Part shown: piece by piece, positions 1-50,819 of the stretch
Layout of the letters: each line of letters begins with the position of its first letter
Position numbering within the stretch: position 1 is the stretch's first letter
Made by a program: the position numbers and the translations under genes
Notes under the pieces: model-generated
What the model was told of the DNA's origin: nothing
Seen by the model: the letters and a program-made list of their open reading frames with translations, nothing else
Database searches by the model: none
IMG/VR virus record: IMGVR_UViG_3300027977_002758
Location: 1 to 50,819 of that record
Length of the DNA: 50,819 nt
DNA from: a virus
Reading direction: 5' to 3' (one strand)

Positions 1-195
1 AGCATACAATGCCAGAGACGCATGACCTTTGCTCAAAATGAATCGATTGCACTCGTTCTTATCTTCATTGTTGAATATAAAATTTTTATACAGAACATGG
101 AGAATGTCCAGAATTGATAATGAGCTGCCCAGGTGTCCCTCTTTGCTAACATGCGCGAGGGTCACCATAGTCTTGATGAGGGCTTTTGTGTTCAT
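1..195 (-). CDS. Transketolase N-terminal (TPP-binding) subunit, partial
   Basis: The first 65 residues of a minus-strand gene that runs off the left edge of the window. Transketolases move two-carbon ketol units between sugar phosphates using thiamine diphosphate. The N-terminal signature is clear: a Gly-His pair followed by LGSSLS at residues 20-26, the helix ILDILHVLY, and SKGHA at 55-59, as in the N-terminal half of split transketolases. The start is the ATG at 195-193, three bases after the stop of the upstream glycosyltransferase gene, so the two are probably co-transcribed. Whether a separate C-terminal subunit follows cannot be seen. The context suggests sugar-precursor supply for a glycan; that is inference. 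Confidence 0.85.
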   Translation of the reverse strand, partial: MNTKALIKTMVTLAHVSKEGHLGSSLSILDILHVLYKNFIFNNEDKNECNRFILSKGHASLALYA

Positions 196-198
196 ACA

Positions 199-1047
199 CT
201 ATTGTTTATCAGTTTGAACACCCATATCACTGAAAAATTCCTTTAGTTCGTCTTCCAGCCAGGGCTTGTTGAAGCTGCACTCCAAATCACATTTGGATAT
301 TTTTTCAGCAACTTCCTCAGCATTCTTAAAGTATATGGCATCTTTGTATGATGCTTCAGTGGTGTAAAAATCCAGAGTATTGTCATAAACTTGATGAACA
401 GGAATAGAACCAGCCAGCAATGATTCGTAGAATTTAAAATGGAAACTGTTGCTATCATTGGAGTAAGGTGACAGAATGAATCGGTATGATGCAAAGGTGT
501 TGATGTAATCATTCCAGCAGCTACTGCCATGTGGAGCTATGTCCAGCTCTATGGTTTTCTTCAATTCATCACACAGCACTTGTCTGTGTGGGTACATTTT
601 ACCAATGAACAAACATTTGTTGAGCTTTTTTTCTGGTGCTTTGACAGCATCTTTGTAGTGTCGAGATATACAACATCTGGCAATTTTCTTGTTCAATTTA
701 ATTGAATCGTCCACATCAATGACTCTTTGATGTAACAATTTAAATTTTTCCAGATTTTTTTGTATGTCTCTGTTCCATGGATACAAAGAAGTGTGTATGT
801 ATTCTGCAGTATAAATGCATGCAGGTATGTTTCTTTTGTTTGCTTGTTCAATGAAGGCATCATTGTCCCATATGGCCCTGTGGGGTATGAAGTGCTCGTT
901 GCCACAAAACAGCAGATCCACATCATGCAAATCTTCAATGTTATTGACTAATTTTACTGAATTGAACAAATTATTCACAGCGTGAAAATAGCTGGAGAGA
1001 AACACACTCTCAGAATAATTGACATCACAAATTACACCTATATTCAT
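199..1047 (-). CDS. Glycosyltransferase (exostosin/GT-B-like)
   Basis: A 282-residue protein without a signal peptide. The diagnostic segment is FKFYESLLAGSIPV at residues 204-217, the Glu-rich nucleotide-sugar-binding motif of the C-terminal domain of exostosin-like and related GT-B transferases. An Arg/His-containing segment follows FIGKMYPHR at about 147-155. The exact GT family and donor sugar cannot be assigned. It lies three bases upstream of the transketolase gene. A GTTAAATA box sits 7 nt before its ATG. The role is probably transfer of a sugar onto a phage- or host-surface glycan, inferred from the neighbouring sugar genes. Confidence 0.7.
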   Translation of the reverse strand: MNIGVICDVNYSESVFLSSYFHAVNNLFNSVKLVNNIEDLHDVDLLFCGNEHFIPHRAIWDNDAFIEQANKRNIPACIYTAEYIHTSLYPWNRDIQKNLEKFKLLHQRVIDVDDSIKLNKKIARCCISRHYKDAVKAPEKKLNKCLFIGKMYPHRQVLCDELKKTIELDIAPHGSSCWNDYINTFASYRFILSPYSNDSNSFHFKFYESLLAGSIPVHQVYDNTLDFYTTEASYKDAIYFKNAEEVAEKISKCDLECSFNKPWLEDELKEFFSDMGVQTDKQ

Positions 1048-1054
1048 AGGGACG

Positions 1055-1062
1055 TATTTAAC
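1055..1062 (-). promoter_or_regulatory. Late-promoter-like box GTTAAATA
   Basis: GTTAAATA read on the minus strand, ending 7 nt before the ATG at 1047. It matches the T4 late consensus TATAAATA at the last six positions. If used as a -10 element, transcription would start within one or two bases of the start codon. Confidence 0.45.
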
Positions 1063-1124
1063 TTGTTAATAATCATAGGTGTTGCATATATTATATATTA
1101 AACATAAGGAATGCAATGGCACCG

Positions 1125-1132
1125 CATAAGTA
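1125..1132 (+). promoter_or_regulatory. Late-promoter-like box CATAAGTA
   Basis: CATAAGTA followed by five bases (ataat) and the ATG at 1138. The same ATAAGTA variant with the same spacing occurs before the genes at 17823 (minus) and, at 4 nt, 4828 (plus). It supports the 1138 start over the upstream ATG at 1111. Confidence 0.5.
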
Positions 1133-1137
1133 ATAAT

Positions 1138-1356
1138 ATGAAAGATAAGCTTGTTGATTTATATTATACAGTGAAATATTCTCTACTCAACATCGTAGAT
1201 TCTGTGCGCTACAGCATCGAGGATTTAATTTACTTCGTTACAAGCAAATTCGAAAAAGTTAAAGATGTGGTAATAGATGAAATTGAAGAAGTTATTGAGG
1301 AAGTCAAGCCTGTAAAGAAGAAGAAAAAGAAGTCCTCCAAAAAGAAGAAAAAATAA
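1138..1356 (+). CDS. Small acidic/basic protein with polylysine tail
   Basis: 72 residues, unrecognised. The body alternates hydrophobic and charged residues (probably helical). It is followed by an acidic stretch (EIEEVIEEV) and a very basic C-terminal tail in which about 12 of the last 15 residues are lysine. The ATG at 1138 is preferred because a CATAAGTA box lies 5 nt upstream; an in-frame ATG at 1111 would lie upstream of that box. The tail suggests binding to nucleic acid or to an acidic surface, which is inference only. It is followed after 27 bases by another small gene. Confidence 0.6.
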   Translation: MKDKLVDLYYTVKYSLLNIVDSVRYSIEDLIYFVTSKFEKVKDVVIDEIEEVIEEVKPVKKKKKKSSKKKKK

Positions 1357-1371
1357 ATTCGGCCAAATTCC

Positions 1372-1379
1372 CATAAATA
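1372..1379 (+). promoter_or_regulatory. Late-promoter-like box CATAAATA
   Basis: CATAAATA, then four bases, then the ATG at 1384. This is seven of eight matches to the T4 late-promoter consensus. It is the main support for the 55-residue gene at 1384. Confidence 0.55.
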
Positions 1380-1383
1380 ATAC

Positions 1384-1551
1384 ATGGGAGAGGATTTCGA
1401 GCGCTACAAGCTCATCACTTTAGAAAACTACAAAACCATACACAACAGCATAACAAAGAAGCTGGCCATGCAGATTTTGTCATGCAGCAGCATGAAGACT
1501 CTGCTCAAGTTGAGAAAAAAATTAGGCATGGATGGATGTAAAAAAAGATAA
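1384..1551 (+). CDS. Small basic protein, 55 aa
   Basis: A short gene of unknown function. It encodes a Lys/Arg-rich, mostly helical protein (KLAMQILS, then LLKLRKKLG near residues 40-48). Its reality rests on a good CATAAATA box four bases before the ATG and on a continuous frame to TAA at 1549-1551. Its last 30 bases overlap the 3' end of the convergent GT2 gene. Two cysteines (about 34 and 52) are not in a recognisable motif. It could be a DNA- or membrane-associated accessory protein; nothing in the sequence decides this. Confidence 0.5.
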   Translation: MGEDFERYKLITLENYKTIHNSITKKLAMQILSCSSMKTLLKLRKKLGMDGCKKR

Positions 1552-2607
1552 GTTCTTGCTAAGTCTTTCTTTTTCTGAATCTGGAGCCTCTTCAATTAGT
1601 TTGATCAAAGCCGAATGACCTTGCGCAAATCTGGATGTGTAGTAACAAGCCAAACTGTATTCATCCAGAATTCTCCATCCATAGGTTTCAGGCTCAGAGA
1701 ATAAATTAGAATTGTTCATTTTGCATGCAAGACCTCTTTCACTGAACATGTGTGCCAAATTGTACTTCTTGGTCAACCTGAACATTCTGCTCACCTCACA
1801 ATAACATTCTGCTCTGTATGGGTCTGTGTCTATTCCGTTTAGAAAAGAATCTATTATGCTTTGTGCGCTCTCACCTGTCAATTGCTTCAATCTGCCTTCG
1901 TTTAGATAAGAGATGTATATCTCTTGAAACCAGCCACCTTGTGTGGCTCTCAAAGAATATTTAGCCAAAGCTCTCTGATGTTCGTTGCAGTCTCTGTAGC
2001 TCTGTGCACAATAGAATGTGTATCTGGATTTAAGAAACAAATCATCCTCCCTGCTAATTGCTTCTTCCAGTATTACAGAATCCTTTTTGAATTTTTGCAG
2101 ATCATCACTGCGGTGTCCATCAGTAAATGGTATGATGTAAACGTCCTCAAGTATGCCTTTTGTGTATGTCTCTTTGCAATCAACAAATTCATGCAGAACA
2201 CCGCAGTAATGAAATGGTTTTTTGTTGCTGATTAAGAATGGTCTCAGATACTGTATGTTGCCATATTTGCATGTGGTGTAATAGAAATCCTTGTCCAGTG
2301 CTGGTATTGTGCCCTTAACGTCTATGACTTCATCTGCATCCAATACCAATGCATAATCCACATGTGTGAGCTGTCTCAGTCTCTCCAAAGCCTTGGTTCT
2401 GTTGTGGGCAAAATCCACAAAAGGCACAACATTACAATCCATATCAATGTTGTTCAAGCTTGCCCAATTTTTAATCACATCCAGTGTATTATCCGTTGAT
2501 CCGGTGTCTTGTACATACAGAAAATTAATGACATTCTTGATACTGTCTAAGCACCTTGTGATGATCTTGCTCTCATTCTTCACTATCAAGCAACCTGCTA
2601 TAACCAT
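1522..2607 (-). CDS. Family 2 glycosyltransferase with C-terminal TPR-like region
   Basis: 361 residues. A GT-A nucleotide-sugar fold occupies roughly residues 1-190, with IVKNES at 8-13, DTGSTDN at 34-40 and the metal-binding DADE at 90-93. The C-terminal half is helical and looks like tetratricopeptide repeats, an arrangement common in GT2 proteins that modify glycans. The enzyme would transfer a sugar from a nucleotide-sugar donor; donor and acceptor are unknown. It is transcribed toward the small gene at 1384 and overlaps its 3' end. No convincing ribosome-binding site precedes the ATG at 2607. Confidence 0.8.
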   Translation of the reverse strand: MVIAGCLIVKNESKIITRCLDSIKNVINFLYVQDTGSTDNTLDVIKNWASLNNIDMDCNVVPFVDFAHNRTKALERLRQLTHVDYALVLDADEVIDVKGTIPALDKDFYYTTCKYGNIQYLRPFLISNKKPFHYCGVLHEFVDCKETYTKGILEDVYIIPFTDGHRSDDLQKFKKDSVILEEAISREDDLFLKSRYTFYCAQSYRDCNEHQRALAKYSLRATQGGWFQEIYISYLNEGRLKQLTGESAQSIIDSFLNGIDTDPYRAECYCEVSRMFRLTKKYNLAHMFSERGLACKMNNSNLFSEPETYGWRILDEYSLACYYTSRFAQGHSALIKLIEEAPDSEKERLSKNLSFFTSIHA

Positions 2608-2649
2608 CTAGAATTTAGGTGTTTATGTAGTAAAATTCAAGCTTTAAGA

Positions 2650-2657
2650 AATAAATA
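2650..2657 (+). promoter_or_regulatory. Late-promoter-like box AATAAATA
   Basis: AATAAATA with 11 bases to the ATG at 2669. Spacing is longer than the usual 4-7 nt of this window, giving a predicted leader of about five bases. Confidence 0.45.
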
Positions 2658-2668
2658 ATATTGACATC

Positions 2669-3325
2669 ATGTTATCTAATATACTTTTTAATGTTGATTT
2701 GCAACACAATATAACACTTATTATAATTTCCTTTATAACTGGTATATTGAGCCCTATGTTGGTTTCATGGCTAAATCATAAAATTAAGAATGATGATGCA
2801 CAGCAAGTGGGGAGAAAGGAGGATGAGATGTCACAATTCATAAGACACAACTCAAAGATTGATGAAAGACTGGAGGTGCTGAGAGAGGAAAATAATTTTG
2901 ACAGAGTTTGGATTGGCAGGTTTCACAATGGTGGGGTGTTGTATCCTCAAGACATGTCCAGAATATTTCAAAAAATTACTCTGTTGTTTGAATCCTGCAG
3001 AAGAGGCATTTCTTCAGAAATTAAGACCATACAGAACATACCTGTGACTGTGTTCACCACCATGTTGAGGGGAATACTGGAAAAAGAGCATTTTGGAATA
3101 CCTGATTTGCAGCACAGCAGAATCAAAGATGAGAGCTTCAGAGAATTCATGTTGAGCAGAGGCGTGAAAGGATTTTACAGTGCAGGTGTGAAGTGTTTGG
3201 ATAATAAATTCATAGGAATTTTGGTTGTGGAGAGTGTTAATGGGGAGTTGGTGTTAACTGAAAAACAGCAAGAAACCATCATGCTTGAAGCAAAGATTTT
3301 GGGCGGCTATTTGATTCAGAAATAG
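2669..3325 (+). CDS. Membrane-anchored GAF-like domain protein
   Basis: 218 residues. A hydrophobic segment at about 13-36 (ITLIIISFITGILSPMLVSW) predicts one N-terminal membrane helix, followed by a charged linker. From about residue 70 onward the pattern fits a GAF-like sensory fold: DRVWIGRFHNGG, a central helical part, then a strand pair around KGFYSAGVKC and FIGILVVESV. No ligand-binding residues can be assigned. Similar membrane-GAF proteins occur in marine phages (recollection, not searched). A role in sensing or in remodelling the host membrane is speculation. Confidence 0.55.
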   Translation: MLSNILFNVDLQHNITLIIISFITGILSPMLVSWLNHKIKNDDAQQVGRKEDEMSQFIRHNSKIDERLEVLREENNFDRVWIGRFHNGGVLYPQDMSRIFQKITLLFESCRRGISSEIKTIQNIPVTVFTTMLRGILEKEHFGIPDLQHSRIKDESFREFMLSRGVKGFYSAGVKCLDNKFIGILVVESVNGELVLTEKQQETIMLEAKILGGYLIQK

Positions 3326-3327
3326 TA

Positions 3328-3354
3328 TTGATTTGTCTGTTTTGTGGTTATAAT
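3328..3354 (+). promoter_or_regulatory. Possible sigma70-like promoter for the tRNA
   Basis: TTGATT (3328-3333) and a perfect TATAAT (3349-3354) with a 15-nt spacer. It lies 22 nt upstream of the tRNA. The short spacer lowers confidence. Confidence 0.4.
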
Positions 3355-3376
3355 GTACGTATGTTTAATAAGATTC

Positions 3377-3449
3377 GGCCCTGTAGTCCAATGGCAGAGA
3401 CAAACGACTTAAAATCGTTGCAGTGTGGGTTCGAGTCCCTCTTGGGCCG
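3377..3449 (+). tRNA. tRNA with UAA anticodon (Leu by anticodon), class I body
   Basis: A cloverleaf can be folded by hand. The acceptor has five G/C pairs, then T-T and G-T. Next come TA at positions 8-9, D stem GTC/GAC, a five-pair anticodon stem AACGA/TCGTT around the loop CTTAAAA, a five-base variable loop GCAGT, and a T arm with loop TTCGAGT. The anticodon TAA would read UUA (Leu). The short variable loop and discriminator G73 are unlike bacterial tRNA-Leu, which has a long variable arm and A73. The D arm resembles tRNA-Gln. No CCA is encoded. The acceptor and T stem each contain one T-T mismatch. Confidence 0.8.
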
Positions 3450-3452
3450 GTT

Positions 3453-3695
3453 ATGACAAAAAGCAATTCATACACATCTGCAGATATCTTGGGGAAAAAA
3501 ATTATATTCACCCCATCTTTGAGTAGGCCTTATTCCATTTCAGAAGGAACTGTAAAAAAGTTCTCTACTCACAACCGATGCATCAAGATTGGCGATTCAT
3601 GGTTTGTCTTGGATGACATCAAAATATTAGATTTTAATGAAGAGGAAGTATCCAACTCACCTAACAGTGAATCAATTGGCTTCAAGATGCGCTGA
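3453..3695 (+). CDS. Small hypothetical protein, 80 aa
   Basis: Unrecognised. The ATG at 3453 starts three bases after the tRNA and is preferred to an in-frame upstream ATG inside the tRNA. The sequence alternates beta-type segments (KIIFTPS, IKIGDSWFVLDDIKIL) and resembles a small beta-barrel, perhaps SH3- or Sm-like, with an acidic C-terminus. Its last 24 bases overlap the convergent UDP-sugar dehydrogenase gene. No function can be given. Confidence 0.55.
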   Translation: MTKSNSYTSADILGKKIIFTPSLSRPYSISEGTVKKFSTHNRCIKIGDSWFVLDDIKILDFNEEEVSNSPNSESIGFKMR

Positions 3696-4433
3696 ACTGT
3701 AAAGCTTCACGCTATTTAACAGACTCTTGTTCTTACTGTCTTTGATTTGATTGAGAAATGATTCTAGGTCTTTAGGTAGACACTTACCACCAAATCCCCT
3801 ATTTTCCTCAAAAACAGCAGTGTGTAGCGCAGAAATACGTTCATCTAAAAGAATATTCTCCCTCAATAATTTATAATCAACATTGTATTGTTTGCATATG
3901 TCAAAGATATTGTTGAAAAACGCTATCTTGGTGGCAAAGTAGCTGTTTATGCTGTACTTCATTAGTTCTGCAGTTTCAAAATTAACAAAAGAATATTTTT
4001 TACATGGTCCAAAGACAGATAAGAACAAGTTATAAACTTTGTTTGTGTTCTTATCTTCTCCAGCCATCACAAAAAATGGCCATTTGATAAGATCACCGTC
4101 AAAATTGGTGGGGTTGAAGTATTTTGATTCGCTCAAGAATTCTGGACAGTAAACAATGTTATGTTCTTTGGATAATTCCCTGCTTGTGCCCACTGGCACA
4201 GTAGATTTAAGAATATAGACGTCCGAGTCAATCTTGTTCAAGCTGTCGTGCACATTGGTTAGATCCGTGCTTCCATCGATGGTATTTGTTGGCACACATA
4301 TGAAACAAAAGTCAAATTTTTCCTTTAGCTTCTCCTGCTGTGGACCAAGTATACTGCATGTAAAGTTTTTGGAGAAAGCTTTGTATACTGATCTGCCCAC
4401 AAAGCCGTCACCTATGATGCAAAGCTTAAGCAC
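3672..4433 (-). CDS. Minimal UDP-glucose/GDP-mannose dehydrogenase-type enzyme
   Basis: 253 residues, against about 400-450 for the family. The NAD-binding motif GDGFVG is at 8-13, STVPVGTS at 77-84 and YCPEFL at 95-100. The central dimerisation helix follows around AELMKYSINSYF, and the catalytic cysteine segment GGKCLPKDL has Cys218. The enzyme family oxidises the C6 hydroxyl of a nucleotide sugar to a carboxylate. The usual C-terminal UDP-binding domain is absent, so either the enzyme is a compact phage form or substrate binding differs. Start is GTG at 4433, five bases after a TAAAAT -10 element. It would feed uronic-acid-type sugars to the local glycosyltransferases (inference). Confidence 0.8.
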   Translation of the reverse strand: MLKLCIIGDGFVGRSVYKAFSKNFTCSILGPQQEKLKEKFDFCFICVPTNTIDGSTDLTNVHDSLNKIDSDVYILKSTVPVGTSRELSKEHNIVYCPEFLSESKYFNPTNFDGDLIKWPFFVMAGEDKNTNKVYNLFLSVFGPCKKYSFVNFETAELMKYSINSYFATKIAFFNNIFDICKQYNVDYKLLRENILLDERISALHTAVFEENRGFGGKCLPKDLESFLNQIKDSKNKSLLNSVKLYSSAHLEAN

Positions 4434-4438
4434 AATAC

Positions 4439-4466
4439 ATTTTAACAGTTAACTTTTGTGTTGCAA
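4439..4466 (-). promoter_or_regulatory. Sigma70-like promoter, minus arm of a symmetric divergent promoter
   Basis: On the minus strand: TTGCAA (4466-4461), 16-nt spacer, TAAAAT (4444-4439), then five bases to GTG at 4433. It uses the same palindromic TTGCAA hexamer as the plus-strand promoter. Confidence 0.6.
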
Positions 4467-4473
4467 CTGTTAA
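4442..4473. repeat. Inverted repeat TTAACAGTT/AACTGTTAA
   Basis: A perfect 9-bp inverted repeat: TTAACAGTT (4442-4450) and AACTGTTAA (4465-4473), 14 bases apart, lying between the two divergent -10 elements. It could be an operator for a dimeric regulator that would control both divergent genes; this is inference. Confidence 0.5.
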
Positions 4474-4488
4474 TTTGTGATATAAAAT
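4461..4488 (+). promoter_or_regulatory. Sigma70-like promoter, plus arm of a symmetric divergent promoter
   Basis: TTGCAA (4461-4466), 16-nt spacer, TAAAAT (4483-4488), then five bases to ATG at 4494. A normal start point would fall on or beside the start codon, predicting a leaderless message. Confidence 0.6.
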
Positions 4489-4493
4489 ATATT

Positions 4494-4646
4494 ATGTCAG
4501 ATATTAAAGTGAGAAAATTACCTGAAGGCGGGTGGGGCATATTCACTGTGGACAAGAAAACCATGACTGAAAAGCAGACTGGTTACATTGGCTCTGGTCT
4601 AGATGTGCAAGGGTTCTTACCTGCAGGTGCAGAGCTTGAAGAATAA
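4494..4646 (+). CDS. Small hypothetical protein, 50 aa
   Basis: Unrecognised. It has a basic N-terminus, the segment GGWGIFTVDKK, then YIGSGLDVQGFLPAG and an acidic end; the fold is probably beta-rich. The start at 4494 is chosen because a TTGCAA/TAAAAT promoter ends five bases upstream; an in-frame ATG-less extension begins at 4458 but would lie upstream of the predicted start point. It is likely an early gene, given the host-type promoter. Confidence 0.6.
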   Translation: MSDIKVRKLPEGGWGIFTVDKKTMTEKQTGYIGSGLDVQGFLPAGAELEE

Positions 4647-4695
4647 AGAATTATCCAAGTTTAATCAGGCAGTACAACTAAGCAAAATATTCTAG

Positions 4696-4723
4696 TTGCA
4701 AATATTATCAGTTCCATTATAAT
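4696..4723 (+). promoter_or_regulatory. Sigma70-like promoter for candidate small RNA
   Basis: TTGCAA (4696-4701), 16-nt spacer, perfect TATAAT (4718-4723). No good reading frame follows before the terminator, so the likely product is an RNA starting near 4730. Confidence 0.65.
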
Positions 4724-4729
4724 AATAAT

Positions 4730-4804
4730 ATCCTAAACGGTACTTGTGTTGGAGTACAGCACAAGGGAAGGCAGAGAATAATAACAATCTCTGCCTTTTT
4801 TTTT
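4730..4804 (+). ncRNA. Candidate phage small noncoding RNA, about 75 nt
   Basis: A compact transcription unit bounded by a host-type promoter and an intrinsic terminator. Hairpin 1 pairs 4743-4751 with 4757-4765 (CTTGTGTTG with CAGCACAAG, nine pairs including one G-U) around the five-base loop GAGTA. Hairpin 2 is the terminator stem. No reading frame of useful length begins inside. It does not look like a tRNA: there is no T-loop and no cloverleaf. The function is unknown; an early regulatory or decoy RNA is possible. The 5' end is estimated from the promoter. Confidence 0.6.
4768..4804 (+). terminator. Rho-independent terminator
   Basis: A perfect 10-bp stem AAGGCAGAGA (4768-4777) / TCTCTGCCTT (4788-4797), loop of ten bases, followed by an unbroken run of T to 4804. 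It is the only strong intrinsic terminator seen in the window. Confidence 0.85.
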
Positions 4805-4815
4805 GGCTACTGCAT

Positions 4816-4823
4816 TATAAGTA
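4816..4823 (+). promoter_or_regulatory. Late-promoter-like box TATAAGTA
   Basis: TATAAGTA, four bases before the ATG at 4828. It is the ATAAGTA variant also seen at 1125 and 17829. Confidence 0.45.
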
Positions 4824-4827
4824 AAGC

Positions 4828-4941
4828 ATGATAGATTTATATTACAGAATAAAGCTTAAGATTTTAGAATATATTTCAAAAAGAATATTGATTCATAACA
4901 TGAAGAAGCGCAACAGAGTAAACAAATGTCTGTATGATTGA
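4828..4941 (+). CDS. Very small basic protein, 37 aa
   Basis: A 37-residue frame rich in Lys, Arg, Ile and Leu, ending in TGA at 4939-4941 and overlapping the start of the SGNH hydrolase gene by eight bases. The evidence is positional: a TATAAGTA box lies 4 nt upstream and the overlap suggests translational coupling to the next gene. It could be a leader peptide that only delivers ribosomes to 4934. No function is recognisable. Confidence 0.4.
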   Translation: MIDLYYRIKLKILEYISKRILIHNMKKRNRVNKCLYD

Positions 4942-5779
4942 TACGTTGATTGCTTTTGGCTGCAGCAACACTTTTGGTGCTGAATCAATTGATGATTTTG
5001 ATCATAACAATCCTGACAACATAAATCATAGCTATGCAAAGTATCTGTCGGATTCATTACAATGTAAGAACTATTATAATTTAGCACAAAACGGGCTTTC
5101 GAACTTTGAAATCACTAGACGAATTTTTAAAGAATTACCAGACATAATAAAAAAACATGATGCTGAGAAGATATTTGTCATTGTAGGCTGGACTGATTAT
5201 AACAGACTTAGACTGTATTTGAAACACATCATACCGTTCAAAGAAGCATTCAGACAGATCATAGATATATGTGAATATCCTCTTTTGTGCAAGTTTTTTC
5301 CCAAGCAATTCAAACCTATTGACACCGAAGTAATGCGGGATATTGGATTTGATGTGGATACAGTTATAAAACAATATCCCTTCATGGAGCAATTTTTACT
5401 TGGTGTGATGAATTATTTGTTCAGAACTCCATCATTCTATATCATGAACACTTATGCAAAATTAGCAGCTGAAAATTATTTACTAAAGGAGAACCTAAAA
5501 TTTTTAACTCTTCCAACATTAAGATCTCATACCATAAGCGGTACAATACTAAACCATCTTGACCCAGAGCGAGATAAAACATTTATAAATTCAGAAAAAA
5601 TATTAAACAAAAAAAATAATATATTTGAACATGATGAAGAAGGGGTTTATAAATTTTCCGCATTAGAGAGTTTCAAGCAATACGGTATATCCAAGAGTGG
5701 CGGTCATTTGAGAGCTGCGGCTCATGAAGAACTAGCCAAATATCTATATAGCGAAATAAAAGACAGAGGCATTTTATGA
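4934..5779 (+). CDS. SGNH/GDSL-type hydrolase
   Basis: 281 residues. Block I is GCSNTFG at 9-15 with the nucleophile Ser11. A block II-like NLAQNGLSN is at 49-57, VGWTDYN at 84-90 stands in the place of block III (GxND), and a His-containing block V is GGHLRAAAH at 256-264. SGNH enzymes are esterases or acyltransferases and often add or remove O-acetyl groups on glycans. The canonical block III Asn is replaced by Asp, so specificity is uncertain. The gene shares ATGA with the downstream carbamoyltransferase gene, indicating coupled expression and a shared sugar-modification role. Confidence 0.75.
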   Translation: MIDTLIAFGCSNTFGAESIDDFDHNNPDNINHSYAKYLSDSLQCKNYYNLAQNGLSNFEITRRIFKELPDIIKKHDAEKIFVIVGWTDYNRLRLYLKHIIPFKEAFRQIIDICEYPLLCKFFPKQFKPIDTEVMRDIGFDVDTVIKQYPFMEQFLLGVMNYLFRTPSFYIMNTYAKLAAENYLLKENLKFLTLPTLRSHTISGTILNHLDPERDKTFINSEKILNKKNNIFEHDEEGVYKFSALESFKQYGISKSGGHLRAAAHEELAKYLYSEIKDRGIL

Positions 5780-7218
5780 ACATCTGGGGAATTTCCGCTG
5801 GAGGACATGATGCATCTGTGTCCATTGTAAGGAATAATAGGATTGTTTTTGCTTCACAATCAGAAAGATTTTCCAGAATAAAAAATGATAAAGAGTTGAG
5901 TGTTGATTTGTTGAATTGTGCTTATTCGTTTGGCAATCCAGATGTATGCATGTGGTATGAGAAGCCACACAAACGTTTCTTAAGAAATATTATCTGGGAT
6001 AAGAAGATAAATTTCTTTAATGCAAAGAAATATCTTGAAAATTTAGGTATTCTTACAGAAATAAAATACTGCAACCATCATGATTCACATGCAGCAGCGT
6101 GTCTGTATACATACAGTGGAAATGCAGAGAACAGCTTAATTTTCATAATTGATGCAGTTGGGGAGCTGAATTGCATGTCAACTTATATTGTGAAGAACAA
6201 CAAGCTCAAGATTTTAGATGTGATAAATTATCCCAACTCATTAGGACTATTTTATTCTGCAATGACGGATTTGCTTGGATATAAAGCCAATGAAGAGGAA
6301 TACATAGTGATGGGCATGGCATCTTACGGAGATCCATACAGGTTTTATAACAGGGTGAATGATAGGATTTTCAAGAATGGTTTCAAACATTTGTATTATT
6401 TGAACAGGGGATGCCGGGGCTTGTTTGAAGATAATACTATTACAAGATACAAGTTTGATATAGCTGCAGCAACACAGAAAATATATGAGGATAAACTGTT
6501 ATCATATGTTAAGAAACAGCTGTATAAATATAATTCTAAAAAAATAATGCTAGGTGGGGGCTGTGCTTTGAACTGCACTGCCAACAGCAAGTTGATTAAT
6601 TTGGTTGACGACATCTACATATTTCCTCACCCTGGTGATGGGGGTGCAAGCGTTGGAGCGGCATTGCTTTATAAAAAGAAAACCATACAATTTAATAATG
6701 CATTTCTGGGATTTCAAGAACCAGATCAGAGCATTGAATCAGTGGTTGATAAGATCATCAAGGATGGATTTTGTTTTGTAGTTAATGGCAAAGCTGAATT
6801 TGGACCTAGAGCCTTGGGAAATCGATCCATACTAGCAGATCCAAGAGATAAAAACATGCAAGATAGGATTAATAACATAAAGGGTAGAGAGCTGTTCAGA
6901 CCATTTGCCCCTAGCATATTATTAGAATATTTTGATCAATATTTTTACAGCATGGGTATAGGTGCATCTCCCTACATGCAATACACATTTAAATGCAAGA
7001 AGCCAACTGCCATACCTGCAACTGTGCATATAGATGGAACCTCCAGAGTTCAAACTGTGGATTCTAATAATCCCTTCTTATATGAAGTATTAAAATTATG
7101 GTTTAAGAAAACCAACTGCCCGGTGTTACTCAATACCAGTTTAAATATAAAGGGAAAACCGCTTGTGAACAGTTTGAAAGATTTATCAGAGTTTTGTTTG
7201 ATTGATAATAATATCTAA
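5776..7218 (+). CDS. NodU/CmcH-family carbamoyltransferase
   Basis: 480 residues. It transfers a carbamoyl group from carbamoyl phosphate to a hydroxyl, typically of a sugar. The N-terminal Kae1-like ATP-binding domain shows GHDAS at 10-14, the His-rich HHDSHAA near 99-105 and GGGCALNC near 260-267. The C-terminal domain shows FGPRALGNRS near 343-352, FRPFAPS and the conserved NTSLNIKGKPLV. The protein ends about 20 residues after that motif and is shorter than typical members (about 550-600). It overlaps the upstream SGNH gene by four bases and the convergent cysteine-rich gene by 33. Confidence 0.9.
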   Translation: MNIWGISAGGHDASVSIVRNNRIVFASQSERFSRIKNDKELSVDLLNCAYSFGNPDVCMWYEKPHKRFLRNIIWDKKINFFNAKKYLENLGILTEIKYCNHHDSHAAACLYTYSGNAENSLIFIIDAVGELNCMSTYIVKNNKLKILDVINYPNSLGLFYSAMTDLLGYKANEEEYIVMGMASYGDPYRFYNRVNDRIFKNGFKHLYYLNRGCRGLFEDNTITRYKFDIAAATQKIYEDKLLSYVKKQLYKYNSKKIMLGGGCALNCTANSKLINLVDDIYIFPHPGDGGASVGAALLYKKKTIQFNNAFLGFQEPDQSIESVVDKIIKDGFCFVVNGKAEFGPRALGNRSILADPRDKNMQDRINNIKGRELFRPFAPSILLEYFDQYFYSMGIGASPYMQYTFKCKKPTAIPATVHIDGTSRVQTVDSNNPFLYEVLKLWFKKTNCPVLLNTSLNIKGKPLVNSLKDLSEFCLIDNNI

Positions 7219-7368
7219 GTATTTGTCTCTTATGATTCGAGCATCACAAGAACTACAGCTTGATCCCTTGTGCTCTAATTCACCAAAATATTTTTCTCTT
7301 AGTTCGCTACATTCTTTAATCCCTACCGGGCAAGGCTTGTCTTTATCAAAAAAATCAAGAATATACAT
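7186..7368 (-). CDS. Small cysteine-rich protein, 60 aa
   Basis: Unrecognised. The four cysteines in CPVGIKEC and CSSC could bind zinc or iron. The start is the ATG overlapping the TAA stop of the deacetylase gene (TAATG at 7370-7366), a clear sign of translational coupling, so the longer frame starting at 7398 is not used. It sits at the 3' end of the sugar operon and overlaps the convergent carbamoyltransferase gene by 33 bases. It may be an accessory factor for the deacetylase or other operon enzymes (inference). Confidence 0.6.
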   Translation of the reverse strand: MYILDFFDKDKPCPVGIKECSELREKYFGELEHKGSSCSSCDARIIRDKYLDIIINQTKL

Positions 7369-8018
7369 TACTCTATCTCCCTGATAGTCATGAAACACTC
7401 AGCAAATTCCCTTCCACACTCCATGCCTCTTGATCTGGACAAAATCTCTATGCCATATGGCGATCTGGGATGAGGCATATACTTTTGCTCTGTTGAATAA
7501 GCCTGCATGGCCTGTATCTTTAAATTGAGCTGTTCTTGTGTTAATTCTATGTATTTGTTAGGTAGAAACATATTATGAGAAATCTTTGGCGACTGATCTG
7601 TGGAGCTGGGGATTTCCCCCACCAGGAAGCTTCCAACTTTAAGAGGTCCCCACACTCTTACCAATCTTCTGACTGCTTCATATGTAATATTATGGTCTTG
7701 ATGGTTGTCTCCCCAAAACGTAGTATACAGTATATCCGGGTTAATATCACTCAACTCTTTTTCCAAAGCTTTATACAGATCTAGCGGCCTGTTGCTAATG
7801 GTATCCTCTGAAATGAGCATGTGTCTAATATTCTGATATTTCAAGATTTCTTTGGCTTTATGTGAATCAGACAACTGTGTCTTGGTTCTCTCATCATGTG
7901 GTGCTCTGCATATGGTGACTGTAACAATGTCTCCATTCAATACATGCTTCTGTATTACTCCACCGAAACCCAGGGCTTCGTCATCACCATGTGGTACTAT
8001 GATAGCGACTTTATTCAT
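7368..8018 (-). CDS. PIG-L/LmbE-type N-acetylglucosaminyl deacetylase
   Basis: 216 residues. The zinc and catalytic motif PHGDDE is at 9-14 and the second zinc ligand region HQDH at 106-109. The family removes acetyl groups from N-acetylglucosaminyl compounds; here the substrate is probably a nucleotide sugar or a glycan intermediate. It overlaps the upstream GT8 gene by eight bases and the downstream small gene by one. With the aminotransferase and GNAT acetyltransferase of the same operon it suggests amino-sugar editing. Confidence 0.85.
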   Translation of the reverse strand: MNKVAIIVPHGDDEALGFGGVIQKHVLNGDIVTVTICRAPHDERTKTQLSDSHKAKEILKYQNIRHMLISEDTISNRPLDLYKALEKELSDINPDILYTTFWGDNHQDHNITYEAVRRLVRVWGPLKVGSFLVGEIPSSTDQSPKISHNMFLPNKYIELTQEQLNLKIQAMQAYSTEQKYMPHPRSPYGIEILSRSRGMECGREFAECFMTIREIE

Positions 8019-8913
8019 TTGTTATTATAGGCTTAATTTTACAGGTGAAATCATGAATATCAATGTCTATAGCCTTTAATTTATTGACTTCATTGTTGTA
8101 GTTATGCAGGAGGCGTTTTAAAATTACTCTGGCCAAACATCTGTCATTATTCTTTATGATATTTTTTATCACATAGGAGTCAAATTGCTCCTCTATCTTG
8201 TTGCCATACCATGGTTTATTGTGTCCAATGAGTTGGTAATTTCTATTGGATTTAAAAGAATCTGATGTTAGACGATCAGTTAAGAAATTATATTTTTCAT
8301 CTAACCAAGTGAATTTATGAAAATTAGTTATTGTTTTTAAGAAATAAGTATTTAAAATTGGCTCATCGCTCTCCCATTTTTTATTTTTAATGTAGGGATC
8401 ATGAGGAGGAGTAGATAAGGAAATTTTTATCAAATCATCCCTAGTTTCATCTCTTAAGAAAGTTTTATCTATTAAAAGCAAACCACCCTCAAATCCAGTT
8501 TCTAAATTAATCTGTTTTACCTGATTTTTAGATGCAGGACATGCTCCAAACTTTACATTATGAGAAAACACTTCATCAACACTCAAATTAAACAAAATAT
8601 CACAGTCAAAAAATAATATTTTATCATATTCTTTTAGAGTAAAAATATCGAATCTATAATTGCAATTATATGTCCATACTCTCCATTGCCCGCTATATTT
8701 GCAATTGTCATAGAGTGATGTGTTTATTTTTTTAAAGATAATATTTTTATATATCTTTCTTAGAAGGTTTTTACTATCTTCTGAAAGAGTACCCCATTCG
8801 AATATGATTAGATCCATGTGTAACCCCGGGCTGCTATTAACAAGTGAATTAATTGTAAGTAGGCCACCAGGTAAATATTTGTCGTCTAATAATGTTACTA
8901 GTGCCTTTTTCAT
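8011..8913 (-). CDS. Family 8-like glycosyltransferase, copy B
   Basis: 300 residues, GT-A fold. LLDDKYLPGGLLT near the N-terminus and the metal-binding FFDCD at 101-105 are typical of GT8/glycogenin-like enzymes. GHNKPWYG in the C-terminal part resembles the HxxGxxKPW motif of that family. It is a tandem paralogue of the next upstream gene: by hand count about 60 of the first 110 residues are identical, with no gaps. The start ATG directly follows the TAA of copy A. Donor and acceptor are unknown. Confidence 0.85.
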   Translation of the reverse strand: MKKALVTLLDDKYLPGGLLTINSLVNSSPGLHMDLIIFEWGTLSEDSKNLLRKIYKNIIFKKINTSLYDNCKYSGQWRVWTYNCNYRFDIFTLKEYDKILFFDCDILFNLSVDEVFSHNVKFGACPASKNQVKQINLETGFEGGLLLIDKTFLRDETRDDLIKISLSTPPHDPYIKNKKWESDEPILNTYFLKTITNFHKFTWLDEKYNFLTDRLTSDSFKSNRNYQLIGHNKPWYGNKIEEQFDSYVIKNIIKNNDRCLARVILKRLLHNYNNEVNKLKAIDIDIHDFTCKIKPIITNE

Positions 8914-9864
8914 TTATCTTTTCACTATTGGCCAACACGAAAATTTAGTAACATCTACACCATTGGTATTAAAAGAGCATACTTTAGATGGCCTGGGATG
9001 TATTCTACCAACGCAATCCATTATGTTGATGTTTTTTTGCTGACTCAAATTAAGCGCAGTTGTCTTGTAAATTTCTATGAGATCTTTGATTAAGTATATA
9101 TTTGAGTAGTGACCCTCCTTGTTGGTCATCTCCTTGAATATAAAACTGTCAAATCTTTCGTCCATACGTTCTCCATACCATGGTTTGTTATGGCCTACGA
9201 AATGGTAGTTATTTTTATGCTTCATTTTTTCAGAAGTTAATTTAGTAATCTCTAAATTGTAGCTTTCTGGTAGAAAAGTTACTTTGTTATGAAAATAGAC
9301 GTTTAGTATGGGTTCATCGCTTATCCATTTATCTGTATTGAGATTCTCATCCTCAAGCGGCTTACTGAGCGCAAGCTCAATCAATTTCATTCTCGTATCA
9401 TTGTTTAAATATTTTTTACCCACAAGAAGCAACCCACCTCCAAATCCGTCTATCTTGTTGGTCTGAGAAACTTTTCTCGGATTTGCAGGACATGCACCAA
9501 AATCTACATCATGTGCCAACATATCACTCAAATCTATCTGAAAGATTATATCACAATCAAAAAACAAAACTTTATCATATTGCTCTAACACAAAAATATC
9601 AAACCTATAATTGCAATTATATGTCCACTCTCTCCATGTGGAATCATAGAAACATTTATCATATAAATTGGTATCAATCCTTTTATAAATCACCTTGTCA
9701 TACACTTTGGCTATTTTGTCCCTACTCTCATCAGATAGTTCACCCCATTCAAGTACTATGATATCGAAGTCTATATTTTTTGTACTCTGTGTAATAGAGA
9801 ATAGTGTTAATAGAAAACCTGCTAAATACTTATCATCCAAAATTGTCGCTATGCAATTCTTCAT
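8914..9864 (-). CDS. Family 8-like glycosyltransferase, copy A
   Basis: 316 residues, the same architecture as copy B: DDKYLAGFLLT at 10-20, the fully shared TYNCNYRFDI at 81-90, FFDCD at 101-105 and GHNKPWYGE. The C-terminal 80 residues diverge from copy B, which suggests different acceptors. It lies one base from the GT32-like gene upstream. The duplication may add two related sugars in succession (inference). Confidence 0.85.
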   Translation of the reverse strand: MKNCIATILDDKYLAGFLLTLFSITQSTKNIDFDIIVLEWGELSDESRDKIAKVYDKVIYKRIDTNLYDKCFYDSTWREWTYNCNYRFDIFVLEQYDKVLFFDCDIIFQIDLSDMLAHDVDFGACPANPRKVSQTNKIDGFGGGLLLVGKKYLNNDTRMKLIELALSKPLEDENLNTDKWISDEPILNVYFHNKVTFLPESYNLEITKLTSEKMKHKNNYHFVGHNKPWYGERMDERFDSFIFKEMTNKEGHYSNIYLIKDLIEIYKTTALNLSQQKNINIMDCVGRIHPRPSKVCSFNTNGVDVTKFSCWPIVKR

Positions 9865-9865
9865 A

Positions 9866-10612
9866 TCATAACAAATTGTGTTTTTTTAATAAATTATAAA
9901 ACAGTGTTGTCGGTATGGGTTCGTTCCAAGATCTTTTCAATTGCTTGTTCCATCTGCCGGTGGAGATTGCTTCATTGCACCAGTGTATAGCATACTTTGG
10001 TAGCTCTGTATCTCTGGTGACAAATGATGTGGCAACATACTTTAGAAGCATGTGTGAATTATCGTCACCAAACCAAGTCACAGGACATATGTGTTGTCTC
10101 ATGTTGTGCTTCAGAACAACATCCCTTAGAATTTCCACAGGTCGAATCCAGCTGTTATTGTCTGTATTAATGACCTTCTCGGTTTCAACTATGCAATCTT
10201 CCATAACTTTGCACCCCTTGGGTGTTTTCATGATGTTGCCAACTAATTCTGTCTTAACATGAGGTCTGAATAGAAGCTCATGTGATTTATCGATTTCCTC
10301 AAAGCTGTTAAGACATGTCACATCCATGTCACAATACCACCCACCAATTTTTAACAAAAGATAATATCTAAAAATATCAGAAAAACCTCCATAGCTTCCC
10401 TTTCTGCAATCACCTGTGCCAGTATAAGAAAAAACTCTATCTTCTGGTATAATCTCTCTAGCATCCTGTACCTGCACACCAGCTGGTACATTGGCAAGCT
10501 TGGTGTTGTATGCCCATAGTACTGATTCATGACCATGATCTAAGAACGATTTGAGAGTCAATTGTTCCATCTTGCCAATGGAGTCACCTATCCAGAGGAA
10601 ATTAACTCTCAT
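9866..10612 (-). CDS. GT32-like (Gly_transf_sug) glycosyltransferase
   Basis: 248 residues. The hallmark run SDIFRYYLLLKIGGWYCDMD at about 78-97 contains the nucleotide-sugar Arg and the DxD motif. The family includes yeast OCH1 and bacterial capsule or LPS sugar transferases. It overlaps the upstream gene of unknown function by 11 bases. No membrane segment is visible, so it acts in the cytoplasm. Confidence 0.85.
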   Translation of the reverse strand: MRVNFLWIGDSIGKMEQLTLKSFLDHGHESVLWAYNTKLANVPAGVQVQDAREIIPEDRVFSYTGTGDCRKGSYGGFSDIFRYYLLLKIGGWYCDMDVTCLNSFEEIDKSHELLFRPHVKTELVGNIMKTPKGCKVMEDCIVETEKVINTDNNSWIRPVEILRDVVLKHNMRQHICPVTWFGDDNSHMLLKYVATSFVTRDTELPKYAIHWCNEAISTGRWNKQLKRSWNEPIPTTLFYNLLKKHNLL

Positions 10613-11504
10613 AAATGTACGAAGGCATTGGTTGCATGATACTTGGCCAATAGCTTATTATATCCTTGACAGTTGTACGGTTGTTCAGACAATCTATGTT
10701 TATGTCTTTGAGTAAAGATATGTATTCCAGGGTCTGCCTCTTAGATTCTTTAATGCATTCATCACTTGCATCAATGTTGCTAAGCTTGTCAAGCTGCACA
10801 TTTAAATCCATGATTATTTTTTGCCTTTCACTATCTATCAAGTCAAACCACCTGAATTTTAGAGCATTAATAAACCTAGCATCTTCATTGTCAATCTGAT
10901 TAGAATCAATGCCCAGAACATATAATGAGGGAACAATTGTCAGCAGATTGGGTAAGTTTTCATTCTGTTCACTATGCAGAAAGAATTTTTCTTGAACATC
11001 ATTTTTTATAGTTGTCAATATTTCGTCACGATTTTTATCATCGACAGTGCTAGGAAAGAATCTAAGATAATATACTTCCTTCATTTGCTCTAAATTTAAT
11101 TGTTCATACAAATCTATATGATAAGATTTATATTCTTTAAAGTTTAACTTTAATTTGATGATGGTACTTTTAATATTGTTGATGTAGGTCTCGTTGGTTA
11201 AAAGAAAATCATCACCAAGTTGTTGGAAGGATGGGGTCGGTGAAATCAAATCTTCCAAGGTAACATCTTTTGGAGCTCCTATATACTCGATGAGAGATAT
11301 CTTAATACTATCTATATCAAATTTTCTCTCCAGAATAACATCCACAATATCATCTTCAGCAAAATCTGTAACAAACCCAAAGGTATCAAGCCATTTCTTT
11401 TGTGCTATAACAACATAATTGTTTTTACCTTTGTGTGGAAAAACTAGTCTTACAACAATGCCTTTAGTTAGTACTTTTTTGGCTATTTCGTTTAATGTTA
11501 ACAT
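10602..11504 (-). CDS. Unknown protein, paralogue of the 15636 gene
   Basis: 300 residues, no recognised domain. The N-terminus (LNEIAKKVLTKGIVVRLVF) and the C-terminus (VKDIISYWPSIMQPMPSYI) both match the protein at 15636-16523, while the middle is highly divergent and helical and charged. The pattern of two conserved ends and a variable middle suggests a shared docking function. It overlaps the glycosyltransferase gene downstream (11 bases) and the hydroxylase gene upstream (41 bases), so it belongs to the sugar operon. Confidence 0.7.
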   Translation of the reverse strand: MLTLNEIAKKVLTKGIVVRLVFPHKGKNNYVVIAQKKWLDTFGFVTDFAEDDIVDVILERKFDIDSIKISLIEYIGAPKDVTLEDLISPTPSFQQLGDDFLLTNETYINNIKSTIIKLKLNFKEYKSYHIDLYEQLNLEQMKEVYYLRFFPSTVDDKNRDEILTTIKNDVQEKFFLHSEQNENLPNLLTIVPSLYVLGIDSNQIDNEDARFINALKFRWFDLIDSERQKIIMDLNVQLDKLSNIDASDECIKESKRQTLEYISLLKDINIDCLNNRTTVKDIISYWPSIMQPMPSYIYES

Positions 11505-12189
11505 TTTCTAAGTTTTCTATAATATTCTGAATTAAAGGTGATTTTTTTATTATATTAATTATCATTTTATTCACCAAATTCAACACACGGGGAAGCGGCT
11601 TAATATAGTCAATGATAAGTACTACTCTACGCTCTGCAGAATTATTAATTGCTTCATGTAACAAGGTATCATCAAATATAAAGCTTTCACCCTCATGCCA
11701 ATAAGTCTTGTTGTTGTCAATGTTAATAAAGACATCTTCTGAATCAGGCACAACAATGCCCAGGTGATATCTTAATACACCGTTGAATACCCCTCTGTGT
11801 GGTTTGATGTGTGTTCCAGGTTCCATGACTGAAAATAATGCAGACACAATACGGTTTTTGCTACAACTTATGATCTCATGTGTTAATGGGCATAGAGAAC
11901 AGTTGGCTTTGTTGTAATAATCAAAGACCTTCAATACCAAGGTTCTCCATTTGTTCTGATCTTCAATCCTCAACTGTTCTTTTGATATTTCACCTGCAGA
12001 AGGAATATTATTTGTGTTGTAATGGTTTAAAAACTCACGCTTTATGCTTTTGAAATTGAGTTTGAGACTTTTATCAAATTCAGGCAGAGCCATATTGTTA
12101 TATTTTCTGGATACTTTTTCAAAAGTTTGAATGATTGCTTTGCAAAAAAGTCTGGATGCTTTGTATTTTATAGAAGTAGAATTAATCAT
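11464..12189 (-). CDS. Aspartyl/asparaginyl beta-hydroxylase-like Fe(II)/2OG oxygenase
   Basis: 241 residues. The Asp/Asn hydroxylase fold occupies about 115-200. Fe ligands are predicted as His131 (PGTHIKPHRG) and His178 (LLHEA). The 2-oxoglutarate-binding arginines are Arg140 in LRYHLGI and Arg188 in ERRVVLIID. These match the layout of human AspH, which has only two Fe-binding His residues. The substrate could be a protein, a lipid or a small molecule. A basic C-terminal extension follows residue 200. It overlaps the second oxygenase gene by eight bases. Confidence 0.85.
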   Translation of the reverse strand: MINSTSIKYKASRLFCKAIIQTFEKVSRKYNNMALPEFDKSLKLNFKSIKREFLNHYNTNNIPSAGEISKEQLRIEDQNKWRTLVLKVFDYYNKANCSLCPLTHEIISCSKNRIVSALFSVMEPGTHIKPHRGVFNGVLRYHLGIVVPDSEDVFINIDNNKTYWHEGESFIFDDTLLHEAINNSAERRVVLIIDYIKPLPRVLNLVNKMIINIIKKSPLIQNIIENLENVNIKRNSQKSTN

Positions 12190-13054
12190 TTGTATTCCAA
12201 AATCTCATCTCCAGAGAAACTCTAGTTGTGTCTTTATTGAAGTTATAACCACCACCGTGAATGGTGTAGGGCGTGAATACCATTACTTGTTCAGGTCCAG
12301 GATTGGGTGTAATTAAATTGAGACCTCTCACTGCAGCAACTGTTGCCGGATTGGTATACTTAACGCCATTCACGCAGGCATCTCCATATGTACGTACTAT
12401 TTCAGATTCAGACCAGAGATGGCTGCCAGGAATAATGGGGAGAGAGGAATCCTCTGTACTGCCAGCCAGAGGGAAGTACAGATTCACTGCACCACGACTT
12501 CTGTCCAGATGCACGTCGCGATGAGGGGGATTGTTGTCTTTGTAGTGCTGTGGACGCACTACTCTGATCCAGAAATGTTTAACAGTGTAGCTCTTTCCAT
12601 CACCCAACTCGAATATCTTTCTGGCTGTAACTTTGGTTTCACATATTTGACTGATTCTTTCATCTATTTCATCAATGTCAAGAGGGAATTTATCCATGGA
12701 GATGCCACCTGTGCCATCAGATCCAGCTCTTATGGCATCGGCGAATTTGATATGTGTTTCATCATTAACAAAATTATGATAATTTTCGAGTTTAAACCCA
12801 TGTGTCTCTACTCCAATAGAATTTAAAATATCCACAATAATTTCCTTAATTCCCTGTCTTATTATTTCGTTTTTTTCTGGTGTTAAAAATTCTTGTATGG
12901 TGTAGCCCAGCCCTGACCACGGTAAGGAAGTACTGACTGGAGTAATATCCATATTGAACAGCACTTCATCTTTGCCAGGGGCAAATTTTTGTGCAGTAAT
13001 GGGCAGATCAATTACCCTGTCGTTAATTTTAATTGCTGTTGTTAACTCGTTCAT
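12182..13054 (-). CDS. Phytanoyl-CoA dioxygenase-like Fe(II)/2OG oxygenase
   Basis: 290 residues. The double-stranded beta-helix motif is visible: His178 and Asp180 in PPHRDVHLD, the distal His266 in YTIHGGG and Arg278 in TTRVSLEMRF for 2-oxoglutarate. The phage or secondary-metabolism branch of PhyH oxygenases hydroxylates small molecules or sugars; the substrate here is unknown. A strong Shine-Dalgarno sequence, GGAGG, lies about 12 bases before the ATG, unlike most genes of the window. It overlaps the aminotransferase gene by 26 bases. Confidence 0.8.
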   Translation of the reverse strand: MNELTTAIKINDRVIDLPITAQKFAPGKDEVLFNMDITPVSTSLPWSGLGYTIQEFLTPEKNEIIRQGIKEIIVDILNSIGVETHGFKLENYHNFVNDETHIKFADAIRAGSDGTGGISMDKFPLDIDEIDERISQICETKVTARKIFELGDGKSYTVKHFWIRVVRPQHYKDNNPPHRDVHLDRSRGAVNLYFPLAGSTEDSSLPIIPGSHLWSESEIVRTYGDACVNGVKYTNPATVAAVRGLNLITPNPGPEQVMVFTPYTIHGGGYNFNKDTTRVSLEMRFWNTND

Positions 13055-13676
13055 TTAAAAGTATTCCTCCGCTTCTATTGTTGGTAAAATTATATAATGA
13101 TAAATCCGGATATCCACCTACAATGTCTGGATAATAATCACCCATTGAGTCAAATAGCCATAAACCTCTTGCAGCATCATAATTGGACATGTAGAAATTC
13201 CAACCTATCATCTTGAAAGTATCTGAATCATGGTTGATGGCATTGCGACCATTGAATCTTGCTAGTTTAAACCACCTGGCTGCATCTTCATCATCTGTAA
13301 GAATCATTCCACCTTTGCCTATTTTAAGATGTTTTTTCACATGAAATGACAGGCAATGCAGCCCACCTTTGTACATACCTTTTGTGAATCTAACTGCACC
13401 ATCATAGATTGGAAGCGGTTTCAATTGATACACACCTGACCAATTCAAATCTTCAAATTGTACATTATAGCCTGCATGTATGATGGAGCTTGGAACTGAT
13501 ATGTAAGTTCGTTTGGGTATGGTGATTGTTTCAGATTGTTTGTTTGAATACATTAAGCATAAAAAGAGTGCATTCGTACAGCTGTCAACTGATACACCAA
13601 ATTTTGAACCAGCCCACTGGGCTATTCTCTTTTCAAACAGATCCACCACATCATATGAGTGTGCTAGACTTTCCAT
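13029..13676 (-). CDS. Compact DegT/DnrJ/EryC1-type PLP aminotransferase
   Basis: 215 residues, against about 370-400 for the family. Retained are the PLP-binding Asp92 in IYDGAV, the lysine segment SFHVKKHLKIGKGG with the Schiff-base Lys at 115 by family spacing, and the MSNYDAARG stretch. The C-terminal small domain is missing. These enzymes transfer an amino group to keto-sugars, giving 3- or 4-amino sugars. It is followed by a GNAT acetyltransferase gene upstream in the same operon, a classic amination and N-acetylation pairing. Whether such a short form is active is unknown. Confidence 0.75.
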   Translation of the reverse strand: MESLAHSYDVVDLFEKRIAQWAGSKFGVSVDSCTNALFLCLMYSNKQSETITIPKRTYISVPSSIIHAGYNVQFEDLNWSGVYQLKPLPIYDGAVRFTKGMYKGGLHCLSFHVKKHLKIGKGGMILTDDEDAARWFKLARFNGRNAINHDSDTFKMIGWNFYMSNYDAARGLWLFDSMGDYYPDIVGGYPDLSLYNFTNNRSGGILLNERVNNSN

Positions 13677-14182
13677 GGGCCTTGTTTAATCTCCCCGTCT
13701 TCTGTTTTCATTGCTAGAACTGTTTCAATGTGTTCATAGCCATTTTCAATTAATGCTCTCAAGGACAATACATTATTGGGATTAACTGTTGCAAAATGCA
13801 CTGTTACATCTGGATGATTCCTAAAGAGTTGTATGTGTGTTTGTGGTGTGATGCTCCTTATATCTAAAGGCTCATTTCTTTTCTTTAATTCTTTAAAAGC
13901 TTTCTTGAGTAAGTAGGGCAACAGAAAGGTACCATTTACATCGTTCTTATCAATATATATCATGCCTATTAAGAATTCTGCTAAAAATATTTTATATATT
14001 TGTTTGTATCTTTCGGAAAATAAAACCTTCAAGTGATCATCAAATGAGGGTATGTGTTCTTGTGTCTTGTATTTGATGTTAACCGTATGAGCTTTTTCCC
14101 ACCTGTATTTGATCACCTCATAAGTGAACAGCTGATCTGCAGAATCACTTGTGTCGATTTTTTTTAAGCTGACATCGGCCAT
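13664..14182 (-). CDS. GNAT-family N-acetyltransferase
   Basis: 172 residues. The clearest segment is HFATVNPNNVLSLRALIENG near 128-147, the motif A/B region of GNAT enzymes that holds acetyl-CoA. It is the first gene of the overlapping block that continues with the aminotransferase (13-base overlap). It probably acetylates the amino sugar made next door; acylation of another amine cannot be excluded. A TTAAAATA box lies four bases before its ATG. Confidence 0.75.
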   Translation of the reverse strand: MADVSLKKIDTSDSADQLFTYEVIKYRWEKAHTVNIKYKTQEHIPSFDDHLKVLFSERYKQIYKIFLAEFLIGMIYIDKNDVNGTFLLPYLLKKAFKELKKRNEPLDIRSITPQTHIQLFRNHPDVTVHFATVNPNNVLSLRALIENGYEHIETVLAMKTEDGEIKQGPWKV

Positions 14183-14186
14183 ATGT

Positions 14187-14194
14187 TATTTTAA
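14187..14194 (-). promoter_or_regulatory. Late-promoter-like box TTAAAATA
   Basis: TTAAAATA on the minus strand, four bases before the ATG at 14182. It would drive the overlapping sugar operon that runs down to 7186. Confidence 0.4.
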
Positions 14195-14200
14195 AATGAA

Positions 14201-15082
14201 CTATGTCAAAAGCCAGGTTCCATCGCTCTTCATCCATTTCCGCTTTTCTTCGGCAGCAGGTATGGGGTCACTGTTTAAACAAAAGTTGTAATGCATTATG
14301 TAACAAGTGTTTTTAATTTTTTCCTTTAAATATGGCACTTGCCACACGCTTCCATTGGGAAAATCTAAAACACTTAAAACCTTACATTTGATGTCCAGTT
14401 CTTTTAATCTTTTATTAAAAATGGTCTGTGCAGCACCCTCTTCAATGCCAATTGGAAATTGCTTCAAGTACTCGGAATTGGGGAAAAAGACTTCCCATAA
14501 TTTTGTCATTTTTTCCGTGTGTGGAAAATAACCAAATGCTCCATTGGGTTCTCCGAACTTGGCTTGGTCTTGTATGCCATAATCTACAACATTCTTTCTG
14601 TTATAATCCAGCATTTTAATCCTGCCCTTGACCCTGTTAGGAACAAATCTGTCAAACCGCTTATCGGAGATTACTACCAAATCATTACCTTCCAGAATTT
14701 CCTTTTTTAATAACCCCACTGGGTTCCTGAAAAATACTATATCAGTATCTGAGGATATGATATCCAATTTATATTTTTGCTGCAAATAATAGGGGCCTGC
14801 AGCTTTGTAGTATTTCTCATTTTCTATCCAATCAGCTCTGCTATTATTGGTAATATTCTTAGCTTCAAGCAACACACAGCATATGTTATGTTTTTCCAGA
14901 GCATAATAAGATTCTGTATCTAAACATACTACAATGCTGTTCTTTTCTTCTTGTATGTTTTTTAACGATAGGTGCCAATTGACTGCAAAATCTACAAATT
15001 CTTTTGTAACTGTTGTGACAAAGGCATAACCCTTTTCAGAGGGTTTGATTTTTTCTTCTCCAAGATCAAACTTATTGATCAT
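14201..15082 (-). CDS. GT77-like nucleotide-diphospho-sugar transferase
   Basis: 293 residues. SSDTDIVFFRNP around 110-121 is the DxD motif of the Nucleotid_trans family (PF03407). PNGAFGYF in the middle matches the family's second conserved block, and the C-terminal NTCYIMHYN supplies the conserved His. It would be a retaining sugar transferase with unknown donor. It is separated by 18 bases from the GNAT gene and lies in the same direction, so it is part of the glycan cluster. Confidence 0.8.
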   Translation of the reverse strand: MINKFDLGEEKIKPSEKGYAFVTTVTKEFVDFAVNWHLSLKNIQEEKNSIVVCLDTESYYALEKHNICCVLLEAKNITNNSRADWIENEKYYKAAGPYYLQQKYKLDIISSDTDIVFFRNPVGLLKKEILEGNDLVVISDKRFDRFVPNRVKGRIKMLDYNRKNVVDYGIQDQAKFGEPNGAFGYFPHTEKMTKLWEVFFPNSEYLKQFPIGIEEGAAQTIFNKRLKELDIKCKVLSVLDFPNGSVWQVPYLKEKIKNTCYIMHYNFCLNSDPIPAAEEKRKWMKSDGTWLLT

Positions 15083-15096
15083 GGTTGTGCAGGACG

Positions 15097-15594
15097 TTAC
15101 TTCCTAAGTGCAGCTACTTTTGAATTAAACAGAGCCACTGCTGCAGACTTGACTGCATCTGTTCCTTTGTAGGTTACAGAATGATCATTGTTGAAGGCAA
15201 TCAATGAACCGAGATTGCCAAGAACTGCCACATATTGACCCTTGTTGATCAGATCACTGGTGCTGTTAGTAATCAGATTCCAGATGAGCTCACACACACC
15301 ACATTTGTAGCTCAATACATTTGTTTCGCTGCCAAACTCAGCGATCGAATTTTCATAGAAAGATTGTGGAACTAATCCGAAATTATGTACACATACTGGG
15401 TGATGCTGATCTTTCCATTCTGCATAATCAATGAACCCATCATTGTTTGTATCTACCACTTCAAAAGGCATGAATCCAGAATTTTCTGTAACTGCACCCA
15501 ATGAATCCTTCAAGGATCTGGCAGCATAGGTTTCTAAATCTGCCCAATTGGAGATGGCGGAGGCAAGGTGAATTTTTACTTCTGTATCAGTCAT
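15097..15594 (-). CDS. EF-hand calcium-binding protein, possible virion protein
   Basis: 165 residues. One canonical EF-hand loop, DTNNDGFIDYAE, occupies 48-59 with Asp/Asn/Asp at positions 1, 3 and 5, Gly at 6, Asp at 9 and Glu at 12, so Ca2+ binding is likely. A Cys pair (CGVC) and a single upstream Cys occur later. The second half has no recognised domain. A TGTAAATA box lies five bases before the ATG, which marks it as a late gene. Calcium could stabilise adsorption structures; this is inference from its position next to fibre-type genes. Confidence 0.7.
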   Translation of the reverse strand: MTDTEVKIHLASAISNWADLETYAARSLKDSLGAVTENSGFMPFEVVDTNNDGFIDYAEWKDQHHPVCVHNFGLVPQSFYENSIAEFGSETNVLSYKCGVCELIWNLITNSTSDLINKGQYVAVLGNLGSLIAFNNDHSVTYKGTDAVKSAAVALFNSKVAALRK

Positions 15595-15599
15595 ATAGT

Positions 15600-15607
15600 T
15601 ATTTACA
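15600..15607 (-). promoter_or_regulatory. Late-promoter-like box TGTAAATA
   Basis: TGTAAATA on the minus strand, five bases (actat) before the ATG at 15594. The same actat spacer follows the box at 17829. Confidence 0.5.
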
Positions 15608-15635
15608 CTGCATTATGCATTTTCTACATGTTTTT

Positions 15636-16523
15636 TTAAAATATCTTTATATATGGGGGTGCTGGCAGCAGTATGTCTGGCCAAAATCCCAACACTTCAT
15701 TCACAGTGTTTCTGCTCTTAAGATTGTTGTCTATATTAATCTCTTCATTTCGAATGATATCAAGAACAGTATTAATTTCAAAGATACTATCTGTATCTGC
15801 AACTTTTTCAGCTTCTTGCTTCTCGTTGTTCAACAATGCTTTGCATTCCTCAGATCTTAATAGAATTCTTTCCTTTATCTTTGATTTCAATGTTTCTAGA
15901 ATATCAGGATTTGACATACTAAAATTTGTGTATATTAATCCAGGTATTTTGAAAATGTTGTTGTACATAATATTTTCAATGTATCTAACTGAGGACAGTC
16001 CAACAGTATTTTTAAGGAAGTGCGGTGTTGTGTTAATTTCAATGGGCCAGAATGTTGTCAGCACCTCCATGTCTTGCAAATCAATTTCTGATAAGATAAG
16101 GAAATATTTTTCTGTTATTTCTTTATGCAAATATCGGTTGAAATATCTTGCCATTTTTTTTGCAATTCTGTGAATTGTATTGCGATTGGGGTTGATGTAT
16201 TCTTCTGGTTTTAAATTGAAAAATCTTAATATTTCAATAAAATTTCTGCGTAAGCAAATTTCTAAGAATTCTGTATTTTTAAATATTTCCTTGTCTTTGG
16301 TCTTAATATAAATTTTTTTTAAATATTTTACAAAAGACGTGCTTATGTTGTGATAATCTATTCTGTAAAATTTCTCCAGTGAAACGGTTTCACCGGTTAT
16401 TGCGTTTTTAAGTATATTATCTTTTTTATGAAAAATTAAAAAATAATCTCCGCCTTCACTGTCATGGTAGAACGCTCTGAGCGAATTGCCAGAATTGATT
16501 ATCTTTTCAGCTTCTGCTAACAC
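15636..16523 (-). CDS. Unknown protein, paralogue of the 10602 gene
   Basis: 295 residues. The GTG at 16523 is chosen as start. It follows the stop of the upstream gene by one base, and from there the N-terminus (VLAEAEKIINSGNSLRAFY) aligns with that of the 10602 protein; a longer ATG frame would overlap the upstream gene. The C-terminus VNEVLGFWPDILLPAPPYI again matches its paralogue. The middle is helical and rich in Lys, Arg, Ile and Asn. The function is unknown. Its position just after a fibre-type gene, while the paralogue sits among glycosyltransferases, gives no clear role. Confidence 0.65.
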   Translation of the reverse strand: MLAEAEKIINSGNSLRAFYHDSEGGDYFLIFHKKDNILKNAITGETVSLEKFYRIDYHNISTSFVKYLKKIYIKTKDKEIFKNTEFLEICLRRNFIEILRFFNLKPEEYINPNRNTIHRIAKKMARYFNRYLHKEITEKYFLILSEIDLQDMEVLTTFWPIEINTTPHFLKNTVGLSSVRYIENIMYNNIFKIPGLIYTNFSMSNPDILETLKSKIKERILLRSEECKALLNNEKQEAEKVADTDSIFEINTVLDIIRNEEINIDNNLKSRNTVNEVLGFWPDILLPAPPYIKIF

Positions 16524-16524
16524 G

Positions 16525-17295
16525 TTACGGATAGGAAGGTGTTGTTGCACCAACGGCGTTATCACTTGTACACCCAAAATCATTAGTTATGTAAAGAGTA
16601 TATGAGGTGCCTGTGTACATGATGGGGCTGCTGCCTGAACCAAATGTATAGGATACAGTGGCAGAAGATGAAATGGTGGATTCTAATGCACCATTCCTGT
16701 ACACAGACATGGTGCTGCCAGTTATGCCGTTGTAAGAACCGGGATTGATGGACACTGTTATGGTTGCACCTGGGCAAGGGGCTGCAGGGTTGGTGCAAGT
16801 AGAAGGTTTGGTTGTGCCAGTTACACTGATGGTAGGCTTGGGTGGAGCATACAGGGTGACTGAGCTGCTGAAATTGGTATTGTACCCACTGGCATTGAAA
16901 TTGAATCCTTGATCATAAAATTTTGCTAACAGGGGAATGGTTGTGCTCGTACTGCAGTTTGTTCCTCCAGGATTGAATGTGTTCTGATATTGTTTGGAAC
17001 TACCATTATCTGCAACAACAGTTGTGTTGCCAATGGCACCAAACGTAAAGTTTGCTGCTCTGGTTTTAACTCTGCTAAACTTTGATCCTTCACCAGCAAA
17101 ATTCAAAGACAAAGTAAAATTTTGATTGTAACCTGGTGTGGGGTTGGAATTGGTTAGGGAAGTGATTGATGCAGCTTCAAAATCAGTGAAACTGCCTTGT
17201 GTGGAACTGCCAATGGCTAGAGACATGCTGGCAGGTGTTGTGCCAGTGGCAAGGGCCAGCTTACTCAGCTGTAAGGTATAGCCGGGTGAGGCCAT
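16525..17295 (-). CDS. Virion adhesin-like protein with Ig-like domain
   Basis: 256 residues, Ser/Thr/Gly/Asn-rich and all beta, without charged clusters. The C-terminal about 100 residues (from PKPTISVTGTTKPS) have the spacing of a bacterial Ig-like or PKD domain ending in SYTLYITNDFGCT. Eight cysteines or so are scattered. It probably forms part of a fibre or surface decoration. It lies between the S74 chaperone-domain gene and an unknown gene, all on the minus strand. Confidence 0.55.
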   Translation of the reverse strand: MASPGYTLQLSKLALATGTTPASMSLAIGSSTQGSFTDFEAASITSLTNSNPTPGYNQNFTLSLNFAGEGSKFSRVKTRAANFTFGAIGNTTVVADNGSSKQYQNTFNPGGTNCSTSTTIPLLAKFYDQGFNFNASGYNTNFSSSVTLYAPPKPTISVTGTTKPSTCTNPAAPCPGATITVSINPGSYNGITGSTMSVYRNGALESTISSSATVSYTFGSGSSPIMYTGTSYTLYITNDFGCTSDNAVGATTPSYP

Positions 17296-17301
17296 GTTAA
17301 A

Positions 17302-17823
17302 TTAACTCCCTGTTGATAGTTGCTTAGAGAGGGCATCTACCTTATTATTCAACTCTTTAATGGCCTCTATGAGCAGGGGTACCAATTTTTCGTAATAAAC
17401 TGCTTTGTATCCATTGTCACGCGTCACAACAACTTCTGGAAAAACTGATTCCACTTGTTGTGCAAGTACACCCACATCTGCACCAGTTTTTTCTATTGCA
17501 GCTGCAGCATCATTCCATGCAAAAGTAACTCCATCAATTGCCAATACTCTTGCAAGAGCATTGTCAATGGTAAGAACATTGGTTTTTAATCTTTCATCAG
17601 ACACTGCACCAAATGCTGTAATATCACCGCTGGCAACAATGCTGCCTTGAACATTCAAGGAACCTGTCATGGTGTCACCTGATCTCAACACAAATGCTGT
17701 TGGATAATTTGCATTGATGAGGGTGTATTTTAAGCGCGCTGGGCTGATGCTTGTATCAGTAGATGAACCGGCAAGGGCCTCTGCGTCTGTTGCGAAATTA
17801 ACTGAAATAGTTGCTAGTGCCAT
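17302..17823 (-). CDS. Fibre protein with S74 intramolecular chaperone domain
   Basis: 173 residues. The C-terminal half is a peptidase_S74 domain: SDERLKTNV from Ser75 with Lys80 five residues on (the Ser-Lys dyad for self-cleavage), GVLAQQVESVFPEVV and the closing helix VPLLIEAIKELNNKVDALS. Such domains trimerise and fold tail fibres or spikes and then cut themselves off. The N-terminal about 70 residues are a short beta-region. The fibre body is unusually short, so it may act on a neighbouring protein or be a small tip. A CATAAGTA box precedes the start by five bases. Confidence 0.85.
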   Translation of the reverse strand: MALATISVNFATDAEALAGSSTDTSISPARLKYTLINANYPTAFVLRSGDTMTGSLNVQGSIVASGDITAFGAVSDERLKTNVLTIDNALARVLAIDGVTFAWNDAAAAIEKTGADVGVLAQQVESVFPEVVVTRDNGYKAVYYEKLVPLLIEAIKELNNKVDALSKQLSTGS

Positions 17824-17828
17824 ATAGT

Positions 17829-17836
17829 TACTTATG
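17829..17836 (-). promoter_or_regulatory. Late-promoter-like box CATAAGTA
   Basis: CATAAGTA on the minus strand, then actat and the ATG at 17823. This is the same box and spacing as at 1125-1138. Confidence 0.5.
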
Positions 17837-17838
17837 AT

Positions 17839-18279
17839 TTAAAACATATTTTCCAGAGGATTTTTTATCTGTAAAAGTGTTACTTTGTAGAAATTAAATA
17901 TGTCTTTGCTGCCCGAATCTCTATCATATTCATTGATATAGCAAACTGTTTGGACGCCCCAACTGCATAAAAGTCTGGCACAATCAGAACATGGCAACAA
18001 GGTTACTGCCACTAATCTGGCTTCTTTTCTATTGAATAAACTCAGAAGATTTTGTTCAGCATGAAGTATATACGGTCTTCTTTTGTCCCTGTCTTGCCAC
18101 ACTTCAGCAGACAGATCAAACCCGCTGGCCAATCCATTGTATGCTGCACCCAACACCCTATTATCATGGCTCAATGCTGCAGCACCCACTTTGACATGAG
18201 GATCCTGGCTTCTCAGAGATGCTACACAAGCCAGACCCATGGCATATTCTTCCCAACTGAGTCTATTGTGACAATTCAT
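17839..18279 (-). CDS. Deoxycytidylate (dCMP) deaminase
   Basis: 146 residues. Zinc and catalytic motif HAE at 73-75, and PCSDC with Cys97 and Cys100. The enzyme converts dCMP to dUMP for thymidylate synthesis, as the T4 cd product does. Length and motif spacing fit the family. It overlaps the upstream nuclease gene by 17 bases. Together with nrdA at the right edge it indicates phage control of deoxynucleotide supply. Confidence 0.9.
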   Translation of the reverse strand: MNCHNRLSWEEYAMGLACVASLRSQDPHVKVGAAALSHDNRVLGAAYNGLASGFDLSAEVWQDRDKRRPYILHAEQNLLSLFNRKEARLVAVTLLPCSDCARLLCSWGVQTVCYINEYDRDSGSKDIFNFYKVTLLQIKNPLENMF

Positions 18280-19015
18280 TGATACAGGCTTTAATTTCTT
18301 CTTTTAAATATGGCACTGTATAGATCTGCCATCTGCCCTGCAAAGAATCATAGTTCTCTGGTTGATGTCTGTTGTACCAGAATATTCTGAGACGGTTGCA
18401 TCTCAATCCAGTCATTTGTTCAGTAAGATATGCATACATGCTCAATTGTAAGGCATAATTAAAATACTCTGAATTGGGCAGATGGTCCAGAGGTGATTTG
18501 AGCCATTTGTCCTGTTTGAAGGAATTTTCAAATCCTAATTTTTTATTGGTTTTGAAGTCATATATGTCAAAAGTGTCCCCATTAATTGAGATGATGTCAG
18601 CAGTACCAGCAATGTTTAAATCTGAATTGTATAATCTTTTTTCAAAGAAATTATGATGTTTTCTATCCACAAGATTGAGACAATTGAACTGCTCCACCAC
18701 GGGCTTGTAGTCCTCCTCTATGATGGAGCTACTGATTAGATATTCTTCAAAAACTTTGTGAAATTTTTTACCGAAAATAACGCTGTCATCTCTTTTCTTA
18801 TTCCACATTTCCCTAACTTTATCCACTTGCATGTTGTATTTTTTAGCATACACTTCGCTCATTGCATCAAAATCGAACTCAGGCTTAAATTTAGATAACC
18901 ATCTGGTCACATTGTAGTAGGGTGCTCTGGTTTTTTGATCCAGATACAGATGCCTCATTTCATCAAAGATGGGTTCTTTGCCTTTGAAAGACTTTTTTAT
19001 TGGAAACTCAGGCAC
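18263..19015 (-). CDS. PD-(D/E)XK nuclease (RecB/Cas4-like)
   Basis: About 250 residues. The nuclease core is at 138-160: GTADIISINGDTFDIYDFKTNK-type spacing with Asp141, Asp154 and Lys156 (numbered from the alternative TTG at 19018). A His (GKKFHKVFE, His87) and the QLSMYAYL motif complete the RecB-like set. It could process DNA ends during recombination or packaging or degrade host DNA. The start is either TTG at 19018 or GTG at 19015; GTG is given because it is the commoner codon. Neither has a Shine-Dalgarno sequence. Confidence 0.8.
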   Translation of the reverse strand: MPEFPIKKSFKGKEPIFDEMRHLYLDQKTRAPYYNVTRWLSKFKPEFDFDAMSEVYAKKYNMQVDKVREMWNKKRDDSVIFGKKFHKVFEEYLISSSIIEEDYKPVVEQFNCLNLVDRKHHNFFEKRLYNSDLNIAGTADIISINGDTFDIYDFKTNKKLGFENSFKQDKWLKSPLDHLPNSEYFNYALQLSMYAYLTEQMTGLRCNRLRIFWYNRHQPENYDSLQGRWQIYTVPYLKEEIKACINELSQ

Positions 19016-19045
19016 CAATTAATAATAAAGAAAAAATAATGAAAA

Positions 19046-19252
19046 TCAACTCTTATAAAAAACACATGTGATGGTGTTCTCCATTTTTGTTGTATGGATA
19101 CACTTTAAGCCGTGTCTTTTCAACACATCCGAAAGCCTATTGAACCATGAATGTGGCACATTCAGCAAGAAGCTATTGTTAGATACGTCCTCATACACAT
19201 AGTCGCAGAATTCTTCACAAATTCCTTTTATAGATGAGGTAGTTTTCCTCAT
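19046..19252 (-). CDS. Small hypothetical protein, 68 aa
   Basis: Unrecognised. It starts at ATG 19252, five bases after an AATAAATA box. It has an acidic N-terminal helix, the segment VPHSWFNRLSDVLKRHGLKC and a beta hairpin ending in TCVFYKS. Cysteines occur at three positions without a metal motif. It is one of three consecutive 68-70-residue minus-strand genes. Confidence 0.55.
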   Translation of the reverse strand: MRKTTSSIKGICEEFCDYVYEDVSNNSFLLNVPHSWFNRLSDVLKRHGLKCIHTTKMENTITCVFYKS

Positions 19253-19257
19253 GCATA

Positions 19258-19265
19258 TATTTATT
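19258..19265 (-). promoter_or_regulatory. Late-promoter-like box AATAAATA
   Basis: AATAAATA on the minus strand, five bases before the ATG at 19252. Confidence 0.5.
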
Positions 19266-19287
19266 CTGGAATTATTTTTCTTTTCGT

Positions 19288-19500
19288 TTAATCAAAATCT
19301 TCTTCAACAAAATCAAAATCATTATTTATTTCATAGGGTATTTCTCTATCAATGCATCCGCGAGAAATAATTCCAGATAATTCTAGAAATTGATTCTCTG
19401 TCAAATACAAAATACCACTTTCATTACCATCCACATAAACTTTGCAATGGTAATTATTGTTATTGGTTTTCTCTACAACCTTCAACAAGAAGTTGTTCAT
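19288..19500 (-). CDS. Small acidic hypothetical protein, 70 aa
   Basis: Unrecognised. It starts eight bases after the stop of the next gene upstream. The N-terminal half is beta-type (FLLKVVEKTNNNNYHCKVYV), the middle is LYLTENQFLELSGII and the end is very acidic (DFDFVEEDFD). The acidic tail suggests an inhibitor or DNA mimic, but nothing confirms that. Confidence 0.55.
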   Translation of the reverse strand: MNNFLLKVVEKTNNNNYHCKVYVDGNESGILYLTENQFLELSGIISRGCIDREIPYEINNDFDFVEEDFD

Positions 19501-19508
19501 CTTAATTG

Positions 19509-19721
19509 TTATTCTTCAAACAAAAAACCTGCATCCATGTTGTACACTTCATTGCTTCTACTGTCTTTTATTGATACAATTTCCTCTTTGATTTGATTGG
19601 TCCTGTTGATAGCATATTTATGGGCCAGATAGTGATCAAAAGCAAAGATATTAAACTTTCTGCTTCTGTCACCTGTGACTGACCCTTTGACGTATATTGT
19701 AAATTTCTCTTCCACCATCAT
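19509..19721 (-). CDS. Small hypothetical protein, 70 aa
   Basis: Unrecognised. It begins with two adjacent ATG codons (19721 and 19718); either may be used. The N-terminus is MVEEKFTIYVKGSVTGDRSR-like and beta-rich, followed by FNIFAFDHYLAHKYAINRTN, a probable helix, and a C-terminus VYNMDAGFLFEE. It is first in a run of three small genes on the minus strand and is divergent from the flavodoxin-like gene. Confidence 0.55.
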   Translation of the reverse strand: MMVEEKFTIYVKGSVTGDRSRKFNIFAFDHYLAHKYAINRTNQIKEEIVSIKDSRSNEVYNMDAGFLFEE

Positions 19722-19751
19722 ATAATAGGTAGTGTTTTAAATATATCAAGA

Positions 19752-19759
19752 TATAAATA
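19752..19759 (+). promoter_or_regulatory. Perfect T4-type late box TATAAATA
   Basis: TATAAATA exactly as in the T4 late consensus, four bases before the GTG at 19764. With a normal start point the message would begin at or just inside the GTG. Confidence 0.55.
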
Positions 19760-19763
19760 TCAA

Positions 19764-20516
19764 GTGTTTGAAGACCTTCATGATCAATTGATGTCAGAAA
19801 AGATAGAAAATAACGTCAATACTTATCAGAACAAGGTTTACAGAATGATTACTCATTTGAGAAAGAAGAGTAATATTCTATTTATAACCACCTCTAATAG
19901 ATGGGATAAGCACCCGGAAGATGTGCCCAAAAGTACACAGTTAGCATACATATTGAGAGATTTGTTGCCAGAGAATAATGTGAAAATAATTGACTCAACA
20001 AAACTAAAAATTCACCCTTGTGAGGGCAATGTATCTTCAAAAAACGGCAACTCTTGTGGATTAATGGGTGCAAAGATCAAAGACAAAGAAAAAAACCCAA
20101 CTGGGTATTTGAGGTGTTGGGCCTCATATAATAACAAAGATGATGAGTTGTGGAAAGTGGCCAAGGCTTTGTTTGAGTCTGATGCAGTTGTATTTTTTGC
20201 TTCTGTAAGATGGGGACAGGCCAACTCCTTTTACCAAAAACTTATAGAGAGACTTACTTGGATTGAGAACAGACACACGACTCTGAAAGAAAATAATATT
20301 GTTAAGAATATAGATGCAGGCATGGTTTTAACAGGTCAGAATTATAATGGAAGGAATGTTATCATTAATGAGAAGAAAGTTTTTGAATTTTTTGGTTTTC
20401 AGGTTCCAGAAGATCTTAGTTTTAATTGGCAATACACAACAGATGCTGATTTGGAAACACTTGCCAGCTACAAAAATAGTATTAAGACGTTTGACAAGTT
20501 ATTCGAGATAGAGTAA
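19764..20516 (+). CDS. Flavodoxin-fold (FMN-reductase-like) protein
   Basis: 250 residues. The segment NILFITTSNRWDKHPEDVPKSTQ (phosphate-binding loop region) and VKIIDSTKLKIHPCEGNVSS, then SDAVVFFASVRWGQAN, follow the strand-loop order of NAD(P)H-dependent FMN reductases and related flavodoxin-family proteins. Cysteines in HPCEG and NSCG might be redox-active. The start is GTG at 19764, with ATG at 19791 as an alternative. It is followed by a second protein of the same fold. A role in supplying electrons, possibly to the heme oxygenase 4 kb away, is inference. Confidence 0.6.
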   Translation: MFEDLHDQLMSEKIENNVNTYQNKVYRMITHLRKKSNILFITTSNRWDKHPEDVPKSTQLAYILRDLLPENNVKIIDSTKLKIHPCEGNVSSKNGNSCGLMGAKIKDKEKNPTGYLRCWASYNNKDDELWKVAKALFESDAVVFFASVRWGQANSFYQKLIERLTWIENRHTTLKENNIVKNIDAGMVLTGQNYNGRNVIINEKKVFEFFGFQVPEDLSFNWQYTTDADLETLASYKNSIKTFDKLFEIE

Positions 20517-20550
20517 TTGATTTCGCCCAATATTCATTTACAATTAGATC

Positions 20551-21153
20551 ATGTTAAATGTCCTGATTATAAATGGGGCCATAGGAGGCAGAACAGGCAA
20601 CACTTCAATGCTTCTGAAGAAAATCAAAAAAATGATTTTAAAGAAGGATGCTGATATAAAGGTAAGAGTGGTGCACTTGAGTCCGTCTTTCTGTTGGAAC
20701 AGTGTCAAGAGAAATATCAAGAAAGCAGATTGTTTAATATTTTCTTCAGGTACCTATTGGGATAGCTGGGGTTCACCCATGCAGCAGTTGTTTGAGAAGA
20801 TGACTGTACTTGAGGGTTCAAAATATCTTGTAGGTAAGCCGGCAAGTGCCATTGTGACCATGCATTCAGTTGGAGGCAAAGAAGTGGTGTCTAGAATATT
20901 AGGCAACTTGGTCAGCTTGGGTTGTATGATACCGCCATTTGCAGGGTTTGCTTATTCATACGCTGATCATGTTGCACACCAATCCAGAACATCAGGCAAG
21001 AGACTGCTGGATGATGTGTGGCACATTCAAGATTTGGAATTTCTGTTGAACAATTTAATCAATGCAGCAAAGATTGAAACTAAACCCCAGTATGAGGTGT
21101 GGGGATTTCTTGATACTGCAGCTTTTGATCCTACAACTGTTTGGCTTAAATGA
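20551..21153 (+). CDS. NADPH-dependent FMN reductase-like protein
   Basis: 200 residues. LNVLIINGAIGGRTGNTSML at 2-21 is the FMN-phosphate loop of the FMN_red/flavodoxin-2 group. SSGTYWDSWGSPMQQLFEKM and the later TMHSVGGKEV fit the isoalloxazine-binding loops. It is expected to be a cytoplasmic flavin reductase or quinone reductase. The gene overlaps the downstream metalloprotease-like gene by four bases (ATGA). Confidence 0.7.
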   Translation: MLNVLIINGAIGGRTGNTSMLLKKIKKMILKKDADIKVRVVHLSPSFCWNSVKRNIKKADCLIFSSGTYWDSWGSPMQQLFEKMTVLEGSKYLVGKPASAIVTMHSVGGKEVVSRILGNLVSLGCMIPPFAGFAYSYADHVAHQSRTSGKRLLDDVWHIQDLEFLLNNLINAAKIETKPQYEVWGFLDTAAFDPTTVWLK

Positions 21154-21596
21154 TAGTACACTTCACCAGAAGAACTAAAGACTGGCTCTACAAACATCAC
21201 ATAAACTCAGAGGTACTCAGAAAAGAGATCTTCAGACTATGCAGGGGCAAGGATGACAACATTCATCCGCGTGTGGTTATTAACGTGAAGAAGTCCGGGC
21301 GCAACAGTGATTTCAATCCATGTGGCAATGTGATTAATATTGGCAGATATTCTGATTCAAACAATCAAAAATTAATTGTGAAGGGGTTTCTCCGAGTTCT
21401 AATTCATGAGATTAGACACTTCATACAATACAAAATACACAAGAGAATTACAAACATAGCTTATACCGATTATGACTTCCGTGAAAATAATCACAGATAT
21501 TTCAATGATCCCTTAGAAATAGATGCCAGGAAATTTGAGAGGAAGCATTTGAATCAATTGCTCAAAAAAATCTACAGCTCTATTGTGTGGCTGTAG
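21150..21596 (+). CDS. Zincin-like protein with HExxH motif
   Basis: 148 residues. LIHEIRHFIQY contains HEIRH, the zinc-binding helix of zincin metallopeptidases. EIDARKFE about 35 residues later could give the third ligand (Glu). The N-terminal part is basic and beta-type. The protein is small for a protease but matches compact phage and toxin-system zincins. The target is unknown. It is coupled by ATGA to the FMN reductase gene and converges on the portal gene, overlapping it by 17 bases. Confidence 0.6.
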   Translation: MIVHFTRRTKDWLYKHHINSEVLRKEIFRLCRGKDDNIHPRVVINVKKSGRNSDFNPCGNVINIGRYSDSNNQKLIVKGFLRVLIHEIRHFIQYKIHKRITNIAYTDYDFRENNHRYFNDPLEIDARKFERKHLNQLLKKIYSSIVWL

Positions 21597-23382
21597 GAGC
21601 TGCAGGTGCTGGGGCTCCTGCTTCAGGTGCTGCAGCAGTTTCTGGAGCTGCTGGTGCTTCACCTGGAGCCGGTCCAAAGGCTGGAGGAGCACCTGCCGGC
21701 ACAGCACTGCCTCCTCCACCTGTGAGGCCACCTGGCACAGCTCCTTCAGCACCAGGCTGTTGTACACCTGCTGCATAAACATCTCTCCAATTGGGCCCAT
21801 TGGCTGCAATCTGTTCCAATTCCCAGCGTAACTCATTGTCTTTTCTCAAGAATTCTCTGTTGGCCTTTATTTCAACGTCACTCCAATCCAGATAATTCTT
21901 CTGTGCATAAGTCTTGGAAACACTGTCACCAGCAGTCAGATCATTGAATGCTTTGACTTTGAGTTCTAATTTTTGTGCTTCTCTCATTTCATAAAAATTG
22001 GTTGGCACATTGAAAATGAATGATATGTTTTGTTCCTTTAACTCATACTTGTCCCACAATTTTCTCAATTTGAGATGTGTGATGAATCCATTCTTTAGTC
22101 CTTCTGCAAAATGCTGCTGCACCCTCACAATGAACTTGGCAAATTTTAATTCTTCCCTGAGAACGCTCATGTCAGGTGTGTAGGCATCGTCTGGATTCAA
22201 TCGTGTTACTGGCACCTTGAGACTCTTGTACAATTTCTTCACAAAATAAAGCATCTCTTCCATGCCCCAGGCAGAATTTGCACCTTCCAATTGTTGCACT
22301 GATGTGCCATCAGACCCTGTTCTCTTGGCAAACCAGAAATTATCCAGAATGCTTTGTGGGTTAAATTTTTTGACTGTGCTGCCTTGATCCACATCAAAGG
22401 TCTTTGTGGACCAATATTGCTGCATCAATCTCTTCAAATAAGCTTCAGCCTTGGGTGGCGGCATTGCACCCACATCCACATTGAACACTAAGCGCGAGGG
22501 TGCACGAGCCAGTCGATAAATTACAACTGCATCTTCAATCAAGCTGAGTTGACGATAGGCTCTGCGTGCATTTTCAATGAATGGCAGTCTCATGGTCTTG
22601 TTCTCATTCCAGATGCCACTGTTGATGTAAGTGATCTGATTGACATCCATGGGTATCATTTCATAGCGAACTATCTTGTTGGGATTGTTGGGATCAAAAA
22701 CTGGTTTGCGCAACAGATAACCTTTGATGATCATGTTTTGCACATTGCCAAATATAGGATCAATGAATTCAGTGGGCACAGTCACCACTCCCAGTATGCC
22801 TTCATCTGTATATTCTTTGTGTATTATGTGTTCAAAGTAAATCTCACCATCAATGAGCAATGATCTGAACAATTCAAAACCTCTTCTGTTCAAATCAAAG
22901 TAAGTTATGTATTTCTGAAACTCATCCTCCAGGTTTTGTTTTTCATCCTCTTTTAATTTCATGTCATTGAGTTCCAACAAAACAATTCTGTTGTTGTCAT
23001 CTCTGTTGACACACTCATCACAAATCTCATCCAATGCATCAGCAACTTCAGAGAATGCCGACATGACTCTGTAATCACGCAACCTGGCCAGTTTGTCATG
23101 TTGTATGCTTGCATACATGAACTTGGTGAAGTTGTTATCCAATCCAATGACACCAGTTGGATCAGTGTTGTTGAACATGGTGCTGCTGCTGATGCTGTGA
23201 CGTGCCAGTGCTTCTGAACGCTTGCTACCAGTGTTTTGAAAATCCTTGAACTTGGGGTTCAATTTGCTTATGGTATCGATGGCCGCATAGCCTTGATAGG
23301 GCATGCGGTTGTTGATGAAATTCATTAATGATTGGCCAAACGTTGAGGATCTACCGGCATCCGCATTGGAGTTATCATTCAT
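21580..23382 (-). CDS. gp20: Portal vertex protein, gp20-like
   Basis: 600 residues, slightly longer than T4 gp20 (524). It forms the dodecameric DNA entry ring of the capsid. Recognisable segments include DALDEICDECV, EDAVVIYRLARAPSRLVFNV, MPPPKAEAYLKRLMQQYW, SAWGMEEMLYFVKKLYKSLK and the clip or stem region, with the usual order of a T4-type portal. The last about 60 residues are Ala/Pro/Gly-rich and low complexity, an unusual extension. It stands alone on the minus strand, without prohead protease or major capsid genes next to it. An AATAAATA box precedes the ATG by six bases. Confidence 0.92.
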   Translation of the reverse strand: MNDNSNADAGRSSTFGQSLMNFINNRMPYQGYAAIDTISKLNPKFKDFQNTGSKRSEALARHSISSSTMFNNTDPTGVIGLDNNFTKFMYASIQHDKLARLRDYRVMSAFSEVADALDEICDECVNRDDNNRIVLLELNDMKLKEDEKQNLEDEFQKYITYFDLNRRGFELFRSLLIDGEIYFEHIIHKEYTDEGILGVVTVPTEFIDPIFGNVQNMIIKGYLLRKPVFDPNNPNKIVRYEMIPMDVNQITYINSGIWNENKTMRLPFIENARRAYRQLSLIEDAVVIYRLARAPSRLVFNVDVGAMPPPKAEAYLKRLMQQYWSTKTFDVDQGSTVKKFNPQSILDNFWFAKRTGSDGTSVQQLEGANSAWGMEEMLYFVKKLYKSLKVPVTRLNPDDAYTPDMSVLREELKFAKFIVRVQQHFAEGLKNGFITHLKLRKLWDKYELKEQNISFIFNVPTNFYEMREAQKLELKVKAFNDLTAGDSVSKTYAQKNYLDWSDVEIKANREFLRKDNELRWELEQIAANGPNWRDVYAAGVQQPGAEGAVPGGLTGGGGSAVPAGAPPAFGPAPGEAPAAPETAAAPEAGAPAPAAPTATQ

Positions 23383-23388
23383 ATGGTT

Positions 23389-23396
23389 TATTTATT
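23389..23396 (-). promoter_or_regulatory. Late-promoter-like box AATAAATA (portal)
   Basis: AATAAATA on the minus strand, then aaccat and the ATG at 23382. It fits late expression of a structural gene. Confidence 0.6.
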
Positions 23397-23425
23397 AAAA
23401 AAGCTGGTGTATCAACTTTTACCAC

Positions 23426-23454
23426 TTGATTTTATTGTGTTATTCGATTATAAT
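23426..23454 (+). promoter_or_regulatory. Sigma70-like promoter upstream of heme oxygenase unit
   Basis: TTGATT (23426-23431), 17-nt spacer and perfect TATAAT (23449-23454). The start would fall near 23461, giving a leader of about 19 bases that contains AAGGG before the ATG at 23480. This suggests early expression of the heme oxygenase and following genes. Confidence 0.7.
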
Positions 23455-23479
23455 ACTAACGGTATAAAGGGTATCTATA

Positions 23480-23677
23480 ATGAGATTAATCAAATATTTT
23501 GACGTTCGGTTCACTTTTCCAAAAATTCTATTCATTTATAACAAGGGATATGATGATAAAAACTTTGGATTGCATGTTACTAATCTAGATACAGGTGTAC
23601 ATATGTGTGCATATGATTATGGATATGATTTGAGAATACAATTGTTTGGATTTGGAATCTGCATATGGTGGATGTAG
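23480..23677 (+). CDS. Small hypothetical protein, 65 aa
   Basis: Unrecognised. It is aromatic-rich (FDVRFTFPKILFIYNKGYDD; many Tyr, Phe and Gly) and probably beta-type, with a hydrophobic end (FGFGICIWWM). It overlaps the heme oxygenase frame by 13 bases and so would be translated just before it. It follows the best early promoter of the window. It may be a leader-type gene or a small heme-related accessory; neither is supported by motifs. Confidence 0.5.
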   Translation: MRLIKYFDVRFTFPKILFIYNKGYDDKNFGLHVTNLDTGVHMCAYDYGYDLRIQLFGFGICIWWM

Positions 23678-24297
23678 TACTTAAATTCCTACACCTGGTA
23701 AATGTAATTACAGCTTACAAACCAACTGCATATTCCAAGCTAATCAGAAGTTCCACGAAACAGAAACATGATTTAATTGAGTCTCACCCTTTCATAAAAC
23801 AAATTATCAAAGGCACTTTGAATGATGAAGCATATGCAGCATACCTTTTCAACCTAAGCTACATATACAGGGAAATTGAACATAATTTTTATACTGAAAT
23901 TAATGGCATGGATTTAATTCAAACAAAAAAAATTCTACACGACATTGAATCTTATAAGAAATTTTTAAATCTAAACTCAGATGTATTCTGTGCAAGCTAT
24001 TACAAAGATTGGTTGAATCACATCAAGAGCAAACCCAAGTTCTTCCGGAAGACTGACCTGTATATCAGATGGTTGGCAGATATGTATGGAGGTCAGATAA
24101 TCAAAAGAAAAGTAAGATTTGGTACCAAATATGTTTTTGATAATCTGAGGACCAAGATCAAGAAAATCAGACACTTCATTGAACAGGGATTGAACCACAA
24201 CAACATTCAGATTTTCATTGATGAAATCAACACATCTTATGATCTGCATTACAGGCTTGTGGATCAGCTGTCAAAATATTATCATATTGATAAATGA
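23665..24297 (+). CDS. ho1: Heme oxygenase
   Basis: 210 residues, close to the usual length of bacterial and cyanophage enzymes. It opens heme to biliverdin IXalpha, CO and Fe2+. The proximal heme ligand is His35 in KLIRSSTKQKHDLIE; ESHPFIKQIIKGTL and YAAYLFNLSYIYREIE follow as in the family. The distal helix shows LADMYGGQIIKR, with Asp139 matching the catalytic Asp and Gly142/Gly143 the heme-contacting glycines. The first 20 residues before AYSKL are an extra hydrophobic stretch, so the true start may be slightly downstream, though no other ATG or GTG fits well. No bilin reductase is seen in this window. Confidence 0.92.
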   Translation: MVDVVLKFLHLVNVITAYKPTAYSKLIRSSTKQKHDLIESHPFIKQIIKGTLNDEAYAAYLFNLSYIYREIEHNFYTEINGMDLIQTKKILHDIESYKKFLNLNSDVFCASYYKDWLNHIKSKPKFFRKTDLYIRWLADMYGGQIIKRKVRFGTKYVFDNLRTKIKKIRHFIEQGLNHNNIQIFIDEINTSYDLHYRLVDQLSKYYHIDK

Positions 24298-24319
24298 AAA
24301 TATCAGCTATAATTGAATT

Positions 24320-24910
24320 ATGATAATTAAAGACATTAAGACATATGATGGTGTATTGTTGCACAGTAGATTTGCTTACAAATATTTCAAGAGTAAAGTT
24401 TTACCCATTGGCAACATCATAGCTTTCAGAGGTTCAGCAAATGTTGAAACAGAGGGATTGATTGATCAAGAGGATGCCATCAACAAGGATTTCATCTACA
24501 GTGAAGACATGATCCACTTTCTGTATGAAATGCCTCTCATAAAGGAAAGTTTTGGTGCCGTGGCCTATCAGAGACTATTCAACTCCAACGTTGCCTCAAT
24601 ATTGGCCAAGTACTTGGATGCACCCATTGAGGTGGATGGTGATGATTTGATGATTGTCAAAGAATTTACCAAAAACAAAATTACCCAAACCAAGGGAAAA
24701 TGCAGCGTGAGCATAGTGCATGTCAAGGATGGAGCTGCACTAGGCCACACAGGTATCAATGTGGAAGCCGGTGACAAGGCACCTGCTTTTGCTTACAGTA
24801 CCAAATTGAATGATGATCAATGCAAGGAATTCATGACCAAGGTTATCGAGCACTTTTACAACATGAATGATGACATCTTCATTGCTACGACAAAAATTAT
24901 ATCTCATTGA
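24320..24910 (+). CDS. DUF366-like protein
   Basis: 196 residues. The N-terminal YDGVLLHSRFAYKYF, IIAFRGSANVETEGLIDQED, YSEDMIHFLYEMP and DGDDLMIV resemble the DUF366 family (PF04017) of archaea and thermophilic bacteria, which I recall as having a biotin/lipoate-ligase-like fold. The biochemical function of that family is not established. Fit is from memory of the motif order, so alternatives are open. It follows the heme oxygenase by 22 bases and overlaps the next gene, which probably starts at TTG, by four bases. Confidence 0.55.
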   Translation: MIIKDIKTYDGVLLHSRFAYKYFKSKVLPIGNIIAFRGSANVETEGLIDQEDAINKDFIYSEDMIHFLYEMPLIKESFGAVAYQRLFNSNVASILAKYLDAPIEVDGDDLMIVKEFTKNKITQTKGKCSVSIVHVKDGAALGHTGINVEAGDKAPAFAYSTKLNDDQCKEFMTKVIEHFYNMNDDIFIATTKIISH

Positions 24911-25182
24911 ACATATTTGACATCATTAATGATGTGGCCTTCTCCAAGAAGATCAGACCCAATTTCAACCTGGAAGAAGAGAAGAACATCCAGCCGTTTC
25001 TCTTGAATAGATGGATGTCCATGTTGGATCCATCTGCAGCCCTCATAGTCAATGAAACACTCAACAAATATGGCAGAAATTTAAGCAGTTACGAATGTTA
25101 CAGATTTCTAGCAAATGTATTGCCAAAATATAAGTTTAAAAGAATAGAATACATCAAGAAGCCCAAGATTAAAGATAGTTGA
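24907..25182 (+). CDS. Probable clamp-loader small subunit (gp62-like)
   Basis: 91 residues. The pattern PFLLNRWMSM, then LIVNETLNKYG, then RFLANVLPKYKFKRIEYIKK resembles the N-terminal part of phage clamp-loader A subunits (gp62 group), which with gp44 load the sliding clamp. Compared with T4 gp62 (187 residues) it is half length, as in some marine phages (recollection). The start is TTG at 24907, coupled to the stop of the upstream gene. No gp44 or gp45 lies in the window. Confidence 0.45.
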   Translation: MNIFDIINDVAFSKKIRPNFNLEEEKNIQPFLLNRWMSMLDPSAALIVNETLNKYGRNLSSYECYRFLANVLPKYKFKRIEYIKKPKIKDS

Positions 25183-25198
25183 TATAGTAGTATTTACC

Positions 25199-25206
25199 CA
25201 TAAATG
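25199..25206 (+). promoter_or_regulatory. Late-promoter-like box CATAAATG
   Basis: CATAAATG, five bases before the ATG at 25212; last base differs from the consensus. Confidence 0.4.
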
Positions 25207-25211
25207 ATTGC

Positions 25212-25661
25212 ATGGGAAAACCAAGCATTGATTCACTACCGGTACAGAAAAGTTTAATTGATTTAAGCGGACTACCAAAGAATACCTTCAACAGTGTGTT
25301 GATGGGTTATGATCTGGTGAATGTGTTGGATGATATTCTGTTGGTGGAATTCACAGATTCAACTCACACAGGAAATGAAATAATAAGAAATGGCATTGTG
25401 GTGCCTGTTAATGCAGACACAAATGCCTGGAGAATTGGAAAGACCATAATTGCAGGCCCATCCTGCAAGTTGGTGAAGAAAGATGATTACATCTGTTTCC
25501 CAAACAACATGGGCATACCAATTGCAAACATAGTTGTGAAGGGATATGGCACACTCAGGCAAGGCATATTTTTAAATGAACAGAGGATATTCGGTATTGT
25601 TGAACCAAGAGAGGACAATGTTAATCAATCTAACAAGCCTAAAGTCCGTGCTACAAAATAA
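25212..25661 (+). CDS. GroES/gp31-like co-chaperonin
   Basis: 149 residues. The GroES beta-barrel pattern is visible from about residue 36: VNVLDDILLVEF, a mobile-loop region THTGNEIIRNGIVVP, WRIGKTIIAGPSCKLVKKDD, then YICFPNN and the closing IFLNEQRIFGIVEPRE. T4 gp31 replaces GroES to fold the major capsid protein with host GroEL. A 30-residue N-terminal extension and a short basic tail are additions. It overlaps the following gene by 44 bases. Confidence 0.7.
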   Translation: MGKPSIDSLPVQKSLIDLSGLPKNTFNSVLMGYDLVNVLDDILLVEFTDSTHTGNEIIRNGIVVPVNADTNAWRIGKTIIAGPSCKLVKKDDYICFPNNMGIPIANIVVKGYGTLRQGIFLNEQRIFGIVEPREDNVNQSNKPKVRATK

Positions 25662-25995
25662 TGTTTGCGAGATAAAGTTTGTAAGACGTATCCCCAGACC
25701 AGGTAGACCTCCATTCAGAAGAATGTTATGTACCACTTCACCTGCAGTACTCAACTCTGTAAATGGCAGAATAACGTTAAACTACAGACCTTCAACCAAA
25801 CCCCTGAAGTATGATCCTAACCAGAAAAGCCTGGTTATTGCTTGGGATATTTTTATGCAAGATTACAGATGTGTGAATACTAACAGCTGTGACCTCATAA
25901 CCTCCATACCGGCAGGTGACGCTTTTTGGACTTATTTTCAAAAAAATCTAATAAAATTAACCACTGCACAAAAGCTTGCATTCATGGATTCATAA
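25618..25995 (+). CDS. WYL_2/DUF2693-like SH3-barrel protein
   Basis: 125 residues from the ATG at 25618, preferred to an ATG at 25576 that would overlap the co-chaperonin gene more. CEIKFVRRIPRPGRPPFRRM, then LCTTS and the later LVIAWDIFMQDYRCVN fit the phage WYL_2 family, predicted to have an Sm-like/SH3 beta-barrel fold and suspected nucleic-acid or regulatory roles. The C-terminal 25 residues are helical. The function is unproven. Confidence 0.6.
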   Translation: MLINLTSLKSVLQNNVCEIKFVRRIPRPGRPPFRRMLCTTSPAVLNSVNGRITLNYRPSTKPLKYDPNQKSLVIAWDIFMQDYRCVNTNSCDLITSIPAGDAFWTYFQKNLIKLTTAQKLAFMDS

Positions 25996-25996
25996 T

Positions 25997-26332
25997 ATGT
26001 TATACGAAAAACTAGAAAGACACATGAATGGCTTGCTGCAAAGAAAAATTGAAATATGTCTCAACAATAAAACTCTTAAAACAGGCAAATTGATACTATT
26101 TTCGGTAAAAGACTTCTACATATGTTTCACTCTGCTTATAAACAATGTCAAAAAAGTATATGAAATGCCTTATCCGTTTAAATTTGATTACCTGGAACAA
26201 GGTGTTACTTTGTGCTATCAAGAAAAACACATAACTTTCAAAGGTAGGAAGCCGGATTTCTATTCGGAGCTCTTCATTGTGAAACCAAATAAATTTTTAA
26301 ATCAACAAGTGCACATAAAATACGTAGAATAA
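25997..26332 (+). CDS. Hypothetical protein, 111 aa
   Basis: Unrecognised. The ATG at 25997, two bases after the preceding stop, is preferred over an upstream ATG inside that gene. The protein is beta-rich: KIEICLNNKTLKTGKLILFS, VKDFYICFTLL, KVYEMPYPFKFDYLE, KHITFKG. It lies between the WYL_2-like gene and bS21 in the same direction and is likely part of the same early unit. Confidence 0.55.
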   Translation: MLYEKLERHMNGLLQRKIEICLNNKTLKTGKLILFSVKDFYICFTLLINNVKKVYEMPYPFKFDYLEQGVTLCYQEKHITFKGRKPDFYSELFIVKPNKFLNQQVHIKYVE

Positions 26333-26362
26333 CTCGGTCTCCATTATATAATAATACCAATT

Positions 26363-26569
26363 ATGAGAACAGTACATTGTGAAGTGAAGTTAGACAAAAA
26401 GAGGTGCACAGACAAGGATTATTTTGATTCCAAGCTCAAGCAATTTTCCCGTGAAGTGAAGAGAAGTGGTGTTTTGGAAGACCTGAGAAAAAAGGTTTGT
26501 TTTCTTAAGCCCTCACAGATGAGGAAGCTAAACAAACAGACAAAACATCTCAAGTGGCGCTTCTATTGA
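26363..26569 (+). CDS. rpsU: Phage-encoded ribosomal protein bS21
   Basis: 68 residues. The core matches bS21: KLKQFSREVKRSGVLEDLRK at 24-43 corresponds to the bacterial helix containing FKRxxEKxGxxxELRxR, followed by the KPSQMRKLNKQTKHLK basic tail. bS21 binds the 30S platform next to the anti-Shine-Dalgarno end of 16S rRNA and takes part in initiation. An N-terminal stretch of about 20 residues is phage-type. It lies four bases before the helicase gene. Phage bS21 genes are known in marine phages, including pelagiphages. It could replace host bS21 in ribosomes (inference). Confidence 0.88.
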   Translation: MRTVHCEVKLDKKRCTDKDYFDSKLKQFSREVKRSGVLEDLRKKVCFLKPSQMRKLNKQTKHLKWRFY

Positions 26570-26572
26570 TTT

Positions 26573-28195
26573 GTGTTTCAGAAATTAATTAACTTCTTTC
26601 CCAAGGAGTATGCACCTAGTGGTACACAGGTAGATTTGTTAAAACAGATAACTGACAAATTACACAAAAACGAGAAATTTATTATTGTCAGTGCACCTAC
26701 TGGCATAGGCAAGAGTTTCATACCAGTAACAGTTGGCAACAGCAGCAACAAGCCCTCAGAACTGTTTGTAAAGAAGGTAGATTCCTATGATGTGTACAGA
26801 CAAGATCATCACGGCAATTATCTACACTCAGTTGAATGTGAATCTGAACCACCTTTTGGTACTTTCATACTAACCATAACAAAAAATCTACAAGATCAAT
26901 ACAGTCAGCTGTTTTCCTATTTGCCTGTTCTCAAGGGCAAGACGAATTACTGCTGCAACATTGATACAAATTATGATGTGGAAACAGCCCCTTGTCTGTT
27001 TGTATCAAGATTAAAAGAAGAATGCTGGGAGAAAAGCAAATGCAGTTATTATAACAGCAGAAATGCAGCAATAAAATCCACTGTGTCGGTCTTGAATTAC
27101 AAGATGTTTTTTTCACTACCATCTCATGTGAAGCGAAAAAACTACATTGTTTGCGATGAAGCTAATGAACTGGAGCATGAAATAATCAAGCAGTACAGTG
27201 TTGTCATAGAATATCAGAAGCTTGAAGATTATAAAATTAATGTCAATAAAATATACAATGAAAACTCCAATCAAGTGAGACATTGGATAATGGATTTGGC
27301 ATTTAAACTCACTGAACAAATAAACCGATCCACTGGAAAAAAAGATAGTAATTTAGTCATGGGTGAGCGCAAGAAGATTATATCTCTAAAAAACCTCTTC
27401 AATTCCATAATGACTGTGGATCGCTTCTGGGATCAAATTGAATGGGTGGTGGAGAGAAATGCAAGATTTGTAAAACTAACACCTTTGTCAACTGATGTGC
27501 TGGCGCAAAACATATTCAATTATGCAGATCAGGTGATTCTCATGAGTGCAACCATCATAGATCACAAGGCTTTCGCTCAAACTCTTGGCATCAAAAAATA
27601 TGCCTACATTGAAGCACCGTCCACCTTTGATGCATCAAAGAGCCCCATCTATGTTACCACTAGCAACAAGTTAAATCATAGCAACATTGATAGATGCATT
27701 AGTAACTTAGCCAAGAGCATCAAGTCGATATGCAACATGCACAAAGGTCAAAAAGGCATCATACATACACACAGCCTGGACATCACCGAAAAACTCAAGT
27801 CACATCTGAAGGATGATGCAAAATTTCTCTTTCGCGACAGAATCACCCCCAATGAAGAAATATTAAAACAACATCTCAACTCACCTGAACCCACAGTGCT
27901 TGTGAGTCCATCTCTCACCCATGGTGTTGATCTGAAGGATGAATTGGCAAGATTCTGCATCATTGTGAAACTGCCATATTTGCCACTAGGTGACAAAAGA
28001 ATCAAGAGAAAATTCACTGTTGACAAGGAGTGGTATGAGAACACCATGCTCAACAATCTTGTTCAAATGTGTGGCCGCACCACCAGAAGCAAGAATGACT
28101 TCAGCTCCACGTATTTACTTGACGGCCATGCACCTAGAATAATTACAAACTGCAAGAATAAACTACCCAAATACTTTCTCGATAGAATATATTAA
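26573..28195 (+). CDS. XPD/DinG-like superfamily 2 helicase with Fe-S cysteines
   Basis: 540 residues. Walker A APTGIGKS is at 41-48. Four cysteines at 127/128, 141, 151 and 157 stand where XPD and DinG hold a 4Fe-4S cluster. Walker B is DEAN at 195-198 instead of DEAH. The second RecA domain shows LMSATI, GIIHTHS, VSPSLTHGVDLKD and motif VI QMCGRTTRS. It should be an ATP-dependent 5'-3' DNA helicase of the Rad3 group, for repair, recombination or removal of R-loops. Start is GTG at 26573; no ATG is available near. Confidence 0.88.
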   Translation: MFQKLINFFPKEYAPSGTQVDLLKQITDKLHKNEKFIIVSAPTGIGKSFIPVTVGNSSNKPSELFVKKVDSYDVYRQDHHGNYLHSVECESEPPFGTFILTITKNLQDQYSQLFSYLPVLKGKTNYCCNIDTNYDVETAPCLFVSRLKEECWEKSKCSYYNSRNAAIKSTVSVLNYKMFFSLPSHVKRKNYIVCDEANELEHEIIKQYSVVIEYQKLEDYKINVNKIYNENSNQVRHWIMDLAFKLTEQINRSTGKKDSNLVMGERKKIISLKNLFNSIMTVDRFWDQIEWVVERNARFVKLTPLSTDVLAQNIFNYADQVILMSATIIDHKAFAQTLGIKKYAYIEAPSTFDASKSPIYVTTSNKLNHSNIDRCISNLAKSIKSICNMHKGQKGIIHTHSLDITEKLKSHLKDDAKFLFRDRITPNEEILKQHLNSPEPTVLVSPSLTHGVDLKDELARFCIIVKLPYLPLGDKRIKRKFTVDKEWYENTMLNNLVQMCGRTTRSKNDFSSTYLLDGHAPRIITNCKNKLPKYFLDRIY

Positions 28196-28210
28196 TACTT
28201 CTGCAGTTGT

Positions 28211-28218
28211 ATTAAATA
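28211..28218 (+). promoter_or_regulatory. Late-promoter-like box ATTAAATA
   Basis: ATTAAATA, seven bases before the ATG at 28226. It opens the late structural block. Confidence 0.5.
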
Positions 28219-28225
28219 ATAGGCA

Positions 28226-29044
28226 ATGAAGCAGAAATCATTTCATTTTGAAGTAAAAGACCTGTTGGTACAGTTTTTGGCCGCATTTAATGATGTAGTT
28301 ATCAACAGATACAACAAAAACAGAGAAGCCAAGAGTCAATTGCAGGTCAAATATGTTTATGCTCCCAAACAGAGGGTGTTGTTTGATTTGATAAACCCTG
28401 GGCAAAATCTCACCTTGCCAATTGTGAGTGTCACCATCAAGAACATCGCCAGGGACAACGAAAGGGTGTTCAACAAGACTGCAGGTTTTTATGCACCTGG
28501 CACACCATACGAAAGAAATCCTGGTTACCTGACAAATTTCTACAGATCTCCAGTACCAGTCAATATTTCTGTGGACATGAGCATTCTGGCAAGATATCAA
28601 ACTGACATGGATCAAATTTTAAGCAATTTTATTCCTTTTAACAACCCCTACATCATATTGAGCTGGACTGTGCCCAAAAAATTCAATTTACCTTACACAC
28701 AAGAAATCAGAACAGAGGTGTCATGGAATGGACAACTCAACATGGAGTACCCAGTGGACATAAATGGCAATCAGAAAGCACAGATAGTCGCCAGCACTTC
28801 TTTCACAATAAAAGGATTCATATTTCCAATTGAGCAAGATCCTGCCAAAAATATATTCAAAATTGATGTGAGCATGACAGCGGTTTCTGCAGGCTCTGTG
28901 CTTGAATATGGCAATTACATTGCTCTGAGTGCTCAAGTCATTACTGCAGATAACACCATATTGTCCAGCTTCTACAATACTGACACATTCTCCATATCTG
29001 GCAGACCCACCATCACCAATGTGAATCTTGATCCTTCAATATGA
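28226..29044 (+). CDS. gp15: Tail sheath stabiliser/completion protein, gp15-like
   Basis: 272 residues, the same length as T4 gp15. VKYVYAPKQRVLF, LPIVSVTIKNIARDNER, then SPVPVNISVDMSILARYQTD and MDQILSNFIPFNNPYIILSW follow the gp15 order, where the terminator hexamer caps the tail tube and sheath and joins tail to neck. The C-terminal part is shorter in charge than in T4. It is the first gene of the structural block and shares its last bases with two overlapping downstream frames. Confidence 0.8.
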   Translation: MKQKSFHFEVKDLLVQFLAAFNDVVINRYNKNREAKSQLQVKYVYAPKQRVLFDLINPGQNLTLPIVSVTIKNIARDNERVFNKTAGFYAPGTPYERNPGYLTNFYRSPVPVNISVDMSILARYQTDMDQILSNFIPFNNPYIILSWTVPKKFNLPYTQEIRTEVSWNGQLNMEYPVDINGNQKAQIVASTSFTIKGFIFPIEQDPAKNIFKIDVSMTAVSAGSVLEYGNYIALSAQVITADNTILSSFYNTDTFSISGRPTITNVNLDPSI

Positions 29045-29157
29045 AACAAAAAAATCCACTCATACCGGTGTTTACCATTTATACTGGAGTTTCTGGTCGC
29101 AGAATCACCTTCAAGGTGACATGTTCAAATACAGAACTGATGTTGGATTGTATTTGA
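29041..29157 (+). CDS. Short frame coupled to gp15 by ATGA, 38 aa
   Basis: ATGA overlap with the gp15 stop makes this the best-placed start downstream of gp15. The 38 residues (MKQKNPLIPVFTIYTGVSG and so on) look like a beta-type N-terminus, but the frame stops early and overlaps the next gene in another frame. It may be a real small gene, or the 5' part of the following gene separated by a frameshift, either programmed or a sequence error. Confidence 0.35.
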   Translation: MKQKNPLIPVFTIYTGVSGRRITFKVTCSNTELMLDCI

Positions 29158-29411
29158 GTTCCAGCAGCTTTGATGGATCACAGAAATATTATGATTTATA
29201 TAGCAATGTGAAAAGCATCAGCTCCAACAACCCCCCATTTAGTGCATACCCTCTGAGCAACTATGACGTTAACAACAATAATATCTTAAACTTTGAAATG
29301 CCCGCTAGAACCAGAGCAGAAAAACTGGATATAATATATGCAAATCCTGCTGGTTACATAAAGGCCTCTCAAATGGATGGGTTTACCTTCATTCGTGTTT
29401 TAACTTCCTAA
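29119..29411 (+). CDS. Hypothetical structural protein, 97 aa
   Basis: The ATG at 29119 follows AAGGTGAC, a possible ribosome-binding site; the frame is open from 29028, but the upstream part reads like out-of-frame sequence. The protein (FKYRTDVGLYLSSSSFDG, a proline/serine-rich middle, then FEMPARTRAEKLDIIYANP) is polar and beta-type, likely a virion or assembly component by position. Its true start is uncertain and a join with the 29041 frame is possible. Confidence 0.45.
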
Positions 29412-29464
29412 ATGTGTCAATCTCATGATAAAATGCAATAGGCAGTTGATTTGTCTGTTTATCT

Positions 29465-29472
29465 AATAAATG
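29465..29472 (+). promoter_or_regulatory. Late-promoter-like box AATAAATG
   Basis: AATAAATG, five bases before the ATG at 29478. Confidence 0.35.
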
Positions 29473-29477
29473 TTCTT

Positions 29478-29666
29478 ATGAACGTACAAATGAATGATAA
29501 GCTATTAGAGTGTAAGCAGAAGATTGAAGAGATTTTGACTGAATATAGTGCCATACTTGTCCCTGTTACCATGATTTCTGGTGATAGAATAATGAGTCGC
29601 ATTGATTTGGCACCAGCTGCAGCTAGTTCCAAAGCAAGTGACACTTCTGCTGAAGTACAGTCATAA
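29478..29666 (+). CDS. Small hypothetical protein, 62 aa
   Basis: Unrecognised. The ATG at 29478 is preferred because an AATAAATG box lies five bases upstream; TTG at 29451 and ATG at 29490 are alternatives. A helix (DKLLECKQKIEEILTEYSAI) is followed by VPVTMISGDRIMSRIDLAP and a low-complexity Ala/Ser tail. It is probably a small assembly protein of the late block. Confidence 0.5.
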   Translation: MNVQMNDKLLECKQKIEEILTEYSAILVPVTMISGDRIMSRIDLAPAAASSKASDTSAEVQS

Positions 29667-29681
29667 TCTCAGGCGCAAGTA

Positions 29682-29689
29682 CCTAAATA
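29682..29689 (+). promoter_or_regulatory. Late-promoter-like box CCTAAATA
   Basis: CCTAAATA, six bases before the ATG at 29696. Confidence 0.5.
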
Positions 29690-29695
29690 ATAGGT

Positions 29696-31186
29696 ATGTA
29701 TCGTTCATTTAATGATTTCTCCAATTTTACAGCGGCGCTGCCCACTGACAATATCATCATGTTTCGCCCCACAGTGGGCGAATACAAGATCGACTTGTTC
29801 ACAATTTCCAAAGTATTGTCTGGTGGATTGCTGGCCACACCCAATGTTCTGTATGTAACAACAAGTGGCAATGATATCTTTCCAGGAACAAATGAACAGT
29901 TTCCAAAAAGATCAATCAAAGCTGCATGCAAAGTTGCAGCTGATAATCCTTCAACTAAATTTACAATCTTTGTAAGAACAGGTGATTACTATGAAGAGAA
30001 TCCTGTGTATGTGGCAAGCAACACATCATTAATTGGCGACAATTTGAGAAGAACCAGCGTATATCCCAAGAATACAACTTATGATCTGTTTTGGGTAAGC
30101 AATTCTGTTTACATCTGGGGATTCACTTTCAGAGGGCACAAAGGCTATCATACATACGGTACTCCTCCTGTTGCCAGGACACCTGCAGCCATAGCATTTT
30201 ATGACATAGATTCTGTTGATAATCCCTCCATGTATGCAAAAGCATTTTATACTGATCCCAATGGCAACAATCTGAGCCCAGCTGCATATGTAACAATCCC
30301 TGCTTTGAAACCCTTCATTGTGACCAGTCCTTATCCTCAGGGGTGCAGCAGCATAACTTCCTCCACAACTCCTGGCGCCAATGATGCTGGTTGCGGTGTA
30401 AGAATTGATGGCAGCAAGGCACGGGGATTCCTGAGAAGCATGGTGCTGGATTCCTACACTCAATTCAATGAAGGTGGCATAGGTGTGCACATCATTAACA
30501 ATGGATATGCACAATTGGTGAGCACATTCACAATTTGTTGCACAGAAGGCATAAAATGTGAAAGTGGTGGTACATGTTCGATCAACACAAGCAATTGTTC
30601 TTTTGGGTTGTCTGGTTTGGTTGCCATTGGCAAATCTCCTTTTCCTGTTTTGTCTGCTACTCTGTTTGCTGCAAGTTCTGCTAATGATGCATATTTCACC
30701 ATAACAGGCACTGTGTCCAGTGACACTAATGTACCAGTCAAAGAACCATATGTTGGTTTGGTCATGAATCTGTCAGGTGATACCACAGACACCCTGTACA
30801 CTTTCAGCTCTGCAGCTTACATTTCACCTGGCACATACAGAATATTTGTGGATGATGTCATAGTCACCAATGCACCAGCCAACAGAGCAGTTTTCTTCTA
30901 CATAAGAAGTCAGATCTCAACAAGTTCACACACCATGGAATATGTTGGATCTGGAACAGTTCTATCACAAGCAGTGCCAGCACTTGGTGGATTATCCAAA
31001 ACAGAAAATCAGGCTTGTGCAGCAGATGGAGGCAAAGTGTATTTTACTGTGACTGATGAGAAAGGTGATTTTAGAATTGGAAATGATTTGACCATAGTGC
31101 AATCCACTGGAACCATTGAAGGGGATGCATTTGAGAAGTCATTATTTTCACTTGTAACACCATTTGTCATGACCATAGAAGGATAA
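29696..31186 (+). CDS. Tail-associated beta-helix protein
   Basis: 496 residues. After an about 75-residue N-terminal module (FNDFSNFTAALPTDNIIMFR) the segment VLYVTTSGNDIFPGTNEQFP starts a right-handed beta-helix of the pectate-lyase or parallel-repeat type. Repeats around SLIGDNLRRTSVYPKN, IWGFTFRGHKGY, GGIGVHIINNGYAQLV and CESGGTCSINTSNCSFG support this. The C-terminus (GKVYFTVTDEKGDFRIGND) resembles the end of cyanophage baseplate or fibre proteins (recollection). It probably binds or cuts a surface polysaccharide; no catalytic residues can be named. Confidence 0.65.
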   Translation: MYRSFNDFSNFTAALPTDNIIMFRPTVGEYKIDLFTISKVLSGGLLATPNVLYVTTSGNDIFPGTNEQFPKRSIKAACKVAADNPSTKFTIFVRTGDYYEENPVYVASNTSLIGDNLRRTSVYPKNTTYDLFWVSNSVYIWGFTFRGHKGYHTYGTPPVARTPAAIAFYDIDSVDNPSMYAKAFYTDPNGNNLSPAAYVTIPALKPFIVTSPYPQGCSSITSSTTPGANDAGCGVRIDGSKARGFLRSMVLDSYTQFNEGGIGVHIINNGYAQLVSTFTICCTEGIKCESGGTCSINTSNCSFGLSGLVAIGKSPFPVLSATLFAASSANDAYFTITGTVSSDTNVPVKEPYVGLVMNLSGDTTDTLYTFSSAAYISPGTYRIFVDDVIVTNAPANRAVFFYIRSQISTSSHTMEYVGSGTVLSQAVPALGGLSKTENQACAADGGKVYFTVTDEKGDFRIGNDLTIVQSTGTIEGDAFEKSLFSLVTPFVMTIEG

Positions 31187-31189
31187 ATA
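31182..31189 (+). promoter_or_regulatory. Late-promoter-like box GATAAATA
   Basis: GATAAATA, five bases (gtatt) before the ATG at 31195. It lies over the stop codon of the previous gene. Confidence 0.5.
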
Positions 31190-31194
31190 GTATT

Positions 31195-31536
31195 ATGGCA
31201 AAAACGCAATTTAATGTTTTCAAAAGACTGCAGTCAACTCTGGGCATTACTGATGCTGATCTGTACAAAGCACCTGCAGGCAAAGCTGGTATTATTCTGA
31301 CTGCTCAGGCAGCCAACATTGGTGCAGCAACCAAATCAGTCACAATGTCTATATCTGCTTCAGATGGAATAGTTACTGAGCTAGGACAATCAATTGCCAT
31401 ACCAGCCTATGATTCACGCAGTTTAATTCTGGGTAAAATAGTGATGACAGAAGGTGATACACTGCTTGGCAGAGAAGATTCAAGCTCCAATGAAGTTAAG
31501 TTGACCATAGCATTACTAGAAACTGTAAACTCATAA
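31195..31536 (+). CDS. Small virion structural protein, 113 aa
   Basis: Unrecognised family. After a helical N-terminus (FNVFKRLQSTLGITDADLYK) it is a beta-sandwich-like protein with regular hydrophobic strands (KAGIILTAQAANIG, SVTMSISASDGIV, SLILGKIVMTEGDTL). Its place between two fibre genes, with its own late box, suggests a connector or decoration protein. The function is inferred from position only. Confidence 0.55.
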   Translation: MAKTQFNVFKRLQSTLGITDADLYKAPAGKAGIILTAQAANIGAATKSVTMSISASDGIVTELGQSIAIPAYDSRSLILGKIVMTEGDTLLGREDSSSNEVKLTIALLETVNS

Positions 31537-31543
31537 TTTTTAA

Positions 31544-31551
31544 CATAAATA
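31544..31551 (+). promoter_or_regulatory. Late-promoter-like box CATAAATA
   Basis: CATAAATA, four bases before the GTG at 31556. It supports the GTG start. Confidence 0.55.
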
Positions 31552-31555
31552 ACCT

Positions 31556-34396
31556 GTGAATCAGTCACTTGAGTTATTATCGGATCGTGCCCAAGTAGTT
31601 GCACCGTTAAATGTTACTGCTGATAGATATACCTTTCTAGGATTGGATCAAGCTGAGCCCAACCTGGGTGTTGCACCCACATCTGCATATGTGTTAGCAA
31701 CCAATGAATATGGAGTAAGAAGATGGGCACCATTCAATGATGTGGGTGTGGTTGGACCCACTGGACCTACAGGTGCCACTGGTGCCACTGGACCCACTGG
31801 TGACAGATACACCACCATCTCCACTGATACATTTGCCATACCGGTAACTTTTCCCTCGTATCTGCAAATCAATGTGGAGCCGTTGTTGGCTTACATACCT
31901 GCTCACCGCATTCTTGTTGCCTATAATAGTAAAAATTATTTCACAGGCACAGTTGTAGATTACAACAACATTTCGGGATTGATGCAATTGAGTGCACTCA
32001 GTGCAGGTCAAGGATCTGGCACTTACAGCTTCTGGGAAGTGAGTCTTGATGGCTCTGTGGGTGGTCCCCAGGGCTCCACTGGTGCAACTGGTAATCCTGG
32101 ACCAGTTGGTGCGTCATATTTCCCCAATGCAATTTCTTACTACTACATTGAACCATCTACTGCCACAGGCAATGCAATATCAGGCAGTGATCAATATGGC
32201 AGAACACTAACATACAATGCATTGTTACCCAACAATGTGAATGTGTACAAGAATGGATCCAGACTCACCAACAACGTCAGCTTCACAGCCAACGATGGTG
32301 TAAATATTTTGCTAGCCAGCAGTTTGATAGGTTCAGATAAAATTGAAGTGGTAGTAGTTTCTGGTAGCATTGATTTTAATCCTGATATCTTCACCAGAAA
32401 CGATTTGCAAAATTTCCGATACACTGTAGGGTTTGATCCTCTCACTTCCATACCCACTGGTTATTACACAGTGTCAGGATTTGATGATACCAACAGACTC
32501 CTGGCTTACACCCCAGGCAGTATCAGCTTGTATAAAAATGGCTCTCATTTGATTGATACCCTGGATTACACTGCAACAAACGGTTACACCATAACTTTGA
32601 GTGGCCAATTGAACACAACAGATGTTGTGAACGTTCTTGTGTTGAGTGCATTTAATTTTGCCCCTTACAAAGTGTACTATGTGAGTCAAGTTTTGAATTA
32701 CTTCTACACGGTGCCTACAGCTGGCATACCAGTGGGAGCAGTGGCCATAAGTGGTGTTGATACATATGGCAAAACGTTGGATTATTTCCCTCAAGCAGTG
32801 GATGTGTTTGTCAATGGTGTCAATCTGGTCAATGTGGCTGACTTTGCTGCTACAGATGGCAAAAATGTCATATTGAATGTGCCTTTGCTGTATGGTGACA
32901 CCATTCAAATTAAAACATTGAGTGCTTTTGGCACACAGCCAGCTGGCCCCACAGGACCCACTGGTGCAACTGGTGCCACTGGTGGAGAAAGATACAATGC
33001 AACATCATCCTCCACAGTCACCATACCCACAACCATAAACAAATATGTATCCTTTGCTCTGAATGAAACGAATCTTTCCTACATTCCCTCGCAAAGTGTG
33101 CTGGTTTCACATGACCTGTACAACACCATGTATGGTCTCATATATGAGTATTCAACTGCTACCAACACATTGACTGTGTTGGCACTCAGCTCCGTGGGCG
33201 GTGGTGCCACATTCAGCAATTGGGCCATCAATCTCAATGCAGTGGCCGGTCCACGTGGTGCCCAAGGTGACAATGGTGCCACAGGAGCCACAGGTGCCAT
33301 TGGACCCACTGGAGCAACAGGCCCGGTAGCAGGTTCCAACAAGCAATTCATATACAATGCTGCAGGTGCTCCTGCAGGTGCTGCCAATTTAAATTATGAT
33401 GGTGGCTTTGTGGGTGTGGGCATCAGCACACCACAATCATTGTTGCATGTGAGAAACACATCTGCAAAAGCAGGTGGTGCACATATGCTCTTGGAAGCAT
33501 ACTCCACATCTTCAGTGAACAATGATGCAGATGTGGTGTTGATTGAATCCAGAAGAACGGACAGTGCTGCATACAACATTTTAAATGTAAAGAATGCTGC
33601 AGGTGCCAAATTGACTGTGGGTGGCAATGGTGATGTGCGCATTGCAAACAATTTGACTGTTGTGGGCGATCTTACTGCTCTGGGAAATATTTCCTATTTT
33701 GAAACCAAAATAATAACATCCAGTGCTGTGGTCATAGTGAATTCTGGCACGGGGCCTGCATTGTCAGTGACACAAACAGGTGCACAGCCAGTGGCCACTT
33801 TCATAGACAAAGAGTCTGGCCCTGCTCTGCACATTGCTGACACAGGTTTGGTGGGCATAGGACTTTCTGCACCATCTGAAAGATTGACTGTGCTGGGCAA
33901 CATATCTGCTTCCAACACCATAACAGGTGCAACATATGTGTCTGGTGGCCAGGAATTGTTTGGGCTCATCTCTAATTTCATATTGCCAGTGGGTGATGAC
34001 AAAGTGAAACAAACACAAATTGCTGTGTTGTCCACTGCACAAGAATTCACTGCATTCCATGGTGTGAGTGCAACAAAATTGGACAATTCCACAACCTTTG
34101 GTGTGGGTGATGTGTCGGCCAACTGGAATCTGGACACACAACAAGTGGCTATATTCACTTTGAGCAGCTCACCAGTTTATCTGAGGAATCCAACCAACAT
34201 GAGACCCGGTGGCACATACATGTTGATTGTGAAACAAGACAGCACAGGAGGCAGAGTGTTAAACTTCCAGTCCAACTACAAATTCATCAACAATGTTGCA
34301 CCAACTGTCACAACAGCACCATCTGCTGTGGACATCTTCAGCTTTGTGAGTGATGGCAGGTTTCTTTATGGTGTAGGCTCCCAAGGATACATCTAA
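31556..34396 (+). CDS. Long fibre protein with collagen-like segments
   Basis: 946 residues. Four collagen-like Gly-X-Y runs are interspersed with beta domains: near 31747-31803 (GPTGPTGATGATGPTGD), 32064-32112, 32944-32988 and 33250-33330. Between them lie repeated modules with the pattern of VYKNGSRL and VFVNGVNL strands. The last about 300 residues (GFVGVGISTPQSLLHVRNTS, later VGIGLSAPSERLTVLGNIS) resemble the head of S74-linked fibres but lack the SDERLK site. It is probably a trimeric tail fibre. GTG start with a box four bases upstream. It is followed after one base by the next fibre gene. Confidence 0.75.
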   Translation: MNQSLELLSDRAQVVAPLNVTADRYTFLGLDQAEPNLGVAPTSAYVLATNEYGVRRWAPFNDVGVVGPTGPTGATGATGPTGDRYTTISTDTFAIPVTFPSYLQINVEPLLAYIPAHRILVAYNSKNYFTGTVVDYNNISGLMQLSALSAGQGSGTYSFWEVSLDGSVGGPQGSTGATGNPGPVGASYFPNAISYYYIEPSTATGNAISGSDQYGRTLTYNALLPNNVNVYKNGSRLTNNVSFTANDGVNILLASSLIGSDKIEVVVVSGSIDFNPDIFTRNDLQNFRYTVGFDPLTSIPTGYYTVSGFDDTNRLLAYTPGSISLYKNGSHLIDTLDYTATNGYTITLSGQLNTTDVVNVLVLSAFNFAPYKVYYVSQVLNYFYTVPTAGIPVGAVAISGVDTYGKTLDYFPQAVDVFVNGVNLVNVADFAATDGKNVILNVPLLYGDTIQIKTLSAFGTQPAGPTGPTGATGATGGERYNATSSSTVTIPTTINKYVSFALNETNLSYIPSQSVLVSHDLYNTMYGLIYEYSTATNTLTVLALSSVGGGATFSNWAINLNAVAGPRGAQGDNGATGATGAIGPTGATGPVAGSNKQFIYNAAGAPAGAANLNYDGGFVGVGISTPQSLLHVRNTSAKAGGAHMLLEAYSTSSVNNDADVVLIESRRTDSAAYNILNVKNAAGAKLTVGGNGDVRIANNLTVVGDLTALGNISYFETKIITSSAVVIVNSGTGPALSVTQTGAQPVATFIDKESGPALHIADTGLVGIGLSAPSERLTVLGNISASNTITGATYVSGGQELFGLISNFILPVGDDKVKQTQIAVLSTAQEFTAFHGVSATKLDNSTTFGVGDVSANWNLDTQQVAIFTLSSSPVYLRNPTNMRPGGTYMLIVKQDSTGGRVLNFQSNYKFINNVAPTVTTAPSAVDIFSFVSDGRFLYGVGSQGYI

Positions 34397-34397
34397 T

Positions 34398-36917
34398 ATG
34401 TTTCCAGTTTTCCCGGTTGCCTTCAATTCAAGCCAGGCATCTAATGTGGCCAAGTACTCCCTTCGTTTGGCCAGCAGCAATGGTGATGGCACAGGAGCTG
34501 CATCAAATTATTTGTCCAAAACTTTCACAGTGTCTGGTGATTGCAAGAAATGGACTTACAGCACCTGGTACAGACCTGCTGTTTTCACAAGTCACCGACT
34601 ACTGCATGCAGGGTTGGATAACAACAACAGAGTGATAATAAACAACACCACCACTGGTTTGGGTGTGTACTATGTTGCTGCAAGCACCACAACCACTTTG
34701 TTGATGACATCTGCTTATTTCATGGATCCTACCAGCTGGTATCATGTGGTAGTTAGTTTTGATAGCACACAAGCCACTGCATCCAACAGATTAAAATTGT
34801 ATGTTAACAGTGCAGAGCAAAACGAACTCAATGTGGACCAGAGAAGCAGCATCACCAACACCTTTTACTATGTGGGCTCAGCATGCAAGCACCACATTGG
34901 TGCAGACTTGGCCGCCACCTCTTTCAGTGATTGCGCATTGACTGAAACAACCTTTGTGGATGGATTGCAATTGACACCTTCTTACTTTGGTGCATATGAC
35001 AATGGCAACAACACCTGGATACCAAAAAAATACAATGGTAACTTTGGAACCAATGGATTTTATTTGAACTATCAAGATTTTTCCAATGCTGGCAAGGATT
35101 CATCAGACAAAAATAATAATTTTACTGCCAACAACACCAACACAACCAGTCCCTTGTCTTCCATTTTGAATGATTTGACTGTGGATGTGCCAGGCAATTT
35201 TGGTCTTGACACAGGCAAAGGTGGTGAAGTCAGAAGCAATTACTCTGCACTCAATTATTACAACAAACACTCCACAATTTTCATCAGAGATGGTGCGTTG
35301 AGTGCCAGAAGCACCAACATAGCATACTGGAGATCTGCAGTTGCCACCATGGGTGTCAATTATGGCAAATGGTATTGTGAATTTCAATGGGTCTCAGGCA
35401 ACATGGGCAGCAATGGATTGATGATTGGCACCGTGAATGAAACTTTCAGCGCATATGAGCCAAGTGCCACTGTTCCCATTTTATTCCCAGGATTCCTAAC
35501 CAATGGCTATGGTTACTATAGCTTTTACGGAAACATATACAGCAAGGCCATTGGAACAGCATATGGTAATGCATACAACCAAGGTGACATCATAGGCATG
35601 GCCATGGACATTGACAACAGGAAAATATATTTCTCCATAAATGGTGTGTGGCAAAATTCTGGCAATCCAGTGAATGGCGCAAACCCTGCAGCTGTGTTGC
35701 CTGCCACCAGTGGCACCTGGTTCCCTGCCATGGGAATGTACCAGGCACAAGAAGCAACAGTAAACTTTGGTCAGAGGCCATTTGTTTACAATGCCCCTGC
35801 AGGATTCAAATCTTTTTGCACATACAATTTGAGTGAACCTGCAATCAAAGTGCCTGCACAATATTTCAAAGCAGTAGACTATGCAGGTTCCAATTCTTCC
35901 ATCAATGTAAGCACTTCTTCTTTTGCCCCAGATCTGGTGTGGATAAAGAACAGAAGTTCCACCACCAATCATCTGCTCATGGACACCACCCGGGGAGCTG
36001 CATCTGGTCTTGCCAGCAACAGTGCAGCTGCACAAACCAACCTGTACAATTTCAGCTTCTCCAACAATGGTGTGAACATACCCACCGGCAACAACATTTA
36101 CAACAATTTGTTCAACAATTATATTTCCTGGAATTTCAAAGAAGGCAGCTTGCCTGGATTGGATGTGGTGACTTATTTTGGCACAGGGGTGAGCTCATTG
36201 AATGTTGCACATGAACTGGGCAAAGAACCTGGTGTCACCATCATCAAGAATCTGTCTGGCAGCAACACCATATGGTCCATGTGGCACAAGAGCACAGTTG
36301 CACCATTGGGCGGTCTGTATTGGCTCACCCTGAACAACACCAACTCAGCATTCAATGCAGGTGCACCCAATTCACCCAACTCAGTCATAGCTGGCAATCC
36401 ATTAGGCAATACAGCACCCACCAGCACCATGTTCAATGTGGGCAACAATGTGAACCCTGCAGGCTACGGCTTGATTGTGCCCAACAGCATAGGTGGCACC
36501 AACTGGGCTGCACAAAGCACCAATTTAACAGACATACCATACATAGCCTACTTGTTCTCAGAGGTGGATGGGTACTCCAGATTCAATTGTTACACAGGCA
36601 ATGGTGTGTCCAATGATGGTCCCTTTGTGTGGTGTGGGTTCAAACCTGCATTCATCATGGTGAAACACTTTGCAGGCAATGTGGCAGGCAATTGGGCCAT
36701 GTATGACAATGCCAGGTGCAGAGGAAATGCCAACAATTTTGTACTATATGCCAATTTAGCTGCACAGGAAACTGCCTATGGCACCAGTTTGAATGTGGAC
36801 ATACTCAGTAATGGGTTCAAGATCAAAGGGACAGACAACAGCATAAATGCAACAGGCAATGCATATATTTTCTTAGCTTTTGCTGAATTACCTGCTAAGT
36901 ACTCCCTTGCAAAATAA
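34398..36917 (+). CDS. Fibre/adhesin with LamG-like and SPRY-like domains
   Basis: 839 residues. An N-terminal concanavalin/LamG-type domain covers about 10-220 (KWTYSTWYRPAVFTSH, SWYHVVVSFDSTQATASNRL, KLYVNSAEQNEL). A SPRY-like domain lies around 310-460 (GKWYCEFQW, GDIIGMAMDIDNRKIYFSIN). After it come phage-adhesin repeats starting PDLVWIKNRSSTTNHLLMDT. The C-terminus is FLAFAELPAKYSLAK. LamG domains bind glycans, so this is a candidate receptor binder. The ATG follows the stop of the previous gene by one base, so the two are co-translated. Confidence 0.7.
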   Translation: MFPVFPVAFNSSQASNVAKYSLRLASSNGDGTGAASNYLSKTFTVSGDCKKWTYSTWYRPAVFTSHRLLHAGLDNNNRVIINNTTTGLGVYYVAASTTTTLLMTSAYFMDPTSWYHVVVSFDSTQATASNRLKLYVNSAEQNELNVDQRSSITNTFYYVGSACKHHIGADLAATSFSDCALTETTFVDGLQLTPSYFGAYDNGNNTWIPKKYNGNFGTNGFYLNYQDFSNAGKDSSDKNNNFTANNTNTTSPLSSILNDLTVDVPGNFGLDTGKGGEVRSNYSALNYYNKHSTIFIRDGALSARSTNIAYWRSAVATMGVNYGKWYCEFQWVSGNMGSNGLMIGTVNETFSAYEPSATVPILFPGFLTNGYGYYSFYGNIYSKAIGTAYGNAYNQGDIIGMAMDIDNRKIYFSINGVWQNSGNPVNGANPAAVLPATSGTWFPAMGMYQAQEATVNFGQRPFVYNAPAGFKSFCTYNLSEPAIKVPAQYFKAVDYAGSNSSINVSTSSFAPDLVWIKNRSSTTNHLLMDTTRGAASGLASNSAAAQTNLYNFSFSNNGVNIPTGNNIYNNLFNNYISWNFKEGSLPGLDVVTYFGTGVSSLNVAHELGKEPGVTIIKNLSGSNTIWSMWHKSTVAPLGGLYWLTLNNTNSAFNAGAPNSPNSVIAGNPLGNTAPTSTMFNVGNNVNPAGYGLIVPNSIGGTNWAAQSTNLTDIPYIAYLFSEVDGYSRFNCYTGNGVSNDGPFVWCGFKPAFIMVKHFAGNVAGNWAMYDNARCRGNANNFVLYANLAAQETAYGTSLNVDILSNGFKIKGTDNSINATGNAYIFLAFAELPAKYSLAK

Positions 36918-36920
36918 ATA
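36913..36920 (+). promoter_or_regulatory. Late-promoter-like box AATAAATA
   Basis: AATAAATA, four bases before the GTG at 36925. Confidence 0.55.
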
Positions 36921-36924
36921 ACAA

Positions 36925-38808
36925 GTGAGCAAAGCACGCAACATTACGTTCTTGGGATCAGGACCAGGACCAAACAACAGCTTAATTGTTTCTCAAGGAG
37001 TTACAAACAACCCGGCATACAGTGCTTCCAACATTGCAGGGTGGGATGCAACATACACATATGTGAAAGAAAACAGTGGCACTTGGGGTTCCAACTTGTC
37101 AGGTGCACTTGCATTCAGTTCAGTTTCTGCCAAGTATGATTCTGCTTATCAAACATTGTGCAGTTTGAGTGCCAATTGGCAAAGCACTTACACCTCCGTG
37201 AGTGCAAACAGTGCCAACTGGCAATTGTCCTACACAGGTTATGTGACCAACAGCTCCCGATGGGATTCCACTTACACCACCGTGAGTACATACAGTGCAC
37301 AATGGGACAGCAATGCAACCAACTACATAACATACAGTGCCATATATCTGAGTGCCCTGACAACCCTCACTGCCAACAGTGCCAATTGGACCAGTGGCTA
37401 CACAACATTGTGCAGTTCCAGTGGCAACTGGGATTCCACTTACACCACCGTGAGCGCATACAGTGGCACATGGAATGTTACCAATTTATTCAATGAAAAT
37501 AGTGCCACATTCAATTCCGCATATGCCACAGTGAGTGCCTTGAGTGCCAATTGGCAGTCAACTTATGGCACTGTGGGTGCATTGAGTGCAGGATGGCAGA
37601 CTGCATATGTGACAGTGAATGCTGCAAGTGCCAATTGGACCAGCACTTATGATACTGTGAGTGCATTGAGTGCCAATTGGACCAGTGCATATGTGACGGT
37701 GAATGCTTCAAGTGCCATGGCATTCAGTACTGTGGCTACTGTGAGTAGTTTGAGTGCCAACTGGCAGTCAACTTATGGCACCGTCAGTTCACTGAGCGCC
37801 AATTGGCAAAGCACTTATGGTACTGTGAGTAGTTTGAGTGCCAATTGGCAAAGTACTTATGGCACTGTGAGTGCACTGAGTGCTGGTTGGCAGTCAACTT
37901 ATGATACTGTGAGTGCATTGAGCGCCAACTGGCAAAGTACATATGTCACAGTGGGTGAATTGAGTGCCGGTTGGAATGCAGGCACTTCTGTAGCAGCATA
38001 CAGTGCCAATTGGCAAAGCACTTATGACACCGTGAGTGCATTGAGCGCTAATTGGACCAGTGCATATGTGATTTCTAATTCCCTAAGTGCTGGCACCAGT
38101 ACCTTTGGTGTAGTTAGTAGTTTGAGCGCCAATTGGCAAAGCACTTATGGTACTGTGAGTGCATTGAGTGCCAATTGGAATAGCACATATGTGACGGTGA
38201 ATGCTTCAAGTGCCAATTGGAACAGCACATATGTGACTGCAAATGCATTGAGTGCTGGTGGTTTCAGCACTTTTGGCACAGTGAGTTCCTTGAGTGCAGG
38301 CTGGCAAAGTACATATGTGACTGTGAATGCTGCAAGTGCCAATTGGTCTGGTACATATGATGCATTGAACACTCTGAGCGCCGGTTGGCAAACCACTTAT
38401 GGTGCAGTGAGTGCATTGAGTGCCAATTGGCAAAGCACATATGTGACTGTGAACACCAACAGTGCTAGTTGGACAAATCTACTCACAACACAAAGTGCCA
38501 ACTGGCAAAGTGCATTCAGCACCATGACTGCCAGCAGTGCCAACTGGCAAAGCACTTACACCACCGTGAGTGCAAACAGTGCCACATGGAACTTGTTGCC
38601 TTATCTGGCCACCAATTTGATAGTGATGAGTTCTGTGAACATCACCAACACTCTCAATGTGAGCAGTGGCACCATCATCACCAATTCTCTGAGCACCAAT
38701 TCATTGAACTTCACACAATCCTATGGCACTGCAGGTGCACTGGCCAACACATACATCACTGTGAATGTGGCCGGCAGTTCATTAAAAATTCCACTGTACT
38801 ATTTTTAA
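36925..38808 (+). CDS. Fibre shaft protein of 14-residue repeats
   Basis: 627 residues. After a short N-terminal module (ITFLGSGPGPNNSLIVSQG, then YSASNIAGWD) nearly the whole protein is made of about 35 tandem 14-residue units of the form SANWQSTYGTVSAL. W, V and L recur with heptad-like spacing (positions 4, 11 and 14), so an alpha-helical coiled-coil shaft is the likely fold. The end (YITVNVAGSSLKIPLYYF) is shared in pattern with the next protein. GTG start. It probably forms a long thin fibre stalk. Confidence 0.7.
   Translation: MSKARNITFLGSGPGPNNSLIVSQGVTNNPAYSASNIAGWDATYTYVKENSGTWGSNLSGALAFSSVSAKYDSAYQTLCSLSANWQSTYTSVSANSANWQLSYTGYVTNSSRWDSTYTTVSTYSAQWDSNATNYITYSAIYLSALTTLTANSANWTSGYTTLCSSSGNWDSTYTTVSAYSGTWNVTNLFNENSATFNSAYATVSALSANWQSTYGTVGALSAGWQTAYVTVNAASANWTSTYDTVSALSANWTSAYVTVNASSAMAFSTVATVSSLSANWQSTYGTVSSLSANWQSTYGTVSSLSANWQSTYGTVSALSAGWQSTYDTVSALSANWQSTYVTVGELSAGWNAGTSVAAYSANWQSTYDTVSALSANWTSAYVISNSLSAGTSTFGVVSSLSANWQSTYGTVSALSANWNSTYVTVNASSANWNSTYVTANALSAGGFSTFGTVSSLSAGWQSTYVTVNAASANWSGTYDALNTLSAGWQTTYGAVSALSANWQSTYVTVNTNSASWTNLLTTQSANWQSAFSTMTASSANWQSTYTTVSANSATWNLLPYLATNLIVMSSVNITNTLNVSSGTIITNSLSTNSLNFTQSYGTAGALANTYITVNVAGSSLKIPLYYF
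37140..38600 (+). repeat. About 35 tandem 42-bp coding repeats
   Basis: DNA-level tandem repeats with a 42-bp period encode the 14-residue units of the shaft protein. Some neighbouring units (around 37740-37880) are almost identical, which points to recent duplication or gene conversion. Unit lengths of 11 and 13 residues interrupt the series in places. Confidence 0.75.
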
Positions 38809-38810
38809 AC

Positions 38811-41800
38811 ATGAGCAGGTCCTACAATTTACTTAAATTCTCAAGTGGATTAGGACAGAACAACACACTGTTCATATCTGACACTGGCACTGGTGCATTG
38901 GCTTACTCTGCCAGCAACATTGCCAGCTGGAATTCCATGACTGACACTTTCAATCAATGGAAAGACACACTGGTCATATTGGTGAGTGCTTCAACACAAT
39001 TCAGACAAAATTCTGCAAAATATGAAGCCACATATGAAGTGTTGCAACAACTCAGTGCTGCATGGATGTCCACCAACAGCACTGTGCAAATGCTCAGTGT
39101 GTACTGGGACAATGCAAAATATTTGAATTTGAATTATGACAACACTTACAACACAGTGAATGCACTGAGCACTTTCTGGACCTTCCTGGGCCCAGAAGGC
39201 ACCATATACACCATGGTGTACAACAACAGCTCCTACTGGCAAGCAGTTTCAGCATTTTTTGAAACTGCATTGCCATCCATTTACAATGACACCTACACCA
39301 CCCTAAGAACCAACAGTGCCACTTATGTGCAACAAAACACTGCTGCCAAGGTCATTTATGACCGTTACAAGAGCACCAGTGACACTGTGAGTGCTTTGAG
39401 TGCCAATTGGCAGAGCACATATGAAGCAATCAAGCTCCCTGCTACTACTTCAATAGTGCACTACCCTGCACAATTGCATGCCACAGGTCGCAACGATTGG
39501 GGTGAACTCGGATTAGGTGATTATACAAATAGAAACACCTTCACTGCATTGACAGGCAACTGGAGCCAGCTAAGCCCTGGGTATATTCATACAGTAGCAT
39601 TATCTGCAGGTACAAACAAATGGTTTGGTACAGGTGCTAATTATTATCCTGATTTTAGTATAGTTGGATCTTACGGATTGGGAGAGGAGGAAAAATCGAG
39701 TGTATTTGTCCAATTAACAGGTGACTGGAGTCAGATGATCGCCGGCATCAATTTAACAATGGCACAGTCAGCAAATACAACTCAATGGTTTGCAACTGGT
39801 TTTCTTTATGATGGACAGTTTGGAATATATTTTACACCATTAACAGGTAATTGGGATCAGATGGTACTTGGGAAAAACATTGCTAGTAGTATTTACACCA
39901 TGGCCTTATCTGCAGGTACTGACAAATGGTTTGCTACAGGAGAAAACAGTGATGGTCAACTGGGGTTAGGTGATAATACAGGTAGAAATACCTTTGCTGC
40001 ATTGACAGGCAACTGGAGTCAGATGGTTTGTGGTGGCGAGCACACCATGGCCTTGTCTGCAGGTACAACCAAATGGTTTGGTACTGGTAACAATACACCT
40101 GGGTGCTTGGGGTTAGGTGATAATACAAATAGAAATACCTTTGCTGCATTGACAGGCAACTGGAGTCAGATGGTTTGTGGTTATGATTTTTTTGGTACAG
40201 GGTCTACCATGGCCTTATCTGCAGGTACAACCAAATGGTTTGCTACAGGATACAATGAATATGGTCAATTAGGATTGGAAGACAATACAAATAGAAATAC
40301 CTTTACTGCATTGACAGGCAACTGGAGTCAGATGGTTTGTGGTTTTAGAGCTACCATGGCCTTATCTGCAGGTACTAACAAATGGTTTGCTACAGGAGAC
40401 AACAGTAATGGTCAACTGGGATTGGGAGACAATACAAATAGAAACACCTTTACTGCATTGACAGGCAACTGGAGTCAGATGCTTTGTGGTGGTGAGCATA
40501 CCATGGCATTGTCTATATCCGCAAGTGCTATGATTTCTAGCGACAGCGGCAGTTTGAGTGCCTGTGTGCAGAGTGCATATGGCACAGTGAGTGCACTGAG
40601 TGCTGCATGGCAAAGTGCATATGGCACAGTGAGTGCACTGAGTGCTGCATGGCAAGGTGCATATGACATTGCAAATGCATTGAGTGCTCGTGTGCAGAGT
40701 GCACGAGACACAGTTGATGTTCTGAGCGCCAATTGGAACAACACTTATGGTGCAGTGAATGCATTGAGTTCCAATTGGACCAGCACACATGGCACAGTGA
40801 ATGCTGCAAGTGCCAATTGGACCAGCACTTATGGGGCTGTGAATGCATTGAGTTCCAATTGGACCAGCACACATGGCACAGTGAATGCTGCAAGTGCCAA
40901 TTGGCAAAACACTTACACTGTGGTTCAAGCCAACAGCACCACATGGACCCAATCCAACAGTGCCATTGGTGAACTTTATGTGAATTGGACACCCACATAT
41001 GGCACAGTGAATGCTGCAAGTGGCACGTGGCAAGGTGCATATGCAACACTGAGTGCATTGAGTGCCACATTGCCTACCACATATGGCACAGTGGGCGCTT
41101 TGAGCGCCAATTGGAACAGCACATATGGCACAGTGAATGCTGCAAGTGCCACATGGCAGAGCACATATGGCACAGTGAGTGCACTGAGTGCTGCATGGCA
41201 AGGTGCATATGCAACACTGAGTGCCTTGAGTGCACTAATGATCACCACTGGTGACACTGTGAATGCATTGAGTGCCACAGTGCAGAGCACTGTGGCAACA
41301 GTGAGTGCCTTGAGTGCCCGTTGGCAAGGTGCATATGCTACATTAAATGCTTTGCGTAATAACTGGCAAAACACATATGATGCAACCCTTTTAGCAGTGC
41401 CCACTACACAATGGTTTGGCACAGGATTCAATCTCTATGGTCAATTGGGATTGGGCAACACAACTGACAGAAACACATTCACACCATTAACTGGCAATTG
41501 GTCACAGATGACATGTGGTGAAAATTATACTATGGCACTGAGTGCTGGTACCAATGCATTGCTTGGCACAGGATACAACACCCTTGGTCAATTGGGATTG
41601 GGCAACACAACCAATAGAAACACATTCACACCATTAACTGGCAATTGGTCACAGATCATATGCGGTGGCGTCCATACACTGGCACTGAGTGCTGGAACTA
41701 ACCAGTGGTTTGGCACAGGATTCAATCTCTATGGTCAATTGGGATTGGGTGACACATTCAACTTCAACACTTTCACTCAATTGACTGGCAACTGGTCACA

Positions 41801-43904
41801 GATCATATGCGGTGGCTTGCACACCATGGCACTGAGTGCTGGTACCAATGCATTGTTTGGCACAGGTGACAATACATATGGTCAATTAGGATTGGGCAAC
41901 GCAACTGACATAAACACTTTCACTCAATTGCCTGGCAACTGGTCACAGATCACATGCGGTTACGACTACACCATGGCACTGAGTGCTGGTACTAGTAATA
42001 AATGGTTTGGCACAGGATACAATACCAGTGGTAATTTGGGATTGGGCAACACAACTGACAGAAACACATTCACACCATTAACTGGCAATTGGTCACAGAT
42101 CATATGTGGTGACTTTCACACCATGGCACTGAGTGCTGGTACCAATGCATTGTTTGGCACAGGATACAATGGCTTTGGCCAATTAGGATTGGGCAACACA
42201 ACTGACAGAAACACTTTCACTCAATTGACTGGCAACTGGTCACAGATCATAGGCGGTCAATACCATACAATGGCACTGAGTGCTGGTACCAATGCATTGT
42301 TTGGCACAGGATACAATGGCTTTGGCCAATTAGGATTGGGCAACACAACTGACAGAAACACTTTCACTCAATTGACTGGCAACTGGTCACAGATGGTATG
42401 TGGTGGCGTCCATACACTGGCACTGAGTGCTGGTGTTGGCCCAGTGAATGCATGGCAGAGCACATATGGCACTGTGAGTGCATTGAGTGCCGATTGGGGT
42501 CTGAATGCTGCCACTGCCAATGTGAGCAATGCATTTGCCACAGTGCGTGCATCAAGTGCCACATGGCAAAGCACTTATGAAACTGTGAGTGCATTGAGTG
42601 CCACTTGGTCTGTTGCTACCAAATTGAACACCTTGTCCACCACCACCACCACCATTGCAACATTGTCTGTAATTGATAAAATTACAGTGCCTGCATTGAG
42701 CTTCAACAATCCATATGCAGCACAAACATTGGGCTATCGATTTGATGGTACCAACCCAGGCACATCACTTGCACCTGTATCTGGCACTTGGCAAGACATA
42801 GTGGTTGGCACTGGTACCAATGTGTTTGCGCTCTCCAACAACAGGTGGTTTGCAGCAGGTAGCAACAGCAACGGTGAATTGGGACTGGGCCATACAAATT
42901 CAGTCACTTCATTTGTGATGCTAACTGGCAATTGGCAGAGAATAGTAACAGGATATCAAACCAATTTTGCTCTTTCCGGCAACAAATGGTTTGTCACTGG
43001 TGACAATACATATGGTCAAATGGGGTTAAGCATGCCCTTAGTAACCAAATTCAACACTTTCACTGCACTCACTGGAGATTGGATTGATGTTGTACCAGGT
43101 GTATACAAAACGTTTGCACTGTCTGGTGCAAAATGGTTTGCTGCAGGAGAAAATTCTACTGGTGCATTAGGCATAGATCGATTTGGTGGGTCATTCCCAA
43201 GCGCAATATCCAACTTCACCATGTTGACTGGCAATTGGAGTCAAATTAAAGCTGGTGGTACTGATTTTACCTGGGCACTGTCTGCTGGTACCACCCGGTG
43301 GCATGCTGTGGGTACCAATTCTAACGGTGCATTGAGCATCCCCACTGCCCCTGAAACGCAAATATGCACTTTCAGAGCAGTCACTGGCAATTGGTCAGAC
43401 ATACAACCTGCTAACAATGCTGTGTTTGCACTGTCAACCACTGCTGGTACAGCAAAAAAATGGTTTTTCTGTGGTCGCAATGATTGGAATAGTCTTTCAG
43501 CGAGTGGTAATGCTTCACTACCCACATTTTACCGGGAATCAACAGATTGGGATGATGTTTCCTTGGGGGGTGACAATTATTGGCAATCGTTATTCTTATT
43601 GAGTGGGTCAACCTGGTATGTCAGGGGAGTTAATGGCGGAATGTCCAATTGGCCTTTCAACACCACTGCCAAACCCTTGAGTGGTCAAATTGCAAAAATC
43701 TTTAATAAATATGGAGCAGCAGTATTTGCATTTGCACACTCACAGCTGTTCACCTTGAGCACTTGCATCACTGATCAATACACACAATTTGCTGGTGTGT
43801 CCACTGGACTGTTCTTGCCTGTGAGTGTGAACAATGTTGCATACAAAATACCATTGCATTATCCAGGCAGCATTGTGACCATATCATCCATATCGGTGAG
43901 TTAA
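38811..43904 (+). CDS. Giant fibre protein with three RCC1-type propellers
   Basis: 1697 residues from ATG at 38811, two bases after the previous stop; a longer open frame upstream lies inside the previous gene. N-terminal module as in the shaft protein (GLGQNNTLFISDTGTG, YSASNIASWN). Then RCC1-like block 1 (seven units), a run of about 20 fourteen-residue repeats, RCC1 block 2 (seven units), a short linker and RCC1 block 3 (seven diverged units), and a C-terminal VAYKIPLHYPG-type end. Each unit has a core of FGTGYNTLGQLGLG and LTGNWSQ. Seven units per block is the number that closes an RCC1 beta-propeller. Receptor binding is the likely role (inference). Confidence 0.75.
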   Translation: MSRSYNLLKFSSGLGQNNTLFISDTGTGALAYSASNIASWNSMTDTFNQWKDTLVILVSASTQFRQNSAKYEATYEVLQQLSAAWMSTNSTVQMLSVYWDNAKYLNLNYDNTYNTVNALSTFWTFLGPEGTIYTMVYNNSSYWQAVSAFFETALPSIYNDTYTTLRTNSATYVQQNTAAKVIYDRYKSTSDTVSALSANWQSTYEAIKLPATTSIVHYPAQLHATGRNDWGELGLGDYTNRNTFTALTGNWSQLSPGYIHTVALSAGTNKWFGTGANYYPDFSIVGSYGLGEEEKSSVFVQLTGDWSQMIAGINLTMAQSANTTQWFATGFLYDGQFGIYFTPLTGNWDQMVLGKNIASSIYTMALSAGTDKWFATGENSDGQLGLGDNTGRNTFAALTGNWSQMVCGGEHTMALSAGTTKWFGTGNNTPGCLGLGDNTNRNTFAALTGNWSQMVCGYDFFGTGSTMALSAGTTKWFATGYNEYGQLGLEDNTNRNTFTALTGNWSQMVCGFRATMALSAGTNKWFATGDNSNGQLGLGDNTNRNTFTALTGNWSQMLCGGEHTMALSISASAMISSDSGSLSACVQSAYGTVSALSAAWQSAYGTVSALSAAWQGAYDIANALSARVQSARDTVDVLSANWNNTYGAVNALSSNWTSTHGTVNAASANWTSTYGAVNALSSNWTSTHGTVNAASANWQNTYTVVQANSTTWTQSNSAIGELYVNWTPTYGTVNAASGTWQGAYATLSALSATLPTTYGTVGALSANWNSTYGTVNAASATWQSTYGTVSALSAAWQGAYATLSALSALMITTGDTVNALSATVQSTVATVSALSARWQGAYATLNALRNNWQNTYDATLLAVPTTQWFGTGFNLYGQLGLGNTTDRNTFTPLTGNWSQMTCGENYTMALSAGTNALLGTGYNTLGQLGLGNTTNRNTFTPLTGNWSQIICGGVHTLALSAGTNQWFGTGFNLYGQLGLGDTFNFNTFTQLTGNWSQIICGGLHTMALSAGTNALFGTGDNTYGQLGLGNATDINTFTQLPGNWSQITCGYDYTMALSAGTSNKWFGTGYNTSGNLGLGNTTDRNTFTPLTGNWSQIICGDFHTMALSAGTNALFGTGYNGFGQLGLGNTTDRNTFTQLTGNWSQIIGGQYHTMALSAGTNALFGTGYNGFGQLGLGNTTDRNTFTQLTGNWSQMVCGGVHTLALSAGVGPVNAWQSTYGTVSALSADWGLNAATANVSNAFATVRASSATWQSTYETVSALSATWSVATKLNTLSTTTTTIATLSVIDKITVPALSFNNPYAAQTLGYRFDGTNPGTSLAPVSGTWQDIVVGTGTNVFALSNNRWFAAGSNSNGELGLGHTNSVTSFVMLTGNWQRIVTGYQTNFALSGNKWFVTGDNTYGQMGLSMPLVTKFNTFTALTGDWIDVVPGVYKTFALSGAKWFAAGENSTGALGIDRFGGSFPSAISNFTMLTGNWSQIKAGGTDFTWALSAGTTRWHAVGTNSNGALSIPTAPETQICTFRAVTGNWSDIQPANNAVFALSTTAGTAKKWFFCGRNDWNSLSASGNASLPTFYRESTDWDDVSLGGDNYWQSLFLLSGSTWYVRGVNGGMSNWPFNTTAKPLSGQIAKIFNKYGAAVFAFAHSQLFTLSTCITDQYTQFAGVSTGLFLPVSVNNVAYKIPLHYPGSIVTISSISVS
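39475..40520 (+). repeat. RCC1-like block 1 (seven units)
   Basis: Seven units of about 48-52 residues starting with LHATGRNDWGELGLG and ending near YGQLGLE and NGQLGLG units. Codons here are more A/T-rich (for example many aat and aga) than in block 2, and some units are nearly identical at DNA level. Confidence 0.7.
40540..41395 (+). repeat. About 20 tandem 42-bp coding repeats
   Basis: A second array of the 14-residue repeat (SAAWQSAYGTVSAL type), between RCC1 blocks 1 and 2. It would separate the two propellers by a coiled-coil shaft. Confidence 0.7.
41404..42433 (+). repeat. RCC1-like block 2 (seven units)
   Basis: Seven units, e.g. WFGTGFNLYGQLGLG and LFGTGYNGFGQLGLG. Units six and seven share almost the same DNA over more than 100 bases, indicating recent duplication. 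Confidence 0.75.
42729..43750 (+). repeat. RCC1-like block 3 (seven diverged units)
   Basis: Seven diverged units from YRFDGTNPGTSLAPVSG to WYVRGVNGGM. The glycines and tryptophans of the repeat are kept in most but the LGLG core is partly lost. Confidence 0.6.
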
Positions 43905-43905
43905 C

Positions 43906-45360
43906 ATGGCCAGCTTATCTGCATATTTCAGTTACGATGCAAACACGATTGATCGTGGCATACCATATGCACAGTTCACTGCATTTCAATACAACACTGG
44001 TGGCAGCATTTGGTATAATAGAAGTGTCAGACCCACTGGCACCCTGTTTGTTGCTGGAAGAAATAATGTTGGTCAATTGGGGTTAGGAAACAATGTTGAT
44101 ACAAACACATTCATACAATTGACAGGACAATGGGAAGATGTGGCTTGTGGCAGCACATGCATGTTTGCAAAATCAGCTGGCACCAATCGATGGTTTGGCA
44201 CAGGGTATAATAGGTCATTAGGTGCAGGTTTTGACGCAATAAATTATAATACTCTTACACCTTTAACCGGAGAATGGAGGATAATAGTACCTAGCGGTAA
44301 AAACGCCACATTTACCATGGCCATTTCAGCTGGAACTAACACATTGTTTGGCACAGGGGCAAATAATTATGGTCAATTAGGCTTAGGTAACACTACTACA
44401 AGATACACATTCACTGCATTAACTGGCAACTGGAGCAATGTGTTTGTTGGTGGTAATCATACCATGGCATTGTCTGCTGGTACTACCAAGCTATTTGGCA
44501 CAGGGCAATGCGATCCATATGGTCAATTGGGTCTAGGGACTATTTATGGCGATTATAAAACATTCACTCAAGTAGCAGGTGATTGGAGCGATGTAGCATG
44601 TGGGACTGACTTCACAGCTGCACTGTCAGCAGGTACTAATTTTTGGTATGGCTGTGGTGATGCAAGTGATTCACCACTTGGCATGATTTTTAGCAGTTCC
44701 ACTTTTAGAGCACTAACAATTCACGGGATTGGAGCTCCAAAATTCAGCAAGATGTTTTGTGGGGCTTATAATTCTTTTGGATTATCTGCAGGCACAACAA
44801 AATTATATGGTTCAGGATACAATGGCTATGGTACTCTTGGTACTGGCAACAATAAAACACAAGATGCGTTTATACAAATACCAGGCAACTGGCTTGATGT
44901 GTATTGTGGTACCGTGATGATATTGGCTCTGTCTACAAAAAACAATAAACTGTTTGTTACAGGAAGTAACACTTACGGTCAATTTGGCATAGGCAACAAC
45001 TCCTACAGTTACAGCTTTATTGATACAAACAGTTATATCACCAAAGCAGGTGGTGGTACTAATTTCACTGCAATACTGCAAGCTAATAACTTCACATCTC
45101 CGTTGGTTGTGGATAATTTTGAAAACCAACCCATCACTTTCAAAATGAGACCCATCACCAACTCAGGTGTCACTGGCTCAGAGGCATCATTCTTTCACAA
45201 TCCACCACCGGTATTGTTTGGCACCGGAGACAATTTTTATGGCACATTGGGACTGGGCAACAGTGGTGCAGGTACTGACAGAAACACATTCACTGCACTC
45301 ACCGGCAATTGGAGTCAAATGGCACTTGGTCAATATCACACCATGGCAATTGGGTATTAG
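43906..45360 (+). CDS. Fibre/adhesin with one RCC1-type propeller plus an extra unit
   Basis: 484 residues. An about 40-residue N-terminal module (FSYDANTIDRGIPYAQFTAF) precedes seven RCC1-like units (LFVAGRNNVGQLGLG to LFVTGSNTYGQFGIG). A non-repeat linker follows, then an eighth lone unit VLFGTGDNFYGTLGLG that stops at the end of its first half (HTMAIGY). The abrupt end could be a truncated longer fibre or a strand that completes the ring. The gene starts one base after the previous stop. It ends a chain of fibre genes. Confidence 0.7.
   Translation: MASLSAYFSYDANTIDRGIPYAQFTAFQYNTGGSIWYNRSVRPTGTLFVAGRNNVGQLGLGNNVDTNTFIQLTGQWEDVACGSTCMFAKSAGTNRWFGTGYNRSLGAGFDAINYNTLTPLTGEWRIIVPSGKNATFTMAISAGTNTLFGTGANNYGQLGLGNTTTRYTFTALTGNWSNVFVGGNHTMALSAGTTKLFGTGQCDPYGQLGLGTIYGDYKTFTQVAGDWSDVACGTDFTAALSAGTNFWYGCGDASDSPLGMIFSSSTFRALTIHGIGAPKFSKMFCGAYNSFGLSAGTTKLYGSGYNGYGTLGTGNNKTQDAFIQIPGNWLDVYCGTVMILALSTKNNKLFVTGSNTYGQFGIGNNSYSYSFIDTNSYITKAGGGTNFTAILQANNFTSPLVVDNFENQPITFKMRPITNSGVTGSEASFFHNPPPVLFGTGDNFYGTLGLGNSGAGTDRNTFTALTGNWSQMALGQYHTMAIGY
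44035..45350 (+). repeat. RCC1-like block 4 (seven units plus one)
   Basis: Units are more diverged than in block 2, but the pattern of FGTG, LGLG, LTGNW and a final hydrophobic ALSAGT is retained. The eighth unit, around 45215-45357, is separated by a non-repeat linker. Confidence 0.65.
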
Positions 45361-45364
45361 AAAA

Positions 45365-45568
45365 TCAATCTGATTGTTCTTCTTTAATTTTTCTTCTTAA
45401 CTTGGCAATGCATTTCTTGATCCTGCTCATGTTGTAAGTGAATCTGTAGGATTTGCAGTATGGGCACAAGTTGAACTTGTCCAGAATCAAGCTCTCACAC
45501 ACATCACACACTTTCACATATTCATCAAAAATATTCTCTGATTTCATAGATTTGAAGAGACCATCCAT
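45365..45568 (-). CDS. Zinc-ribbon protein, 67 aa
   Basis: Two CxxC pairs, CDVC and CPYC about 14 residues apart, form a typical zinc ribbon. The C-terminal half is very basic (NMSRIKKCIAKLRRKIKEE), so nucleic-acid binding is likely. It converges on the fibre gene, leaving four bases. It starts opposite the 45592 gene across a 23-bp region that holds a palindromic late box. Possible role: transcription or packaging factor; not decided by sequence. Confidence 0.7.
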   Translation of the reverse strand: MDGLFKSMKSENIFDEYVKVCDVCESLILDKFNLCPYCKSYRFTYNMSRIKKCIAKLRRKIKEEQSD

Positions 45569-45575
45569 GCAGGTA

Positions 45576-45587
45576 ATAAATATTTAT
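45576..45587. promoter_or_regulatory. Palindromic bidirectional late box ATAAATATTTAT
   Basis: A perfect 12-bp palindrome that presents ATAAATA on both strands. Distance to the plus-strand ATG at 45592 is 9 bases and to the minus-strand ATG at 45568 is 12 bases. It could fire both divergent genes. Confidence 0.6.
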
Positions 45588-45591
45588 GCAT

Positions 45592-45957
45592 ATGTCAAAC
45601 ATTTGGCAGCCTCAAATAGACAGCTGGTCACCAGTGCCTCCTGCACCTGGTTCAGCCAACATGAACAACACCACCACCAAGAACAATGGTTACAACCATG
45701 CTCCCAACTGGGAAGGTGCTCAATATGAAGGTGAAGAACAGAAGGTGCAAGTGTATGGATTGGGCAAAGTGACATATGATGAATTGAAAGCTGCCATCAA
45801 GGCAAAATTGGAAGAGGCCAGAGATTGCCTCAAAACTACAGACAGATACAACATGGACAAATTGAAGCACATCCTGAATTCACCAGAATTAAGAAATTTT
45901 ATTGAAATTTTGGAAAAAAAGGTGTGCAAAGATGAGCTCAAAAGCAGGCAAGACTAA
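45592..45957 (+). CDS. Hypothetical protein, 121 aa
   Basis: Unrecognised. An N-terminal Pro/Asn-rich disordered part (WSPVPPAPGSANMNNTTTKN) leads to a helical C-terminal part (VTYDELKAAIKAKLEEARDC and LKHILNSPELRNFIEILEKK). The ATG at 45592 is preferred to 45586 because it lies downstream of the predicted start point of the late box. It overlaps the next small gene by 26 bases. Confidence 0.55.
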   Translation: MSNIWQPQIDSWSPVPPAPGSANMNNTTTKNNGYNHAPNWEGAQYEGEEQKVQVYGLGKVTYDELKAAIKAKLEEARDCLKTTDRYNMDKLKHILNSPELRNFIEILEKKVCKDELKSRQD

Positions 45958-46102
45958 GAAGAAGATAACAGCAGACTTGGTGTTGTCATATTATGACAAG
46001 AGCAAGAAATCCAAATCCAAAAGCGACAAAGATTACTATCTGAACACAGCAAAGGTATTGAGCCAGCATTTGAATGAATGGTTGGTGGTGAGTAACGATT
46101 GA
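45932..46102 (+). CDS. Small Lys/Ser-rich protein, 56 aa
   Basis: Unrecognised. The ATG at 45932 lies inside the end of the preceding gene in another frame. About a third of the residues are lysine, with a helix near the end (YYLNTAKVLSQHLNEWLV). The basic character suggests nucleic-acid binding. The upstream in-frame extension to 45902 lies wholly inside the previous gene and is not favoured. Confidence 0.5.
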   Translation: MSSKAGKTKKKITADLVLSYYDKSKKSKSKSDKDYYLNTAKVLSQHLNEWLVVSND

Positions 46103-46131
46103 TTTTTTAAAATGCAAGTGTATCATGATGC

Positions 46132-46578
46132 ATGAACAAGTTGCATCTATCCTGGCCAGACATAACCACACAACTCACTGCAATACACAATGAAACCAAA
46201 CATTTGGATGCAAATGCTGCAATCATAGGTTTGTCCAGAGGAGGATTGGTGCCAGCAGTCATGCTGTCACACATGAAAAACATCAACACATTCTATTGTT
46301 GTGGTGTGAGAAGTTATTCTGATCAAAACAAAAATGCAGAAACCATGTTTCAATATCCAGACAAACACATGATCAAGAACAAAGACACAGTGTATGTGGT
46401 GGATGACATTTGCGACACTGGAGGCACATTGAAATTTGTAGAAAATTACTTGTTGCCTGTGAAGATGATTTCCATTACACTCATATACAGATCAAATGAT
46501 GTGTACACTCCAAATCACTTTGGCACCCAGCTTTCCGACAACAGATGGGTTGTTTTCCCCTGGGAACAGACTAAATAA
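46132..46578 (+). CDS. Phosphoribosyltransferase (purine-salvage type)
   Basis: 148 residues. PRPP-binding loop VYVVDDICDTGGTL is at 87-100, and GLSRGGLVPAVMLS at 33-46 is the N-terminal PRTase strand-turn. Length and motifs fit small xanthine/guanine or hypoxanthine PRTases of the Gpt group. It would make GMP or IMP from a free base and PRPP. No membrane or extra domain is present. Phage use is presumably nucleotide supply; the base preference cannot be read. Confidence 0.8.
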   Translation: MNKLHLSWPDITTQLTAIHNETKHLDANAAIIGLSRGGLVPAVMLSHMKNINTFYCCGVRSYSDQNKNAETMFQYPDKHMIKNKDTVYVVDDICDTGGTLKFVENYLLPVKMISITLIYRSNDVYTPNHFGTQLSDNRWVVFPWEQTK

Positions 46579-46639
46579 TGCACATCAACAGTTAATTTGG
46601 CCATAATTTGGCCGCCCGTACCATACAGGCACAATCTTT

Positions 46640-47206
46640 ATGAAAACAACAACAAAAACATACAAGCTAGGATTAATACTCATGTTGCTGGGTCTCACCA
46701 CCAGCAGCAGCTGCATCAATTCATACAGAAAAGCACCCCATTGCAATGATGTGAAAGACGTCAAGGCTCAATTGCAATCAGTGCCTGCAGCACAAGAAAA
46801 AAACATGGCCAAGGACATAAAGGTTCAAAATGATGGCATCCAGTACCGGGAAGATTTCATACCCAAAACCAATTCATTCCGTGTGCTCACGGTGAGAATC
46901 ACTGTGTATTGGGCCAAAGGCGGTGACACAGACAGTGACAGTGCCAAACGCAGAAGCTCCACAGGCTACACATTGAAACAAGGTGAATCCATTGCTGTGG
47001 ATCCCAGAATCATACCATACACCAAAGAAGTTATCATACCCAATGTGGGATTGGTCAAAGCTGTGGACACTGGCACTGCTGTGGTGCAAAAGCGCGCTTC
47101 AGGTGGCAAATTGCCTGTGATTGATGTGTTTTTTGAGAACAAAAAGGATGCCATGTTGTTTGCCAACAGGTACCCAAAGATAGTCAAGGTGGCTGTGCTG
47201 AACTAA
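46640..47206 (+). CDS. 3D-domain cell-wall protein with signal peptide
   Basis: 188 residues. A hydrophobic N-terminal segment follows a lysine (LGLILMLLGLTTSSSC), which suggests a signal peptide, perhaps of a lipoprotein type with Cys25. The C-terminal about 100 residues form a 3D domain: three aspartates at 121 (AVDP), 143 (AVDTG) and 162 (IDVFF), as in lytic transglycosylase and resuscitation-factor families. It probably acts on peptidoglycan in the periplasm at lysis or entry. The SleB-like gene follows after seven bases, so the two form a lysis pair. Confidence 0.75.
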   Translation: MKTTTKTYKLGLILMLLGLTTSSSCINSYRKAPHCNDVKDVKAQLQSVPAAQEKNMAKDIKVQNDGIQYREDFIPKTNSFRVLTVRITVYWAKGGDTDSDSAKRRSSTGYTLKQGESIAVDPRIIPYTKEVIIPNVGLVKAVDTGTAVVQKRASGGKLPVIDVFFENKKDAMLFANRYPKIVKVAVLN

Positions 47207-47209
47207 ATA
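47202..47209 (+). promoter_or_regulatory. Late-promoter-like box ACTAAATA
   Basis: ACTAAATA, four bases before the GTG at 47214. It overlaps the stop of the 3D-domain gene. Confidence 0.5.
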
Positions 47210-47213
47210 ACAT

Positions 47214-47705
47214 GTGAAACTGAATGATTTGTACAAGTTGGTGATTGAGTTGGCATTGCCATCACCTGTTGCCAAAACAACAGGTCCTTCCAGCAGAGAC
47301 AGAGACATATTGGCCACATTGCTGGTCAAAGAAGCAGGTGGTGATGCAGATTATGTGTCCAGCATGGCTGGTGTGATGAATGCTGTGGTGAACAGAGCCA
47401 AACGAGACCCCAGCAAATTTGTGGCAGTGGCCACCAAGCCCAGACAATTCAGCTGCTTTGATGCCATTAAAACACCTCAAATGATGGATGTGTTGATACA
47501 AAAAACCAAAATGCATCCTGCATACAATGCAGCATTATCCTTGGTGGACAGTGCATTGAAAGGCAAATTGATGGACATAACACAAGGTTCAACACATTAC
47601 TATGCCAACAAAGGCATCAACAAAATTAAAGCCCCCTACTGGGCCAATCCAACCAAGAAAACCAATCAAATTGGCAGCCATCAATACCTAAAAGACATCA
47701 AGTAG
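47214..47705 (+). CDS. SleB-like cell-wall hydrolase (endolysin candidate)
   Basis: 163 residues. RDILATLLVKEAGG with Glu40, VMNAVVNRAKRDPSKF, VATKPRQFSCFD and DITQGSTHYYAN are the successive blocks of the Hydrolase_2 (SleB) family, which cleaves peptidoglycan glycan strands. No signal peptide is seen, so a holin would be needed for export; none is recognised here. GTG start with a box four bases upstream. It converges on a small minus-strand gene, overlapping by eight bases. Confidence 0.85.
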   Translation: MKLNDLYKLVIELALPSPVAKTTGPSSRDRDILATLLVKEAGGDADYVSSMAGVMNAVVNRAKRDPSKFVAVATKPRQFSCFDAIKTPQMMDVLIQKTKMHPAYNAALSLVDSALKGKLMDITQGSTHYYANKGINKIKAPYWANPTKKTNQIGSHQYLKDIK

Positions 47706-47907
47706 TTTTTTTCTTTTTCCTGTTTATCTTTATTTTTACCAGAGTGGTTTCACCAGGAGCCACACCTGCAGGTCCTGACCCCTTGAATCCGCTGGGAGTG
47801 ACACCACCAAAATTCATGTTGGGACCTGTGCCCATGCCTGGTCTTTCAAAGTTGCCACCATCCAGCTGTTCCAGTATTTTTTTATAATTTGCGTTAAACT
47901 TTTGCAT
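47698..47907 (-). CDS. Small Gly/Pro-rich basic protein, 69 aa
   Basis: Unrecognised. A helical N-terminus (MQKFNANYKKILEQLDGG) leads to a Gly/Pro/Asn-rich middle and a lysine-rich end (VKIKINRKKKKTT). It starts at the ATG overlapping the TAA of the collar-fibre gene (TAATG), so it is translationally coupled to it and might be a fibre-assembly accessory (inference). Confidence 0.55.
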   Translation of the reverse strand: MQKFNANYKKILEQLDGGNFERPGMGTGPNMNFGGVTPSGFKGSGPAGVAPGETTLVKIKINRKKKKTT

Positions 47908-49040
47908 CAGATTTTTATTATTTTGTTGACCACCACAGAAGGTTGCATGCTGCTGTGAGGTTGACTGCCACCAGCAAAGCCTGTGGTTCTGCTGGCAGTG
48001 TTGGTTCTTTGCCCACCTGCTATGTATCTGTTGTTGCCTGTCAAATCATCATACACTATGTTGGCATCATTGGTGTGTGCATGTGAAGGTATTTCTTCCA
48101 CAGACAGCAGATGATTCTCATTACCACCAGAACTGCCCACTGTGTTGCCCAAGGTTGCTGTGCCAACACCACCTGCACCTACCGTGACTCTGCGTCTCAA
48201 GTCTGGCAGATTGAATGTGGTGGAGCCATTGCCAGCACCATATGTGGTGCCAATCACACCAAACAAAGTTGCATATGTGTTTCTGCTCACTGCACTGCCA
48301 TCACAAATCAGATAACCACTGGGTGCAGCAGCACCAGCAAAATCCAACAATGCACCTGCAGGCACAATTATGTCCACACTGCCCCCTGCTCCATACATGT
48401 AGCCAGCCAGAATAGTTGCCAAGGTGGACAATGGAATATCCGATGGAGTGCCCACAGTGCCCAGTCTGCCTTTGAGTGTGTCACCTGCCATGGTGGCCAG
48501 TTTGTTGTTTGTCACACCATTGGTAGTGAGTGTGAGTATGTTGCCAGAGAAAGTAAATTCAGGTGCCGGTGTGGCAATTTGAATCTGAGATCCACTGTCC
48601 ACCAGCTCCAACCCCCTGCCTATGTTGGTGACATCAAAATATGTAAAATCCAAGGAACCTTGCTTCACACTCAACACATTGCTGAAATTGCCTATGGTGA
48701 TGCCATCAGCAGCCAAGTTGGATCCAAATGATCTCCAATTGTCCTTGTATTGGTACAGAGTGCCAGTCAATGTCCACAACAGATTGGAATTCATGTCAAA
48801 CACCACATCACCAATTTCAGGACCTGACAAAGGATTCACATATGTGTTGTTGCCAATGAAAGTTGTGAATCCCAGGTTTCTCATGCCCACTGCATTGCCA
48901 CCCATTTGCGAGTTGTCACCCACATACAATCTTTTGGTGTCTATGGTATACGCAGGTTCACCTGCCCACAGAGCAATGGTCTTTCTCTCCGAATCATTAC
49001 CTCTTCTGACTAATATTCTGGTGATTGGATCTAAGGGCAT
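47907..49040 (-). CDS. Short tail fibre with tail-collar domain
   Basis: 377 residues. The N-terminal module (PLDPITRILVRRGNDSERKT, TKRLYVGDN) is of the type found at fibre attachment ends. The C-terminal domain is a Phage Tail Collar: APSGYLICDGSAVSRNTYAT, LFGVIGTTYGAGNGSTTFNL, PDLRRRVTVG, then IPSHAHTNDAN and a distal His-containing tail. T4 gp12 uses the same fold for irreversible adsorption with metal binding. Two histidines in PSHAH are candidate metal ligands. An AATAAATA box precedes the ATG by six bases. Confidence 0.85.
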   Translation of the reverse strand: MPLDPITRILVRRGNDSERKTIALWAGEPAYTIDTKRLYVGDNSQMGGNAVGMRNLGFTTFIGNNTYVNPLSGPEIGDVVFDMNSNLLWTLTGTLYQYKDNWRSFGSNLAADGITIGNFSNVLSVKQGSLDFTYFDVTNIGRGLELVDSGSQIQIATPAPEFTFSGNILTLTTNGVTNNKLATMAGDTLKGRLGTVGTPSDIPLSTLATILAGYMYGAGGSVDIIVPAGALLDFAGAAAPSGYLICDGSAVSRNTYATLFGVIGTTYGAGNGSTTFNLPDLRRRVTVGAGGVGTATLGNTVGSSGGNENHLLSVEEIPSHAHTNDANIVYDDLTGNNRYIAGGQRTNTASRTTGFAGGSQPHSSMQPSVVVNKIIKI

Positions 49041-49046
49041 ATGTAT

Positions 49047-49054
49047 TATTTATT
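49047..49054 (-). promoter_or_regulatory. Late-promoter-like box AATAAATA (collar fibre)
   Basis: AATAAATA on the minus strand, then atacat and the ATG at 49040. Confidence 0.6.
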
Positions 49055-49058
49055 ATTC

Positions 49059-49086
49059 TTGATATTTTTACTACTTCAATTACAAT
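49059..49086 (+). promoter_or_regulatory. Sigma70-like promoter TTGATA/TACAAT
   Basis: TTGATA (49059-49064), 16-nt spacer, TACAAT (49081-49086), then eight bases to the GTG at 49095. It lies over the divergent late box of the collar-fibre gene and supports the GTG start. Confidence 0.6.
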
Positions 49087-49094
49087 TAGATTCT

Positions 49095-49619
49095 GTGAAA
49101 AGCGTAAAATTAAATTGCATTGTGACCGGCATTGAGAAACATGTAAGTTCTTCCAATCTAAACAATAAGATAAACAAATTCGGATCACTGGAAATGGTGC
49201 ACAAATTCTTTGTGTGCAAAGAAGCCAGTAAGCTGTTGAAACAGGGAAATACAATAGAACAGGTGAGATCCATGTTGAAAACCGATTTCTCCAAGTCAGT
49301 AGACCTAGAGGTACTGTTTAAATTGAAGTTGCTCAAGAAGAACAGAAAAAGAGCCATTTCTGCAGAAGATGTCAAAGCTCGCAGAGAACAATCAGAAAAG
49401 AACGAAAAAGATTACTATGAATTGCAACAAAAGATACAAAGCTGCAGCAAGGCTTTCACAGAATGGGCCACAGGTGGTCCCAATCAATGCCAAGTGCCAT
49501 ATGGAGGCACATGCATCAGACCAGACATTTATTACAACAATGAATATAGCAAAGAGGGCCGTTGCAGAACATGTCCTTATCATGAGCATTGTTTGTGTGC
49601 CAGCAAGTCACTGAGATGA
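49095..49619 (+). CDS. Unknown protein with Cys-rich C-terminus, paralogue of the next gene
   Basis: 174 residues from the GTG at 49095. The preferred start follows the promoter above and aligns with the paralogue that begins MRSRKLTCIISGK. The frame is open back to ATG at 49041, but that part (MYYLLFLIFLLLQLQ) is antisense to a late promoter. N-terminal half: KLNCIVTG, VCKEASKLLKQGNTIEQVRS. C-terminal about 60 residues: CQVPYGGTC, CRTCPYHEHCLC, a cluster of seven or so cysteines that could bind zinc or Fe-S. It shares ATGA with the next gene. Confidence 0.6.
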   Translation: MKSVKLNCIVTGIEKHVSSSNLNNKINKFGSLEMVHKFFVCKEASKLLKQGNTIEQVRSMLKTDFSKSVDLEVLFKLKLLKKNRKRAISAEDVKARREQSEKNEKDYYELQQKIQSCSKAFTEWATGGPNQCQVPYGGTCIRPDIYYNNEYSKEGRCRTCPYHEHCLCASKSLR

Positions 49620-49960
49620 GAAGCAGAAAACTAACCTGCATCATTTCAGGCAAAGTGCTGAACGCCAGTGCTGATTATTACAGCAAGAAGCTGGAGAAAG
49701 CAGATTCTGAAGAATCCTTGCATGCTGCTTACATTTGCAAAGAAGCAAGAGATCTGCTGGAACAAGGGTTCACTGTGGAACAAATAAGAAAACAATTTGA
49801 AACACCAGATGCATTTCCTTTGCCTGATGCATGCATCATTGATGGTTTGTTTCGCAACGAATATGGCATTAAAAAGGACACTGTATTCTCGGCTGTATCA
49901 TCTCTGACCATAAATAATACTGATCCTGAGGTCAAAGAATTTTTAAACAAAATATTATGA
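49616..49960 (+). CDS. Unknown protein, paralogue of the previous gene
   Basis: 114 residues. The ATG at 49616 overlaps the previous stop (ATGA). KLTCIISG, YICKEARDLLEQGFTVEQIR aligns over the first 60 residues with the previous protein, but it lacks the Cys-rich tail. It ends with the acidic DPEVKEFLNKIL. No function is recognised. It also overlaps the next gene by four bases. The three genes form one transcription unit. Confidence 0.6.
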   Translation: MRSRKLTCIISGKVLNASADYYSKKLEKADSEESLHAAYICKEARDLLEQGFTVEQIRKQFETPDAFPLPDACIIDGLFRNEYGIKKDTVFSAVSSLTINNTDPEVKEFLNKIL

Positions 49961-50178
49961 AAGCATACACAGTTGTACAAGATGGCCAGAATTTAAGATG
50001 CGTAGATCTGGAGACAGGCATTCCCATGGCCTCTTACAAGATAAATTCAGGCACAGTCTCCTCGTTGGTGGTCACAGGAGACAGGGTGGCTGTGACTTAT
50101 GACAAAGGTGGCGGCAAGCTGGTCGTTTACATTTACAAGCTTCCTAACTTCTCAGTTTCTTCTACTTTCACAATTTAA
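49957..50178 (+). CDS. Small hypothetical beta protein, 73 aa
   Basis: Unrecognised. ATGA overlap with the previous gene. The sequence is a series of short strands (YTVVQDGQNLRCVDL, PMASYKINSGTV, LVVTGDRVAVTYDKG, KLVVYIYKLPNF), like a single blade or small barrel. Probably co-translated with the paralogous pair. Confidence 0.55.
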   Translation: MKAYTVVQDGQNLRCVDLETGIPMASYKINSGTVSSLVVTGDRVAVTYDKGGGKLVVYIYKLPNFSVSSTFTI

Positions 50179-50182
50179 TCCA

Positions 50183-50210
50183 TTGAATATTAATAATATG
50201 TCTATACAAT
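50183..50210 (+). promoter_or_regulatory. Sigma70-like promoter TTGAAT/TACAAT
   Basis: TTGAAT (50183-50188), 16-nt spacer, TACAAT (50205-50210), then six bases to ATG at 50217. It predicts a leaderless message. Confidence 0.55.
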
Positions 50211-50216
50211 GTGAAC

Positions 50217-50696
50217 ATGGAAATGATATTAGATTGTGAACTGGCAAACCAAGAACTAGATAAGCCTTACAACACACTCGATACCAATCAATATCCTTGC
50301 TTGTTCTTAGGATACATCATAAAAAATAAATATGATGAAGCCAGGTACAGCATTTGTGAATCTCTCAAACCGGTTAGGTTTTCTTATCCTACCAACAACA
50401 AATTAAATTTCTATGGCATAATGAACAACAAGCCCAACAAACTCTTAAAACACCTGCAGGACAAACAACCCATCAATCTGAGTGATTACTCCAGCTTTTG
50501 TGTGGAGCAAGACATATCATGCTATTCTTGTTTCCTGTATTTCTTTCCCTATCTGTATCCAATTGATACCTCTCACAGGGAAAAATTCTTTGCTGATATA
50601 AATACAGAAAGCTTTGATGGCAATGAGAATAACATTCCTATTTATCAACGCGTTGGTAGTTTGTACATGTTTGCCTTCTTAGACCCAAAATCATAG
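50217..50696 (+). CDS. Hypothetical protein, 159 aa
   Basis: Unrecognised. The ATG at 50217 is preferred to the GTG at 50211 because the promoter above would start transcription on it. It has a helical N-terminus, LFLGYIIKNKYDEARYSICE, then IMNNKPNKLLKHLQDKQPIN and a Cys/Phe-rich CYSCFLYFFPYLYP segment. The function is unknown; it lies directly before nrdA. Confidence 0.55.
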   Translation: MEMILDCELANQELDKPYNTLDTNQYPCLFLGYIIKNKYDEARYSICESLKPVRFSYPTNNKLNFYGIMNNKPNKLLKHLQDKQPINLSDYSSFCVEQDISCYSCFLYFFPYLYPIDTSHREKFFADINTESFDGNENNIPIYQRVGSLYMFAFLDPKS

Positions 50697-50713
50697 ATTA
50701 ACTGCTGCAAAAA

Positions 50714-50721
50714 AATAAATA
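50714..50721 (+). promoter_or_regulatory. Late-promoter-like box AATAAATA
   Basis: AATAAATA with 13 bases to the nrdA ATG at 50735; the longest spacing among the boxes listed. Confidence 0.35.
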
Positions 50722-50734
50722 AGCTGTAACTTGT

Positions 50735-50819
50735 ATGAGTACTATTCATGTTAAAAAAAGAAACGGTCACTTGGAAAAGTTTAACATAGACAAAATACAC
50801 CGTGTAATAAATTGGGCAA
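50735..50819 (+). CDS. nrdA: Ribonucleotide reductase large subunit (NrdA), start only
   Basis: The first 28 codons of a gene cut by the right edge. The sequence starts MSTIHVKKRNGHLEKFNIDK and continues IHRVINWA, the typical ATP-cone N-terminus of class I NrdA. The enzyme reduces ribonucleotides to deoxyribonucleotides. It fits with the dCMP deaminase as phage nucleotide metabolism. The identity is based only on this short stretch. Confidence 0.75.
   Translation, partial: MSTIHVKKRNGHLEKFNIDKIHRVINWA

Follow-up and report, generated by a model that had tools for sequence, protein, structure and literature searches.

RCC1-type propellers in the tail-fibre genes of a T4-like phage: predicted interchangeable host-recognition heads

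In eukaryotes, the RCC1, UVR8 and HERC RCC1-like domains (PF00415, PF25390) belong to a Ran exchange factor, a UV receptor or a part of a ubiquitin ligase, and in UVR8 and RPGR the RCC1 fold is used for protein-protein contacts. RCC1 repeats are already known in phages, where they are filed as "chromosome condensation" DNA proteins or as BNR repeats: they occur in phAPEC6, LIBA6276, Brevibacillus phage Jenst and the Synechococcus phages S-SRM01 and BUCT-ZZ01, several of them in tail-fibre clusters. The three RCC1 families of PHROGs (7220, 16766 and 4219) are all placed under DNA, RNA and nucleotide metabolism, a filing that probably follows from the name of the eukaryotic founder alone; their fibre context suggests the tail category. 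When a GenBank-derived collection was searched with the giant fibre described below, 18 phage records matched, and some of the adjoining genes are annotated as tail fibre. The RCC1 gene of the C. difficile phage LIBA6276 comes after an annotated tail fibre gene, with another a short way downstream, and that of BUCT-ZZ01 lies near one. A preliminary description of the present sequence had called RCC1-like propellers unusual as phage adhesion modules; given the three families and the 18 matching records, this is only partly right. The papers that we searched do not describe them as exchangeable fibre domains, and the open literature (most subscription journals lay outside the search) yielded no paper on RCC1 rings as fibre adhesins. 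Matches in the literature on the Rhodobacter gene transfer agent were locus tags (rcc1083/rcc1086), and those in the prasinovirus literature were culture-collection numbers; neither refers to RCC1 repeats.

The Ig-like domains of phage structural proteins are accessory, and they come and go inside or at the ends of the virion proteins of related phages. The propellers reported here show the same pattern of gain and loss, but the Ig fold is a different one and has no multi-bladed ring with a variable face. Fibre-borne propellers that serve as binding domains have been described in the receptor-binding protein of phage phi11 (PMC4901313) and in the eBAP3 fibres of eCIS (PMC12923769). The present locus shares this arrangement, with binding predicted, although the phi11 and eBAP3 propellers belong to families other than RCC1; RCC1 is not mentioned in the eCIS catalogue (PMC12923769).

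The DNA analysed here, referred to as the window, is the whole 50,819 nucleotides of the IMG/VR virus record IMGVR_UViG_3300027977_002758. This 50.8-kb record carries T4-like genes (a portal and a tail sheath stabiliser) and, downstream of them, a run of fibre genes, in which two adjacent genes contain four blocks of RCC1 repeats (Table 1). We consider it probable that RCC1 propellers on fibres are interchangeable host-recognition heads, and the following paragraphs set out the observations on which this prediction is based.

Table 1. Features of the window that bear on the RCC1 propellers (positions are those of the window; aa, residues of the protein concerned)
Feature	Position	Strand	Remark
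Portal, phrog_213	21580-23382	minus	T4-like
Tail sheath stabiliser	28226-29044		T4-like
Run of fibre genes	29696-45360		downstream of the T4-like genes
946-aa fibre gene	31556-34396
C-terminal socket domain of 946-aa fibre	34055-34372	+	empty; same domain as the propeller-bearing socket in L010/L066/L069
LamG + SPRY + DUF7483 fibre protein, 839 aa	34398-36917	+	DUF7483 intact
627-aa fibre, paralogue of giant fibre	36925-38808	+	same ends, 14-aa repeats, no propeller
Giant fibre gene, 1697 aa	38811-43904	+	start ATG 38811
N-terminal anchor of giant fibre, aa 1-42	38811-38936	+	common to 627-aa fibre (45% identity over 42 aa, E 1e-11)
RCC1 propeller block 1, aa 221-570	39471-40520	+	seven repeats, some irregular (blade HMM)
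Shaft 2 of giant fibre, aa 573-860	40521-41408	+	14-aa (42-bp) repeats, coiled-coil-like
RCC1 propeller block 2, aa 867-1210	41409-42440	+	seven near-regular 49-aa repeats (blade HMM)
RCC1 propeller block 3, aa 1303-1645	42717-43745	+	degenerate
C-terminal strand of giant fibre	43746-43901	+	common to 627-aa fibre (KIPLHY / KIPLYY)
Next gene after giant fibre, 484 aa	43906-45360	+	one RCC1 propeller, no shaft, no shared anchor
RCC1 units 1-7 of next gene, about aa 46-394	44041-45075	+
Eighth RCC1 unit of next gene, aa 437-484	45214-45357	+	after a 46-aa spacer

The start of the giant fibre gene is the ATG and not a TTG upstream of it at 38469, which overlaps the previous gene. An independent contig, 3300028581_003582, is 99.99% identical to window positions 11583-40819, a span that takes in block 1 of the giant fibre; among the four RCC1 blocks, this second assembly supports block 1 only. 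A contig with a 100% identical portal and a 59% propeller match was first read as a swap. It proved to be the same virus: the contig is broken inside the shaft repeats, and block 2 had been compared with block 1. Elsewhere in the window, a long gene run lies on the minus strand (7368-17295), and eight of the ten genes scanned there against PHROGs gave no match. A predicted glycosyltransferase and a Nol-like carbamoyltransferase (1522-2607 and 5776-7218) are possible surface or DNA modification genes, and a tail-collar/short tail fibre gene (47907-49040, minus strand) is found past the lysis genes, on the strand opposite to the fibre cluster.

It is close to certain that the four blocks belong to the RCC1 family and have its fold. 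In Pfam, the giant fibre matches PF25390 (RCC1-like domain; E 1.4e-93, 314.6 bits against a cut-off of 150) and, in 13 stretches, PF00415 (E 6.5e-63); the next gene matches PF00415 (E 3.8e-27, 95 bits against 21.7) and falls slightly under the cut-off of 150 for PF25390 (E 3e-41, 142.4 bits). A scan of the whole window gave 18 PF00415 matches, all within 39471-45351. By sequence, the closest solved relatives in the PDB are UVR8, HERC1, RPGR and RCC1. AlphaFold2 models of the next gene and of block 3, built on alignments of 13-14 propellers from phages, have middling confidence (mean pLDDT 72 and 64, respectively), and Foldseek leads from both to UVR8, RCC1, HERC and RPGR domains (best E 2.1e-25 and 2.9e-17). 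The window domains share with their eukaryotic counterparts the repeat of about 50 residues, the seven blades, the repeat cores and the fold found by Foldseek, and they differ in that they are parts of phage fibre proteins. Profiles, sequence matches in the PDB and structural matches agree with the RCC1-type repeats that the preliminary description had read in adjacent fibre genes; the FGTG and LGLG cores and the LTGNWSQ stretch are present as it claimed, and the comparison with PF00415 that it proposed gave a match above the cut-off in both genes. The proposed structure prediction favours an RCC1/UVR8-like fold for block 3 and the next gene at the pLDDT values given above, the closure of the next gene's ring being dependent on the alignment. 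A Pfam match of a shaft to MINT_RAM7 was far under its cut-off and was put down to chance composition.

A hand count had earlier given seven repeats in each of the four blocks. Counted with a blade HMM, block 1 and block 2 each contain exactly seven. In block 3, the HMM finds six over aa 1319-1588 (the first unit is degenerate and lacks its first strand, and a degenerate last unit is missed), and seven strand groups are seen only in the AlphaFold2 model. The next gene has eight units, the eighth of which is most like the blades of other phages (80% identity to a blade of L058). In the model of this gene, aa 365-456 are unstructured, and blade 7 consists of half of unit 7 completed by the second half of unit 8, a pairing that the supplied alignment favoured. 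In ten related viral contigs (L009, L010, L015, L058, L060, L061, L065, L066, L068 and L069), all complete propellers are seven-bladed; among isolates, S-SRM01 has seven blade units, Jenst gp51 seven and BUCT-ZZ01 14, and LIBA6276, which like the giant fibre carries several propellers in one protein, has 24 detected units with its propellers in a row. By these counts in relatives and isolates, seven blades are a real constraint and not a matter of chance. At the DNA level, the mean identity among blades is 83% in block 2 and 72% in block 1, and 65% between blocks 1 and 2. Because blades are more alike within a block than between blocks, each ring has been amplified or homogenised separately.

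These propellers are very likely located in tail-fibre proteins of a T4-like phage. Tail-fibre PHROGs match the genes neighbouring the giant fibre, and the giant fibre itself has both the fibre-gene context and the shared attachment end that characterise tail-fibre receptor-binding proteins. Its C-terminal strand aligns with that of the 627-aa fibre with a score of 45 (shuffle mean 24; 0 of 1000 shuffles as high), and in both proteins 14-aa repeats lie between the shared ends. In the giant fibre, blocks 1 and 2 are set into the shaft repeats and not into a socket loop of the kind described below, and block 3 directly precedes the shared C-terminal strand; the left junction of block 3 is not significant (p 0.07). 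Shafts of coiled-coil type had been proposed between the blocks. For shaft 2 this is borne out by a strong hydrophobic periodicity of 3.5 residues (power 10.2 vs 1.43 in the best of 500 shuffles), whereas the same periodicity in shafts 1 and 3 is not significant by the shuffle test.

In phage blades from outside the window, positions 38, 37, 8 and 6 vary most, followed by 19 and 9. Positions 6, 8, 19, 37 and 38 were chosen on these blades and then examined in the window blocks as a hold-out. In block 1, the nonsynonymous and synonymous codon differences number 87 and 2 at these positions and 232 and 195 elsewhere; in block 2 they number 78 and 3, and 129 and 130 elsewhere. Blade pairs are not independent of one another, and these figures are counts and not probabilities. 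Blade positions 6, 8, 9, 37 and 38 align with W198, R200, Y201, W233 and R234 of UVR8 (numbered through an offset of 12). In the UVR8 dimer, a protein-protein contact of the RCC1 fold, W198 and W233 are interfacial tryptophans and R200 is an interfacial salt-bridge arginine (PMC8748919). This alignment places the variable residues on a face with known contacts in a relative. The GWRHT motif of UVR8 (interfacial Trp/Arg) is not found at the aligned sites: these tryptophan and arginine positions, conserved in UVR8, are the most variable of the phage blade and hypervariable in the window. It is well supported, from codon comparisons, that the variable positions form a putative binding surface, since change there is nearly all nonsynonymous, as a binding surface would lead one to expect. 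Variable loops could also come from rapid turnover of blades through unequal recombination.

The exchange of whole propellers is seen most clearly in a related fibre family. The fibres of the related contigs L010, L066 and L069 carry an RCC1 ring in a C-terminal domain, between ...DYVF and (I/V)TVIRF, and the 946-aa fibre of the window ends in the same domain without the ring (E 1e-11 to 1e-15, with the relatives' ring left out of the comparison). Relative to L010, the flanking DNA of L074 is 90% identical over 4.75 kb on the left and 94% identical over 3.1 kb on the right, and one C-terminal loop holds RCC1 in L010 and an unrelated repeat domain in L074. This insert has six clear units, perhaps seven, of a repeat of about 41 aa with ST(D/N)xGxSW-like motifs; its sole profile match, to the glycosylhydrolase family NF045728 (5e-6), lies under the threshold, and we call it Asp-box-like by motif. 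Comparing propellers between related phages, as had been recommended, thus revealed an RCC1 plug and an unrelated repeat plug between flanks of 90-94% identity.

The gap between two conserved motifs of the socket was then sized across 16 loci. It is 39-48 aa where the socket is empty (L077, L093/94 and L097-L103), 398-410 aa where it holds RCC1 (L084, L088 and L092) and 350-361 aa where it holds an Asp-box-like domain (L091, L095 and L096). In a tree of the flanks, RCC1 sockets stand beside Asp-box-like ones in one group and beside empty ones in another, and the well-supported branches require no fewer than two changes for RCC1 and likewise two or more for the empty state. Wherever both flanks are comparable in this socket family, the propeller diverges more than they do; between L010 and L066, the identity is 82% in the left flank, 65% in the ring and 93% in the right flank. 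A ring is inserted in another fibre family too: in L009 it splits the DUF7483 domain of a LamG/SPRY fibre (the profile is matched at 9-86 ahead of the ring and at 122-330 behind it), and in the homologous 839-aa fibre of the window the DUF7483 profile runs unbroken from 2 to 330. In L097-L101, which belong to the socket family, the C-terminal socket is empty and other large inserts lie upstream (Asp-box-like repeats in L097), possibly at a second insertion site.

In other words, the exchange of the propeller as a unit is observed in the related fibre family, where one site is empty or filled by RCC1 or by another domain. The giant fibre did not show such a series: among the viral contigs searched, no second strain of it with different heads was found, and the next gene, block 3 and the N-terminus of the giant fibre had no relatives there beyond the same virus. 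In genome contigs, no cellular relatives were confirmed. The idea of swappable heads put forward in the preliminary description therefore draws its support from the fixed loop of the relatives, and for the giant fibre itself we infer exchange.

A seven-bladed ring would close on itself with its two ends adjacent, and a loop, or the space between two shaft segments, could accommodate it and leave the host protein undisturbed. The insertion pattern suggests that the propeller moves between fibre genes as a closed ring. With variable residues 6, 8, 9, 37 and 38 contributed by each blade, a ring would present about 35 variable positions, on a face resembling that of the UVR8 dimer, which would most likely bind a host-surface molecule, probably a glycan or a surface protein. 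Receptor binding by the RCC1 propellers is a prediction; with three rings on the long fibre and a fourth in the gene that follows, one fibre would have several putative binding sites along it.

The alternative that survives best, although we think it unlikely, is that the propellers are no receptor-binding heads but serve as structural spacers, stabilise the fibre or act as protein-protein adaptors for other fibre or chaperone proteins. Three of them are indeed embedded in a shaft or placed at its end, and a variable face could follow a variable phage partner, as the fold serves protein-protein contacts. Against this, relatives lack the plug at the same socket, which suggests that it is dispensable for assembly there, and both the concentration of change on one face and the substitution by a different repeat family argue for a recognition head over a structural part. 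Somewhat less likely again is that the propellers are generalist stickers for mucus, extracellular polysaccharide or particles, which would enrich the phage near hosts without any choice of host. The Ig-like domains of phage capsids, which have been credited with such a role, offer a parallel; the many copies per fibre and a variable face rich in tyrosine, serine and asparagine would suit weak multivalent binding. However, phages that are nearly identical differ sharply here, as is more usual where a specific host is recognised.

We regard it as very improbable that these RCC1 proteins act on DNA and order the packaged genome, as the database names and the PHROGs category of the matching families imply, and as the phAPEC6 paper (PMC7247149) suggests for that phage's eleven RCC1-like proteins, to which it gives a part in an ordered DNA structure. 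The name derives from the eukaryotic founder, and the phAPEC6 proposal was inferred from the name. In the window and its relatives, the propellers share polypeptides with fibre anchors, shafts and LamG/SPRY/DUF7483 domains within a fibre gene cluster. Finally, Y, S, N, D and G abound at the variable positions, where the third codon base is T or C in 78% of cases (54% elsewhere), as a diversity-generating retroelement might leave them. Such an origin is scarcely credible, as whole domains differ between relatives and a reverse transcriptase was found neither in the window record nor in any of nine related ones; the records are fragments, which makes this absence incomplete.

The reading of the propellers as exchangeable recognition heads can be extended to a broader proposal, to which we give an even chance. 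A fixed loop in a common C-terminal fibre domain would be a general propeller socket that takes an RCC1 ring, an Asp-box-like ring or none; each ring would have a hypervariable face built from its blades; host recognition would evolve at two levels, by ring swapping and by blade shuffling and mutation; rings would have multiplied along the window fibre; and most phage genes named "regulator of chromosome condensation" would be adhesins. If this is true, the "chromosome condensation" annotation in phages would become a testable class of adhesins. Natural phage pairs whose main difference is the plug in a single fibre gene would allow the propeller-host link to be tested directly, and the socket and the predicted face name the loop and the residues of interest.

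Several related contigs show further arrangements of RCC1 rings. In L015, L058, L060 and L061, whose contigs carry T4-like portals, Thr/Pro-rich (TPTxTPS) linkers, and not shafts of 14-aa repeats, precede or follow the rings. In the record of L068 (G016), the portal gene (1482-2867) contains one in-frame TAG; TAG recoding or an error in the sequence could explain it. In L065 (5282-9334 of contig IMGVR_UViG_3300047561_001935), a subtilase (PF00082, 6e-29) and a seven-bladed RCC1 ring are fused in one viral protein.
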